From: a virus
IMG/VR virus record: IMGVR_UViG_3300033148_005591
Span: 1 to 35,186 of that record
Direction: 5' to 3' (one strand)
Length of the DNA stretch: 35,186 nt
Of the stretch, positions 1 through 35,186 are shown piece by piece. Both the position numbers and the translations under genes were made by a program. The notes under the pieces are model-generated. The model was not told the origin of the DNA and searched no databases. It saw nothing but the letters and a program-made list of their open reading frames with translations. Position 1 is the stretch's first letter. The number at the start of each line of letters is the position of its first letter.

Positions 1-120
1 GGTTCGCCCCCGACAGGTCCGCCCGTCGCAGGTTCGCCCACGACAGGTTCGCCCGCGACAGGTCCGCCCACGACAGGTTCGCCCGCCACAGGTTCGCCCG
101 CGACAGGTCCGCCCTCTTGC
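1..120. repeat. 15-bp tandem repeat encoding the pentapeptide repeats
   Basis: Eight consecutive 15-base units of the form ggtycgcccrcgaca (with variants) run from the window edge to about 120. Read on the minus strand each unit encodes one A(D/N)LSx pentapeptide. The array continues off the edge, which probably explains why the assembled sequence stops here. Confidence 0.9.
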
Positions 121-193
121 CGCCGTCGTTCCGCAGCCACTTGGCGTGCTCGGCCAGGACCGCGTCCAGTTCTTCCCGTGCCATCCGTTTCAT
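1..193 (-). CDS. Pentapeptide-repeat protein, C-terminus off the left edge
   Basis: Reading leftward from the ATG at 193, the protein begins [20 protein letters not shown], continues [11 protein letters not shown], and then runs in A(D/N)LSx five-residue steps ([30 protein letters not shown]) to the edge. The N-terminal helix with HxxWL followed by GG-(x)RADL is the usual layout of short phage pentapeptide-repeat proteins. Family members fold as a right-handed quadrilateral beta-helix; some mimic DNA, but most phage examples have no known role. The start overlaps the stop of the upstream gene as TGATG, so translation is probably coupled. The repeat DNA has a 15-base unit. The gene is cut by the edge, so its length and C-terminus are unknown. 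Confidence 0.85.
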
Positions 194-399
194 CAGTCCC
201 ACGCCTCCTGCAGTGCCTGGATCACCTCAGCCTCTTGCCATCGCCAGCCGCCCTTGGGGCCGATGCGTCTTGCGCCGTGGGCTTCCGCAATGGCGAGCCA
301 TTTGTATGTCGTCGAGGCGGCCTTCCCGAACAGCCGTTGAAAGTGGCTCACGGAGTAGTAGCGTCTTGACAAATCCGGGCTGTTCTCTACAATGGTCAT
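193..399 (-). CDS. Small winged-HTH (excisionase/MerR-type) DNA-binding protein
   Basis: This 68-residue protein has the layout of the HTH_17/excisionase family: [20 protein letters not shown] forms the helix-turn-helix, and a wing ([13 protein letters not shown]) is followed by a final helix (IQALQEAW). Such proteins bend DNA as recombination directionality factors or act as small regulators. Its start overlaps the stop of the RHH gene by four bases (ATGA) and its own stop overlaps the pentapeptide gene start. An Xis role fits because the tyrosine integrase lies about 2 kb away, but that is inference; it could equally be a transcription regulator. Confidence 0.65.
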
Positions 400-611
400 G
401 TTGGGTTCGATGGATTTCTTGAGGGGGGGGCCACTGGACGGCCAGGAGAATTATCATGGCCGTCACGCATATCAAGGGCCTCGGTCAGCAGCCTCGCAAT
501 CATGCCAGACCGGCTCCGGCCCTCCTTGTCCGCCACCTCTTGTATGCGGCTCAGGGTGGCGGGCCTCAGTGTGTGGCTGACCTTGATTGTTGTCCGACGA
601 GCCTGATTCAT
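396..611 (-). CDS. Ribbon-helix-helix (Arc/CopG-type) regulator
   Basis: This 71-residue protein starts MNQARRTTIKVSHTLRPATL, a beta strand (TTIKVSHTL), followed by helix A (RPATLSRIQEVADKEG), a short turn, and helix B (SRSGMIARLLTEALDM). That is the ribbon-helix-helix fold, with a disordered Pro/Ser-rich tail ([16 protein letters not shown]). RHH proteins bind inverted repeats as dimers and usually repress their own operon. A perfect 8-base inverted repeat lies just upstream at 623-644 and overlaps the predicted -10 box, as expected for autoregulation. It is the first gene of the leftward operon RHH - winged HTH - pentapeptide protein. Confidence 0.7.
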   Translation of the reverse strand: MNQARRTTIKVSHTLRPATLSRIQEVADKEGRSRSGMIARLLTEALDMRDGHDNSPGRPVAPPSRNPSNPT

Positions 612-622
612 CGCCGCGTCCT

Positions 623-666
623 CTATATTGCAATAACAATATAGAACAAGGCATCGGAGGCATCAA
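623..666 (-). promoter_or_regulatory. Leftward promoter with operator over the -10 box
   Basis: On the minus strand a -35 TTGATG (661-666) and a -10 TATATT (638-643) are separated by exactly 17 bases, close to the sigma70 consensus. The -10 lies inside a perfect inverted repeat, CTATATTG (623-630) and CAATATAG (637-644), with a six-base spacer. The first gene downstream is the RHH regulator, so this is a likely autorepressed operator/promoter. A TTGACA at 676-681 points the other way toward the gene at 728, but no convincing -10 was found for it. Confidence 0.65.
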
Positions 667-727
667 GCGTTTATCTTGACAAATATTGCCGGATATTGGT
701 CGCAATCTTGTAGGATATGGCTACTAA

Positions 728-1009
728 ATGATTTATATGGCCGGGAAAAAAAACAAAACGTGGGCTATTGACGAGTATGTGGTGGACGCACTGGAGAAGT
801 TCGCCACCTACTCAGGCATGGAACGCCAAGAGATAGTTCAGGCCGCCATCTGGGGGTTCATATCATTAGACGCCGTCGGCAGGGAGGCGGTGGTAAACCT
901 GATGCGGGCGCGGGCCGGGCTGCCAGAAATGCCGCCGATGAACCCGAAGCGCGTGGCCGCGGCCAAGAAGAAGGTTCTGAACAGCATGCGCAGTAGAAAG
1001 AAGGGCTAG
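728..1009 (+). CDS. Small basic protein, possible RHH-like DNA-binding protein
   Basis: This 93-residue protein of unknown function is predicted to be alpha-helical after a short N-terminal strand (TWAIDEYVVDALEKFATYSG, then MERQEIVQAAIWGFISLD), which resembles a ribbon-helix-helix layout. The C-terminus is strongly basic (KRVAAAKKKVLNSMRSRKKG) and could bind nucleic acid. Two start codons are possible, ATG 728 or ATG 737, and neither has a well-spaced Shine-Dalgarno (AGGA at 712-715 is far from 728). It is divergent from the RHH gene and six bases ahead of the zinc-ribbon membrane gene, so it probably leads a two-gene rightward operon. The DNA-binding role is inference. Confidence 0.6.
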   Translation: MIYMAGKKNKTWAIDEYVVDALEKFATYSGMERQEIVQAAIWGFISLDAVGREAVVNLMRARAGLPEMPPMNPKRVAAAKKKVLNSMRSRKKG

Positions 1010-1015
1010 GCCGCG

Positions 1016-1834
1016 ATGGGGCAGGGCACAATCCAATGCCCAGGGTGTGGGGCAGAGATTCTGGTTCGGGACGACGAATGGGATGTCGAAGTTACTTGCA
1101 TCCACTGCGAAAGGTCCATGATGCCAGCCGGACTGCTGTTCGCCTCTCTCTCCACCCTCGTGAGGCTTTCCGACTCCCTACGGCATTCTGTGGCTGGGGC
1201 CGTTCTGTGCGGTTGGCTGGCATGGGTCGCCTGGGCAGGGTGCTGGGGCGGCTGGATCTGGCCGGTGCGGTTGCTGTGCTGGATACCGTTGGTGATGTTT
1301 GGTCTGGGGGGCATTTGCGCGGCGGCCGCTGCGGCCATTTCGGCATTCCGGTTGATTCCACGGTATAAATGGTGGGTCACCTTCCCGATCCCCGCAGTTG
1401 CGGCGATGCTTCTCTGCGACCTCGGCACTGGCTTCTGGCTCTTTGCCGCGGTATATACGGTGCTGTCGGCTGGTATCGCCGTTCTGTGGACCGAAGCGAT
1501 AGTTATTGGCTTGCCCCTTCGGAGACATGGTTGGGGATGGCGTGTCGTGGGCACGGAAATGGCGTGTCGTGGCCTGGCGACCGCCGCCGTCATTGGTGGG
1601 GCCGTATTAATTGGCCGCGCCTGGGGGGTCCTGCACGGCCTGTATAGTCTATTCTTCCTCAACGCAACTCCATGCGTAGCGGCGGTAGCGTCGTTTTGGT
1701 GGGGGACTTGGTGGCATCCCGCTATTGTTGGGATGTGGCTGTGCCTTATCTCATTGCGCCTCCGGCTCATCGAGGTTGGCATGCGCAAGTTCATGGATAG
1801 CTTCCACAACACCGGCGCGGGTCTCGCGATCTAG
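1016..1834 (+). CDS. Zinc-ribbon multipass membrane protein
   Basis: The 272-residue protein has an N-terminal zinc ribbon (CPGCG near residues 8-12, CIHC near 28-31) followed by several hydrophobic stretches: VAGAVLCGWLAWVAWAGCWG, WPVRLLCWIPLVMFGLGGIC, FPIPAVAAMLLCDLGTGFWL, FAAVYTVLSAGIAVLW, GLATAAVIGGAVLIGRAW and PAIVGMWLCLISL. I predict about six membrane helices with the zinc ribbon in the cytoplasm. Nothing catalytic is visible. It sits between the early promoter and the integrase, transcribed with the gene at 728, which is a usual place for lysogenic-conversion or superinfection-exclusion genes; that role is speculation. Its 3' end overlaps a possible convergent gene. Confidence 0.7.
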   Translation: MGQGTIQCPGCGAEILVRDDEWDVEVTCIHCERSMMPAGLLFASLSTLVRLSDSLRHSVAGAVLCGWLAWVAWAGCWGGWIWPVRLLCWIPLVMFGLGGICAAAAAAISAFRLIPRYKWWVTFPIPAVAAMLLCDLGTGFWLFAAVYTVLSAGIAVLWTEAIVIGLPLRRHGWGWRVVGTEMACRGLATAAVIGGAVLIGRAWGVLHGLYSLFFLNATPCVAAVASFWWGTWWHPAIVGMWLCLISLRLRLIEVGMRKFMDSFHNTGAGLAI

Positions 1835-1984
1835 GACAAGCATAGACATAATGGCCAGAGCAATGTCGCGGGCTAATTCGGAATCCTGCGTAGGTGAGGT
1901 TTCTGTGTCGCTCACAATCGGTACCCCAAACACAGAGAGGTTCGAACAGACCCCTAGCGTCGTACAGAATACACGACATGGCAA
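1751..1984 (-). CDS. Possible small hypothetical protein
   Basis: A minus-strand reading frame ends ELARDIALAIMSMLVLDRET, then RAGVVEAIHELAHANLDEPEAQ, which has the amphipathic, acid-rich look of a real small protein. The first 25 residues look less convincing; a GTG start giving VSDTETSPTQDSE is more plausible than the upstream ATG. It overlaps the 3' end of the membrane gene by 84 bases, which argues against it. No domain was recognised and it may not be expressed. Confidence 0.35.
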   Translation of the reverse strand: MPCRVFCTTLGVCSNLSVFGVPIVSDTETSPTQDSELARDIALAIMSMLVLDRETRAGVVEAIHELAHANLDEPEAQ

Positions 1985-2140
1985 ACTGTGTCAAGGACGA
2001 ATCGCGTACCCAACGCCGGTTTCACTGTCGCGCGAAAATGCCGCAAACCGCAGCACGTGGCCGACAGCGACCGAATAGTAAGCGAATATCTCCCCTACAT
2101 TTAGCGTTCCAACTGCTTATTATGTCACGCCTTACGCTTC

Positions 2141-2184
2141 GACTCTTAATCAGCGGGTCGCAGGTTCGAGCCCTGCACGGCGTA
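2141..2184 (+). other. attP core: 3' half of tRNA-Lys(CTT)
   Basis: From 2141 to 2184 the sequence matches the 3' part of a tRNA-Lys: anticodon loop CTCTTAA with anticodon CTT at 2145-2147, the 3' anticodon strand, a five-base variable loop, a perfect T arm (GCAGG, loop TTCGAGC, CCTGC), the acceptor strand ACGGCGT and discriminator A at 2184. The 5' half is absent: there is no D arm, and the five bases before the loop do not pair with the 3' strand. A 3' tRNA fragment directly ahead of an integrase gene is the classic phage attachment site. Insertion there would restore the host tRNA-Lys gene. Confidence 0.85.
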
Positions 2185-2195
2185 GTCTGAAAGCC

Positions 2196-3269
2196 TTGCA
2201 AATGAACGACTTGGGGAACAAGCCCAAACGCCCGGAAAAGCGAGTATCCAATCCGGTATCCAATCGGCTTCCCGGCGGCCTCTGGAGGCATGCAAAAACG
2301 GGGCGGTGGTACTGGCGGTATACGGCGCAGAATGGGCAACGAAAGGTAGTGCCGCTGGTGCCCAGGGGCGGGCGGTACGCGACCAAGCAGAAGTCGGTAG
2401 CCGAGGCGATTCGGAAGATGATGTGCAGGGGCGTGTCGGCCCGGTCGCGGGGGCCGAAAGACAATGAGTACTGGCTCGATCAATACGAGCAGTGGTGCCG
2501 GTCGCGGGGCGGGGAGAAACAGGCGCAGACGAACCGCAACACCGCCCAGCGGTTCCTCGCCTCTCAGGCCGTCCGACAGGTCCACGAAATCGACGTGGAG
2601 CACGTACAGGCGTATCTGGATGCGATGACGGCAAGCCCGCGAACCATCCAGGCCCATAGGAACAGCTTGCATCTCTTTTGTAGATACCTTATCATCAGGA
2701 GGGAATTGGACGTGAATCCCGTCGTGGCTGTAGAAGTGAAGACGCCGGCCAAGAGGCCACCGCGGTTCCTGACGGACCGGGCGCTTGCGGTGTTTATCCG
2801 GCGGGTGGATCGGAAGGACCTGGAGATCCGCAACGCGGCCAGGATCGCCGCCTTTGCGGGGTTGCGGCTCGGGAGTTTGCGGGCATTGGAGTGGGAACAC
2901 ATCGGAGAGACGGGGCTTACCGTCCCCCTTACAAAGACGGGCGGCTATGCGATTGTGCCGTATGACAGGATGGACCGGCGGCTGAAAGAGACGATAGACA
3001 TCATGGGGCGGGGTAGGGGGGCGGTGTTCCCCGCCCGCAACCCCCGGTGGTGGAATGCACGAATCAAGGCCATTACAAAGCCGCTGCCGGTGTTCGGCGA
3101 ATTGAGGGGCGGAAGGGTCGGGAACCAGTGGCACCTCCTCCGCGCGACCTGGGCTGTCAACTGCGCGCGGAGGGGGGCCACGCTGTGGGAACTGATGGCG
3201 TGGGGCGGATGGACCGTGCCTCAGACAGTCATGCGGTACGTCAATGTCGCCCGAGCGGCGGGAGCCTAA
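2196..3269 (+). CDS. int: Tyrosine-recombinase phage integrase
   Basis: Catalyses site-specific integration and excision between attP and a host tRNA-Lys gene. All active-site residues are visible (numbering from the TTG start): R224 in AGLRLGSLRAL, K247 in TKTGG, H313-x-x-R316 in HLLRA, W339 in GGW, and the nucleophile Y348 in MRYVNV. Residues 1-80 are basic with a W-x-YW-x-Y motif typical of N-terminal arm-binding regions; about 90-180 form a SAM-like core-binding domain. The start is TTG 2196 or ATG 2202; neither has a strong ribosome site. Its stop overlaps that of the convergent protease gene by four bases. The 357-residue length is normal for the family. Confidence 0.95.
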   Translation: MQMNDLGNKPKRPEKRVSNPVSNRLPGGLWRHAKTGRWYWRYTAQNGQRKVVPLVPRGGRYATKQKSVAEAIRKMMCRGVSARSRGPKDNEYWLDQYEQWCRSRGGEKQAQTNRNTAQRFLASQAVRQVHEIDVEHVQAYLDAMTASPRTIQAHRNSLHLFCRYLIIRRELDVNPVVAVEVKTPAKRPPRFLTDRALAVFIRRVDRKDLEIRNAARIAAFAGLRLGSLRALEWEHIGETGLTVPLTKTGGYAIVPYDRMDRRLKETIDIMGRGRGAVFPARNPRWWNARIKAITKPLPVFGELRGGRVGNQWHLLRATWAVNCARRGATLWELMAWGGWTVPQTVMRYVNVARAAGA

Positions 3270-4126
3270 TAGAACACTGGTGAAATCGCCGTAGTGAACG
3301 CCTCTTCCGCCTCGCCCATCGTCAGGTAAATCACGCCGTCCGACGGGTCGCCCGAGGCCTCGCGCCCGTCGTATCCCCACGGGTTGTAGACGGTGATCCC
3401 CGTGGCGTCCGCGTCCAGAACGACATACTCGTGATTCGGCACGATCAGGTTCGTTCCGATCCCGCTGGCTACGGTATCGCCCGGCGCCAATAGGGCGAAG
3501 TCGCCGACCAACCGGCTGTCCCAGCCGGCGAACCAGCCCCACACCTGGAAGCCCCAGCCGTACGCCAAGGATGCGTAGGAGTCCATGCCATAGCGGACGT
3601 GGGCGCACGCCTTCTCCAGCAACGGACCCATGAGGCCGTCGGGCGCGCGGGCATAGATCAGTCGCCCGTTCTGTGCGGGGAGATCGGCGTCGATACGCAG
3701 GTACTGCGCGGTCCCCGCGTAGTCGTAATACTGCACCCAGTAGGTGCCGTCGCCGATGGCCGAGATCGCGTCCTCCAAGACGCCGGGGTCGATCAGGGCA
3801 ATGGAGGCCAACCCGGAAATCAGCCAGCAATCGGCAAGCCGGCCCTGAATGAAATCGCCGTAGTCTATCCCGTCGTCCACCAAAGACCCGTCGAACCTGT
3901 TGTACGCAAATGGGGTTGCCGGGTCCGCGTGGATGGGAACGTCGAAGACGCTCGTTCCCCAGTTGGCCTTCATGTCGATGAACTGGGCCAGGTCCGCATG
4001 GAATTGGCTCTTGAGTACTACGAAATCGTCTAGGTCAACGCCCCAGTCGCCGTTGAGGTCCCCTGGATAGGCCGACAAGAGGATTCGCGGCTCCAGCGGC
4101 TCGAGCATGCTACACATTTCGAGCAT
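3266..4126 (-). CDS. Secreted calpain-like (C2) cysteine protease with LEPR motif and half-dockerin
   Basis: Domains in order: LEPLEPRILLSA at about 8-19, the N-terminal motif of many exported planctomycete proteins; a dockerin-type calcium loop at about 22-42 (DLNGDWGVDLDDF); and a calpain-family protease core. The core shows the oxyanion Gln94 (QGRLADCW), catalytic Cys100, the PLLEKACAH helix that calpains share (168-176), His232 (NHEYVVLD) and Asn248 (VYNPWG), so the triad is complete and the enzyme is probably active. Family members cleave proteins, often in a calcium-dependent way. ATG 4126 overlaps the upstream small membrane gene by 17 bases; ATG 4108, giving MLEPLEPRILLSA, starts just after that gene's stop and is a good alternative. 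It is the last gene of the late leftward operon, after a holin-like protein and a lipoprotein. A role in host envelope breakdown or in conversion of the lysogen's surface is inference. Confidence 0.88.
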   Translation of the reverse strand: MLEMCSMLEPLEPRILLSAYPGDLNGDWGVDLDDFVVLKSQFHADLAQFIDMKANWGTSVFDVPIHADPATPFAYNRFDGSLVDDGIDYGDFIQGRLADCWLISGLASIALIDPGVLEDAISAIGDGTYWVQYYDYAGTAQYLRIDADLPAQNGRLIYARAPDGLMGPLLEKACAHVRYGMDSYASLAYGWGFQVWGWFAGWDSRLVGDFALLAPGDTVASGIGTNLIVPNHEYVVLDADATGITVYNPWGYDGREASGDPSDGVIYLTMGEAEEAFTTAISPVFY

Positions 4127-4247
4127 TCAGCAGATCCCGCACCTTGTAGACTGCCGCCTTGATGATGGGCAGGCCCAGCGCGGCAATGCCGATGCCCACA
4201 AACAGCGTCAGAATAATACACATAACCAGTGTCAGAACAGAATTCAT
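4110..4247 (-). CDS. Tiny single-pass membrane protein
   Basis: The 45-residue product MNSVLTLVMCIILTLFVGIG continues IAALGLPIIKAAVYKVRDLLNARNV: one or two closely packed hydrophobic segments and a basic amphipathic tail. Its ATG overlaps the stop of the preceding tiny membrane gene as ATGA, which fixes the start. Size, hydrophobicity and position next to an XhlA-like protein and a lipoprotein suggest a holin, antiholin or other lysis accessory, but no family was recognised. Confidence 0.7.
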   Translation of the reverse strand: MNSVLTLVMCIILTLFVGIGIAALGLPIIKAAVYKVRDLLNARNV

Positions 4248-4369
4248 GTTGCACCTTTCAGTTTCTTCCGGTTGTCCAGCCAGCCGACTATGAAAACGGC
4301 CAGAATCACCAGTTCGGCCAGCAGAAACGCCCACCAAGCCGCCTGGATCAGCGTGGGCTGGAACGTCAC
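4244..4369 (-). CDS. Tiny membrane protein, possibly with a displaced LEP motif
   Basis: A GTG start at 4369 gives 41 residues: VTFQPTLIQAAWWAFLLAEL, then VILAVFIVGWLDNRKKLKGAT. It has one strong transmembrane helix and a basic tail. Its stop overlaps the next ATG (ATGA). No Shine-Dalgarno is obvious at this GTG. A TTG at 4420 would overlap the lipoprotein stop and extend it to 58 residues. In another frame just upstream, a GTG at 4424 encodes LEPLEPGLLLD, resembling the LEPR motif of the protease gene; a one-base shift near 4370 would join that motif to this helix. The true N-terminus is therefore uncertain. Confidence 0.55.
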   Translation of the reverse strand: MTFQPTLIQAAWWAFLLAELVILAVFIVGWLDNRKKLKGAT

Positions 4370-4416
4370 GGTTCGGCGCGTCGCAGTTGTCCAGGAGGAG
4401 TCCGGGTTCAAGCGGC

Positions 4417-5001
4417 TCAAGCACCAATGAGCTTGTCCTTACGCCTCCCGTCCGCGACCGCGCCGCCGGCCAGACCCAGGAGGGCAAGGTTCGTCACCGC
4501 CGCGATGGTAGTAGCGGGGCTCAGCGTACCTTGGGTTGCCGCCATGGCCGCGCCGCTAAGGGCCTCGGTGATCCGCCGCTTGTACGCGTCTTGCCGGTCC
4601 AGGTCGGCGAACCCGGCCTCAACCTTCGCGGTCAGCGCCGCGGCCTCCGCTTGGAGTTGGGGCCGCGTGACCTTCTCGCCGGGGCTCAGCGTACCTTGGG
4701 TTGCCGCCATGGCCGCGCCGCTAAGGGCCTCGGTGATCCGCCGCTTGAGGGCCTCGGTGATCCGCCGCTTGTACGCGTCTTGCTGGTCCAGGTCGGCGAA
4801 CCCGGCCTCAACCTTCGCGGTCAGCGCCGTGGCCTCCGCTTGGAGTTGGGGCCGCGTGACCTTCTCGCCGGGGCTCAGGACGGACGCCGTGCGAGACTGG
4901 CAGCCCAACAGCGCCGTGGCCGCCAACAGGGCCACGAGCACCCCGATACACTTCCAACGATCATGGTCTGCAATCTTGGTAATCTTGTTCCACACGTCCA
5001 T
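4417..5001 (-). CDS. Lipoprotein with internal 55-residue duplication
   Basis: The 194-residue protein has a basic N-region, a hydrophobic segment and a lipobox (VLVALLAATALLGC), so it is probably lipid-anchored at Cys34. The rest is a helical module of about 55 residues present twice, LSPGEKVTRPQLQAEAAALT, then AKVEAGFADLDRQDAYKRRI, then TEALSGAAMAATQGT, with a third partial start. The upstream copy carries an extra KRRITEAL. The C-terminus has a further hydrophobic stretch (TTIAAVTNLALLGLAGGAV). It begins one base after the holin-like gene's stop. Lipoprotein plus holin-like gene recalls an outer spanin, but spanin identity is only inference; these repeats could instead form a periplasmic coiled coil. 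Confidence 0.7.
   Translation of the reverse strand: MDVWNKITKIADHDRWKCIGVLVALLAATALLGCQSRTASVLSPGEKVTRPQLQAEATALTAKVEAGFADLDQQDAYKRRITEALKRRITEALSGAAMAATQGTLSPGEKVTRPQLQAEAAALTAKVEAGFADLDRQDAYKRRITEALSGAAMAATQGTLSPATTIAAVTNLALLGLAGGAVADGRRKDKLIGA
4516..4869. repeat. Near-identical direct duplication, 165 bp and 189 bp copies
   Basis: Copy one spans 4516-4680 and copy two 4681-4869. They are almost identical apart from a few substitutions and a 24-base tandem duplication inside copy two (4724-4747 repeated at 4748-4771). The start of a third copy (ggggctcag) lies at 4870-4878. All unit lengths are multiples of three, so the reading frame is kept. The near identity points to recent duplication. 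Confidence 0.9.
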
Positions 5002-5002
5002 T

Positions 5003-5275
5003 TCAGGCTCCCTTGACTCTCTTGATCCAGTTCCAAAATGCGGTCACCGCGAATATTATGGTTGCGCTCACTGCAACCCACACCACGCGGGCGCGAGTCC
5101 TTTCCGCGCGTTCCAGCCTGTCAACGCGAACCATGATACCGTCCTTGCCGTTGCCGACGTAAATGGCCCTCATAAGTTCGTCTTGTTTCTCCGCCAGTTG
5201 ATCCAGCTTTTCCGAGTCGGCTTCCCGGCCCTCGATGAGTCGGGCCAACTGGGTTCTGATCTCGCTGTCTGTCAT
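5003..5275 (-). CDS. XhlA/holin-like protein with C-terminal membrane anchor
   Basis: The 90-residue protein has a long charged helical N-region (EIRTQLARLIEGREADSEKL, then DQLAEKQDELMRAI), the motif NGKDGIMVRVDRLERAERTR, and one C-terminal transmembrane helix (VVWVAVSATIIFAVTAFW) ending in a short basic tail. This is the layout of hemolysin XhlA-like phage proteins, which accompany holins and endolysins. The ATG overlaps the stop of the giant virion gene as ATGA. The family association is by layout only; the function could be holin, antiholin or another membrane role. Confidence 0.65.
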   Translation of the reverse strand: MTDSEIRTQLARLIEGREADSEKLDQLAEKQDELMRAIYVGNGKDGIMVRVDRLERAERTRARVVWVAVSATIIFAVTAFWNWIKRVKGA

Positions 5276-8200
5276 CTCAGCCCTTTCAGGCGGTTTCTCA
5301 GTTCGTCAACGTCGCGCTCTCTGCCGGCCTTCGCCTCACCCGGTCCCCGTCCTGTGGTTCGGGATTGTCGCTTGAGTGTTGCCTTGGATAAGCGCCGCTT
5401 AATCTCGTTCGCCAGTTCCGCTGCGGATGCGGGGGTGTAGGCAGATCCAGAGAAATAGTAGCTCAAGACCTCTCGCAAGGTTCTCCTGCCCTGTGCTGCG
5501 TCGAGGAACCGCTTGGTGTCTGGTCCGAGGATGTTCAATACGGTTTCGGCGACGGCGCGGCTGGAAAAGGACTTCGCGAACGTGTACGAATCGAACACGT
5601 CCGGGAACGTCTTGGCGCCCGTGAGGGTCATCGGGGCCTTCAGGTACGGGTTGAGGCTTTGCCACACGCGATTGACCGGCGCTCTGGCCTCTGTAACCAT
5701 AATCAAGGTCGCCAGTTCGCCGGTCGTTATCTGGCCGCTTTCCCACCGGCGCAGGTCTACGCCGATTTCCTGCAGGCCGAACCACTCCAGCCAATCGCTG
5801 AGCGCAGACGGCGTGTGGACTACGCCGTCGCCAACGATGATGTGAGGCCGCGCCCGTAGCCAGGCCGGGAGGGCCCGCTCCTTCTTTTGCCGCTCTTCAT
5901 CGCCGTTGTTCCATGCGGTAATCAGGGCATAGCCTGTGCCGATTCTGGCGCACCACTTCCCCAGCCCATACGCCCCACGCGCCCCGGCGCGTAACGCGCC
6001 CGCTTTGGCCTTGGCGGCGTCTTCGCCCGCCGCGCTCTTCAATACGCGAGGCCAGAATTCCCCGTTCAATCTCATCCATGACCAGAACGGGATCAACCCG
6101 TTCCGCAGGTGATCGTTTTCCCACGGGGTAAACGCCCCATAGTCGCCGAGCGTTTCCCGACTGATCTTCGCGGCCGCGCGGAACTTATCCTCTTTCGCCA
6201 AGGCGTGAATGTCGGCCTGGCTACCGTTCCAGTGGCGAATCGGCGTTCCATCGTTGAGGTAGGCGTCCACTTGGTCCAAGGCGTCCAAGTACACCGCCAC
6301 GCGCAGCACGTCCTCGCGGGCCTGTGTCAAGTCCTGAATCACCTGTGCCGCGCCGCCGGCCTTGCGGCCGGGCCACTTCATCGCGCGCACGGCCTTGTTC
6401 CACCCCGATTGGCTTGTTACCTTCTCGAATCGAGCAAACTCCGGGCGGGTCCGCGCCGTACCCATCTCGTGCCACAGGCTGCTGCCGAACACGCCGTATG
6501 CTTCGCCCATCTCGTACGCCTCGGGGTGGGCCTCAGGACTCGTCTTCTGTGCCAGCATCTTGACGGCCTCGGGAACCCGCGCGAACGCATGAGCGCGTCC
6601 CGCCGCGTTGACCCGCTCCCCGTCACCCACGGCGTTGCGAGAGTTGTAGCGAATCGGGTTGACCCGGAGTATCCAGCGCTTCCAGAACTTGATGAACGGC
6701 TCCGTGAACGACACCGCGACACCCGGCCGATGGCGCACGGGGAGGTCGTTCAATTGATCCGCCAACCAGTCGGGGATCAGAAACGTCTTGCGTTTCCCGC
6801 CGAGCACCAGCCCATCCCGCATGGCCGACAGCGGCACCCCGATCTCGTCGGCAAGGGCGGGGTCATTCAGCGTATCCTCGGCCAGCCTCAGAATTTCCGC
6901 CTCGGTGATGGTCTTGGCCTGATAGAAGATGTTGCCGCGCTGGTACTGCCACTCGACAAGGCCGTTCTGCGCCGCCAACTGCTGCACGGTGGCCCCGGTT
7001 TGTGATTCTTTGGCGAGCGCCTTCATTTCGGTCGTCTGGTCGTATCGCCGGGCAATCGACTGAGCCAAGTCTTCTATGGCGTTGTCGCGATAGATGTCCC
7101 CGAGGGCCTTCATCTCCACTTCAAGGTAGTCGGTGGAGATGTCCCGTCGGGTGCCCTTCCGGCGCCTGGAATATGCGCGGAACGGTTTCTTGAGTACCTT
7201 GCCCAGTCCCGAGCCGCCGATATTCTTCCGCTCGATGTAGTCAAGGACGAAATGCCGAACGTACGTCGCGTTCTCGGCGGCCTCCTCGGAGATAACCCCG
7301 CGTTCGGCCAGGTCTTTGCTGACGGATTGCCATAGCTCTTGCCGCTTCTCGTAGGCGTCTGCTACGGATGGAACTTTGTCTATCAAGGCGTCAATGCGAG
7401 CTTTATCCGTTTGGAGGCTGGTAAGCGTCACTCCCTCGGGGAGCCGGACGGCGGAGTTCTCTCCCGCGTCCATCGCCTTGTGCGCTTCGGAGATCAGGTC
7501 TTCAATGAACACCTTCCGGCGCAGAAGGTCCAGGCCCGCGACATCAAGAGCTTGCCGTGTACCGTCACCTTCGAGGATCGCCGCAAGGTCGCCCGCCGCC
7601 GTGGCCGCTGCACCGCGGGTCTGCTCCGGCATCGTGCGGATCGCATCGCGGGCAAATGCCGCCTCCGGCGATTTGGGCAAGTGGGGCAGGAACCGAAACC
7701 GTTCGACCAGCCCATGCGTCACGGCGGCTGCGGCGCGCCTGAGTTTTGACGTGACCGACGTGAGCTTGTTCGTGCGGCCGAAGAACGCCTCAATGCCCGC
7801 ATCTGGACTCCGTGTGCGTTCGAGGGTCAGCCATGGGCGCGCCGCGCCCTGGCTCTGCTTGGGGCCGATGGCGGCGAACCCCCCGGCCTTCCGCGCGTCC
7901 TGCGCAACCGGCTCGGTCGGGTCGGGTGTGAAGCCGGCCTGAATCCTCTCCGCAATCCTCGCCCGTATCCTCTTTACCGATCCCTCGCCCTTGATGTCCG
8001 ATACGTCGATGCCCGCAGCCTTGGCGTCACGACGGGCGGCGAAGATGGTGTCCTTCTTGGCGGGGCTCGGCGTTTTCGGCGCTTTGGACCACACCCCCAA
8101 AGCGTTCGGCTGCATTTCGCCTTCTACCGTGAGCAGTGACGGGCGATAGCCCATTCTGTGGTACTTCGCCTCTTCGGCTTCACTGCGCGGCTGCCGCTTC

Positions 8201-10275
8201 AGTACCTTGTGGCCCTGGTCGACAAGCGCCTGCCGCGTGCGTTCACGTCTGGCGTTGGCGGCTTCCACCGTCTCTTGCGGAATCTCCCGTGTCTCTCCCG
8301 GCGCGGCCTCGGGTTCGACCACGCCTGTCCCTAACGCAAAATACGCTTCGCCGGTGTTGGCCGCGGCGCGTTCGGCGGCCTGTTGTGTCGCAAATGTGCG
8401 CATGCGACCGGCAGAATCCCGCAACACCTCCTGTCCACCTTCGGGGCTTTCCCGACTCACAAACCAGCCCTTCGTGCCCGTGGCGCCGGAACTGGCGGAC
8501 CACACAGTATGCGGGGTCTTCTGCTTCGGCGCGGCCTTTTGGGCAGGCTGCAGGTCGGGATAGTCGGCAAGGACTTCGGGGGGGACGGGCTTCCCTTCCC
8601 GGATAGCCGACTCGACTGCCCCCTTATGCCACTCGTCACCCTTCGCGTAGGCTCCAAATGGGCCATCATCCGGATGCCCCTCAGGCGCAATCTCGCCTAC
8701 TTCTTCTTCCGCTTCTTGTGCACCTTGCCGCCGTACTTCTCGTCCCACTTCCGCGCCAGCTTCGGGTGCTTCGCGTGCAGGCGCCTCCGCTGCTTCTCGC
8801 TTCGGTACGGCATACAGTTCTCCTTCCGGTTGAACGGCTGCTTCGGCCTGCACCGGCCCGAACCCTTCCCCTTCCGCCGGCGTGACGGTCGTTTGCTCGG
8901 CGGGGGTCAGGTCGGCGGAATAGCGGCGGTGAATGAGGCTATTGATTTCCGCCATCATCCCCTTGGCGCGGTCGATCTGGGAACCCTCTGCGCCGTGGGC
9001 CGCCCGTTCCGCCTCTTGGATCGCGTCGGAAGCCTGTGAGGCCGATATGTCGTAGGCTTCAGACACCGATTCGACCAATTCTGCGCGGATCTCCGGCTTC
9101 GCCGCGCTGTTCGCCAAAGACGGCGCCCCAAGCATTCCCACGCACAGGAGGGTCTGAGCAGTCGTGTCTATGAGCAGATTTCTTGCGCCTTCACTTGTCA
9201 GCGGGGCCGCCAGGCCGTGCGCCTCTTGGTTCATGTGGTCGGCAAACTCCGTCAGGATTTCCTCGGGCACCTCCTGGATGGCCCTCGCGGCAATCTGCCC
9301 AGCTATCTGCTTCGCCCCGCCCTGTAGCCCGCCCGTCAGCATTGATTCCATACCGCCCAAACCCATCGCATGGAAAACGGCCGCAACCCCGCCCTCAATT
9401 GCTGCGGCCTTCAGAACGTAATCGGCGGCGCTTGCTCCGTAGAGCCCTCCATCCTTCGCCTCGGTAGCCGCCTGATTGGCGCGAACGGCTGCAAAGCCGT
9501 AGATCGCGGCGGGCGCCGCGAAGGGGCCGGTAAGGCTCGCAGGCGCAGCCATTGTGACCGATCGCGTGGCGCCGCGCAGCATGCCGGCGGCACGGGACAT
9601 GCCGCCGATCTGCGCTTCGTCTATATTGTGAGCCACCCGTTCGCGGAGCTTGGTCTGTCGAGTCAGTTGGCCCGCCCTGATGGGCTGTCCCGTGATGCGG
9701 AGCATAAGCGACTTCACGTCGAGCGCGCCCTGTATCACGCCCCCGGCGATGGCTCGCAAAACGGGATTGCGAACTCTACCCTCTTGCTCCGACAGGGCCA
9801 ACTGCGCGCGCTGGAGCGCGCTAAGGTCATGGGCCTCCATGACGGCTTCGCGGTCGAACTCGGCCTCGGGCCACTCAGCTTTCGGCTTGGCGACGGAATA
9901 GGTGGACACTCTCGGGCGCGGTGCTTTGCCCGGCCCGCCTTCGCCGGCCTCCAGGCTGGGGGCTGTCGGGAACGCGCCCTTGGGTATCTCCATCGGCTTG
10001 CCCGGCTTGGTGGTTTCGCCTACCGTGAACCCTTCGGGCTCCGGCCACGAGAGGGGGGGCGTCTTCCGGGCCTTGAGGGTTTCCTGTAGGGCGTAGCCTG
10101 TGTATGGCTCCCAACCTGGGCTATGGGTCGGCGCGGGCTTCACGGGCGCCTTTCTCGCCGGCGCGCGTTTTGCCGGGGCGGCATCCAGCACAAAGCCGCG
10201 AGGCGGCTCCGGCGTAGGCGCGTCCAGCACAAACCCTTTCGGCGGGTCAATCACAAATCCGGGCGGGGGCGTCAC
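5272..10275 (-). CDS. Giant internal virion / polyvalent ejection protein
   Basis: From the GTG at 10275 the protein has 1667 residues. That start overlaps the upstream stop as GTGA and has GGGAG eight bases ahead, so I prefer it to a further-upstream GTG at 10305 that overlaps by 34 bases. The N-terminus repeats PPGFV(I/L)D three times, typical of phage large polyvalent proteins carried in the capsid and ejected with the DNA. Ala/Gly-rich hydrophobic segments (about 230-340) could insert in membranes. Residues about 735-775 (ARRDAKAAGIDVSDIKGEGS) loosely resemble a peripheral-subunit-binding fold. A Trp-rich stretch (IPFWSWMRLNGEFW) lies near 1400 and the C-terminus is basic. No lysozyme or peptidase active site was recognised. 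It follows a coiled-coil virion protein and precedes the holin-like gene. Confidence 0.75.
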   Translation of the reverse strand: MTPPPGFVIDPPKGFVLDAPTPEPPRGFVLDAAPAKRAPARKAPVKPAPTHSPGWEPYTGYALQETLKARKTPPLSWPEPEGFTVGETTKPGKPMEIPKGAFPTAPSLEAGEGGPGKAPRPRVSTYSVAKPKAEWPEAEFDREAVMEAHDLSALQRAQLALSEQEGRVRNPVLRAIAGGVIQGALDVKSLMLRITGQPIRAGQLTRQTKLRERVAHNIDEAQIGGMSRAAGMLRGATRSVTMAAPASLTGPFAAPAAIYGFAAVRANQAATEAKDGGLYGASAADYVLKAAAIEGGVAAVFHAMGLGGMESMLTGGLQGGAKQIAGQIAARAIQEVPEEILTEFADHMNQEAHGLAAPLTSEGARNLLIDTTAQTLLCVGMLGAPSLANSAAKPEIRAELVESVSEAYDISASQASDAIQEAERAAHGAEGSQIDRAKGMMAEINSLIHRRYSADLTPAEQTTVTPAEGEGFGPVQAEAAVQPEGELYAVPKREAAEAPAREAPEAGAEVGREVRRQGAQEAEEEVGEIAPEGHPDDGPFGAYAKGDEWHKGAVESAIREGKPVPPEVLADYPDLQPAQKAAPKQKTPHTVWSASSGATGTKGWFVSRESPEGGQEVLRDSAGRMRTFATQQAAERAAANTGEAYFALGTGVVEPEAAPGETREIPQETVEAANARRERTRQALVDQGHKVLKRQPRSEAEEAKYHRMGYRPSLLTVEGEMQPNALGVWSKAPKTPSPAKKDTIFAARRDAKAAGIDVSDIKGEGSVKRIRARIAERIQAGFTPDPTEPVAQDARKAGGFAAIGPKQSQGAARPWLTLERTRSPDAGIEAFFGRTNKLTSVTSKLRRAAAAVTHGLVERFRFLPHLPKSPEAAFARDAIRTMPEQTRGAAATAAGDLAAILEGDGTRQALDVAGLDLLRRKVFIEDLISEAHKAMDAGENSAVRLPEGVTLTSLQTDKARIDALIDKVPSVADAYEKRQELWQSVSKDLAERGVISEEAAENATYVRHFVLDYIERKNIGGSGLGKVLKKPFRAYSRRRKGTRRDISTDYLEVEMKALGDIYRDNAIEDLAQSIARRYDQTTEMKALAKESQTGATVQQLAAQNGLVEWQYQRGNIFYQAKTITEAEILRLAEDTLNDPALADEIGVPLSAMRDGLVLGGKRKTFLIPDWLADQLNDLPVRHRPGVAVSFTEPFIKFWKRWILRVNPIRYNSRNAVGDGERVNAAGRAHAFARVPEAVKMLAQKTSPEAHPEAYEMGEAYGVFGSSLWHEMGTARTRPEFARFEKVTSQSGWNKAVRAMKWPGRKAGGAAQVIQDLTQAREDVLRVAVYLDALDQVDAYLNDGTPIRHWNGSQADIHALAKEDKFRAAAKISRETLGDYGAFTPWENDHLRNGLIPFWSWMRLNGEFWPRVLKSAAGEDAAKAKAGALRAGARGAYGLGKWCARIGTGYALITAWNNGDEERQKKERALPAWLRARPHIIVGDGVVHTPSALSDWLEWFGLQEIGVDLRRWESGQITTGELATLIMVTEARAPVNRVWQSLNPYLKAPMTLTGAKTFPDVFDSYTFAKSFSSRAVAETVLNILGPDTKRFLDAAQGRRTLREVLSYYFSGSAYTPASAAELANEIKRRLSKATLKRQSRTTGRGPGEAKAGRERDVDELRNRLKGLR

Positions 10276-11414
10276 TGAAGCGGCTCCCACTTGCCGTTGC
10301 GCCACACAAGCCGTTCGCCCGTGTCAGGATTGGTGGCGGTGACTTCGGCGCCGTCGGGCTCAGTATCGCCCCCCTCCCCGACAAGGCCGGCGATCTGTTC
10401 GGTAAGTTTCTCGCGAGAGGCGAAGATTGCGCCAAGCCGCGCCTTCTCTTGGGCCATCTCCAGCCTGATCCGGTGTAGGTCGTCGCGCTTCACCTCATCC
10501 TTGGCCGCCTGCGTCCGGTATTCGTCTTGCAGTGCGTGGTATCGGTCCCAATGCAACTGTGCCCGCTTCTCCAGCCGATCCGCCCCCTTATTCAACTGGG
10601 CCAGTTGCGTGTCGCGGCGATCTTTGACTGTGCCCGCCTCGGCCTTCACCGCGGCGACCTTCAGGGCGTTCTCCAGCTTCTCGCGGGCAAGCACCATCTC
10701 CCGGTCGAACTTCTCCCGCGCGAAATCCAACTCCTTCCTGTCGTGTTCCAGTCGGGCCGTCTGCTTGGCGGTGTCCGCCGCGATTGCCCGCTTGTCGGCC
10801 TCGGCCTTGTGCCCGGCCTCCAGCGTCATCTTGCGAAGCGCGAACGCCTGGGTCCGCGCAGCCTCGGCCTGCTCCGGCTTGCCCGCCCTGGCGTAGACCC
10901 CGGCCAGGCTGTTGTAGTAGTCGGCCCCGCCCGTATCCTCAATCGCCTCGATCTGCTCTTGCAGGCGGATATTGTCCAGTTGCGCCCTCGCGGCCATCGC
11001 GCCCTCGGCCGTCGGCGCCACAGCCCCCCAGTTGAAGCCCATCGCCCCCTTCTGCCGCGACCGCCACTGCATGAACGAGTCTATGGATTCGCCTGCCGCC
11101 CGCTGGTCCAGCCGGTAGCGGTTGTAGGCGTACCGCTGCTCCTGCGTGGCGCGCGTGCCGCCGAAGGCGGACACCGGCTGGCCGGCCGCCAATCGCATCT
11201 GATTGAGCGGGCGCCAGTGTTCGGGGATCTGCGGCGCGGGCATGGTGGGCATCGCCCTCGCTTGTCCGGCCTGTGCTTGGACCATGTTCGGCTGTGGCTG
11301 GGGCCGCGAACGCTGCTCAGTCTGTGGCTGGGGCCGCGAACGCTGCTCAGTCTGCTGCTGAAGCCGCTGCATCTCGGCCACTACGTCACGCCTTCGGCCC
11401 CGTTTCAGTGCCAT
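10272..11414 (-). CDS. Coiled-coil internal virion protein
   Basis: The 380-residue protein starts behind a strong AGGAGG. A Gln/Arg-rich N-terminus carries a ten-residue repeat (QTEQRSRPQP twice). Residues about 65-130 look folded (YAYNRYRLDQRAAGESIDSF). From about 150 to 330 is long charged helix and coiled coil (KELDFAREKFDREMVLAREK). The C-terminus ends TNPDTGERLVWRNGKWEPLQ. The pattern and the overlap with the giant ejection protein suggest a second internal core or ejection protein, as in podoviruses where two or three such genes are adjacent. No sequence family was recognised, so the role is inferred from position. Confidence 0.65.
   Translation of the reverse strand: MALKRGRRRDVVAEMQRLQQQTEQRSRPQPQTEQRSRPQPQPNMVQAQAGQARAMPTMPAPQIPEHWRPLNQMRLAAGQPVSAFGGTRATQEQRYAYNRYRLDQRAAGESIDSFMQWRSRQKGAMGFNWGAVAPTAEGAMAARAQLDNIRLQEQIEAIEDTGGADYYNSLAGVYARAGKPEQAEAARTQAFALRKMTLEAGHKAEADKRAIAADTAKQTARLEHDRKELDFAREKFDREMVLAREKLENALKVAAVKAEAGTVKDRRDTQLAQLNKGADRLEKRAQLHWDRYHALQDEYRTQAAKDEVKRDDLHRIRLEMAQEKARLGAIFASREKLTEQIAGLVGEGGDTEPDGAEVTATNPDTGERLVWRNGKWEPLQ
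11293..11352. repeat. 30-bp tandem duplication in the coiled-coil gene
   Basis: Two identical 30-base copies (11293-11322 and 11323-11352) encode the repeated Gln/Arg/Pro-rich decapeptide near the N-terminus of the coiled-coil virion protein. The unit keeps the reading frame. Confidence 0.9.
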
Positions 11415-11491
11415 GGAACCCTCCTAACGCTTGCGGCATTTTGGGGAGATTTTGTGAGGCGATGCGCAGGGGATTGTGGTATATTGCCCGT

Positions 11492-11554
11492 GGCACGCTC
11501 TCCTCCGTAGATCGTGCCTAGGCCCCCGGGCTATCGCATAGTCAACCGGGGGCC
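11492..11554. terminator. Two adjacent hairpins between late gene blocks
   Basis: Hairpin one pairs GGCACG (11492-11497) with CGTGCC (11513-11518) around a 15-base loop. Hairpin two pairs GGCCCCCGG (11521-11529) with CCGGGGGCC (11546-11554) around 16 bases. They fill the 177-base gap between the beta-solenoid gene (stop at 11592) and the coiled-coil gene (start at 11414). Neither strand shows a clean U-tract, so intrinsic termination is uncertain; an RNA processing or transcript-balancing site is also possible. The rest of the gap shows only the AGGAGG for the gene at 11414. Confidence 0.5.
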
Positions 11555-11591
11555 GCTATATATCTTGCCGACAGGCGACATGGATTCTCCC

Positions 11592-12491
11592 CTACGCTAC
11601 TGCGCCCGTCGTGATCTTGCGGTACTGGCCCCAGTGCACGCTTGCCGTCTTCAGTGACGTGCCGTTGAGGTCGATTGTGGAGCCGACCGGGTTGGCGTTA
11701 TTCGGATCGAAGAACGTGCCCTTGCCGTAGATGTCGATGGCCGTAATCGCCGCATCCAACCCCGGCGAGGCGGATAGATCAACGATACCGTTAGTGTAGA
11801 TAAACAGATCCGTGATGGTTTCGTTGCCGTTGTAGTTTAACCGCCCGGCGTAGACATATGCGGTTCCAATGTTGCCGTTTATGCCTTGGGTGGGGTTCAT
11901 CGTCACCGTGCCCCCGCGCACCGTCAACTCCTCCGCGTCGCACTCCAAGACGGTCACGCCCGCCCCGACCACGATCTTCGGCCCGTCGATACCTGCATGG
12001 TTACTGCAGTCTTTACCCACATATACGGTCGCACCGGCAAGGTTGTAGATGTAATCCACGTCGTGACCCGACGTGCCCCACCCGACGTACACCGTCGCAG
12101 ATGCGTTGGTGATATGGATCTCGGAGAATCCGTCCGCCCCCAGCCCTGGCAGGCGATAGGTGCCCGTACCCCTTATGGTGGCGTAGGCGTTGGCGTTACC
12201 GTCAACCTTGATCACATACGTTCCGCTACCCGCGAGCGTCCATATTGACGAGGCGGCGGCGCACCCGAGTTGCAGCGGATTCCCCGTTGTGCCGATGTTG
12301 ATGGCACATCCCTCCTCAATGGTGAACGCGCTAATAGTAACGGACGACTGATCCAGCCCTGTGTAAATGTTGCGCGCGGCGTTCCCTGGGATGATTACCG
12401 TATCATCGGCCACCGGAACCGCGCCGCCACTCCAGTTATCGGCAACATTCCACGAATCGCTCACGGTACCCAACCATCTACGAATAGCCAT
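11592..12491 (-). CDS. Beta-solenoid tail-spike/fibre-like protein, copy B
   Basis: The 299-residue protein opens with WLGTVSDSWNVADNWSGGAV, then PVADDTVIIP, a cap seen at the start of many beta-helix adhesins, followed by repeating Gly/Thr/Val/Asn-rich strands (TIEEGCAINIGTTGNPLQLG, NASATVYVGWGT, GGTVTMNP, GIVDLSA) typical of parallel beta-solenoids. It is clearly a paralogue of the neighbouring gene at 12497-13402: both share NWx(n)DDx-IIP, F-IE-GC--NIGT, ITNA-ATVYV-W and -GTFxDP. Such proteins usually form receptor-binding spikes or appendages. No glycanase residues could be identified. It begins five bases after the stop of copy A. Confidence 0.65.
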   Translation of the reverse strand: MAIRRWLGTVSDSWNVADNWSGGAVPVADDTVIIPGNAARNIYTGLDQSSVTISAFTIEEGCAINIGTTGNPLQLGCAAASSIWTLAGSGTYVIKVDGNANAYATIRGTGTYRLPGLGADGFSEIHITNASATVYVGWGTSGHDVDYIYNLAGATVYVGKDCSNHAGIDGPKIVVGAGVTVLECDAEELTVRGGTVTMNPTQGINGNIGTAYVYAGRLNYNGNETITDLFIYTNGIVDLSASPGLDAAITAIDIYGKGTFFDPNNANPVGSTIDLNGTSLKTASVHWGQYRKITTGAVA

Positions 12492-12496
12492 CTATC

Positions 12497-13402
12497 CTAG
12501 ATATTCCCTACCGTAATCCGCACATTCTCCCCCACGTCGATGGGGCTATCGTCCGGGTTCGGATCGCCGTAGACGTTGATAACCGTTCCGGCCGATGCGC
12601 GGCTCTCGGGGTCATTGAACGCACCCGAGCCGTGCACGTTGACCGTCGATACCGTCAGCGCCGACGTGGCCTTCGTCAGATCCACGGCGCCGCCGCTGTA
12701 GATGTGAGCGGTATCGAGTGTGCCGCCGACGAGATACAACGTCCCATCGTACATCGTCGCCGCGGTGATCGCCCCGGCATAGTGGGTGTGCGTCGCGCCG
12801 GTGTTCGTCACGGCCGCTAAGCCGCACTTGCTCACGCACGCTCCGCCGGTGAGCACAAGCGTAATGGCCGCGGGGTCTCCGGTCGCCACTGACGTACCCA
12901 GGTACAACGTCCCCGCCGACACAATCTTTGTGTCGATAACGGCCGTCTCGCTGTCCCGCCACGCTACGTAGACCGTGGCGGCCGCGTTGGTGATGTTCAG
13001 ATCGTCCGCCAGGCGTTCGCCGGAGTAGGATGCGAGGTGATAGGCGCCTGCACCCTGGATCGTGATCTCATCAACCCCCGCGGTGTTCGCGGCGACCTGG
13101 ATGTGGTATTCGCCGTCGCCGCCCCACGTCCAGTCGGCGGCGTCTTTCGCCCCCAGCCGCAGCGGCTCTTGCGGGGTTCCGATGTTCAGCGAGCAGCCGT
13201 CCTCGATGATGAACTTGGCGATGAATACGTCGTTGTGGTCGTCGCCGACGATGTCCTGAGAGACATTCGCATCGTTCGGGATAATGATGTTGTCGTCCGT
13301 CGCCGGTGCGGCCTCGGACACGGCCCCCGTCGATTCGACAAGCCAGTTGGTTGCTGTCCCGAATACTCCGTCAGTCGCTCCGGTCCAAATCAAAGTCGCC
13401 AT
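12497..13402 (-). CDS. Beta-solenoid tail-spike/fibre-like protein, copy A
   Basis: The 301-residue protein starts MATLIWTGATDGVFGTATNW and contains ATDDNIIIPNDA, FIIEDGCSLNIGTPQEPLRL, LNITNAAATVYVAWRDSE and many short beta-strand turns such as GGTLDTAHIYSGGAVDLTKA. Composition and periodicity indicate a parallel beta-solenoid. It is paralogous to 11592-12491 in order and spacing of motifs. The start has a G-rich ribosome site (GGGGGGA five bases ahead of ATG), like the capsid gene, suggesting strong late expression as a virion component. It overlaps the upstream small Cys-rich gene by 32 bases. A receptor-binding role is inferred. Confidence 0.65.
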   Translation of the reverse strand: MATLIWTGATDGVFGTATNWLVESTGAVSEAAPATDDNIIIPNDANVSQDIVGDDHNDVFIAKFIIEDGCSLNIGTPQEPLRLGAKDAADWTWGGDGEYHIQVAANTAGVDEITIQGAGAYHLASYSGERLADDLNITNAAATVYVAWRDSETAVIDTKIVSAGTLYLGTSVATGDPAAITLVLTGGACVSKCGLAAVTNTGATHTHYAGAITAATMYDGTLYLVGGTLDTAHIYSGGAVDLTKATSALTVSTVNVHGSGAFNDPESRASAGTVINVYGDPNPDDSPIDVGENVRITVGNI

Positions 13403-13619
13403 CTAGTCCCCCCTGTGGGAATAGCCCCTCCGGGCAATCCGTAAGAATGTGTATAGGTTCGTATGATCCGCAGCAGCCGGCCTTGGCTACCGCCTGACAG
13501 TGCGCCAGGCGCGGGCAGGCCGCGCATATCCCCACGCGCGGGTCCGGCGGCGGATGAAGGATCTTGCCCCCATGGCGCAGCTCCCTCAGTCTCGCGCCGT
13601 CGGCTATCTCATACGCCAC
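13371..13619 (-). CDS. Small Cys-rich protein
   Basis: This 82-residue protein, MAYEIADGARLRELRHGGKI and onward, has a central Cys cluster (CAACPRLAHCQAV, then AGCCGSY and TDCPEG) that could bind zinc or form disulfides, and an acidic tail (GGLDGDFDLDRSD). It overlaps both neighbours, by 11 bases with the upstream fibre-like gene and 32 with the solenoid gene, consistent with a real gene in a packed operon. The first helix and Cys spacing recall small zinc-binding phage proteins next to tail genes, but no family was recognised. Confidence 0.55.
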   Translation of the reverse strand: MAYEIADGARLRELRHGGKILHPPPDPRVGICAACPRLAHCQAVAKAGCCGSYEPIHILTDCPEGLFPQGGLDGDFDLDRSD

Positions 13620-14520
13620 GGCAGCAAGCCTCGCATGTGCCGTAGTTGTAGAGGTTGCGGACCAGGCTGTCGTCGAGCGTCACGATTGTTGGATCGGCGG
13701 CAAGCTCGGCAGGTGTGGCGCGAGTCACCGAGTAGCACACTTTGCCTTGCGGCTCCTGAATGGCCGTGACGCCCCCCTCCAGAACGGCGAACTGGGGATT
13801 GGTCACGTAAACGGGCTTCCCGCCAGGGCAACGACCCGCTCCACCTGGCGTAATCACGGCCGTACCACCGTAGGCCAGACGCCGCGTGACGATGATATGA
13901 TGGGAGTCGCGGTCCCAAACCACGCCGTCTGTGGTGCGGACGTTCGGAACCACAACGCCGTTGCGGTAGTCGTCACACGAATAGCTGGGCCAGCCGGGCC
14001 ATGCGAACCACCCAAGGAACAGATCGGGGGCCCCGGAGCCCGCCAAACCCCACAGGCTTTCCATATCCCCCAGACAGTTGAATACCGAGTACGATGAGGG
14101 CGTGGAACTCGTTCTCGTAGTCCCAACCGTCAAGATCCGGCTTGAGGTTGCATAGCCTGACAGTTCGGCCCATACTACAAACTCGTCCACGGAGTACGGC
14201 GAGTTCGGTGTAACCCCGTCGTTGCTCTCCCCGACGTGAAGGTAGCCGGCGCCGAGGGTGGCGGAATACCTGTGGCTCCACGGATCGTAATCCAGCAGGA
14301 ACGAGCCGTTGATGTCAAAGTCCAGCCCGGCTCTCGACCATGCGTAATGGTCGCATTCTCGGTACGGCGCGTATCCTATTGCCGTGAACTTCGGCCCGAA
14401 CTTCAGGAGGGAGGAGACCGAGACGCCCGACAGTGTCAGGGTCAGGGAGTCACAATCGCCACAAGGGCGAAGCTTCCACACGCTGCCGCCACAACACGCC
14501 ACCACTCGCCGGTAGGACAC
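13609..14520 (-). CDS. Cys-rich virion protein, probable fibre component
   Basis: This 303-residue protein of unknown family begins at GTG 14520 directly after the stop of the upstream gene. It is rich in Gly, Ser, Tyr and Trp with beta-strand character. Cys pairs mark both ends: CCGGSVWKLRPCGDC at the start and GTCEACCRGV at the end. A central stretch (WGLAGSGAPDLFLGWFAWPG) is hydrophobic and aromatic. Its place between an unknown virion protein and the solenoid spikes suggests a tail or fibre subunit. The terminal Cys clusters may be disulfide or metal staples. Confidence 0.55.
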   Translation of the reverse strand: MSYRRVVACCGGSVWKLRPCGDCDSLTLTLSGVSVSSLLKFGPKFTAIGYAPYRECDHYAWSRAGLDFDINGSFLLDYDPWSHRYSATLGAGYLHVGESNDGVTPNSPYSVDEFVVWAELSGYATSSRILTVGTTRTSSTPSSYSVFNCLGDMESLWGLAGSGAPDLFLGWFAWPGWPSYSCDDYRNGVVVPNVRTTDGVVWDRDSHHIIVTRRLAYGGTAVITPGGAGRCPGGKPVYVTNPQFAVLEGGVTAIQEPQGKVCYSVTRATPAELAADPTIVTLDDSLVRNLYNYGTCEACCRGV

Positions 14521-15225
14521 CTAACACCCCCCGGCGATGGTGTTCGGCTCCGAGAAACTATACTGCGGTTCCCCGTTGAGCATGTCCACCTGCACGTCTA
14601 CGATGGTCCCCTCGGGGATCGGCAGCGGACAGAACTCGTCGGTCCCGTCGCTGTCGTAGTCCAGCACGGGGGTGGGCAACCCGAGGCAAATACTGAGCGT
14701 GGTGTTCTTCTCTTCGTATCTGTTGCGGAGCGCGAACTCGTCGCCGTATTCCTGCCAATCGTTGGCGTCGCCGTTCGCGGCCACCATCCGCACGCGGTGC
14801 GCGACATACGACCACTTGCAATTCGTGCCGTTGGGGGTCTGTAGGCCCGTCGCAACGGGAACGCCCAAGACCGCCCGGAACCCGCCGGTTGAAGCCGTGT
14901 CGTCCGGCAGCAACACCGGGCGCTTCATGTAGGCGTGAAGCTCATCGCGAACCTCCTCGGCCGTCAGGCCCGCGATTTCGGGTTGGGTCGGCGTGTACTC
15001 GGCCCGTTCGCCAAATGCAGGAGGATCGGGGAACTCCAGGGGCGGCAGGTCGGCAGCCTCGATTCCCAGTTCTTCAAGCGTCAACTCTTCAGGTTCGCCG
15101 AGGTCGTCCAGTTCCGGCGAATCAGCGGGCTCCTCCGGCATATCCTCCAATTCCGGTTCCGGCGCGGGCTCCGGCTGGGGTTCCGGTCGGCGCGACAGTT
15201 TGCGTTTCAGCCAGTCGAATATCAT
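14521..15225 (-). CDS. Virion-region protein with acidic Pro-rich N-terminus
   Basis: The 234-residue product has a basic start (MIFDWLKRKLSRRPE), a low-complexity Pro/Glu-rich stretch (about 14-60: PQPEPAPEPELEDMPEEPAD), then a globular part with ELHAYMKRPVLLPDDT, VLGVPVATGLQTPNGTNCKW and a C-terminal beta-rich region. I chose ATG 15225 over an upstream start because it leaves room for the divergent promoter. No family was recognised. Fibre-like genes follow, so it may be an adaptor or tail accessory protein. Confidence 0.55.
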   Translation of the reverse strand: MIFDWLKRKLSRRPEPQPEPAPEPELEDMPEEPADSPELDDLGEPEELTLEELGIEAADLPPLEFPDPPAFGERAEYTPTQPEIAGLTAEEVRDELHAYMKRPVLLPDDTASTGGFRAVLGVPVATGLQTPNGTNCKWSYVAHRVRMVAANGDANDWQEYGDEFALRNRYEEKNTTLSICLGLPTPVLDYDSDGTDEFCPLPIPEGTIVDVQVDMLNGEPQYSFSEPNTIAGGC

Positions 15226-15253
15226 TGACAATCGGTGACGATCCTGGGAAAAT
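15225..15253 (+). promoter_or_regulatory. Rightward promoter of the reversed gene
   Basis: A perfect -35 TTGACA at 15225-15230 is followed after 17 bases by GAAAAT at 15248-15253 (four of six matches to TATAAT). It lies in the 48-base gap between divergent genes and would transcribe only the gene at 15274, which has its own GGAGG. Confidence 0.55.
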
Positions 15254-15273
15254 GGTTTCAGGGAGGTCAAACC

Positions 15274-15621
15274 ATGAAACTAGACATCAAATCCGTTATC
15301 GTGGGGCTGATCGTGGGGTTGGCACTAGCCGTGCTGCTCAACGGCGAGAGTACCGCGCAGACTCAGGACAACCCAATCCACATTGTTGATGACACCTACA
15401 GAGCACCGCAACTGCCGCAAGAGATAACGGTACACGCACCGTATGGGCCACCCCCTATTGCACCGGCTCCCCCGACGCCTCCGCGATACACTGCGATGTC
15501 CGTCGGGCCGGACGGAGCCGTGTACGTTTTGGATGGTCACACCGCAGAGGTCGGGCGCATTCTTCCAGGCGCGAGCCCTCAGTATGAGACCTATGCCCAG
15601 CACCCTAGCCGCCGTCGCTGA
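15274..15621 (+). CDS. Moron-like exported protein on the opposite strand
   Basis: This is the only rightward gene in the leftward late region. ATG 15274 has GGGAGG seven bases ahead and gives 115 residues: a short basic start, a hydrophobic segment (SVIVGLIVGLALAVLLNG) that is either a signal peptide ending near STAQT or an N-terminal anchor, a Pro-rich linker (PPPIAPAPPTPPRY), and a small C-terminal part (MSVGPDGAVYVLDGHTAEVG) that resembles one beta-propeller-like repeat. A consensus-like promoter lies directly upstream. A single reversed, self-promoted, exported gene in a virion operon fits a moron: lysogenic conversion or superinfection exclusion is possible. No family was recognised. 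Confidence 0.65.
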   Translation: MKLDIKSVIVGLIVGLALAVLLNGESTAQTQDNPIHIVDDTYRAPQLPQEITVHAPYGPPPIAPAPPTPPRYTAMSVGPDGAVYVLDGHTAEVGRILPGASPQYETYAQHPSRRR

Positions 15622-15643
15622 GCAAGCCATGCGCCGCCGCTAG

Positions 15644-16552
15644 TCACCAAACGACCATCTTGTCCAAGTCCCCGAAGTCGGCCGTCTGGTAGAGCATCCG
15701 GCTCTCCGGCTTCGCGTCCTTGTACGTGTAGGTGGTAACCGGGTCGCCGTAGGTTGTGACGTAATCCGTGCGGGTCGAAGCCACCTCCTGCGCCGGGGCG
15801 AACACGCGGACGGGGCGGGTCACGACGTTGCCCTGATCGTCCAACACCGGCTGATCCTCAGCATCCAGCACGGGGTACTGCTTTGTTTTCCGCACGCCCT
15901 TTTGGACCTGTAGGTCATTGTTCCAGCCGCGTCCGTTGTAGAGGAAGACGTGGTCAACGTACACGCGGTCAACCATGACCGTGTTGTCGGTCTCGATCCC
16001 CAAGTATAGCAGCGTGTACGGCGACGTGCCGGGGAAGTTCCGCATGTGATTGCGGTTGATCTTCCCGCGGCGAGACGCGGCAAGCCGAGCGATATCCCAA
16101 CCGATCCGCGACACCCAACACGCCGTCTGGAGAATGTACGTTGCGCCGGCCCGAATCGTGTACGGGCTGCCGCGAACGACCTCCCATTCCCAGCCGGTGT
16201 CAGCGTCCGGCCCCTGAATGACGTGGTTCTGTAGATCCTCGCGGGTTCGTGTGTCGCTGCTGCGCCGCCTGATAATCAGCTTGCCCTCGGTTGTCGGCCG
16301 GAGCGTCTCGTAATGCGCCAGGAGCAGGGCCTTGTTCGCGAAGCCCCGCATATTTTCCTGGATGTCCACGCGAACGCATGTCGGGGCGTACTTGCCTATG
16401 CCCCGGTCGTGGTATCTCTGGCCGATGAGGGACTGCGACACCGCCGCGGCCTTCGCATGGGTCGCCCAGTACCCGCGTACGGCCACCCACTTATCCTTGG
16501 CAAGCTGCTGTGCGCGCCTGTAGCCCCGGATATAGCCCCAACCGTCAGCCAT
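15644..16552 (-). CDS. Unknown virion-region protein (302 aa)
   Basis: The start ATG overlaps the upstream stop (TAATG). The protein begins MADGWGYIRGYRRAQQLAKD, is basic in its first third, and then has a beta-rich domain (GWEWEVVRGSPYTIRAGATY, PYTLLYLGIETDNTVMVDRV) resembling carbohydrate-binding or jelly-roll folds, ending with repeated Thr/Tyr strands (DYVTTYGDPVTTYTYKDAKP). It sits between small connector-like genes and the reversed gene. A tail or fibre component is likely by position; no family was recognised. Confidence 0.55.
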   Translation of the reverse strand: MADGWGYIRGYRRAQQLAKDKWVAVRGYWATHAKAAAVSQSLIGQRYHDRGIGKYAPTCVRVDIQENMRGFANKALLLAHYETLRPTTEGKLIIRRRSSDTRTREDLQNHVIQGPDADTGWEWEVVRGSPYTIRAGATYILQTACWVSRIGWDIARLAASRRGKINRNHMRNFPGTSPYTLLYLGIETDNTVMVDRVYVDHVFLYNGRGWNNDLQVQKGVRKTKQYPVLDAEDQPVLDDQGNVVTRPVRVFAPAQEVASTRTDYVTTYGDPVTTYTYKDAKPESRMLYQTADFGDLDKMVVW

Positions 16553-16833
16553 TATGTGGCGTCCGCCTTGATGCCCCGGAACCGTACAACGATCCGGCTC
16601 TTGGTCCCACCGCCGACTTTCAGGCGGCGCCCTACCTGGACCACTTCAGGCGCAGCCACCAAACCCGTAGAGGGAACGGCCGTTCCTCCGGCGACGGCGA
16701 CCTCGGCGTAGGTCTGGCCGAGCGCCGGGGAATCTTCCGTCCTGGCGGCCTCGAATGTGATAGTGTAGTCGATGGCGCCGATATCTTCGTCAATCTGCCG
16801 CGAACCCGTCACCTCATACCAGGAGCCCGCCAT
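16552..16833 (-). CDS. Small virion-region protein with G-tract leader
   Basis: This 93-residue beta-rich protein (MAGSWYEVTGSRQIDEDIGA, IDYTITFEAARTEDSP, RRLKVGGGTKSRIVVRFRGI) is of unknown family. A run of nine G residues lies just before the ATG and serves as an unusually G-rich ribosome site. It is one base downstream of the 84-residue gene and overlaps the next start. Position after the adaptor gene suggests a small connector or tail structural protein. Confidence 0.55.
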   Translation of the reverse strand: MAGSWYEVTGSRQIDEDIGAIDYTITFEAARTEDSPALGQTYAEVAVAGGTAVPSTGLVAAPEVVQVGRRLKVGGGTKSRIVVRFRGIKADAT

Positions 16834-16834
16834 T

Positions 16835-17089
16835 CTATCCCCCCCCCGTCTCGTAGTACGGCTTGCGGGCGATAACCCGCGCTACCCGACCATTCTTCCC
16901 GGTGTCAATCCACGACTCGACAATCTCGGCCGTGGCGTCCTCGGGCAGAGCGTCGCCGCGGTTGAGGCTCACGTCCGCGAGTGTGCCCGCGTTCCCGATG
17001 TTGTAGGTCCGGTGAAGCGTCTGCTCGCTCAAGGTGTCGCGTTCGCCGTCGAACTGCGAATCTCGCATGAGCGTGGGCGTAACCGCCAT
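16835..17089 (-). CDS. Small virion-region protein (84 aa)
   Basis: The product MAVTPTLMRDSQFDGERDTL continues with SEQTLHRTYNIGNAGTLADV and NGRVARVIARKPYYETGGG. It has no signal peptide or membrane segment and looks beta-rich. It overlaps the stop of the adaptor gene by one base. Connector or tail-completion function is possible from its place, but nothing in the sequence identifies it. Confidence 0.5.
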   Translation of the reverse strand: MAVTPTLMRDSQFDGERDTLSEQTLHRTYNIGNAGTLADVSLNRGDALPEDATAEIVESWIDTGKNGRVARVIARKPYYETGGG

Positions 17090-17841
17090 TAGCTCGGATC
17101 TCCCACGACGATCGTCCCGTCGCCTATCTCAATTACGTGCCGGTTGTGCGGCCAGGTCCCGGGCTGCGCGTCGGGGTGCCGGTTGACCGCCGACAGGTCC
17201 TCGTATCCGCCGGGGGCCGCCTCGGCCATGCGCCGCATCGCGTCCACGAAAGCGGAAGAATTGCGAAGCCCCACCGGGTCCGCTACGCCGTTGCGCAGCA
17301 GCCAGACCGCGCCGTCCACGTAGACCGACAGGTGGAACACGTCGGGTACGATCAGGTCCGAATCGCTGCTGGTCCCGTTGATGATGTTGCAGTGCCGCTT
17401 GATGTAGTCCACGTACACCGTGTAGGCGTCGTCCGGCGTGGGCCACAGATAGGCCGTCGGCGAGCCGCCGACGATGACGTAGCGGTTGGACTTGCCCGTC
17501 TGACTGTTCAACGCGGCCGAATCGCGGTAGTTCTTCCAGGACATGGGGACCAGCGGCCAGTCGTCCTCCATGTAGAGGCGTTCCACGGACCACAGCGAGG
17601 CCATGGCGTTTGTGTTTACGGTATGCAGAGCGTACGACGCGGTGTCGGCGACGGTGTCGAAGTTGCTCGTTCCATACAGCCACCACCACTTGCGCCCTTC
17701 CCACAGGCAGGCGGCCTGGCCGGCGGCGGTAATCGCCTCGTCGATCCGAGACAACTCGTCGGAATCGGAGACGTCCAGCTTCACCTTGTCGGCAATGATC
17801 GCCTCCAACTGGGCGATGGTGCGTCCGTACGTAGTCGCCAT
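17089..17841 (-). CDS. Head-tail adaptor / tail tubular-like protein
   Basis: The start ATG 17841 overlaps the stop of the upstream gene (TGATG). The 250-residue protein begins with a helical segment (TIAQLEAIIADKVKLDVSDS, then DELSRIDEAITAAGQAACLW), followed by WWWLYGTSNF-TVADTASYAL, the pattern 'Y.L... ...v..v...' and YVIVGGSPTAYLWPTPDDAY, TVYVDYIKRH, which I recognise from connector or adaptor proteins of short-tailed phages. These link the portal to the tail hub. The recognition is by pattern only. Confidence 0.6.
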   Translation of the reverse strand: MATTYGRTIAQLEAIIADKVKLDVSDSDELSRIDEAITAAGQAACLWEGRKWWWLYGTSNFDTVADTASYALHTVNTNAMASLWSVERLYMEDDWPLVPMSWKNYRDSAALNSQTGKSNRYVIVGGSPTAYLWPTPDDAYTVYVDYIKRHCNIINGTSSDSDLIVPDVFHLSVYVDGAVWLLRNGVADPVGLRNSSAFVDAMRRMAEAAPGGYEDLSAVNRHPDAQPGTWPHNRHVIEIGDGTIVVGDPS

Positions 17842-18221
17842 CAGACGATACCTACGTAATCGCCGAACTCGACGGTGACGTACTCGATGATGGCGCTGAG
17901 GATTCCGGTGGCGGCGCTCTTGTCGAAATTCAACGCCTCGGCGGCCGCCGTGTAAATCAGACCCGGCGGAATGTCGAAATTGCACGCGGTGGCCGGGAGG
18001 TAGATGGTGTGAATGGTTGTACTGCCGGACTTCACTGCGATGTTCTCGGCGCCGCCGCCGTCCCACGAGATATGGCACCGCGTCACGACATGCTGATAGC
18101 CCGTCGCACCGGCCGCGATGACTTCCGTAGCGTCGCCACCCGCGCCGCTGACCAAGACCACGTTTGCCACGCTGGACACGCGGGGCGAATCCTTCGCCGT
18201 ACTAACCGTAAGTGCAGCCAT
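17841..18221 (-). CDS. Probable head decoration or fibre protein (126 aa)
   Basis: The protein MAALTVSTAKDSPRVSSVAN is beta-rich, Ala/Gly/Val-rich and neutral to acidic, with WDGGGAENIAVKSGSTTIHT and a C-terminal strand IIEYVTVEFGDYVGIV. This composition is typical of small decoration or head-fibre proteins. It is overlapped by the adaptor gene and preceded by a 74-base gap with nothing recognisable, which separates it from the sugar cassette. The function is inferred. Confidence 0.5.
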   Translation of the reverse strand: MAALTVSTAKDSPRVSSVANVVLVSGAGGDATEVIAAGATGYQHVVTRCHISWDGGGAENIAVKSGSTTIHTIYLPATACNFDIPPGLIYTAAAEALNFDKSAATGILSAIIEYVTVEFGDYVGIV

Positions 18222-18295
18222 ACTCTTCTCCTAGAAAGCGCCGACCGGGGCGGAATCAGGAAGACACCGCACCCGGTCGGGCTTATCCCCCTCCG

Positions 18296-18415
18296 TTACG
18301 TCGCCGTGCGCAACGACCGAAACGGCCAGAACAACCACAGCCACAGGACCGTAACGGCCACGAAACGCAGCAGCCAATAGGCCGCGACGACCGATTTTCT
18401 CTCGTAGAATCTCAT
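18296..18415 (-). CDS. Tiny membrane protein of the sugar cassette
   Basis: The ATG at 18415 overlaps the acetyltransferase stop as ATGA and gives 39 residues: MRFYERKSVVAAYWLLRFVA, then VTVLWLWLFWPFRSLRTAT. It has one strongly aromatic transmembrane helix flanked by basic residues on both sides. Translational coupling to the acetyltransferase suggests it belongs to the cassette, perhaps to hold enzymes at the membrane. No family was recognised. Confidence 0.6.
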   Translation of the reverse strand: MRFYERKSVVAAYWLLRFVAVTVLWLWLFWPFRSLRTAT

Positions 18416-18960
18416 TTCACCCTCCTGGCCGGGTTGCCTACGTAGACGCCCGGTTCGGCGATGTCCCGAATGACCACCGAGCCGCACCCGATAACGGCCC
18501 ACGGCGCTATGCGAAGCCCCTCCCTGACGACCGCGTTAGCCCCCACCCATGCCCCTTCGCCCACGGTCACGGTTCCGCAGAGCACGGCGGCGGGCGCCAG
18601 GTGGGCCCAATCGCCAACAACACAGTCGTGCTCGACTATGGCCCCCGAGTTGACGATTGCCCCCCGACCCACCTTTGCGCCTACGTGCACCAGGGCAAAC
18701 GGCCCGACAAATACCCCGGACCCCAGTATCGCCGATCCGTCTACGAATGCCGTGGGATGCACCACTGTCACGAGCGTGCCCGAATCGCGCATCCGCCGAA
18801 CCCTGTTGTCCCCGATGGCGATAATCGCCTCGGCGTCCTTGTCCGGGAACGTGCATCCCGCATCATCGGTGAATCGCACCTCCCGCCCGGTCAGCCGTAC
18901 GGCGGCGGCGACGACGCGACCGTGCCCCCCCTTGCCGTGAATGGTCAGTTTAGGCGGCAT
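18412..18960 (-). CDS. PglD/NeuD-like sugar acyltransferase (left-handed beta-helix)
   Basis: The family transfers an acetyl group from acetyl-CoA to an amino or hydroxyl group of a nucleotide sugar. Residues 1-65 form a small Rossmann-like sugar-nucleotide domain (HGKGGHGRVVAAA, IIAIGDNRVRRM). Hexapeptide turns then follow from about 70 (AFVDGSAILGSGVFVGPFAL) to the end (VGNPARRVK). The catalytic-type His is present in VEHDC (H111), with a second His in DWAHLAP (H120), as in Campylobacter PglD. At 182 residues it is slightly shorter than typical members. It overlaps the radical SAM gene by 11 bases. Likely substrates are UDP-4-amino-sugars or sialic-acid-type sugars; which one is unknown. 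Confidence 0.88.
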   Translation of the reverse strand: MPPKLTIHGKGGHGRVVAAAVRLTGREVRFTDDAGCTFPDKDAEAIIAIGDNRVRRMRDSGTLVTVVHPTAFVDGSAILGSGVFVGPFALVHVGAKVGRGAIVNSGAIVEHDCVVGDWAHLAPAAVLCGTVTVGEGAWVGANAVVREGLRIAPWAVIGCGSVVIRDIAEPGVYVGNPARRVK

Positions 18961-19753
18961 CTCCAGGCCAGAATCGAGTCTTGTTGATTGCGGGGTAGAA
19001 GGCGGACAACCCGTTTTCGGGCCACGCCGGCGGGGTTCCGACGTATTCGCAGTCCCGGCACGGCGCGTAGGGCTCGCGATTCCCTATGAGCAGATCGCCC
19101 TTGATGCGATTGTATGCCGGGTCTTTCAAGAGCTCGGGGAGCGAGCAATCCCACGACAAACGCCGGTGTCCGTCGTTGCAGCACAAGGCGAACCGCCCTC
19201 GCGCCGTCAGGAAGATTTTCCGCGTGGGAGCCCCGCACACCTTGGCTCCGGCCGCTTTCGCCCGGTCGCTCTTGAAGCCGGTCCCGGCCCGGCTCAACCA
19301 TGCGGTCACAGGAAAGGCCGTAGCGTCTATCACGGCGAACCGTTCGGGTGGATAGCCGGATTCGCGGACAATACAGCCGATGCGGCGGGATGTGTCGTCG
19401 TTCTCGTACACATCCCACACAATCGAATCCACGGCCATGAGCGACCGCAGCATCGCCGGCGTGAGAGGGTCGCCGTTGGTGGACATCGCCAGCTTGGCGT
19501 TCGGAACCTTCGCCTTGGCCTCCGCGACAAACTCGACGAGCTTGGGATGCAGCGTCGGCTCGCCATGCCCGCAATAGACGATCCATTTATCGTAAGCCAC
19601 GGCCGCGAGGGCGTCCATAAGGGCCGCGTGCCGCTCGGCGGTGAGGTATGCTGGGGCGTCTCGATCTTCGGGCAACAGGGTCGTCCGGCAGAACCAACAC
19701 TTGCGAGTACAGGCGGTGGTGAGCTCGACCTCAACAATGCTATTGGCGATCAT
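18950..19753 (-). CDS. Radical SAM enzyme with SPASM-like C-terminus
   Basis: The iron-sulfur-binding CxxxCxxC motif is at 15-22 (CTRKCWFC), the glycine-rich SAM contact GHGEPTLHP at 62-70, and the STNG strand at 91-94. C-terminal cysteines at 173, 191-192, 203, 232 and 235 (KVCGAP, ALCCNDG, PCRDC) match a SPASM-type auxiliary cluster region. The enzyme would cleave S-adenosylmethionine to start radical chemistry. SPASM enzymes modify peptides or oxidise or rearrange sugars and aminoglycosides. Placement between a glycosyltransferase and an amino-sugar acyltransferase gene, with ATGA coupling, suggests sugar chemistry here, but a peptide substrate is not excluded. Confidence 0.88.
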   Translation of the reverse strand: MIANSIVEVELTTACTRKCWFCRTTLLPEDRDAPAYLTAERHAALMDALAAVAYDKWIVYCGHGEPTLHPKLVEFVAEAKAKVPNAKLAMSTNGDPLTPAMLRSLMAVDSIVWDVYENDDTSRRIGCIVRESGYPPERFAVIDATAFPVTAWLSRAGTGFKSDRAKAAGAKVCGAPTRKIFLTARGRFALCCNDGHRRLSWDCSLPELLKDPAYNRIKGDLLIGNREPYAPCRDCEYVGTPPAWPENGLSAFYPAINKTRFWPGDAA

Positions 19754-20424
19754 ATCGCCTCCATGTACTGCCGTACGTACTCATCGAACCGGCCGCCCCA
19801 CTTGGAGTCCGATATGTGGAAGATCACTTGTGATTCCGTGGGGCGGTTCAGGGGATAGCGGTCTGCGGGCAGGGGATGGTCATTGTAGAGCAGCCGCCAC
19901 ATGCCCGCCACAAGGCTCTGTTCGCACACGACGCCGGGCCATTGGCCCCGATCCAGCCCCCGCAGACGGCAACGGCGCAGGTATTCAATCGCAAGATCCT
20001 TGAGTCCCAGGAAATCGCTCTTCCGATACGAATACATCCCGCCGCACAATTTTGGGTGCGCGATCGGGAATGCCTTTCCAAGCGAGGCCCATACCTCAAG
20101 CCCTTCAACCGGGTCGTGTCCGGCCACGCCCTGATAGGCGGGAACCGGGAAATCCGTCGGGTCGGAGAATACCAGGCAATCGCTGTCCAGCGAGTAGATG
20201 TTCTCCGTCGGACTGACGTACGGAACATCGAACACGCGGCGCAGAACGGGCATCCGTCGCACCATCTCCCGGATGTCCGGCGGCAACGGGGCCTCCGTCT
20301 CACGGTCGGTGTCCAGAATCACCATCGGCTCCACGCCGGACCAATACTTGCGAATCCCGGCGACGCAGGCTTCCGTGAACGCGCGGTCGCGCTCGCATGT
20401 GACGATGATGGCGGTCGCTGTCAT
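19750..20424 (-). CDS. GT-A-type glycosyltransferase
   Basis: ATG 20424 overlaps the preceding stop (ATGA), giving 224 residues. The N-terminus TATAIIVTCERDRAFTEACV is a Rossmann-like nucleotide-sugar binding start, and YSLDSDCLVFSDP provides the DxD metal/UDP-sugar motif. A mid-region Gly/Tyr loop (CGGMYSYRKSDFLGLKDL) and IFHISDSKWGG near the end fit a retaining or inverting GT-A fold. It is not closely similar to the two tandem glycosyltransferases upstream. Acceptor and donor are unknown. Confidence 0.75.
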   Translation of the reverse strand: MTATAIIVTCERDRAFTEACVAGIRKYWSGVEPMVILDTDRETEAPLPPDIREMVRRMPVLRRVFDVPYVSPTENIYSLDSDCLVFSDPTDFPVPAYQGVAGHDPVEGLEVWASLGKAFPIAHPKLCGGMYSYRKSDFLGLKDLAIEYLRRCRLRGLDRGQWPGVVCEQSLVAGMWRLLYNDHPLPADRYPLNRPTESQVIFHISDSKWGGRFDEYVRQYMEAI

Positions 20425-21110
20425 TTGATCTCCTGTGCAGCGGCCCACCGCGCGGCGCTGTGACGGTCGATCAATACGGGGGGGCCGATGTGCTTGACCT
20501 CGGCGTCACAACAGACATAGGGCTGAATGCCGTGTTGGCGAAGCCGCTCGCACCAGTAGGCGTCCGGGCCGATACCACCGCGCTTACTCGGCGGCAGCAC
20601 CCCAAACCACGGTTCGGACACGCGGTCGAACAGCGAACGGTGAAAGAGCGCGGCGCACATGCCGACGCTGTCCACCGGATGTACGCCATCGGCCGGCACA
20701 TTCTCCCACTGGGCGCGGGTCTTGACATTGCCGAGCTTCCGCACCGACACGGCGCCCGGTCCGTACGGCGGGGTTCTCGTGTAGGCCAGGGCGGCGACGA
20801 ATGGGCGGTCCTCGGGGTCGGCGACGGCGCGCAGGCGCTCGTAAAGGTCGTCGGACGGCACAATGTCGTCCTCGATCCACAGAAACCAATCGGCCCTGCG
20901 ATTCTCCGCCCGCTCCCGCTCGAACATGGCCTGCACGTACCAATACACGCAGAACGGGTAGGTCAGGCGATCGTGGGGGTGTCTCAGCAACCACAGCCGG
21001 TCCTCGGCGAACCGCCTGGCCAGCCGAAACCCGAGCTTCTGAAGCGCGAACCACGCGGGGGTCTTGACCGCCTCATAGATGGCCGTGGCCCAGGCGAGAG
21101 TTTCAGTCAT
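20421..21110 (-). CDS. Glycosyltransferase-like protein, tandem copy 2
   Basis: The 229-residue protein contains YPFCVYW, NRRADWFLWIEDDIVPSDDL (EDD at 80-82, the DxD-type site), RPFVAALAYTR, VGMCAALFHRSLFDRVSEPW and GIQPYVCCDAEVKHIG. Each of these has an aligned counterpart in the upstream gene at 21103-22008, so the two are paralogues made by tandem duplication. The fold is GT-A-like with an acidic metal site and a late His. It lacks the N-terminal 50 or so residues of its paralogue. It overlaps the paralogue's end by eight bases. Confidence 0.75.
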   Translation of the reverse strand: MTETLAWATAIYEAVKTPAWFALQKLGFRLARRFAEDRLWLLRHPHDRLTYPFCVYWYVQAMFERERAENRRADWFLWIEDDIVPSDDLYERLRAVADPEDRPFVAALAYTRTPPYGPGAVSVRKLGNVKTRAQWENVPADGVHPVDSVGMCAALFHRSLFDRVSEPWFGVLPPSKRGGIGPDAYWCERLRQHGIQPYVCCDAEVKHIGPPVLIDRHSAARWAAAQEIK

Positions 21111-22008
21111 TGCGCCGTCCGTTGCGTGGCTTGGGGGGCGTAATCACGGTGGCCCCGGTCGCGGGGCTTACCGTGCTCTTCGCCTCCAGAACATCCGCGT
21201 GGTCCTGACGACGAGGCGACCGTTGTTGCCACTGTTCGGAGTATTCGCGGTTGATCCGCAACTTGCGGCCAAGATGAATGACCTTCGCATCGCAGCAGAC
21301 ATGGGGCTGAATGCCCGCGCGATTAAGCTGAACCGACCACCAGTAATCGGGGTTCATGCCCGTTGTGTTGAGCGTCGGCGCCGAAACCCCAAACCACGGC
21401 TCGGGAACCTTCTCGAACAGCGAACGGTGGAACAACGCCATACACAGTCCAACATGCGACACGGCGAATGTCCCGGTTTCGGGGGCCTTGACCCACTTCT
21501 TGGGCTTGCCCTCGATGAACTCCGTTACCGCCGGGCAGTGCGGCTCGAACCGGTCGTAAGGCGTCGCCGAGACAAACGGGCGGAGATACGGGTTGGCGGC
21601 TGCACGTAGGGCCTCGAAATCGTCCGGCGTGGCGATGACATCATCGTCCATCCACAGATACCAATCGAACCGGCGATTCTGTACCTTCTCCGTCTTGAAC
21701 GCACAGGCCAGAGGCCAATACACGGCGAACGGATAAGGCATCCGCTCAAAGGTGGGCAGAATCCACAGATTGCCCGGCGCGTATTTGTAACAGAGGTATC
21801 TGTTCAATCGCAGGAGCATGTCGGTCGATTCCTGCGGCTGCGTCTCATAGACCGCCCGGCCCATCGCCAGAACTTCCCCGCCGAATCGCGGGGTGTAATC
21901 CTGCCAATCGCTCCTGGCGGGGTAGCGGCGGGTCACGTCCTCCATGGTGATCGTGTACGTCCACGATTCGCCGTCGATCCGCTCGTCGATGTCGCGGATA
22001 TCGTCCAT
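21103..22008 (-). CDS. Glycosyltransferase-like protein, tandem copy 1
   Basis: The 301-residue first gene of the cassette has AGGGAG seven bases ahead of ATG 22008. Key motifs: YPFAVYW (92-98), NRRFDWYLWMDDDVIATPDD with DDD at 121-123, RPFVSATPYDRF, VGLCMALFHRSLFEKVPEPW and GIQPHVCCDAKVIHLG. These match copy 2 closely and indicate a GT-A enzyme with a metal-binding acidic triad. A C-terminal tail of about 50 residues rich in Arg, Pro and Thr is absent from copy 2. A hairpin at 22034-22056 separates it from the capsid genes. Confidence 0.75.
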   Translation of the reverse strand: MDDIRDIDERIDGESWTYTITMEDVTRRYPARSDWQDYTPRFGGEVLAMGRAVYETQPQESTDMLLRLNRYLCYKYAPGNLWILPTFERMPYPFAVYWPLACAFKTEKVQNRRFDWYLWMDDDVIATPDDFEALRAAANPYLRPFVSATPYDRFEPHCPAVTEFIEGKPKKWVKAPETGTFAVSHVGLCMALFHRSLFEKVPEPWFGVSAPTLNTTGMNPDYWWSVQLNRAGIQPHVCCDAKVIHLGRKLRINREYSEQWQQRSPRRQDHADVLEAKSTVSPATGATVITPPKPRNGRRND

Positions 22009-22033
22009 GTGTGTCTCCCTGGGAAAGAATGCC

Positions 22034-22056
22034 GGGGCCGCCCCCCCGACGGCCCC
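22034..22056 (-). terminator. Hairpin between the head genes and the sugar cassette
   Basis: GGGGCCG (22034-22040) pairs perfectly with CGGCCCC (22050-22056) around a nine-base loop. On the minus strand it follows the stop of the decoration gene and is followed by ATTCTTT, a weak U-tract. It could reduce read-through from the very active capsid genes into the cassette. Confidence 0.6.
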
Positions 22057-22068
22057 AGCGGTGATAGG

Positions 22069-22572
22069 TCACGGAATCATCACGATGTCGGCGAGGTTGC
22101 TTGAGGCGGCCTCCATCGCAATGGCGACAACGCGGTCGCTGTCGCTGGACGAGATGGAGAAGTAGGAATCGTTCTGGGCGGTGAGCCCGTCGCAGACACC
22201 TACTTCCGTGGCGCAACTACAGTCCGGCGTCACGGCCCCGTTCGGAACCTCGATCCATACATATTCGACGACCCCGCCGGTAACAGCGGCGGTGAAGACG
22301 CCCGCGAACGACGCGCCCAACTGCTCGGACACCTGGGCGTCGGAGTAGTCGCTGGTCACTTCGTTAGCGGTGGCGCCGATCATGTAATAGGCGGGCTCAC
22401 CCGCGCCGCTCGCTACGGCGCTGGCGTCCACGACACATTTCTTGTACTTGCGCCCATCCGTTGAAGTCACGATCTTCCCGGTCTCGCCCACGTCGGTCGT
22501 CTGACCCGTCACGTCGAGAGCGTCGAGAATCGGAGCATCAAGGGTGTGCATTGCAGAAACAGCGTAAGCCAT
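22069..22572 (-). CDS. Probable head decoration protein (167 aa)
   Basis: The gene follows the capsid gene after a 60-base gap and has the same G-rich ribosome site (GGGGGGATGACAA before ATG). The protein MAYAVSAMHTLDAPILDALD is Ala/Ser/Val-rich and acidic, with a beta-sandwich-like pattern (VVEYVWIEVPNGAVTPDCSC) and a Cys-rich patch (DCSCATEVGVC). Small acidic proteins next to the capsid gene are usually capsid stabilisers. No family was recognised beyond this. Confidence 0.6.
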   Translation of the reverse strand: MAYAVSAMHTLDAPILDALDVTGQTTDVGETGKIVTSTDGRKYKKCVVDASAVASGAGEPAYYMIGATANEVTSDYSDAQVSEQLGASFAGVFTAAVTGGVVEYVWIEVPNGAVTPDCSCATEVGVCDGLTAQNDSYFSISSSDSDRVVAIAMEAASSNLADIVMIP

Positions 22573-22632
22573 TTGTCATCCCCCCTGTGGAACTGTGATG
22601 TGTGAAAAAGGCTACCTCACGTCAGGCGGCCA

Positions 22633-23769
22633 TCAGTCCGGGCAGCCCGGAATGTCATAGCAGGTCCAGTGCGGACGCCGCGCCGTCACCATCGGCGTGG
22701 AGCGGACGCTGACGGCCGCGACCATCGTTTCGTAGTCGTCATGCAGCCGCGGCGGCTCCCAGCCGGACCACTTGAAGTTGTGCTCCTTGCGAATAGCGAT
22801 GGCGAAGCTCGGAATGTGAACCCCGTAGAACGTCTCGGTCCCCGCGGTGGCCCCATAGGGCACGGTAACGGCCGGATCCCACACGACCGGCGCGCCGTTG
22901 AAGGCATGGGCCTGAACGCCCGCGGCGTCGTAACGCCTGGACACGCCGAAATCGCCCTTGCCGCCCTCAATCGCGTCGGCGTACATCATGCGGTCGTAAT
23001 ACTGATGGCCGCCCTGGGTCGTCAGGATCACGTAATCCTGCGGCCCGGTGGACTCGCCGTACGTCATCTGGGTATTGGACCGTTTCAGCATCTTCCGCCG
23101 CAGAAGCAGCGGCCGGTCCATGGCGCCCCCGCCGCCGACGGAACTGACCTGCGTATACCCGTTCTGCCAGTAGCTATTGGTGGCGGAGATGTTCCCGACA
23201 GTCCGCGTCTGCGTGACCGAGATGAGGTTCGGCAGGTCGCTGTAGAGCGCCGTCGGACCCATGGTGCCGTGGTCCGGGCCGGAACTGTTGCCGAGGATGG
23301 CGTAGTTGAAGTCCTGCACCAACTGAGACTGGATGACCAGCATCTTGTGGCGAAGGATGTCAATCGGGCCGCCCTTGTTGTCGTCTACGTCGATCTGAGG
23401 CGCATACGCGACGGCGTTCAACTGGTGCCATGCATACGCATACTCGTCCCCGCCCTCGATCAGTTCCGGGTTGCGCTTGGTCAACCGCCCGGAGTGATAG
23501 GTTGTGGCCGAGTTGTCGAAAATACTTCCGGTAATCTGGTACTTGCCGGAGTCCAGCCGGATCATTCGGCCGGTGGGCCTGGCGTTGTGGAACTGCTCAA
23601 CGTTCTTGAGCGCCTCCACGCCGTAGCCCTCGGCCGCGATGATTCGCGTCCATGGTGTTTTCGTCCAACACGCAAATCGGATCTGCGCCAAGTAGATATC
23701 GGCGCTGGTGAGTCGCTGATAGGTGTCCCGATACGCGCTCGGACTCCCCTCGTAAGTCCCTGTGGGCAT
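22633..23769 (-). CDS. Major capsid protein
   Basis: The 378-residue protein lies directly after the scaffold gene, in the usual order portal - scaffold - capsid. Features fitting an HK97-fold capsid protein: an N-terminal arm, a beta-rich extended-loop region (RLDSGKYQITGSIFDNSATT), helices with IDILRHKMLVIQSQLVQDFN, and a C-terminal strand FAIAIRKEHNFKWSGW. YVILTTQGGHQYYDRMMYAD is like the late axial-domain region of N4-type and related podovirus capsids. Its leader GGGGGGA before ATG 23769 suggests strong translation. Identification rests on position, size and these motifs. Confidence 0.8.
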   Translation of the reverse strand: MPTGTYEGSPSAYRDTYQRLTSADIYLAQIRFACWTKTPWTRIIAAEGYGVEALKNVEQFHNARPTGRMIRLDSGKYQITGSIFDNSATTYHSGRLTKRNPELIEGGDEYAYAWHQLNAVAYAPQIDVDDNKGGPIDILRHKMLVIQSQLVQDFNYAILGNSSGPDHGTMGPTALYSDLPNLISVTQTRTVGNISATNSYWQNGYTQVSSVGGGGAMDRPLLLRRKMLKRSNTQMTYGESTGPQDYVILTTQGGHQYYDRMMYADAIEGGKGDFGVSRRYDAAGVQAHAFNGAPVVWDPAVTVPYGATAGTETFYGVHIPSFAIAIRKEHNFKWSGWEPPRLHDDYETMVAAVSVRSTPMVTARRPHWTCYDIPGCPD

Positions 23770-23790
23770 GATTCCCCCCTTGTTGGTAGG

Positions 23791-24603
23791 CTATTTCGAA
23801 TTAATAAGCGAACCCCCGCCGTCGGCGACCTCTTGAGTCATAAGCTTTATGAACTCCGCCTCCGAGGCGCCGACGCCCACCTGTACCGAGCCCTCCGGCT
23901 CGCCGCCCGAGGCCCGCTTGGACGCGGCGATTGCCGCGGCCTTTCGGCGCGCGGAGTCGTCTGCGTCCCTTGCGGCCGGAGGCGGCGGCGCGCTGGCCTG
24001 GCGTCGTAACATGACCAGTTCAAGCGCCAGTTTGGGCGACTTGGTTTCGCCGCTGCCCATGATCCTGGCGGCTGCGCGGATATCCTCGCGCGTAGCGCCA
24101 CGAACTTCCGGCAGAGCGTCCTCCAAGTGCGTAGGCAACGCCAATTCATCCAACCGCTCATTGTGGCGGTCGAGCACTGTTCCCACCGTATCGACGAAAG
24201 ACCTGTGGCTGTCACGTATATCGCGGAACATCCTGGCCGCCGCAGTGGTGTCGCCCTCCTGCAACAGGTTCAATGCTCTGTCGATATTCTCATCGTCATA
24301 GGCTCCGAACTGCGCCAACTGGGGTGACGGAGGCGTCGGCTCTTCGGTCGCGTCCTTCACGGATGCTTGCGAGGCCCTGGCCGTCGTCAGTTCCCGCGTC
24401 AGCAGCAATTCGCGCGTCTCAGGCGGTACGTCTTTCCCGGCCAGTTCCGGGAACACATCAAAGAACGGGTCGGGCGTGGTATCGTGGGGTTCGGGCGCCT
24501 CCGGGGCTTCCGGTTCGCCCGTGTCCGCCGGTTCCGGTTCCGGTTGCGTCTCGTCCGCATCCGGGGTTTCCGGGGCTTCTTCTATACTGTCCGGATCAGG
24601 CAT
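23791..24603 (-). CDS. Scaffolding protein
   Basis: ATG 24603 (MPDPDSIEEAPETPDADETQ) is chosen because AGGGAG lies seven bases ahead; a longer frame lacks a good site. The first 75 residues are an acidic Pro/Glu low-complexity tail, the middle is helical (DDENIDRALNLLQEGDTTAA, FVDTVGTVLDRHNERLDELA), and the C-terminal third is basic (ARRKAAAIAASKRASGG), a usual capsid-binding feature of scaffolds. The gene overlaps the upstream small gene by eight bases and precedes the capsid gene. No protease triad was seen. Confidence 0.75.
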   Translation of the reverse strand: MPDPDSIEEAPETPDADETQPEPEPADTGEPEAPEAPEPHDTTPDPFFDVFPELAGKDVPPETRELLLTRELTTARASQASVKDATEEPTPPSPQLAQFGAYDDENIDRALNLLQEGDTTAAARMFRDIRDSHRSFVDTVGTVLDRHNERLDELALPTHLEDALPEVRGATREDIRAAARIMGSGETKSPKLALELVMLRRQASAPPPPAARDADDSARRKAAAIAASKRASGGEPEGSVQVGVGASEAEFIKLMTQEVADGGGSLINSK

Positions 24604-24835
24604 TCGTGTCTCCCTGTGGTTTCGTGTCGAGAATCCAATGCCCCAGCCCCTCCATGTGGGCATAGAGCCGTGGACCGTCATCTCCAAGCCGCATATTCAC
24701 GTCGCACTGCGCAGTGACATGGCCCGCAATAGAGCGCGCCATTTCCTCGGGATGCTCACGCATCCACCGGCAGGCTTCTTCGCTGGGGGTCTCTTCGTCT
24801 GTATGGCCGGGCCAACCGAGCGCTGGGCTAGACAT
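24596..24835 (-). CDS. Small hypothetical protein (79 aa)
   Basis: ATG 24835 has AGGAG nine bases ahead. The product MSSPALGWPGHTDEETPSEE is acidic at the start and then helical (ACRWMREHPEEMARSIAGHV). No metal motif, membrane helix or known family was seen. It lies between the zinc-ribbon gene and the scaffold in the packed head operon. Confidence 0.55.
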   Translation of the reverse strand: MSSPALGWPGHTDEETPSEEACRWMREHPEEMARSIAGHVTAQCDVNMRLGDDGPRLYAHMEGLGHWILDTKPQGDTNA

Positions 24836-24845
24836 CCGCGTCTCC

Positions 24846-25271
24846 TTACCGAATCTGCTCGTGCCACTTCCGACGGCGGTGCGTCTTGCTGACGCCGGGG
24901 ATGCTGTGGGACTTCTTCGGGTTGGGATGGTCGCCGGTGACGCCCAAGTCCTGAGCCTCCGAGACGGTCACGCGCTTCAGGCCCGCGGCCGTGTAGTAGT
25001 CTTTGCGGTCCCGCTTGCTGGTGAATTCGCGCCCCGCCGCCCAGTCCATCCTTGCGGCTCCGTGGATCTCGTCCGACTGGATCATGGGCATCGGATAATC
25101 AGAGTGCGGGAACACCGGCGCCGGCCGCGTATCGGCCCTTGACTGGCCGCATATGGTCGCCCGCTCTTGTTTTGTCGGGAGTTCGGATTCGGGGACCAAG
25201 GGAATCGCACAATGAGGACAGGTCCCCCGCGTACCCGAGGGATACCAGCACTGAGGACACTCGTATTTCAT
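24846..25271 (-). CDS. FmdB-like zinc-ribbon phage protein
   Basis: The N-terminus MKYECPQCWYPSGTRGTCPH has CPxC and CPHC pairs about 13 residues apart, a zinc ribbon like that of small FmdB-type proteins found between portal and scaffold genes in many podoviruses. The rest includes the phage-type stretch MPMIQSDEIHGAARMDWAAG, GREFTSKRDRKDYYTAAGLK and a basic tail. The start overlaps the upstream stop by four bases. Function is unknown. Confidence 0.65.
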   Translation of the reverse strand: MKYECPQCWYPSGTRGTCPHCAIPLVPESELPTKQERATICGQSRADTRPAPVFPHSDYPMPMIQSDEIHGAARMDWAAGREFTSKRDRKDYYTAAGLKRVTVSEAQDLGVTGDHPNPKKSHSIPGVSKTHRRRKWHEQIR

Positions 25272-25840
25272 GCCGCCTCCTCATCCGCCGGCAGGGCGAA
25301 GGGGTCGGCGCTGAGCTTCGTTTGGGCCACACGCGACAGCGGCTCGACTGACTGGCCCACGAGCCCGGAGGAGCGCAATGGGCAGTCCTCGATTTCGGGG
25401 CTGGGGCCGGTCCCCACACGCCCGTCGAGCGAGGTGATCGCCTCGCAATACACCTGATGAACCTGCTGGGCGGGATCTTCGGAGACCTTCATCGCCGTGC
25501 CGCCTCGGACCCGAACGAGTGTCCCGACACGACGCTCACACCAGACCTCTTTCCAGCACCGCCAGTCAACGTCGGTGTCCTCGTCCAAGCCCGCGAGCGC
25601 CTGCCGCATGTTGGCGCCCCTCGCGGCGGCCTTCCTGGAAACGAACCCCTCAATCTCGACGGCGGGGATGGTGGCGCGAACGGTTACGCAGGGCAACTCC
25701 TCCAATCGGGGCGCTCCCTGCGTCTCCACGCCGCCCTTGATCATCTTCTCCCATGTGCCCGTGTCTTCAACCGTCACAATGCGCTTGCACGGGTTGGCAA
25801 TCATGTACGTGGCGCCCTTGACGACTTCGCTGAGCCTCAT
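25268..25840 (-). CDS. Hypothetical protein in the head operon (190 aa)
   Basis: ATG 25840 has the AGGGAGACACAT leader shared by three other genes. The protein MRLSEVVKGATYMIANPCKR has beta-strand-rich character, with RRVGTLVRVRGGTAMKVSED, QQVHQVYCEAITSLDGRVGT and an Asp/Ala tail. No signal peptide, membrane helix or active site was recognised. Its place between portal and scaffold suggests a head-associated or assembly role only by position. Confidence 0.55.
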   Translation of the reverse strand: MRLSEVVKGATYMIANPCKRIVTVEDTGTWEKMIKGGVETQGAPRLEELPCVTVRATIPAVEIEGFVSRKAAARGANMRQALAGLDEDTDVDWRCWKEVWCERRVGTLVRVRGGTAMKVSEDPAQQVHQVYCEAITSLDGRVGTGPSPEIEDCPLRSSGLVGQSVEPLSRVAQTKLSADPFALPADEEAA

Positions 25841-25850
25841 ATGTGTCTCC

Positions 25851-26096
25851 CTATTGTGGCTTGCCGCACAATACGCAATGGCCGTCGCGGTAGCTGTGAT
25901 CCGGGCATAGCCGCTGTACCATTCGCGTATTCCTCGGCGTCTGTGTCTTCAACCAGCCGCAATCCGCTTTCAAATAGCGGATTCGGTCGCGAAGTATCCT
26001 GAGTTCGCGCTCATGGCGGCAGATGGACCGGTGGAGAATCAAAAGCCAGCCGACCAGGAGGCCTGCACAGGCGGCGTACGCGCCGAGGACCAACAT
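25851..26096 (-). CDS. Small membrane protein with C-terminal Cys/His cluster
   Basis: The 81-residue protein opens with a transmembrane helix (LVLGAYAACAGLLVGWLLIL), has a basic helical middle (RHERELRILRDRIRYLKADC), and ends with CPDHSYRDGHCVLCGKPQ, a likely zinc-binding knuckle. ATG 26096 has the AGGGAGACACAC leader. No family was recognised; a membrane-anchored zinc protein in a head operon is unusual. Confidence 0.6.
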   Translation of the reverse strand: MLVLGAYAACAGLLVGWLLILHRSICRHERELRILRDRIRYLKADCGWLKTQTPRNTRMVQRLCPDHSYRDGHCVLCGKPQ

Positions 26097-26106
26097 GTGT
26101 GTCTCC

Positions 26107-26370
26107 CTAACCGGTGGATCGCGTAAGCGGGATCATGGCCGAATAGTCTTTGGCCTCGGAAGGCCACCTATGCCCGCGCATTTGATGATCCGGCGCGCAG
26201 TTCGGGCAATACTCGTACCACGCGCACAGGCATGCGGGCCCGGGCGAGTGCGCTGGCAATTGCCGCAACTCCTCATCGAAGCGGCAACAGGATTTGCGAA
26301 GGGCCGCGCGAAAGTCGCGTGATATGCACATAGCGACCAAGTCGGCCGATTCACTCGAGGTTGGCGTCAC
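26107..26370 (-). CDS. Small Cys/His-rich protein, translation coupled to portal
   Basis: GTG 26370 overlaps the portal stop as GTGA, which supports this start. The 87-residue product has CCRFDEELRQL and CLCAWYEYCPNCAPDH, enough cysteines for a zinc site. Its function is unknown. Confidence 0.55.
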   Translation of the reverse strand: MTPTSSESADLVAMCISRDFRAALRKSCCRFDEELRQLPAHSPGPACLCAWYEYCPNCAPDHQMRGHRWPSEAKDYSAMIPLTRSTG

Positions 26371-28289
26371 GATATTGCGCCTGCCTGCACTGGGGTCTGC
26401 GCCCCGCCCTGGTACGCGGAAATCGGTATGGTTTGCGGCATGGACCCCTGTTCGCCTTCTACAACCGGCGTCGGCGTCTCGGGCATCCTGAACCGCTCCG
26501 GCCGGCGAACGCCGCCGCGGCGCATCGCGTACTCAACGGCCTCTATCACGTCGAGCGGATAGGCCATCTTGGTGGCGAACTCGAAGGCCTCGCGAACAAT
26601 CTGATACTCGATCGCGCGGGCTTCATCCGACTCCCCGCGCAGGTCAACGTACATGTCGATATCCTCGGGAATGTCCGAGGGGTCGAGCGCCAGGTATTCC
26701 GGGCCGACTTCAGTCACCACGCGAAGGGCGATGTTCTGTGTGGCGAACATCTTGTACAGGCGGATGAAGTTCCGGGCGATGTGGGCAAGCGCCTTGCCCA
26801 TGATCTCCTGGTTGCGCTTGGTCCGCCGGTCGGACTGGGCGGCGCGGCGGAGGCTCTCCGAAGCGGTGATCGCGTGAGTGTGATCCTCTCCCGTGTCCTG
26901 AGGGTCGCCGCCCGTAATCTTGCGGAGCTTGTTCATCTCCCGCTCGTGCTGCTCTAACACCGGGGTGGGCAGCGGCGGGGGCTTGTACTCCTTCATCCCA
27001 AGCGCGGCCTCTGGCGAGGCCTCGACAAAACGCTGATTGGGGTCGTTCAGGCCCGCTTTGAGGCTGTCGGCCGTACCCTTGGGCGCGACCTGCTTATAGT
27101 TGCTGTGCTCGAACACGTGCCGGTCGATGGCGTAATCGATGTCGGCCAGTCGCTCCAGAATCGGCACACACAGCGCCGCCGTGGCCGCGCCGTGCATGTG
27201 CGAGCGTCCGCTCTTGTACGGGCGGGTCACCACGGGGATGTAGATGTCAACCTCCCCCCATTCCCACGGCCCCTTATAGAGCGGCAACCCATCTTCGCGG
27301 CCGTTCACCGGGATGACGTACAACTGGCCGGTGTCGATCTCGTGAAACTCCCACACCTGAACGGTCATGTCTTCCCAGGACGGATGCTTCTCTTCGGGCT
27401 TGATCTCGATGGGCAGGTTGGCGGTGTTCAGGTTCCTGTACTTCAGGTCGAACAGGGTCTTCAGCTTGACCGACCGTAGCTCCGCTTCCCATGTCCTGCG
27501 GTCCCACGGCACGTCGGGGTCGTAAACGAACCGATCCGGGCTGATCGTCTCGACAACCGGCCACTCATGGGTGACCGCGACCCGTTCTGCCGCGTGCGCC
27601 CGCATGTGGAGGTCCAGATATTGCCAATCGGGGTGATCGGGGGGCAGCGACTCCATGTAGTTGGCGTGAATCGGGAGGTGGACCTCGTGATTGTCGGAGT
27701 CGGCAATCCGGGCGCCCGCGATGCTGTCGTTCTCGGTCTGGGCCTTGGCGGCCTCTTGGGCGATCTGGTCGTCATCCGTCACTCGCGAGGGCTCGCGCGG
27801 CTCGAGCGTGGTGCGCCACGTCGTTTTGAGCACCGCCATGCCCCAGCGGGCGTCATCCCACATGGCGTCTTGGGCAGCGGACAGTACCTGGCAGCGAGGC
27901 GCCGAAAACGTGTAGGACACAAGGGCCCGGACCGTGTCGGCGAAGCCCATAACCTGCTCGTTGCGGTCCTCAATCGACGGCGCCGGAAGGCCCGGCAGCG
28001 CCCGGCCGATAGCGTCCTCCATGATCGGGAGAAGGTAGGGCATGTAGCGGAACTCGATCTTGCCCCGCTTGTCGCGATGACGGTACTCGATCCGGGGGGC
28101 GAGATACTGCTCGATCTCCGCGGCGTCCGCCTTCCGCCTCTCGATGCTGAGCAGCCTGGACGCCCGCTGTATCCGGCGATTGCACCGGCGCACCAACGCC
28201 AGGTCGGCGGCCGGACTGATGTCCCGCTCGGTGTAGTCCAGATAGGCCTGGCGGTCGGTTCCCTTGTATTGCTGATCGGCTTCCGGCAT
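26367..28289 (-). CDS. Portal protein
   Basis: The 640-residue protein is encoded after the large terminase and one small gene, and ahead of scaffold and capsid. It has portal-like features of short-tailed phages: a long helical and charged N-region (LALVRRCNRRIQRASRLLSI), an RGKIEFRYMPYLLPIMEDAI segment, wing-domain strands, and the stem/crown helices (LEQHEREMNKLRKITGGDPQ, then DTGEDHTHAITASESLRRAA) where dozens of portals have a helix rich in Arg and Gln. The C-terminus is Pro/Gln-rich and flexible. Its size, 600-700 residues, fits podovirus portals. The ATG shares a base with the upstream stop. Confidence 0.85.
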   Translation of the reverse strand: MPEADQQYKGTDRQAYLDYTERDISPAADLALVRRCNRRIQRASRLLSIERRKADAAEIEQYLAPRIEYRHRDKRGKIEFRYMPYLLPIMEDAIGRALPGLPAPSIEDRNEQVMGFADTVRALVSYTFSAPRCQVLSAAQDAMWDDARWGMAVLKTTWRTTLEPREPSRVTDDDQIAQEAAKAQTENDSIAGARIADSDNHEVHLPIHANYMESLPPDHPDWQYLDLHMRAHAAERVAVTHEWPVVETISPDRFVYDPDVPWDRRTWEAELRSVKLKTLFDLKYRNLNTANLPIEIKPEEKHPSWEDMTVQVWEFHEIDTGQLYVIPVNGREDGLPLYKGPWEWGEVDIYIPVVTRPYKSGRSHMHGAATAALCVPILERLADIDYAIDRHVFEHSNYKQVAPKGTADSLKAGLNDPNQRFVEASPEAALGMKEYKPPPLPTPVLEQHEREMNKLRKITGGDPQDTGEDHTHAITASESLRRAAQSDRRTKRNQEIMGKALAHIARNFIRLYKMFATQNIALRVVTEVGPEYLALDPSDIPEDIDMYVDLRGESDEARAIEYQIVREAFEFATKMAYPLDVIEAVEYAMRRGGVRRPERFRMPETPTPVVEGEQGSMPQTIPISAYQGGAQTPVQAGAIS

Positions 28290-28687
28290 TACTGATCTAT
28301 CCCCTCAAACATCGCGCTGCAGACGGAATAGCGGCCTTGTAGATTCGTGGCAGTGCGATCCAGATCCTTCGGATCTATCCCGTCAAAGGCGAGTATGATC
28401 TGTCGTATCCAACCATCACGTCGCTGCGGCGGCAGACATGCAAAGCCCTCCAGTATCTCCTTCCACTCGTTGCAGCAGCGGTCTGGCTCAGGTTGGTCCT
28501 GCGCTCTGATCCGAAAGTGTCGGCAAATGCCGGTAGGGGTCGCGTCGCCGCCATCCGTTAGGCGCTCGCTGTTCGTCTCGGGCCAGATGCACGTCATGCA
28601 CTCGTCAACACCCCAGCGATGCGCGCAGTGCGCACAACATGGCAGCGTGGGGCGATCCCGGTAGCCCGGCGGCGGGTTGTGTATCAT
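28289..28687 (-). CDS. Cys-rich protein between terminase and portal
   Basis: The 132-residue protein begins MIHNPPPGYRDRPTLPCCAH and has several Cys/His groups (CCAHCAHRWGVDECMTCIWP, CRHF, CCNEW) consistent with one or two zinc sites, then a helical second half (GWIRQIILAFDGIDPKDLDR). Its start overlaps the terminase stop and its stop overlaps the portal ATG, so it is firmly in the packaging operon. No family was recognised. Confidence 0.6.
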   Translation of the reverse strand: MIHNPPPGYRDRPTLPCCAHCAHRWGVDECMTCIWPETNSERLTDGGDATPTGICRHFRIRAQDQPEPDRCCNEWKEILEGFACLPPQRRDGWIRQIILAFDGIDPKDLDRTATNLQGRYSVCSAMFEGIDQ

Positions 28688-30429
28688 TCATCCTCCAGCA
28701 TCGCCTGCACACGCTGATGCAGCGGCGTCGGCACGAACACCTGCTGTTCCGGCTCAACGTACAGATCCGTCTTGGGCCGCTCCCGGTGCGCGACCATCGC
28801 CGTTATCAACCGGCTCATCCAGGCGTCGTCGTGCATGCCCTCGGGGGCGCCGATGGAGTTGTCGTCGCGCCGAATGATGGTCGCCATCTGGTCAACGGCT
28901 ACCGGGTCGGCCCAGTCAAACGCTTCCAGGAGCGTTTGATGCTCCGCGAACGCGATCATCTGACCCTTGGTCTGGTGGTCGGTCTGCCATCCGTAGTCTT
29001 CCGGCCGGTAGCCCCTCAGTTTCGTGTCGGACGAGCGAATCCAGAGGTTGGGGTAACGCCAATTCGCCACGGTGCCGAGCAGTGTGGCGATTACGCCATC
29101 CGCCGCCGCTCCGGCCTGGGCGTTGCGCTCGGGCGCGAGTACGGCGGTTTCGTAGAAGTGCCCGAGCGCGGCCAACTTCCATGCCCATTCGTGCATCGCA
29201 CACTGCGTCCGAATCCAGGCCACTACCCGGCCGGTGTCGAGGCATTCGCAGTGCGCGTAATCCCAATCGGCGTCCCGGGTCCTGCCCCACATGCAGTCGG
29301 CGCCGATGACGTAGTGGTACCGGTCATCCGGCCATTCGAGGATGAACAGTTCGCCATCCGTGCTGTTGGGATGCCGCGCCGCCTGTGACGGCGCCGCGTT
29401 GGTCCCGAACAGATTCCCACGCCAGACCGGCTCCCTGACCGTTGACCGGGCGATCCTGACGGCCTCGGCGCTGTGGATCGTCGCGCCGGGCGACATAAAC
29501 GCCTCATCCTCGGTCGAGGGGTATTCTGCTCGAAACTCGTCCTCATTCCCGCAGTACGGCGGCTGCCGGAGGCTGTTGCGATACCATGCTATCTGAGCAT
29601 GGCTCAGATCGATGCCGTGCCGCCTGGCCTCCTGGACGGTCTCCTGCTCATACGGGCTCAGGCCGAGCACGTCACCGGCCAGATCCGGCCGGCGGTAGCT
29701 GGGGACCAAATACCATGGCAGGAACACATTTACATACTCGTCGTCGCCCTCGTGGCCCGAGAGCCATTTACGATTCCACCAGTCGCCCACCATGACGCCG
29801 GTGGACTCGTATACGTCCACCGTACCCAGCCGATCATCGCCCGTCGGCATGGCCGGCTGCAACGGGATCAGCACCTCATCGGGGTCCTTGGAGATCGGGG
29901 GCTTGTCCCACCGTCCCACCTCGCTCTGGTGCTGGAAGTGCACGGTGTCGCCCATCCCCGGGAATCCGCCCTGGGCCGACCCGATTCTGTAGCGGCTGCC
30001 ATTCGCGAACGCCAGCTCATTGCCGCGCTCGGCCTGCTGCGCGGGGCGCAGACACTTGGGCGTCTCGCTGATGTTCCGCCGCAACTTGTGCAGCCATTCT
30101 GCCGGCAACTCCAGCTGGTGGGCGATGCTCATGGCCGCCACAGGTCCACGGGACAGGACGTAGAGCAGAGCCCTGCGTGTCCAGTAAGTACTCATGCCCA
30201 CCTGTCTACACTTGAGCACGTTCATCCGGACGAACCCACGGTCGTCCATCTGCCGCCGGTACTCAGCCTCTACGATCTGCTGGGCAGGCGTGAGGGCGAA
30301 CGGCTGGTAGGCTCCGGATTTGGTCTCAATCGACCAAAACGTCGGGGCGAAATTGCCAAACTGGAGGAACTCGGCGGCCTGCTCGGGCGTCAGGGAGGCA
30401 ACGTAGGCCAGGATTTCGGATTCATTCAC
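28684..30429 (-). CDS. terL: Large terminase subunit (TerL)
   Basis: The packaging motor ATPase and nuclease. Residues 73-81 (KCRQVGMST) form a variant Walker A, and the Walker B region at 162-171 (VHFQHQSEV) keeps the catalytic Glu after Ser, as in many TerL proteins with SEvA-type motifs. EYPSTEDEAF (about 302-311) is the typical linker motif before the nuclease domain. The RNase-H-like nuclease starts at VIGADC with Asp378, followed by WDYAHCECLD. The 581-residue length is normal. It follows the small-terminase-like gene by 28 bases. Together with the portal it defines the packaging module. Confidence 0.92.
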   Translation of the reverse strand: MNESEILAYVASLTPEQAAEFLQFGNFAPTFWSIETKSGAYQPFALTPAQQIVEAEYRRQMDDRGFVRMNVLKCRQVGMSTYWTRRALLYVLSRGPVAAMSIAHQLELPAEWLHKLRRNISETPKCLRPAQQAERGNELAFANGSRYRIGSAQGGFPGMGDTVHFQHQSEVGRWDKPPISKDPDEVLIPLQPAMPTGDDRLGTVDVYESTGVMVGDWWNRKWLSGHEGDDEYVNVFLPWYLVPSYRRPDLAGDVLGLSPYEQETVQEARRHGIDLSHAQIAWYRNSLRQPPYCGNEDEFRAEYPSTEDEAFMSPGATIHSAEAVRIARSTVREPVWRGNLFGTNAAPSQAARHPNSTDGELFILEWPDDRYHYVIGADCMWGRTRDADWDYAHCECLDTGRVVAWIRTQCAMHEWAWKLAALGHFYETAVLAPERNAQAGAAADGVIATLLGTVANWRYPNLWIRSSDTKLRGYRPEDYGWQTDHQTKGQMIAFAEHQTLLEAFDWADPVAVDQMATIIRRDDNSIGAPEGMHDDAWMSRLITAMVAHRERPKTDLYVEPEQQVFVPTPLHQRVQAMLEDE

Positions 30430-30457
30430 AGCTGCAATCGCCCGTGTTAGGGGCGTG

Positions 30458-30793
30458 TCAGGTGGTCTCGCCCGCCCTAGCCTGCAACGCCGCCATGACT
30501 ACGCCGAATCCCTCGCCTCCTACGTCAAGATTCCGCGGAATGATCTGTTTTAGCAAATCCGTAAACGCCTTGTCGCCCAGCGTGGCGAGATACCCCCCCT
30601 CGACACCCTCTGCCTCGCAATTCTCGTTCCGCCGATCGAGCTCTGCGAGTATAGCCGTGACCACGTTTTCGCGCAGGAGGGTCGCGCGATTGCGAGACCC
30701 GCGCGGGCGCCCACGGTTACCGCTCGCGAATGGCCGCCCCCGCGTTGTCCCCCGCGTTGTCCCCCGCGTTGTCCCGTGTTCTTTACCCATCAT
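30458..30793 (-). CDS. Small terminase-like / DUF5681-like protein
   Basis: The 111-residue protein has a triplicated GTTR at the start, then GRPFASGNRGRPRGSRNRAT, the basic GR.F..GN.GRP.GS.N motif of DUF5681-like phage proteins that often sit in front of TerL. A helical region follows (LRENVVTAILAELDRRNENC), and a dimerising-type helix (LGDKAFTDLLKQIIPRNLDV). A DNA-binding small terminase role is likely from position but is not shown. Two ATGs are adjacent (30793 and 30790); no Shine-Dalgarno precedes them and the leader is A/T-rich. Confidence 0.65.
   Translation of the reverse strand: MMGKEHGTTRGTTRGTTRGRPFASGNRGRPRGSRNRATLLRENVVTAILAELDRRNENCEAEGVEGGYLATLGDKAFTDLLKQIIPRNLDVGGEGFGVVMAALQARAGETT
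30739..30775. repeat. 12-bp tandem repeat encoding GTTR units
   Basis: Three copies of a 12-base unit (cccgcgttgtcc) near the 5' end of the small-terminase-like gene encode the GTTR repeats of the N-terminal tail. The unit keeps the frame. Confidence 0.85.
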
Positions 30794-30809
30794 AAATTTT
30801 TATTTTTAG

Positions 30810-30839
30810 TTGGTCAGGCTAGCCGAATAAACCTATACT
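30810..30839 (+). promoter_or_regulatory. Rightward promoter for the acidic-protein operon
   Basis: A -35 TTGGTC (30810-30815) and a -10 TATACT (30834-30839) are 18 bases apart. The gene at 30900 follows with an AGGAG ribosome site. A near-palindromic TATACTATA (30834-30842) at the -10 could be an operator for the Cro-like protein encoded downstream; that is inference. No clear promoter for the leftward packaging operon was found in the same 106-base gap, although one must lie here. Confidence 0.55.
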
Positions 30840-30899
30840 ATACCAGAGTCGGGCATGGAACCCGGCGTAAACCTCTACATGACGCACAGGAGATGAACC

Positions 30900-31820
30900 A
30901 TGCGAATCACGATCACTGTCACAGCCGCCGAGCATGTGGTTTACAGTCGCGACTGGACCGACACGGTCGATTCCTACGAGGCGGCGGTCGCCTCGATGGA
31001 TGAGGCGCTCGACGAGACACGGAGCGACCCGCACTGGCACAGGTTCCACACTCTCGACGACGCAGCCCTCTGTTATGAGCAGGACATCCCGGCCGCGCTC
31101 GCACAGATCCTACAGGATGGGCCGGCGCTCGAGCTCTGCACCGCCGGCGGCACCACGTTCTATCCGGCGACCCCAGACGGCTGGCGCGGCCTGGCCTACG
31201 ATCTCGCCGACGCCTACGGTGCGGCCGACTACACCGTGACGCTGACGGAGGCCGCCGGCGACCCACATCCTCAACCCATCGGGGATCTGGTGCTGCGCTA
31301 TGAACAGGACGATGAGTGCGGGGCGATGCCCCCGGCGGTGGAGGAGCTCCTCGACACAGCCTGCGAGATCGCCGACAGCTACGATAACGACTCTGACGAC
31401 GTGGGATGGATCGTCATCCTCCACATCCTCAGCGCTGAGGACGCCGACCGAATCTGCCGGCTGATCGACGCCCACGGCAACCCCGACGAGGTATCGATCC
31501 TCCGAGACGAGGTCCCGCGCCAATACGTGCCTGTCACCCTGCGCCAGATCGAGGCTGCCGGTGTTCCGCTCGACGCACAACAGGGTATCGACGTAGCCGA
31601 ACACGCCGAAATGCTCGAGCGCGAGGGCGATTTCCGGCTCGCCATCAGCCCGCATGGGACTACGCTACATGTCTACGAGCACGTCGGATTCGAGCCCGCC
31701 GAGTGGCGCGAGTGCGTCCGATGGACCAATGAGCGAGGCGAACGCACGCGCGCCTCCGTAGGGCGCGCCCGCAACAGGCTCTATGATCTGAAGAAGACCG
31801 TGACTGCGGAGGAATCCTGA
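30900..31820 (+). CDS. Acidic protein of unknown function
   Basis: The 306-residue protein starts MRITITVTAAEHVVYSRDWT behind a strong AGGAG. It is very acidic through the first 260 residues (EQDDECG, DSYDNDSDDVG, HGNPDEVSILRDEV) with a basic last 30 (GRARNRLYDLKKTV). A helical stretch repeats the theme AxDLADAYG and CEIADSYD. No signal peptide, membrane helix or catalytic motif was found and no family was recognised. It has its own promoter and is followed by a Cro-like gene, so early expression is likely. An anti-defence or DNA-mimic role fits the charge but is only a guess. Confidence 0.6.
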   Translation: MRITITVTAAEHVVYSRDWTDTVDSYEAAVASMDEALDETRSDPHWHRFHTLDDAALCYEQDIPAALAQILQDGPALELCTAGGTTFYPATPDGWRGLAYDLADAYGAADYTVTLTEAAGDPHPQPIGDLVLRYEQDDECGAMPPAVEELLDTACEIADSYDNDSDDVGWIVILHILSAEDADRICRLIDAHGNPDEVSILRDEVPRQYVPVTLRQIEAAGVPLDAQQGIDVAEHAEMLEREGDFRLAISPHGTTLHVYEHVGFEPAEWRECVRWTNERGERTRASVGRARNRLYDLKKTVTAEES

Positions 31821-31822
31821 GA

Positions 31823-32050
31823 ATGCTACACTTCCAGGCGTGGGCCGATTATCTCGGCCTCACACAATCCGCCATCTCCGCCCGGACCGCCGAGCAGGGC
31901 CATTTCGTCCCCCCGGCCAGCGTTCAGAAAATGTTCGCGGGAACCCGAAACCCGCGTGTCAGCACGGCCGAGACAGTCGCCGCGGCGATGGGCCTGACGC
32001 TGGGGGATCTGGAGAGCCCGCCCCCGAGGCCGCGGCAGACAGGAGCATGA
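31823..32050 (+). CDS. Small Cro/XRE-like helix-turn-helix protein
   Basis: The 75-residue protein has an XRE-type fold: FQAWADYLGLTQSAISARTA forms the helix-turn-helix, a turn region KMFAGTRNPRVSTAETVAAA and MGLTLGDLE forms the last helix. The RNPRVST-ETVA-AMGLTLGDLE pattern is usual in Cro/CI-like repressors. It begins two bases after the acidic gene's stop. It may repress the promoter at 30810-30839 or act in the lysis-lysogeny switch. Confidence 0.75.
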   Translation: MLHFQAWADYLGLTQSAISARTAEQGHFVPPASVQKMFAGTRNPRVSTAETVAAAMGLTLGDLESPPPRPRQTGA

Positions 32051-32259
32051 CGATGACACGCACCACCCCAGACAGCGGCATCATGCGTGCGGCTCTGGCG
32101 GCAGCCCGTGCCCGCCCGGCGATCCTGTCGGCGGGCGCGGGCCGCCGTGGCGCGGCGGATCACCACGCGCCCCGCATATCAGAGGGGCCTAGGGTGTCTA
32201 TCGTGCGCGGAGAGGTCGCCGCCTCTCGCCTGCGGTGGCGGTATTCCCGCATGGCGTAG
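32047..32259 (+). CDS. Possible small protein coupled to the Cro-like gene
   Basis: ATG 32047 overlaps the Cro-like stop (ATGA) and has AGGAG directly ahead, so initiation looks real. The 70-residue product (MTMTRTTPDSGIMRAALAAA) is basic and Ala-rich. Its last 33 codons overlap the convergent gene at 32160-32387 on the opposite strand, which looks more clearly coding there. The 5' half may be real and the end doubtful. Confidence 0.4.
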   Translation: MTMTRTTPDSGIMRAALAAARARPAILSAGAGRRGAADHHAPRISEGPRVSIVRGEVAASRLRWRYSRMA

Positions 32260-32387
32260 CGACGGACAGCCCGCCGGGGATCCTCGCCGGCCAAATGAGC
32301 CGCCCACGCCTCCTGTAGGGCGTCGTCGCGGTCCTGGCTGCCGACCTGCTCAATGTCGCGGGCCTCCAGCCCTGGGGGGTAGTCCAT
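32160..32387 (-). CDS. Sigma-70 region-2-like small protein
   Basis: The 75-residue product contains DRDDALQEAWAAHLAGEDPR followed by RAVRRYAMREYRHRRREA, resembling region 2 of ECF-type sigma factors (a D-D-hydrophobic-Q-E-aromatic helix followed by a basic helix). Full sigma factors need region 4 as well; here the gene twelve bases upstream encodes a region-4-like HTH. It is the last gene of the leftward regulatory operon. It could contact RNA polymerase core or be a degenerate sigma remnant. The match is by motif only. Confidence 0.55.
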   Translation of the reverse strand: MDYPPGLEARDIEQVGSQDRDDALQEAWAAHLAGEDPRRAVRRYAMREYRHRRREAATSPRTIDTLGPSDMRGAW

Positions 32388-32399
32388 GTATACCTTCCC

Positions 32400-32810
32400 T
32401 CATAGGGAACTACATGCCAACCCCGGTTTTGCGCCATCGTTCTTCAAAAAAATGCGCAGTCGCTGCAAACTCCGCTGAAGCGTACGATACGCCATTCCCG
32501 CCATTCCCGCCGCTTCCGCCTGCGTGTGGCCGATCGCCATATACTCAACCGCCAGCCTCACCCGCTCGTCCATATTGGGCGGCAGCCTCAGGACGGCGGA
32601 TGCGCGAGGGGCGGATACGTCCAGGAACTCCACGCCCAGGGGCGGCCGGCACGTGGCGTTGGAATGGCCCCAGAACGAATCGTAGGCGTACATCTCCCGC
32701 TTCTGGTAGCCCTTGGGTATCCACGTATCCCACGTGCAGTCATCGCACAGCCCCGAGGAATTCACGTAGTAACCCGGGAACCGCTTCGCGCATACTCTAC
32801 ATACGGCCAT
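32400..32810 (-). CDS. Zinc-finger protein with sigma region-4-like HTH
   Basis: The 136-residue protein has an N-terminal zinc knuckle (CRVCAKRFPGYYVNSSGLCD, DC) and a C-terminal HTH (MDERVRLAVEYMAIGHTQAE, AAGMAGMAYRTLQRSLQRLR) whose helix-turn-helix pattern matches sigma factor region 4 or a phage late regulator of similar fold. ATG 32810 has no strong ribosome site. It lies between the double-HTH gene and the sigma-region-2-like gene. Together these suggest transcription control, perhaps of late genes. Confidence 0.6.
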   Translation of the reverse strand: MAVCRVCAKRFPGYYVNSSGLCDDCTWDTWIPKGYQKREMYAYDSFWGHSNATCRPPLGVEFLDVSAPRASAVLRLPPNMDERVRLAVEYMAIGHTQAEAAGMAGMAYRTLQRSLQRLRIFLKNDGAKPGLACSSL

Positions 32811-32821
32811 CCGTGGCCCTC

Positions 32822-33541
32822 TTATGCAATTCGCTTCTCCGTTCCCTGGATCGTCTTGAGAAACCGGCCGGCGCGAGCCAGGTCGTTCAGATTCTCGCGG
32901 AGCAACGCCCGCCGCTGGGCGTCGGTTACGTGCTCAGCGAAGAACTGGGGAAGGGCCATAAGCAACCCGCGCAACAGCTTTGCGACCGCGACCGTCTCGA
33001 TCTGTCGCATGCGCTCTCGGCTTCTGATACCGCCCCCGACCTCCTCCAGCGTGTAGGTTCGCATGACGCCGGTCGCGGCGAACAACTCAGCCTGCCGGGC
33101 CGAAAGCCGCGCCAGGTGCGCGTCCAATTTCCGACCATCAGAATCCCGAGGCAGACCCAGCGGACCGAACTCCGCCTCCAACTTGTCGGCCGCCTCATCC
33201 TTGGGCCTGGCTGCGCCCCGGACCCACCGGCTTACGGTCGACGGCTCGAACCCCAGGGCGACAGCGGCCCTTTCTGCGCTGCCGAATCGCTGTAACACAT
33301 GCATCCTGAGTTTCATCACCCACGGCCGGCGCTCTGCGGACAACCGCCTGGGCTTCGGATATGGAATGTCGATTCCACGAAACGCGGCGGTCAGAATCGC
33401 AATCGTGTCCGGCGAGGGCGCCGCGGCGCCGCGGCACCACTTGGCGAGCGATGATTCGCCGAATCCCAGCGCCACACTCGCCGCAGTTAACGACCCGTAC
33501 CTCGCCACCGCCGCCCGCCTCAACCGTTCTCTCCAGATCAT
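32822..33541 (-). CDS. Double helix-turn-helix regulator
   Basis: ATG 33541 overlaps the ASCH gene's stop (ATGA) and gives 239 residues. Two similar HTH units follow one another: RYGSLTAASVALGFGESSLA with KWCRGAAAPSPDTI (about 14-46), and RFGSAERAAVALGFEPSTVS with RWVRGAARPKDEAA (about 85-118). A helical C-terminal half (VAVAKLLRGLLMALPQFFAE) may dimerise. Two HTH copies in one chain would bind two half-sites. A repressor or replication/regulatory role is likely; no catalytic domain or CI-type peptidase was found. Confidence 0.65.
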   Translation of the reverse strand: MIWRERLRRAAVARYGSLTAASVALGFGESSLAKWCRGAAAPSPDTIAILTAAFRGIDIPYPKPRRLSAERRPWVMKLRMHVLQRFGSAERAAVALGFEPSTVSRWVRGAARPKDEAADKLEAEFGPLGLPRDSDGRKLDAHLARLSARQAELFAATGVMRTYTLEEVGGGIRSRERMRQIETVAVAKLLRGLLMALPQFFAEHVTDAQRRALLRENLNDLARAGRFLKTIQGTEKRIA

Positions 33542-34188
33542 GGCGTCACCTCTATGTTGAGAGCGAGCCGGAGAATACGAGCGTTCCGCCACCGGAATGT
33601 CAGCACCCAGACCCATGGGTTCACATCCCAGCCACGGCCGCGCGTGGAGTCGACGGAGTTCCAGAGATCCCGGAACCACGACGCGCCCGGGCGGCTCACG
33701 GGGTCCATCTCCAGGTCCAACGGTCGGCCCTCTGCGTAGCAGGCCATCTCGCTGATATCCTGGAGCCGCTCCGCTCGCACCTCGGTAAGCCCCAGCACAA
33801 TGCGAGAAGCCCACGATGGCATGAATCGGCCAGAAACCCACTTCTCTCGCGGTTGCGCCGTGGGTGTGTCCCAGTGGGTTTCCGGTATGTGGACATGCCG
33901 CACGCCGCCCCCCGCCTTGTACGCCACACGCGCCATGTCCCGAGCGGTCCGATCTGTTACCCGGAATGCCTCGCGCACCCACAGCCTGTCGCCCGGCTTG
34001 CCGTAGCGGCATGGCGCCGGCGGAAGACTGGCAGGCTCTCCGGGAGGCATGTACCACCGTCCGCCCAGCCAGTACAAGCCGGCGATGTCGGGCGGCTGGG
34101 GAATAATCACGCGCCTGGTCTGCGTCTGCCGTCGAGCCAATATCGCCAGGACGTTTTCGGTTGTGCATGAGATTGGCCGCTCAATCAT
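33538..34188 (-). CDS. ASCH-domain phage protein
   Basis: The 216-residue protein shows the well-known phage ASCH pattern: RPISCTTENVLAILARRQTQ, TRRVIIPQP near the start, YGKPGDRLWVREAF, FMPSWASRIVLGLTEVRAER, LQDISEMACYAEGRP, and GRGWDVNPWVWVLTFRW at the end. The ASCH fold resembles PUA and may bind RNA or modified bases; phage members are common but their role is not settled. Start and stop overlap neighbours (ATGA), within the leftward regulatory operon. Confidence 0.85.
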   Translation of the reverse strand: MIERPISCTTENVLAILARRQTQTRRVIIPQPPDIAGLYWLGGRWYMPPGEPASLPPAPCRYGKPGDRLWVREAFRVTDRTARDMARVAYKAGGGVRHVHIPETHWDTPTAQPREKWVSGRFMPSWASRIVLGLTEVRAERLQDISEMACYAEGRPLDLEMDPVSRPGASWFRDLWNSVDSTRGRGWDVNPWVWVLTFRWRNARILRLALNIEVTP

Positions 34189-34685
34189 TGTTCCGCCTCT
34201 CGTCCCAATCTCCCAAGGTCTGCCGCGCCTTGCGGCGCTGTCGCTTCCAGAACTTCCGCTTGATCCGCCTCAGTTCGCCACGCGACCAGCGAGGTCCCCG
34301 AACTCTCGCGTGAGCTTGGCGCGGCCACATAGATCGCTTCGCAGATGGCGCCAGCCAAGTCGGGGCCATGGGTCCACGCCACGGCTTCCACGAGCTTCAC
34401 GTCGCTCAGCACAACATCCCAGCCGTCGCCGCTCATCGTGATGTCGGCCTCCCTGCGCGAGCCCTTCGCCCACTTCTCCAGGCACTCAAACGCCTGGGCG
34501 ATGTCGGCGGAGGGGCGCCAAGTGAACTGCTCGCCGTCATTGAGAACCGCAATAAGCGTATCATCCGCAAACCGGAAGCAATAGCTCTGCGTATCGATGC
34601 TGCCCTGACCGTCCCATATGACCCACCCCATAACCTTCTCCGCCATGAACCGGTCCAGTTTCGCGTTGGTCGGTGTGTCAGTCAT
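34185..34685 (-). CDS. Phage ABA-sandwich domain protein
   Basis: ATG 34685 overlaps the upstream stop (ATGA) and gives 166 residues. LDRFMAEKVMGWVIWDGQ at the start, the S-DIAQAFECLEKWAKGSRR middle, GWDVVLSD, and AWTHGPDLAGAICEAIYVAA near the end match the conserved outline of the phage ABA-sandwich family, small proteins of unknown function common in temperate phages. The last 35 residues are a variable Ala/Glu-rich tail. Confidence 0.75.
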   Translation of the reverse strand: MTDTPTNAKLDRFMAEKVMGWVIWDGQGSIDTQSYCFRFADDTLIAVLNDGEQFTWRPSADIAQAFECLEKWAKGSRREADITMSGDGWDVVLSDVKLVEAVAWTHGPDLAGAICEAIYVAAPSSRESSGTSLVAWRTEADQAEVLEATAPQGAADLGRLGREAEQ

Positions 34686-34810
34686 TGGACGCCTCCCGGC
34701 ATTGCTATCCACGCCTTGTGCAGGGCCTCCAGTTCGCTGTCGGTGAAAGACTCATCCGCCGCCCAGCCCATGTCGCGCGCGTTGGCGCGCAGGTATTCGA
34801 TTTCAGTCAT
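34682..34810 (-). CDS. Small phage protein (42 aa)
   Basis: The product MTEIEYLRANARDMGWAADE continues SFTDSELEALHKAWIAMPGG VQ. Both ends overlap neighbouring genes with ATGA, which fixes the frame. It looks alpha-helical and acidic, with no known family. It is easy to miss because of its size. Confidence 0.65.
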   Translation of the reverse strand: MTEIEYLRANARDMGWAADESFTDSELEALHKAWIAMPGGVQ

Positions 34811-35186
34811 TCATTCACCATCCTTTCCCGCCGCCTCGGCGGCGGCATATGGCTCTCCAGTATCCATCGCTCCGTCGGCGTCCAGTCCTCGCGCGCCAGG
34901 AGATCCGCCAGGTGCGGCCGCACCTGACGCTCAATCGCGGGCCAACACCCCTCTACCGCCATGCCCAGGCGCTGCTCCCAGTAGTCGTGGCACATCGCAT
35001 CCGGACGCACCCGGCCGACGCGCAATTTCTTCGCCGGGACACCCGGCATGCACATCAGCCGCCAGTAGAGCACGCCGCAGGCGAGCGACGCGCCGTCGGT
35101 GTCGATGCCCCCGCCGGCGGTATCGATCTCCCCGCTGCCGGTGTCGATGCGCCCGCCGGCGGTGTCGATGTAGCCGCCGCGGGTGC
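34807..35186 (-). CDS. Repeat-bearing protein, N-terminus off the right edge
   Basis: The reading frame is open to the edge, so the gene probably starts outside the window. The N-terminal visible part is a seven-residue repeat (IDTAGGR, IDTGSGE, IDTAGGG, IDTDGAS), followed by LACGVLYWRLMCMPGVPAKK, a Cys/His-containing middle (RPDAMCHDYWEQRLGMAVEG) and a basic C-terminus with WTPTERWILESHMPPPRRRE. If the contig is circular, its frame continues in register from the pentapeptide gene at the left edge. No family was recognised. Confidence 0.55.
   Translation of the reverse strand, partial: TRGGYIDTAGGRIDTGSGEIDTAGGGIDTDGASLACGVLYWRLMCMPGVPAKKLRVGRVRPDAMCHDYWEQRLGMAVEGCWPAIERQVRPHLADLLAREDWTPTERWILESHMPPPRRRERMVNE
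35098..35186. repeat. 21-bp tandem repeat at the right edge
   Basis: Four 21-base units, gtcgatgcccccgccggcgg and variants, run to the edge and encode the IDTAGGx heptads on the minus strand. A GC-rich repeat at the window end probably marks the point where assembly stopped. Confidence 0.85.

Follow-up and report, generated by a model that had tools for sequence, protein, structure and literature searches.

The window analysed here is the whole 35,186-base virus record IMG/VR IMGVR_UViG_3300033148_005591, which probably represents a temperate tailed phage and whose sequence suggests a planctomycete host. Its late genes lie on a single strand, running from a terS-like gene (30793) through terL, portal, capsid, adaptor and tail genes to a calpain-family (C2) cysteine protease as the last gene, and the late operon appears to be complete within the record. 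After a 1677-aa protein, probably an internal virion protein, the gene order is holin-like protein, lipoprotein, TM1, TM2 and protease (Table 1). The integrase gene converges on the protease gene from the other side, the stop codons of the two overlapping. A preliminary description of this DNA had placed the protease at the end of the late operon, with a holin-like protein, a lipoprotein and two tiny membrane proteins upstream. The gene order and the overlap with TM2 bear out the position, and each upstream gene was recovered with its coordinates and its TM segment or lipobox. The length given there for the large protein, 1667 residues, is corrected to 1677 aa counted from the first GTG.

Table 1. 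Features of the protease locus, in window coordinates
Feature	Position	Strand	Basis or remark
Probable attP: anticodon and T arms, tRNA-Lys(CTT)-like, no D arm	2127..2187	+	Rfam tRNA alignment, sub-threshold
Tyrosine integrase	2196..3269	+	PHROG phrog_1, E 4.2e-40; PF00589
Calpain-family (C2) cysteine protease, 286 aa	3266..4126	-	Pfam PF00648, catalytic residues, fold match
Catalytic His232 ... Asn248 (HEY...NPWG)	3383..3433	-	H232 invariant, N248 at least 90%
Catalytic Gln94 ... Cys100 (QGRLADC)	3827..3847	-	Q94, G95 and C100 invariant in alignment
EF-hand/dockerin-like single loop DLNGDWGVDLDD, residues 23-34	4025..4060	-	By eye
LEPR-XLL export/sorting motif, residues 8-19 (LEPLEPRILLSA)	4070..4105	-	NCBIfam NF012209
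TM2, 45-aa single-TM protein	4110..4247	-	Hydropathy 2.77
TM1, 41-aa single-TM protein	4244..4369	-	GTG start; alternative TTG at 4420 gives 58 aa
Lipoprotein, lipobox LLGC, internal tandem duplication	4417..5001	-	Sequence; spanin- or lysis-accessory-like position
Holin/XhlA-like small protein, charged N-terminus and one C-terminal TM	5003..5275	-	Hydropathy; no profile match above cut-off
Large protein, 1677 aa	5272..10305	-	Profile scans (Pfam, PHROGs, NCBIfam) and tblastn; first GTG start

Minus-strand repeat-coding frames occur at both ends of the record, with pentapeptide repeats on the left (1-202) and 7-residue repeats on the right (34807-35186). Their position on the same strand at both ends fits a circular genome that was opened inside a single repeat gene. 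Because none of the genes could be recognised as a replication gene, part of the early region may be absent from the record. Within the structural operon, positions 18412-22008 hold genes for a PglD-like acetyltransferase and a radical SAM protein and three glycosyltransferase-like genes, which may serve to decorate virions or the host with glycans. Two consecutive tail-spike-like proteins of ~300 aa each are encoded at 11592-13402; they are alike (paralogues by eye) and have no profile matches. On the plus strand at 30900-32050, between terS and the early region, lies a gene pair, one encoding a 306-aa orphan and the other a small HTH-like protein.

The protease and the genes around it

The gene at 3266-4126 encodes a complete calpain-type core, a predicted enzyme, as judged from its profile match, conserved catalytic residues and modelled fold. 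The Pfam profile PF00648 (Peptidase_C2) covers residues 81-194 at an E-value of 2.7e-12 (46.8 bits, cut-off 23.8), and a phmmer search of the PDB with the protease returned calpains only. When the protease was aligned with the full C2 domains of 15 bacterial loci (cyanobacterial, myxobacterial and actinobacterial), Gln94, Gly95, Cys100, His232, Tyr234 and Pro249 were invariant across the 16 sequences and Asn248 was conserved in at least 90%, with the catalytic Gln, Cys, His and Asn present in the order expected of C2 enzymes. The AlphaFold model, built from the full-domain alignment, has a mean pLDDT of 75; within residues 70-286 most ten-residue blocks reach 77-94, and two (near 181-190 and 251-260) stand at about 65. 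All 40 matches at E<=1e-3 in a fold search of the PDB were calpains, with TM scores up to 0.64 by query. Coordinates, profile, alignment and fold agree on the intact C2-type protease with Gln94, Cys100, His232 and Asn248 that had been described before, and a chance ORF is ruled out by profile, fold and residues.

The phage protease resembles several known cysteine peptidases and differs from each of them. In the bacterial calpain homologues (MEROPS C2; Calothrix/Scytonema, Archangium) the catalytic Gln, Cys, His and Asn align with those of the phage enzyme at 23-30% identity, but the homologues belong to cells and are 340-630 aa long, whereas the phage protease is compact (286 aa), carries an LEPR motif and belongs to a late operon. 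Porphyromonas Tpr is a named bacterial calpain homologue that lies outside our alignment. We know of no role for bacterial calpains in lysis. A viral fold library gave a single strong match, the calpain of the giant algal virus of Aureococcus anophagefferens (A0A076FI00; E 3e-9), which has 16% identity to the phage protease and no apparent LEPR motif or lysis cassette. The papain-fold endolysins of the CHAP and NlpC/P60 types are likewise cysteine peptidases in lysis-gene position, with weak fold similarity (E >0.02); the phage protease, however, is of the calpain family by sequence and fold, has no wall-binding domain and probably has protein as its target.

Gene overlaps run through the cassette. 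The holin-like gene overlaps the 1677-aa gene by 4 nt, the lipoprotein gene follows after a 1-nt gap, TM1 and TM2 meet in an ATGA-type overlap, and the protease ATG lies 17 nt within the end of the TM2 gene, whose stop falls inside the protease start region. A sigma-70 consensus scan of the minus strand, from 5.6 kb to the gene, found no promoter-like site for the protease, and the codon use of the protease correlates at 0.96 with that of the other phage genes. The overlaps, the lack of an own promoter-like site and the phage-like codon use favour late co-expression of the protease with the holin-like, lipoprotein and TM genes, and speak for a gene that has long resided in the phage. Gene order and overlaps would thus fit an endolysin-like setting, with late expression beside a holin-like gene that itself has no profile match. 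XhlA/holin-endolysin cassettes likewise combine a small coiled-coil/TM protein, more small membrane proteins and an enzyme at the operon end, but in this phage the enzyme is a protease and an XhlA profile match is absent. The lipoprotein has a weak TssJ-like profile match, under cut-off. Inside its gene, at 4515-4878, is a tandem duplication (68 nt at 100%, 131 nt at 98%) that looks recent, which suggests that the cassette recombined lately.

The protease gene is truly phage-borne, because attP and the integrase lie outside it on its other side; the same arrangement rules out host contamination as its source. Judging from its sequence, the tRNA-like segment directly before the integrase is probably the attP site of the unintegrated phage, and no whole tRNA was found in the window. 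Next to attP, at 1016-1834, is a gene for a membrane protein whose N-terminal zinc ribbon weakly resembles the MJ0042/ECs_2282 types; the gene is a possible lysogeny cargo.

N-terminal motif and host

At its N-terminus, MLEMCSMLEPLEPRILLSA, the protease scores 20.3 bits with the NCBIfam LEPR-XLL model NF012209, above the cut-off of 17, but the sole place in the window matched by Pfam PF07595 (Planc_extracel), 4070-4108, stays below its cut-off (11.5 bits, cut-off 25.5). In Rhodopirellula baltica, RRLxxExLExRxLLA is an N-terminal surface-export motif, and 52 Tuwongella proteins have a similar one (PMC8567305). The phage protease has the N-terminal ExLExRxLL in common with the planctomycete LEPR/Planc_extracel proteins and differs from them in being phage-encoded and in lacking the usual preceding arginines. 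We read the motif as a predicted surface-export tag. Since LEPR-XLL is also found outside the planctomycetes, in Vibrio and Limnohabitans proteins, a planctomycete is the likely host but one that we infer only. The planctomycete-type N-terminus claimed in the preliminary description thus survives as a motif by NF012209, without the second profile and with Planctomycetota deduced from the motif itself. What had been called a half-dockerin is reduced to one EF-hand-like loop recognised by eye, as the dockerin profile gave no match to the protease in a Pfam scan.

The idea that planctomycetes have unusual, protein-rich envelopes agrees with the literature. Most Planctomycetales are without peptidoglycan-synthesis genes, have protein-rich, cysteine-rich walls and make use of surface-export motifs of the ExLExRxLL type; early-branching planctomycete lineages retain these genes (PMC8567305).

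A second LEPR-type start (VLEPLEPGLLLDN) lies on the minus strand at 4393-4424, in a frame other than those of the annotated small genes. It is identical to the protease start at 25 of 32 nt and probably remains from a duplication or replacement that took place there.

Searches for an endolysin and for relatives

No lysozyme, amidase or endopeptidase was found by Pfam and/or PHROGs among ~130 ORFs, which comprised the named genes, scanned singly (Pfam, PHROGs and NCBIfam), and 104 further ORFs on both strands (Pfam and PHROGs). The C2 protease was the sole peptidase matched in the profile scans, and Pfam and NCBIfam found no peptidoglycan-hydrolase domain in it. A search for classic lysin catalytic motifs in 31 main proteins gave nothing credible, and profile scans of the 1677-aa protein, suspected earlier of hiding a lysin, turned up none. 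Profile and motif scans therefore agree with the earlier statement that no muramidase, amidase or endopeptidase is recognisable in the window. This absence is moderate evidence only, since Pfam finds neither the terminase nor the portal of the phage itself (0 of 2) and the best that PHROGs achieves for the portal is E 0.011. An endolysin that is very divergent could have escaped the profiles.

In the phage and virus collections searched, the protease also appears to be rare. By tblastn, the C2 protease was found in none of 50,697 phage genomes, and the same holds for the portal and the 1677-aa protein. Among IMG/VR viral contigs, the pattern LEPLEPRxLLSA had 0 matches and a three-sequence C2 alignment detected no C2 protease, in scans of limited sensitivity and in viral collections that may leave out the window's own record. 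Three IMG/VR matches to the pattern QGxLxDCWL were all spurious short frames. In a review of bacterial calpains, planctomycetes are represented by a single homologue and the text does not speak of phages (PMC4631099). Our C2 search of genome contigs, a set with planctomycete genomes outside it, returned cyanobacteria, myxobacteria, actinobacteria and one Melainabacteria genome. In these collections, this phage would be the first tailed phage known to carry a calpain-family enzyme.

Scanning IMG/VR with the terminase, protease, capsid and portal one by one confirmed no relative of the phage. The terminase has relatives at ~25% identity among diverse podovirus-like phages, including Stx phages. 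Three contigs from a terminase motif scan were rejected as relatives, being linked to the phage solely by ~25% terminase identity. In 193 genomes from the phylum of one C2 match (an Archangium MAG) the terminase had only matches of 27-32%, and a search of plasmids for the integrase found none.

Possible roles of the protease

Our data suggest, with a probability of roughly 0.4, that the protease is the envelope-breaching enzyme of the lysis cassette. Transcription of the operon late in infection would produce the holin-like protein, the lipoprotein, the two tiny membrane proteins and the protease, whose translation would be coupled to that of TM2. The holin-like and TM proteins would make the inner membrane permeable or give a signal there, and the protease would reach the envelope by way of the LEPR-type surface-export motif of the host. 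There it would cut wall or surface proteins, allowing virions to leave a cell that relies on protein and not on peptidoglycan for its wall. If the host has the wall type without peptidoglycan, a peptidoglycan endolysin would achieve little, and it would make sense for a protease exported to the surface to take its place. It is a more doubtful proposal that a surface-exported calpain-family protease has in fact replaced a peptidoglycan-degrading endolysin, because the host wall is held together by protein; this would be a lysis mechanism previously undescribed. A lysis or envelope function had been suggested before, and the C2 gene, the motif, the operon position, the lack of a recognisable endolysin and the literature on walls all speak for it, but the host, the export, the target and the lytic role are what we infer from them.

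A close rival, almost as likely as envelope breaching, is that the protease is late-expressed or lysogenic cargo derived from a host surface-protein gene, acting as an extracellular enzyme while an unrecognised protein carries out lysis. Such cargo could be produced in the late phase, as Shiga toxin is, or in lysogens, and could benefit the lysogen or its kin or alter the cell surface, for example against superinfection. Cargo genes are often located between the last late gene and int/attP, exactly where the protease is found, and an export motif with an EF-hand-like loop is typical of host surface proteins. The out-of-frame copy of the LEPR start suggests recombination at this place, and the terminase relatives include Stx phages, which carry late-expressed cargo. 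It is harder to reconcile cargo with the overlap with TM2, the lack of an own promoter-like site in the sigma-70 consensus scan and a codon use that is fully phage-like, and the scans found no other enzyme to perform lysis. The two readings differ in whether lysis needs Cys100.

The other explanations are less probable. The protease is unlikely to be an accessory or spanin-like factor that clears surface proteins (S-layer-like, stalk, holdfast) at release while a divergent lysin does the main work: its position and motif would be as expected for envelope breaching, Pfam misses the phage's own terL and portal, and early-branching planctomycetes keep peptidoglycan-synthesis genes (PMC8567305), but profile and motif scans give no candidate lysin in the late operon. 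We consider a virion maturation or entry protease improbable, even though the gene lies in the late operon near structural genes and no other phage protease was recognised. A surface-export motif would be senseless in a cytoplasmic enzyme, maturation proteases are usually encoded between portal and capsid, and this phage has a separate scaffold-like gene; a capsid-maturation protease is rejected on the export motif and position. Chronic, non-lytic release, in which a lysis enzyme would be unneeded and the protease would act elsewhere (for example on grazers or competitors), is very improbable, as the presence of holin-like, lipoprotein and TM genes points to a probable lysis cassette. However, a deep-sea planctomycete phage is reported to be released without lysis (PMC10945688), which makes the need for lysis itself uncertain.

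It is still an open problem how phages get out of bacteria without a normal peptidoglycan wall. If envelope breaching is indeed its role, a protease in the endolysin position would answer it for planctomycetes in a concrete way that can be tested. Such a protease would also connect the LEPR surface-export motif with phage biology, and the enzyme may be a possible tool for opening planctomycete cells.

Follow-up and report, generated by a model that had tools for sequence, protein, structure and literature searches.

A strain-variable cassette of predicted sugar enzymes within the head operon of a phage, with a possible role in virion glycosylation

Why a phage should carry a run of predicted sugar enzymes among the genes for its head is the question raised by the window analysed here, the whole 35,186-nucleotide stretch of IMG/VR record IMGVR_UViG_3300033148_005591. 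A sequence-only reading had proposed that six genes at 18296-22008 constitute a pathway for an unusual acylated amino sugar that is attached to virion proteins or to the host surface. Re-examination upholds the location, gene order and motifs and corrects the type of the radical SAM enzyme and details of two glycosyltransferases. The interpretation is retained in part: a glycan cassette is well supported, the case for a single pathway is weakened, and it is gene position that ties the cassette to the virion. We put at about even chances that this late cassette, which varies between strains, builds a short glycan attached to virion head proteins.

The six overlapping genes lie on the minus strand between the genes for the major capsid protein (MCP) and a probable decoration protein on one side and that for an SU10-type adaptor on the other, the arrangement first described and now confirmed by the overlapping open reading frames and by family matches for the MCP and adaptor. 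The features, in order of transcription, are as follows.

22633..23769, minus strand: MCP, upstream neighbour (phrog_9953 major head protein, E=1.1e-6)
22069..22572, minus strand: 167-aa protein directly after the MCP, probable head decoration protein (from position)
22031..22059, minus strand: strong GC hairpin between head genes and cassette (12-pair stem; -30.7 kcal/mol, z -2.65)
21103..22008, minus strand: GT1, 301 aa, GT-A-type glycosyltransferase, DDD (phrog_34859, E=0.003)
20421..21110, minus strand: GT2, 229 aa, shortened GT1 paralogue, EDD (phrog_34859, E=4.4e-6)
19750..20424, minus strand: GT3, 224 aa, putative GT-A glycosyltransferase, DSD (from motif and secondary-structure order)
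18950..19753, minus strand: radical SAM/twitch enzyme (PF04055, E=4.7e-12; nearest solved relative BtrN)
18412..18960, minus strand: NeuD/PglD-class hexapeptide acyltransferase (TIGR03570, 165.7 bits, cut-off 160.8)
18296..18415, minus strand: 39-aa single-pass membrane protein (ATGA overlap with the acyltransferase stop)
18233..18288, minus strand: strong GC hairpin after the cassette (-38.8 kcal/mol, z -2.99)
17841..18221, minus strand: 126-aa protein before the adaptor, downstream neighbour, possible head protein (from position; identical in the sister contig)
17089..17841, minus strand: SU10-type adaptor protein, downstream neighbour (PF24175, E=6.1e-14)

ATGA overlaps join GT1 to GT2, GT2 to GT3, GT3 to the radical SAM gene and the acyltransferase gene to that of the 39-aa protein, while the radical SAM and acyltransferase genes overlap by 11 nt. 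The tiny membrane protein of the sequence-only reading stands, as the 39-aa product of 18296-18415 and not the 68-aa frame of the mechanical list. Family searches returned no match for the 167-aa protein, so its decoration role is proposed from position, nor for the 126-aa protein. The hairpin at 22031..22059, a possible attenuator or terminator, has a counterpart in the sister contig L023 (z -3.57), and one also follows the MCP gene in loci L005 and L014. GC and GC3 of the cassette are close to the values of neighbouring genes, giving no compositional sign of recent import. Elsewhere the window carries a repressor-like gene.

The DDD, EDD and DSD motifs are present in GT1, GT2 and GT3, respectively; the claim of three GT-A glycosyltransferases holds for the GT1/GT2 family, with the qualification that GT2 is short and has Glu in place of Asp, and is carried by the motif in GT3. 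GT1 and GT2 are 44% identical paralogues within a phage GT-A family whose profile matches Mnn9 and A197. GT1 keeps the DDD motif (D121-D123), whereas in GT2 (E80-D81-D82) Glu replaces the first Asp of DxD and the N-terminal part present in GT1 is missing. Structure prediction used an alignment of window and phage-locus sequences, with one GenBank sequence left out. The resulting GT2 model (pLDDT 64) is predicted to adopt a GT-A fold, matching ColGalT1 in Foldseek (E 5.6e-7) and the GT-A chains LH3 and A197 with VIA Z of 13.0-13.7. GT2, the gene for which is missing from L023, may be inactive or may act as a partner to GT1. GT3, with an ATG start at 20424 and its DSD at D80-D82, gave a poor model (pLDDT 42) and no family, PDB or profile match in database searches; its profile found nothing significant among other phage glycosyltransferases, and its L023 orthologue had chance-level matches to the PDB. 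We therefore retain it as a putative GT-A glycosyltransferase. Because GT1 and GT3 have L023 orthologues (50% and 41% identical, respectively, both with dN < dS), their genes are more than chance open reading frames.

The acyltransferase bears out the proposed PglD/NeuD likeness, with its hexapeptide repeats and VEHDC, and scores above the TIGR03570 cut-off. Alignment to PglD (2npo and 2vhe; E=4e-28) places GxxGHG, IGxN and the EHD catalytic region in register, which assigns it at sequence level to the NeuD/PglD class of sugar N-acetyltransferases. It differs from these enzymes in a slightly shorter N-terminal domain, and no aminotransferase or dehydratase gene for 4-amino sugar synthesis adjoins it.

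For the radical SAM enzyme, the nearest solved structure is BtrN (4m7s and 4m7t), a 2-deoxy-scyllo-inosamine dehydrogenase acting on an aminocyclitol, matched at E=4.2e-10 (42.7 bits) by single sequence and 4e-39 by profile, the next-best structure standing at 3e-12. The CxxxCxxC motif was read correctly (C15, C19 and C22). The SPASM-type cysteines were not: the four C-terminal cysteines (C173, C191, C232 and C235) fit one auxiliary cluster of the BtrN/twitch type, as against the seven-cysteine SPASM set, and the SPASM family PF13186 scores 17.1 bits, below its 21.5 cut-off. All seven cysteines and R155 are conserved in 85-87 of 87 relatives; R155, kept in 86 of them, aligns with Arg152 of BtrN, which we take to be an active-site residue. 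By its CxxxCxxC, four-cysteine auxiliary cluster and Arg152 equivalent, the protein thus appears to be of BtrN type. The likeness extends over the full length, but the similarity is remote (42.7 bits), and no butirosin-type pathway genes occur within the window.

The sister contig shows that the cassette has been exchanged between near-identical phages. L023 is 99.6% identical to the window over 4.5 kb downstream, yet its cassette differs: GT1 and GT3 are diverged, three further glycosyltransferase-like genes are present, the acyltransferase is the same (98% identical) and there is no radical SAM gene. One of the extra genes is clearly of the GT2 family (PF00535, E=2e-30); the other two, with no PDB match, are assigned by motif. 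The 167-aa probable decoration protein has also diverged (32% identity), as expected, together with the different cassette, of surface chemistry under selection; however, the sequence bordering the exchange on the left has diverged too (82% at the MCP end), so these differences need not reflect specific co-variation of decoration protein with cassette. We think it unlikely that L023 is an assembly chimera, although this is possible at one junction, because the comparison passes several times between identical and exchanged blocks and single-base differences are scattered among them. Searches of IMG/VR and GenBank phages for close relatives of the MCP, GT1, GT3 and acyltransferase returned the sister contig or distant matches only. 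A glycan cassette is well supported by the NeuD/PglD acyltransferase, the GT-A folds, PF00535 in L023 and the BtrN-like radical SAM enzyme. The sugar enzymes of the sequence-only reading hence stand, while its single pathway to one acylated amino sugar is weakened, since the acyltransferase and radical SAM gene are separable, L023 keeping the first without the second.

Whether the glycan is destined for the virion turns on the surroundings of these genes. GT1/GT2 homologues lie inside head modules in all 15 loci found, between the MCP and SU10 adaptor, as here, in 5 and after the terminase and before the portal in the other 10; these loci derive from two related phage lineages and so represent few independent events. 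Members of the phrog_34859/phrog_1574 family occupy the same MCP-adaptor slot in L005, L009, L012, L014 and L022, as a single gene where the window has six, and GT1 and GT2 have diverged in their N-terminal half. This confinement counts for virion glycosylation, as does precedent: Corndog places a methyltransferase and three glycosyltransferase genes (gp35-gp38) between portal and protease (PMC4351075), and mycobacteriophage glycosyltransferases, Che8 gp110 among those described, glycosylate capsid and tail-tube proteins, the proposed or reported acceptors (PMC12363180). These clusters likewise hold several sugar-transfer genes in a head-gene operon but, as far as the cited accounts describe them, no radical SAM enzyme or NeuD/PglD acyltransferase. 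Tight coupling and the hairpins also count for it. Against virion glycosylation, position is not proof of the acceptor, GT2 is possibly inactive and GT3 putative.

The main rival is that the cassette alters a host surface glycan (O-antigen or capsule) in late infection or lysogeny, blocking superinfection or freeing progeny from debris, which we regard as a real but distinctly lesser possibility. Pelagimyophages carry variable cassettes of glycosyltransferases and radical SAM genes in host-recognition clusters, and the authors who describe them prefer to read the glycosyltransferases as host O-chain modifiers (PMC7029224), which counts against a virion acceptor; those phages are large and T4-like with the cassette beside tail fibres, whereas the present one lies inside the head operon. 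Cell-surface sugar loci hold relatives of the radical SAM enzyme, which in phage contigs accompany genes of KdsB-like, aminotransferase and glycosyltransferase-like type and in bacteria adjoin glycosyltransferases and sugar enzymes; NeuD-class enzymes of other phages adjoin sugar transferase or transaminase genes; and the repressor-like gene in the window would suit lysogeny. Yet the cassette lies within the virion operon, with head genes on one side and the adaptor gene on the other, all GT1/GT2 homologues found belong to head modules, and none of the cassette genes is of flippase, O-antigen polymerase or GtrA/GtrB type.

The sister cassette, lacking the radical SAM gene, would also suit a mixed island: a glycan cassette made up of the glycosyltransferases and the acyltransferase, plus a radical SAM enzyme as independent cargo, for example a modifier of peptides or proteins; enzymes of related architecture include peptide modifiers. 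We consider this improbable: among solved structures BtrN is by far the closest relative (E=4e-39 versus 3e-12), its Arg152 is kept, and no precursor peptide is present. The 39-aa protein was rejected as a dedicated substrate because 38 of its 39 residues are identical in L023, which has no radical SAM gene. Modification of phage DNA bases, which phage glycosyltransferases can perform (work cited in PMC12619734), is very improbable, as no gene for hydroxymethyl-pyrimidine synthesis or base modification was found in the window, the closest folds belong to glycosyltransferases of proteins and polysaccharides, and the genes sit in the virion operon.

For virion glycosylation, we infer all substrates, the virion as acceptor, late timing and joint action of the genes. 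A nucleotide-activated sugar, probably supplied partly by the host, would be acylated at its amino group by the NeuD-class enzyme; the BtrN-like enzyme would oxidise the sugar or its precursor at a hydroxyl-bearing carbon, or edit it otherwise through hydrogen abstraction; and sugars would be transferred by GT3 and by GT1, perhaps partnered by GT2, most simply to the decoration or capsid protein encoded just upstream. The border hairpins may hold the enzymes below structural-protein levels. The more specific proposal, that the BtrN-type enzyme oxidises or epimerises a sugar in the glycan of the phage's own virion, so that near-identical phages swap strain-specific shell chemistry by cassette, is a speculative and unlikely reading.

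Virion glycosylation is already known from other phages, capsid glycosylation from only a few mycobacteriophages in the papers cited (PMC4351075, PMC12363180), and what is unusual here is the radical SAM step. The combination of genes is less unusual than first claimed, given the pelagimyophage (PMC7029224) and mycobacteriophage (PMC4351075) precedents. Our literature search found no paper that brings a phage genome together with radical SAM, SPASM and glycosyltransferase. If true, a conserved glycosyltransferase slot between MCP and adaptor across lineages, together with an exchangeable cassette, would allow virion glycosylation to be predicted from the order of genes; a radical SAM sugar enzyme in that slot would bring in a chemistry that is uncommon and would tie the diversification of phages to their surface chemistry in a testable way.

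Between 22008 and 18296 the minus strand carries six consecutive open reading frames, joined by four ATGA overlaps and one 11-nt overlap, and the last, of 39 aa, starts at 18415 within the acyltransferase stop codon. Both this run between head genes and adaptor and each of the motifs named in the sequence-only reading were found again:

5′ neighbour: major capsid gene (MCP; phrog_9953)
22069..22572, minus strand: 167-aa gene, decoration-like protein, directly after the MCP gene
21103..22008, minus strand: GT1, candidate glycosyltransferase
20421..21110, minus strand: GT2, candidate glycosyltransferase
19750..20424, minus strand: GT3, candidate glycosyltransferase
18950..19753, minus strand: radical SAM enzyme
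18412..18960, minus strand: acyltransferase
18296..18415, minus strand: 39-aa membrane protein
3′ neighbour: 126-aa gene
3′ neighbour: SU10-type adaptor gene (PF24175)

The cassette is exchanged between near-identical genomes. A sister contig (IMG/VR 3300033153_012912, 14,895 bases; loci L008 and L023) matches the window at 99.6% identity over 18948-14485, with 20 of 4,464 positions differing. The boundary at 18948 lies twelve bases within the acyltransferase gene; upstream of this point stands a different cassette, retaining orthologues of GT1 (50% identity) and GT3 (41%) and lacking GT2 and the radical SAM gene; in their place are a PF00535 glycosyltransferase (E=2.3e-30) and two additional glycosyltransferase-like genes, recognized by motif alone. 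The acyltransferase (98%) and the 39-aa protein (38/39) are conserved; identity falls to 32% for the decoration-like protein, and at the DNA level it is 82% over the part of MCP that is visible and the stretch after it. With dS near saturation, dN is below dS for GT1 (0.49 versus 1.6), GT3 (0.64 versus 1.7) and the decoration gene (0.80 versus 1.3). Such a difference between near-identical contigs marks the region as an exchangeable glycan cassette, and retention of the acyltransferase without the radical SAM gene indicates that neither depends on the other.

Further near-identical blocks follow, broken up by exchanged ones at 13551-14485, 11528-12565 and 8929-9967. Within the latter are a Cys-rich protein, another that is rich in repeats and may be fibre-like, and a piece of a 1,677-aa protein. 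In L023 an unrelated, shorter ORF stands in for the Cys-rich 303-aa gene (13609-14520, minus strand), the exchange beginning about 35 bases into that gene. At 11592-13402 (minus strand) lie two neighbouring, mutually related proteins, each roughly 300 aa long, with abundant repeated motifs and possibly fibre-like; they are 93% and 42% identical across the contigs, indicating a further exchange site. The 1,677-aa protein (5272-10305, minus strand), which may lie inside the virion or be ejected from it, is exchanged in its early part and 92% identical at its N terminus. Elsewhere, the window encodes a calpain-family cysteine protease domain (3266-4126, minus strand; PF00648, E=2.7e-12), unusual for a phage genome, and a 448-aa repressor-like protein with two helix-turn-helix regions (32822-34168, minus strand).

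GT1/GT2 homologues occur in 15 other loci (14 contigs from IMG/VR plus one record from GenBank), and head genes surround them in every case. Five loci (L005, L009, L012, L014 and L022) have the gene between MCP and SU10 adaptor; the other ten have it between terminase and portal, or immediately 3′ of terminase at a contig end. These loci belong to two related lineages, with capsid proteins that differ from that of the window, and thus represent few independent events. A strong hairpin lies upstream of the cassette (z -2.65 in the window, -3.57 in L023), and L005 and L014 have comparable hairpins 3′ of MCP (z about -2.9); such a hairpin could hold enzyme expression below the capsid protein level.

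Three GT-A glycosyltransferases had been proposed, of which two are supported by family or fold. GT1 and GT2 are paralogues (43-44% identity) of phage family phrog_34859, annotated glycosyltransferase, whose profile, run against the PDB, matches yeast Mnn9 (E=2e-5) and the STIV virus GT-A protein A197 (E=2e-4). The GT2 model (pLDDT 64, better over the C-terminal 170 residues) matches the collagen galactosyltransferase ColGalT1 among GT-A chains (Foldseek E 5.6e-7), as well as LH3 and A197 (VIA Z 13.0-13.7). The matched LH3 region, residues 308-520, is the non-catalytic accessory domain of that protein, so the match establishes the fold and not activity. GT2 begins at the equivalent of GT1 residue 45 and carries E80-D81-D82 at the position of its relatives' DxD; it may lack activity or may work together with GT1. 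GT3 (model pLDDT 42) has a DSD motif and a secondary-structure order plausible for GT-A, and gave no match in family, PDB or profile-comparison searches.

The radical SAM assignment holds (PF04055, E=4.7e-12), but the proposed SPASM enzyme proves to be a BtrN/twitch type without the full SPASM domain. BtrN, which oxidizes 2-deoxy-scyllo-inosamine and has a single auxiliary cluster ligated by four Cys (PMC9012708), is the first PDB match of the single sequence (E=4.2e-10, residues 5-236), followed by one at 1.3e-3 over the N-terminal half alone; a seven-relative profile gives BtrN at 4e-39 and the next best at 3e-12. Four Cys matching the BtrN auxiliary ligands, and R155 aligned to BtrN R152, are conserved in 85-87 of 87 relatives, which places the enzyme in this type. 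On phage contigs the relatives adjoin KdsB-like, aminotransferase and glycosyltransferase-like genes, as read from the sequences; bacterial relatives, chiefly Lachnospiraceae owing to how the search pattern fell, adjoin glycosyltransferases, amine oxidoreductases and DUF6044 membrane proteins. Neighbours and BtrN similarity favour sugar chemistry, though they do not prove it. One phage contig (L002) holds three relatives inside 5.5 kb, near KdsB-like and other sugar genes, and the BtrN-like family is widespread in Lachnospiraceae (L026-L105), frequently beside DUF6044 membrane proteins and amine oxidoreductases. The acyltransferase is PglD/NeuD-like, as proposed, scoring over the curated TIGR03570 cut-off and aligning with PglD over its full length, including GxxGHG, IGxN and EHD; NeuD/PglD-type genes exist in other phages.

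From the observed genes, their folds or families, position and exchange, we infer substrates, acceptor and joint action, and the best reading is a virion head glycosylation cassette. A glycan would be made in late infection and joined to proteins of the head surface, the exchangeable glycosyltransferases and radical SAM enzyme would set strain-specific sugars, and the NeuD-class enzyme would acylate an amino sugar of host or phage origin. The strongest alternative is that the cassette alters the host surface, a role suggested for pelagimyophages (PMC7029224); glycosylation of DNA by the cassette and peptide modification by its radical SAM enzyme are less likely.

For virion head glycosylation there is a parallel: PMC4351075 describes a methyltransferase gene and three glycosyltransferase genes located between portal and protease in mycobacteriophage Corndog, with capsid modification proposed, and PMC12363180, citing Freeman et al. 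2023, reports glycosylated proteins for Che8, Corndog and Myrna. The window likewise has glycosyltransferase genes amid head genes and is a variant of this mycobacteriophage-type arrangement. New here are a BtrN-type radical SAM enzyme and a NeuD-class acyltransferase within a head operon, and cassette exchange observed between near-identical genomes.
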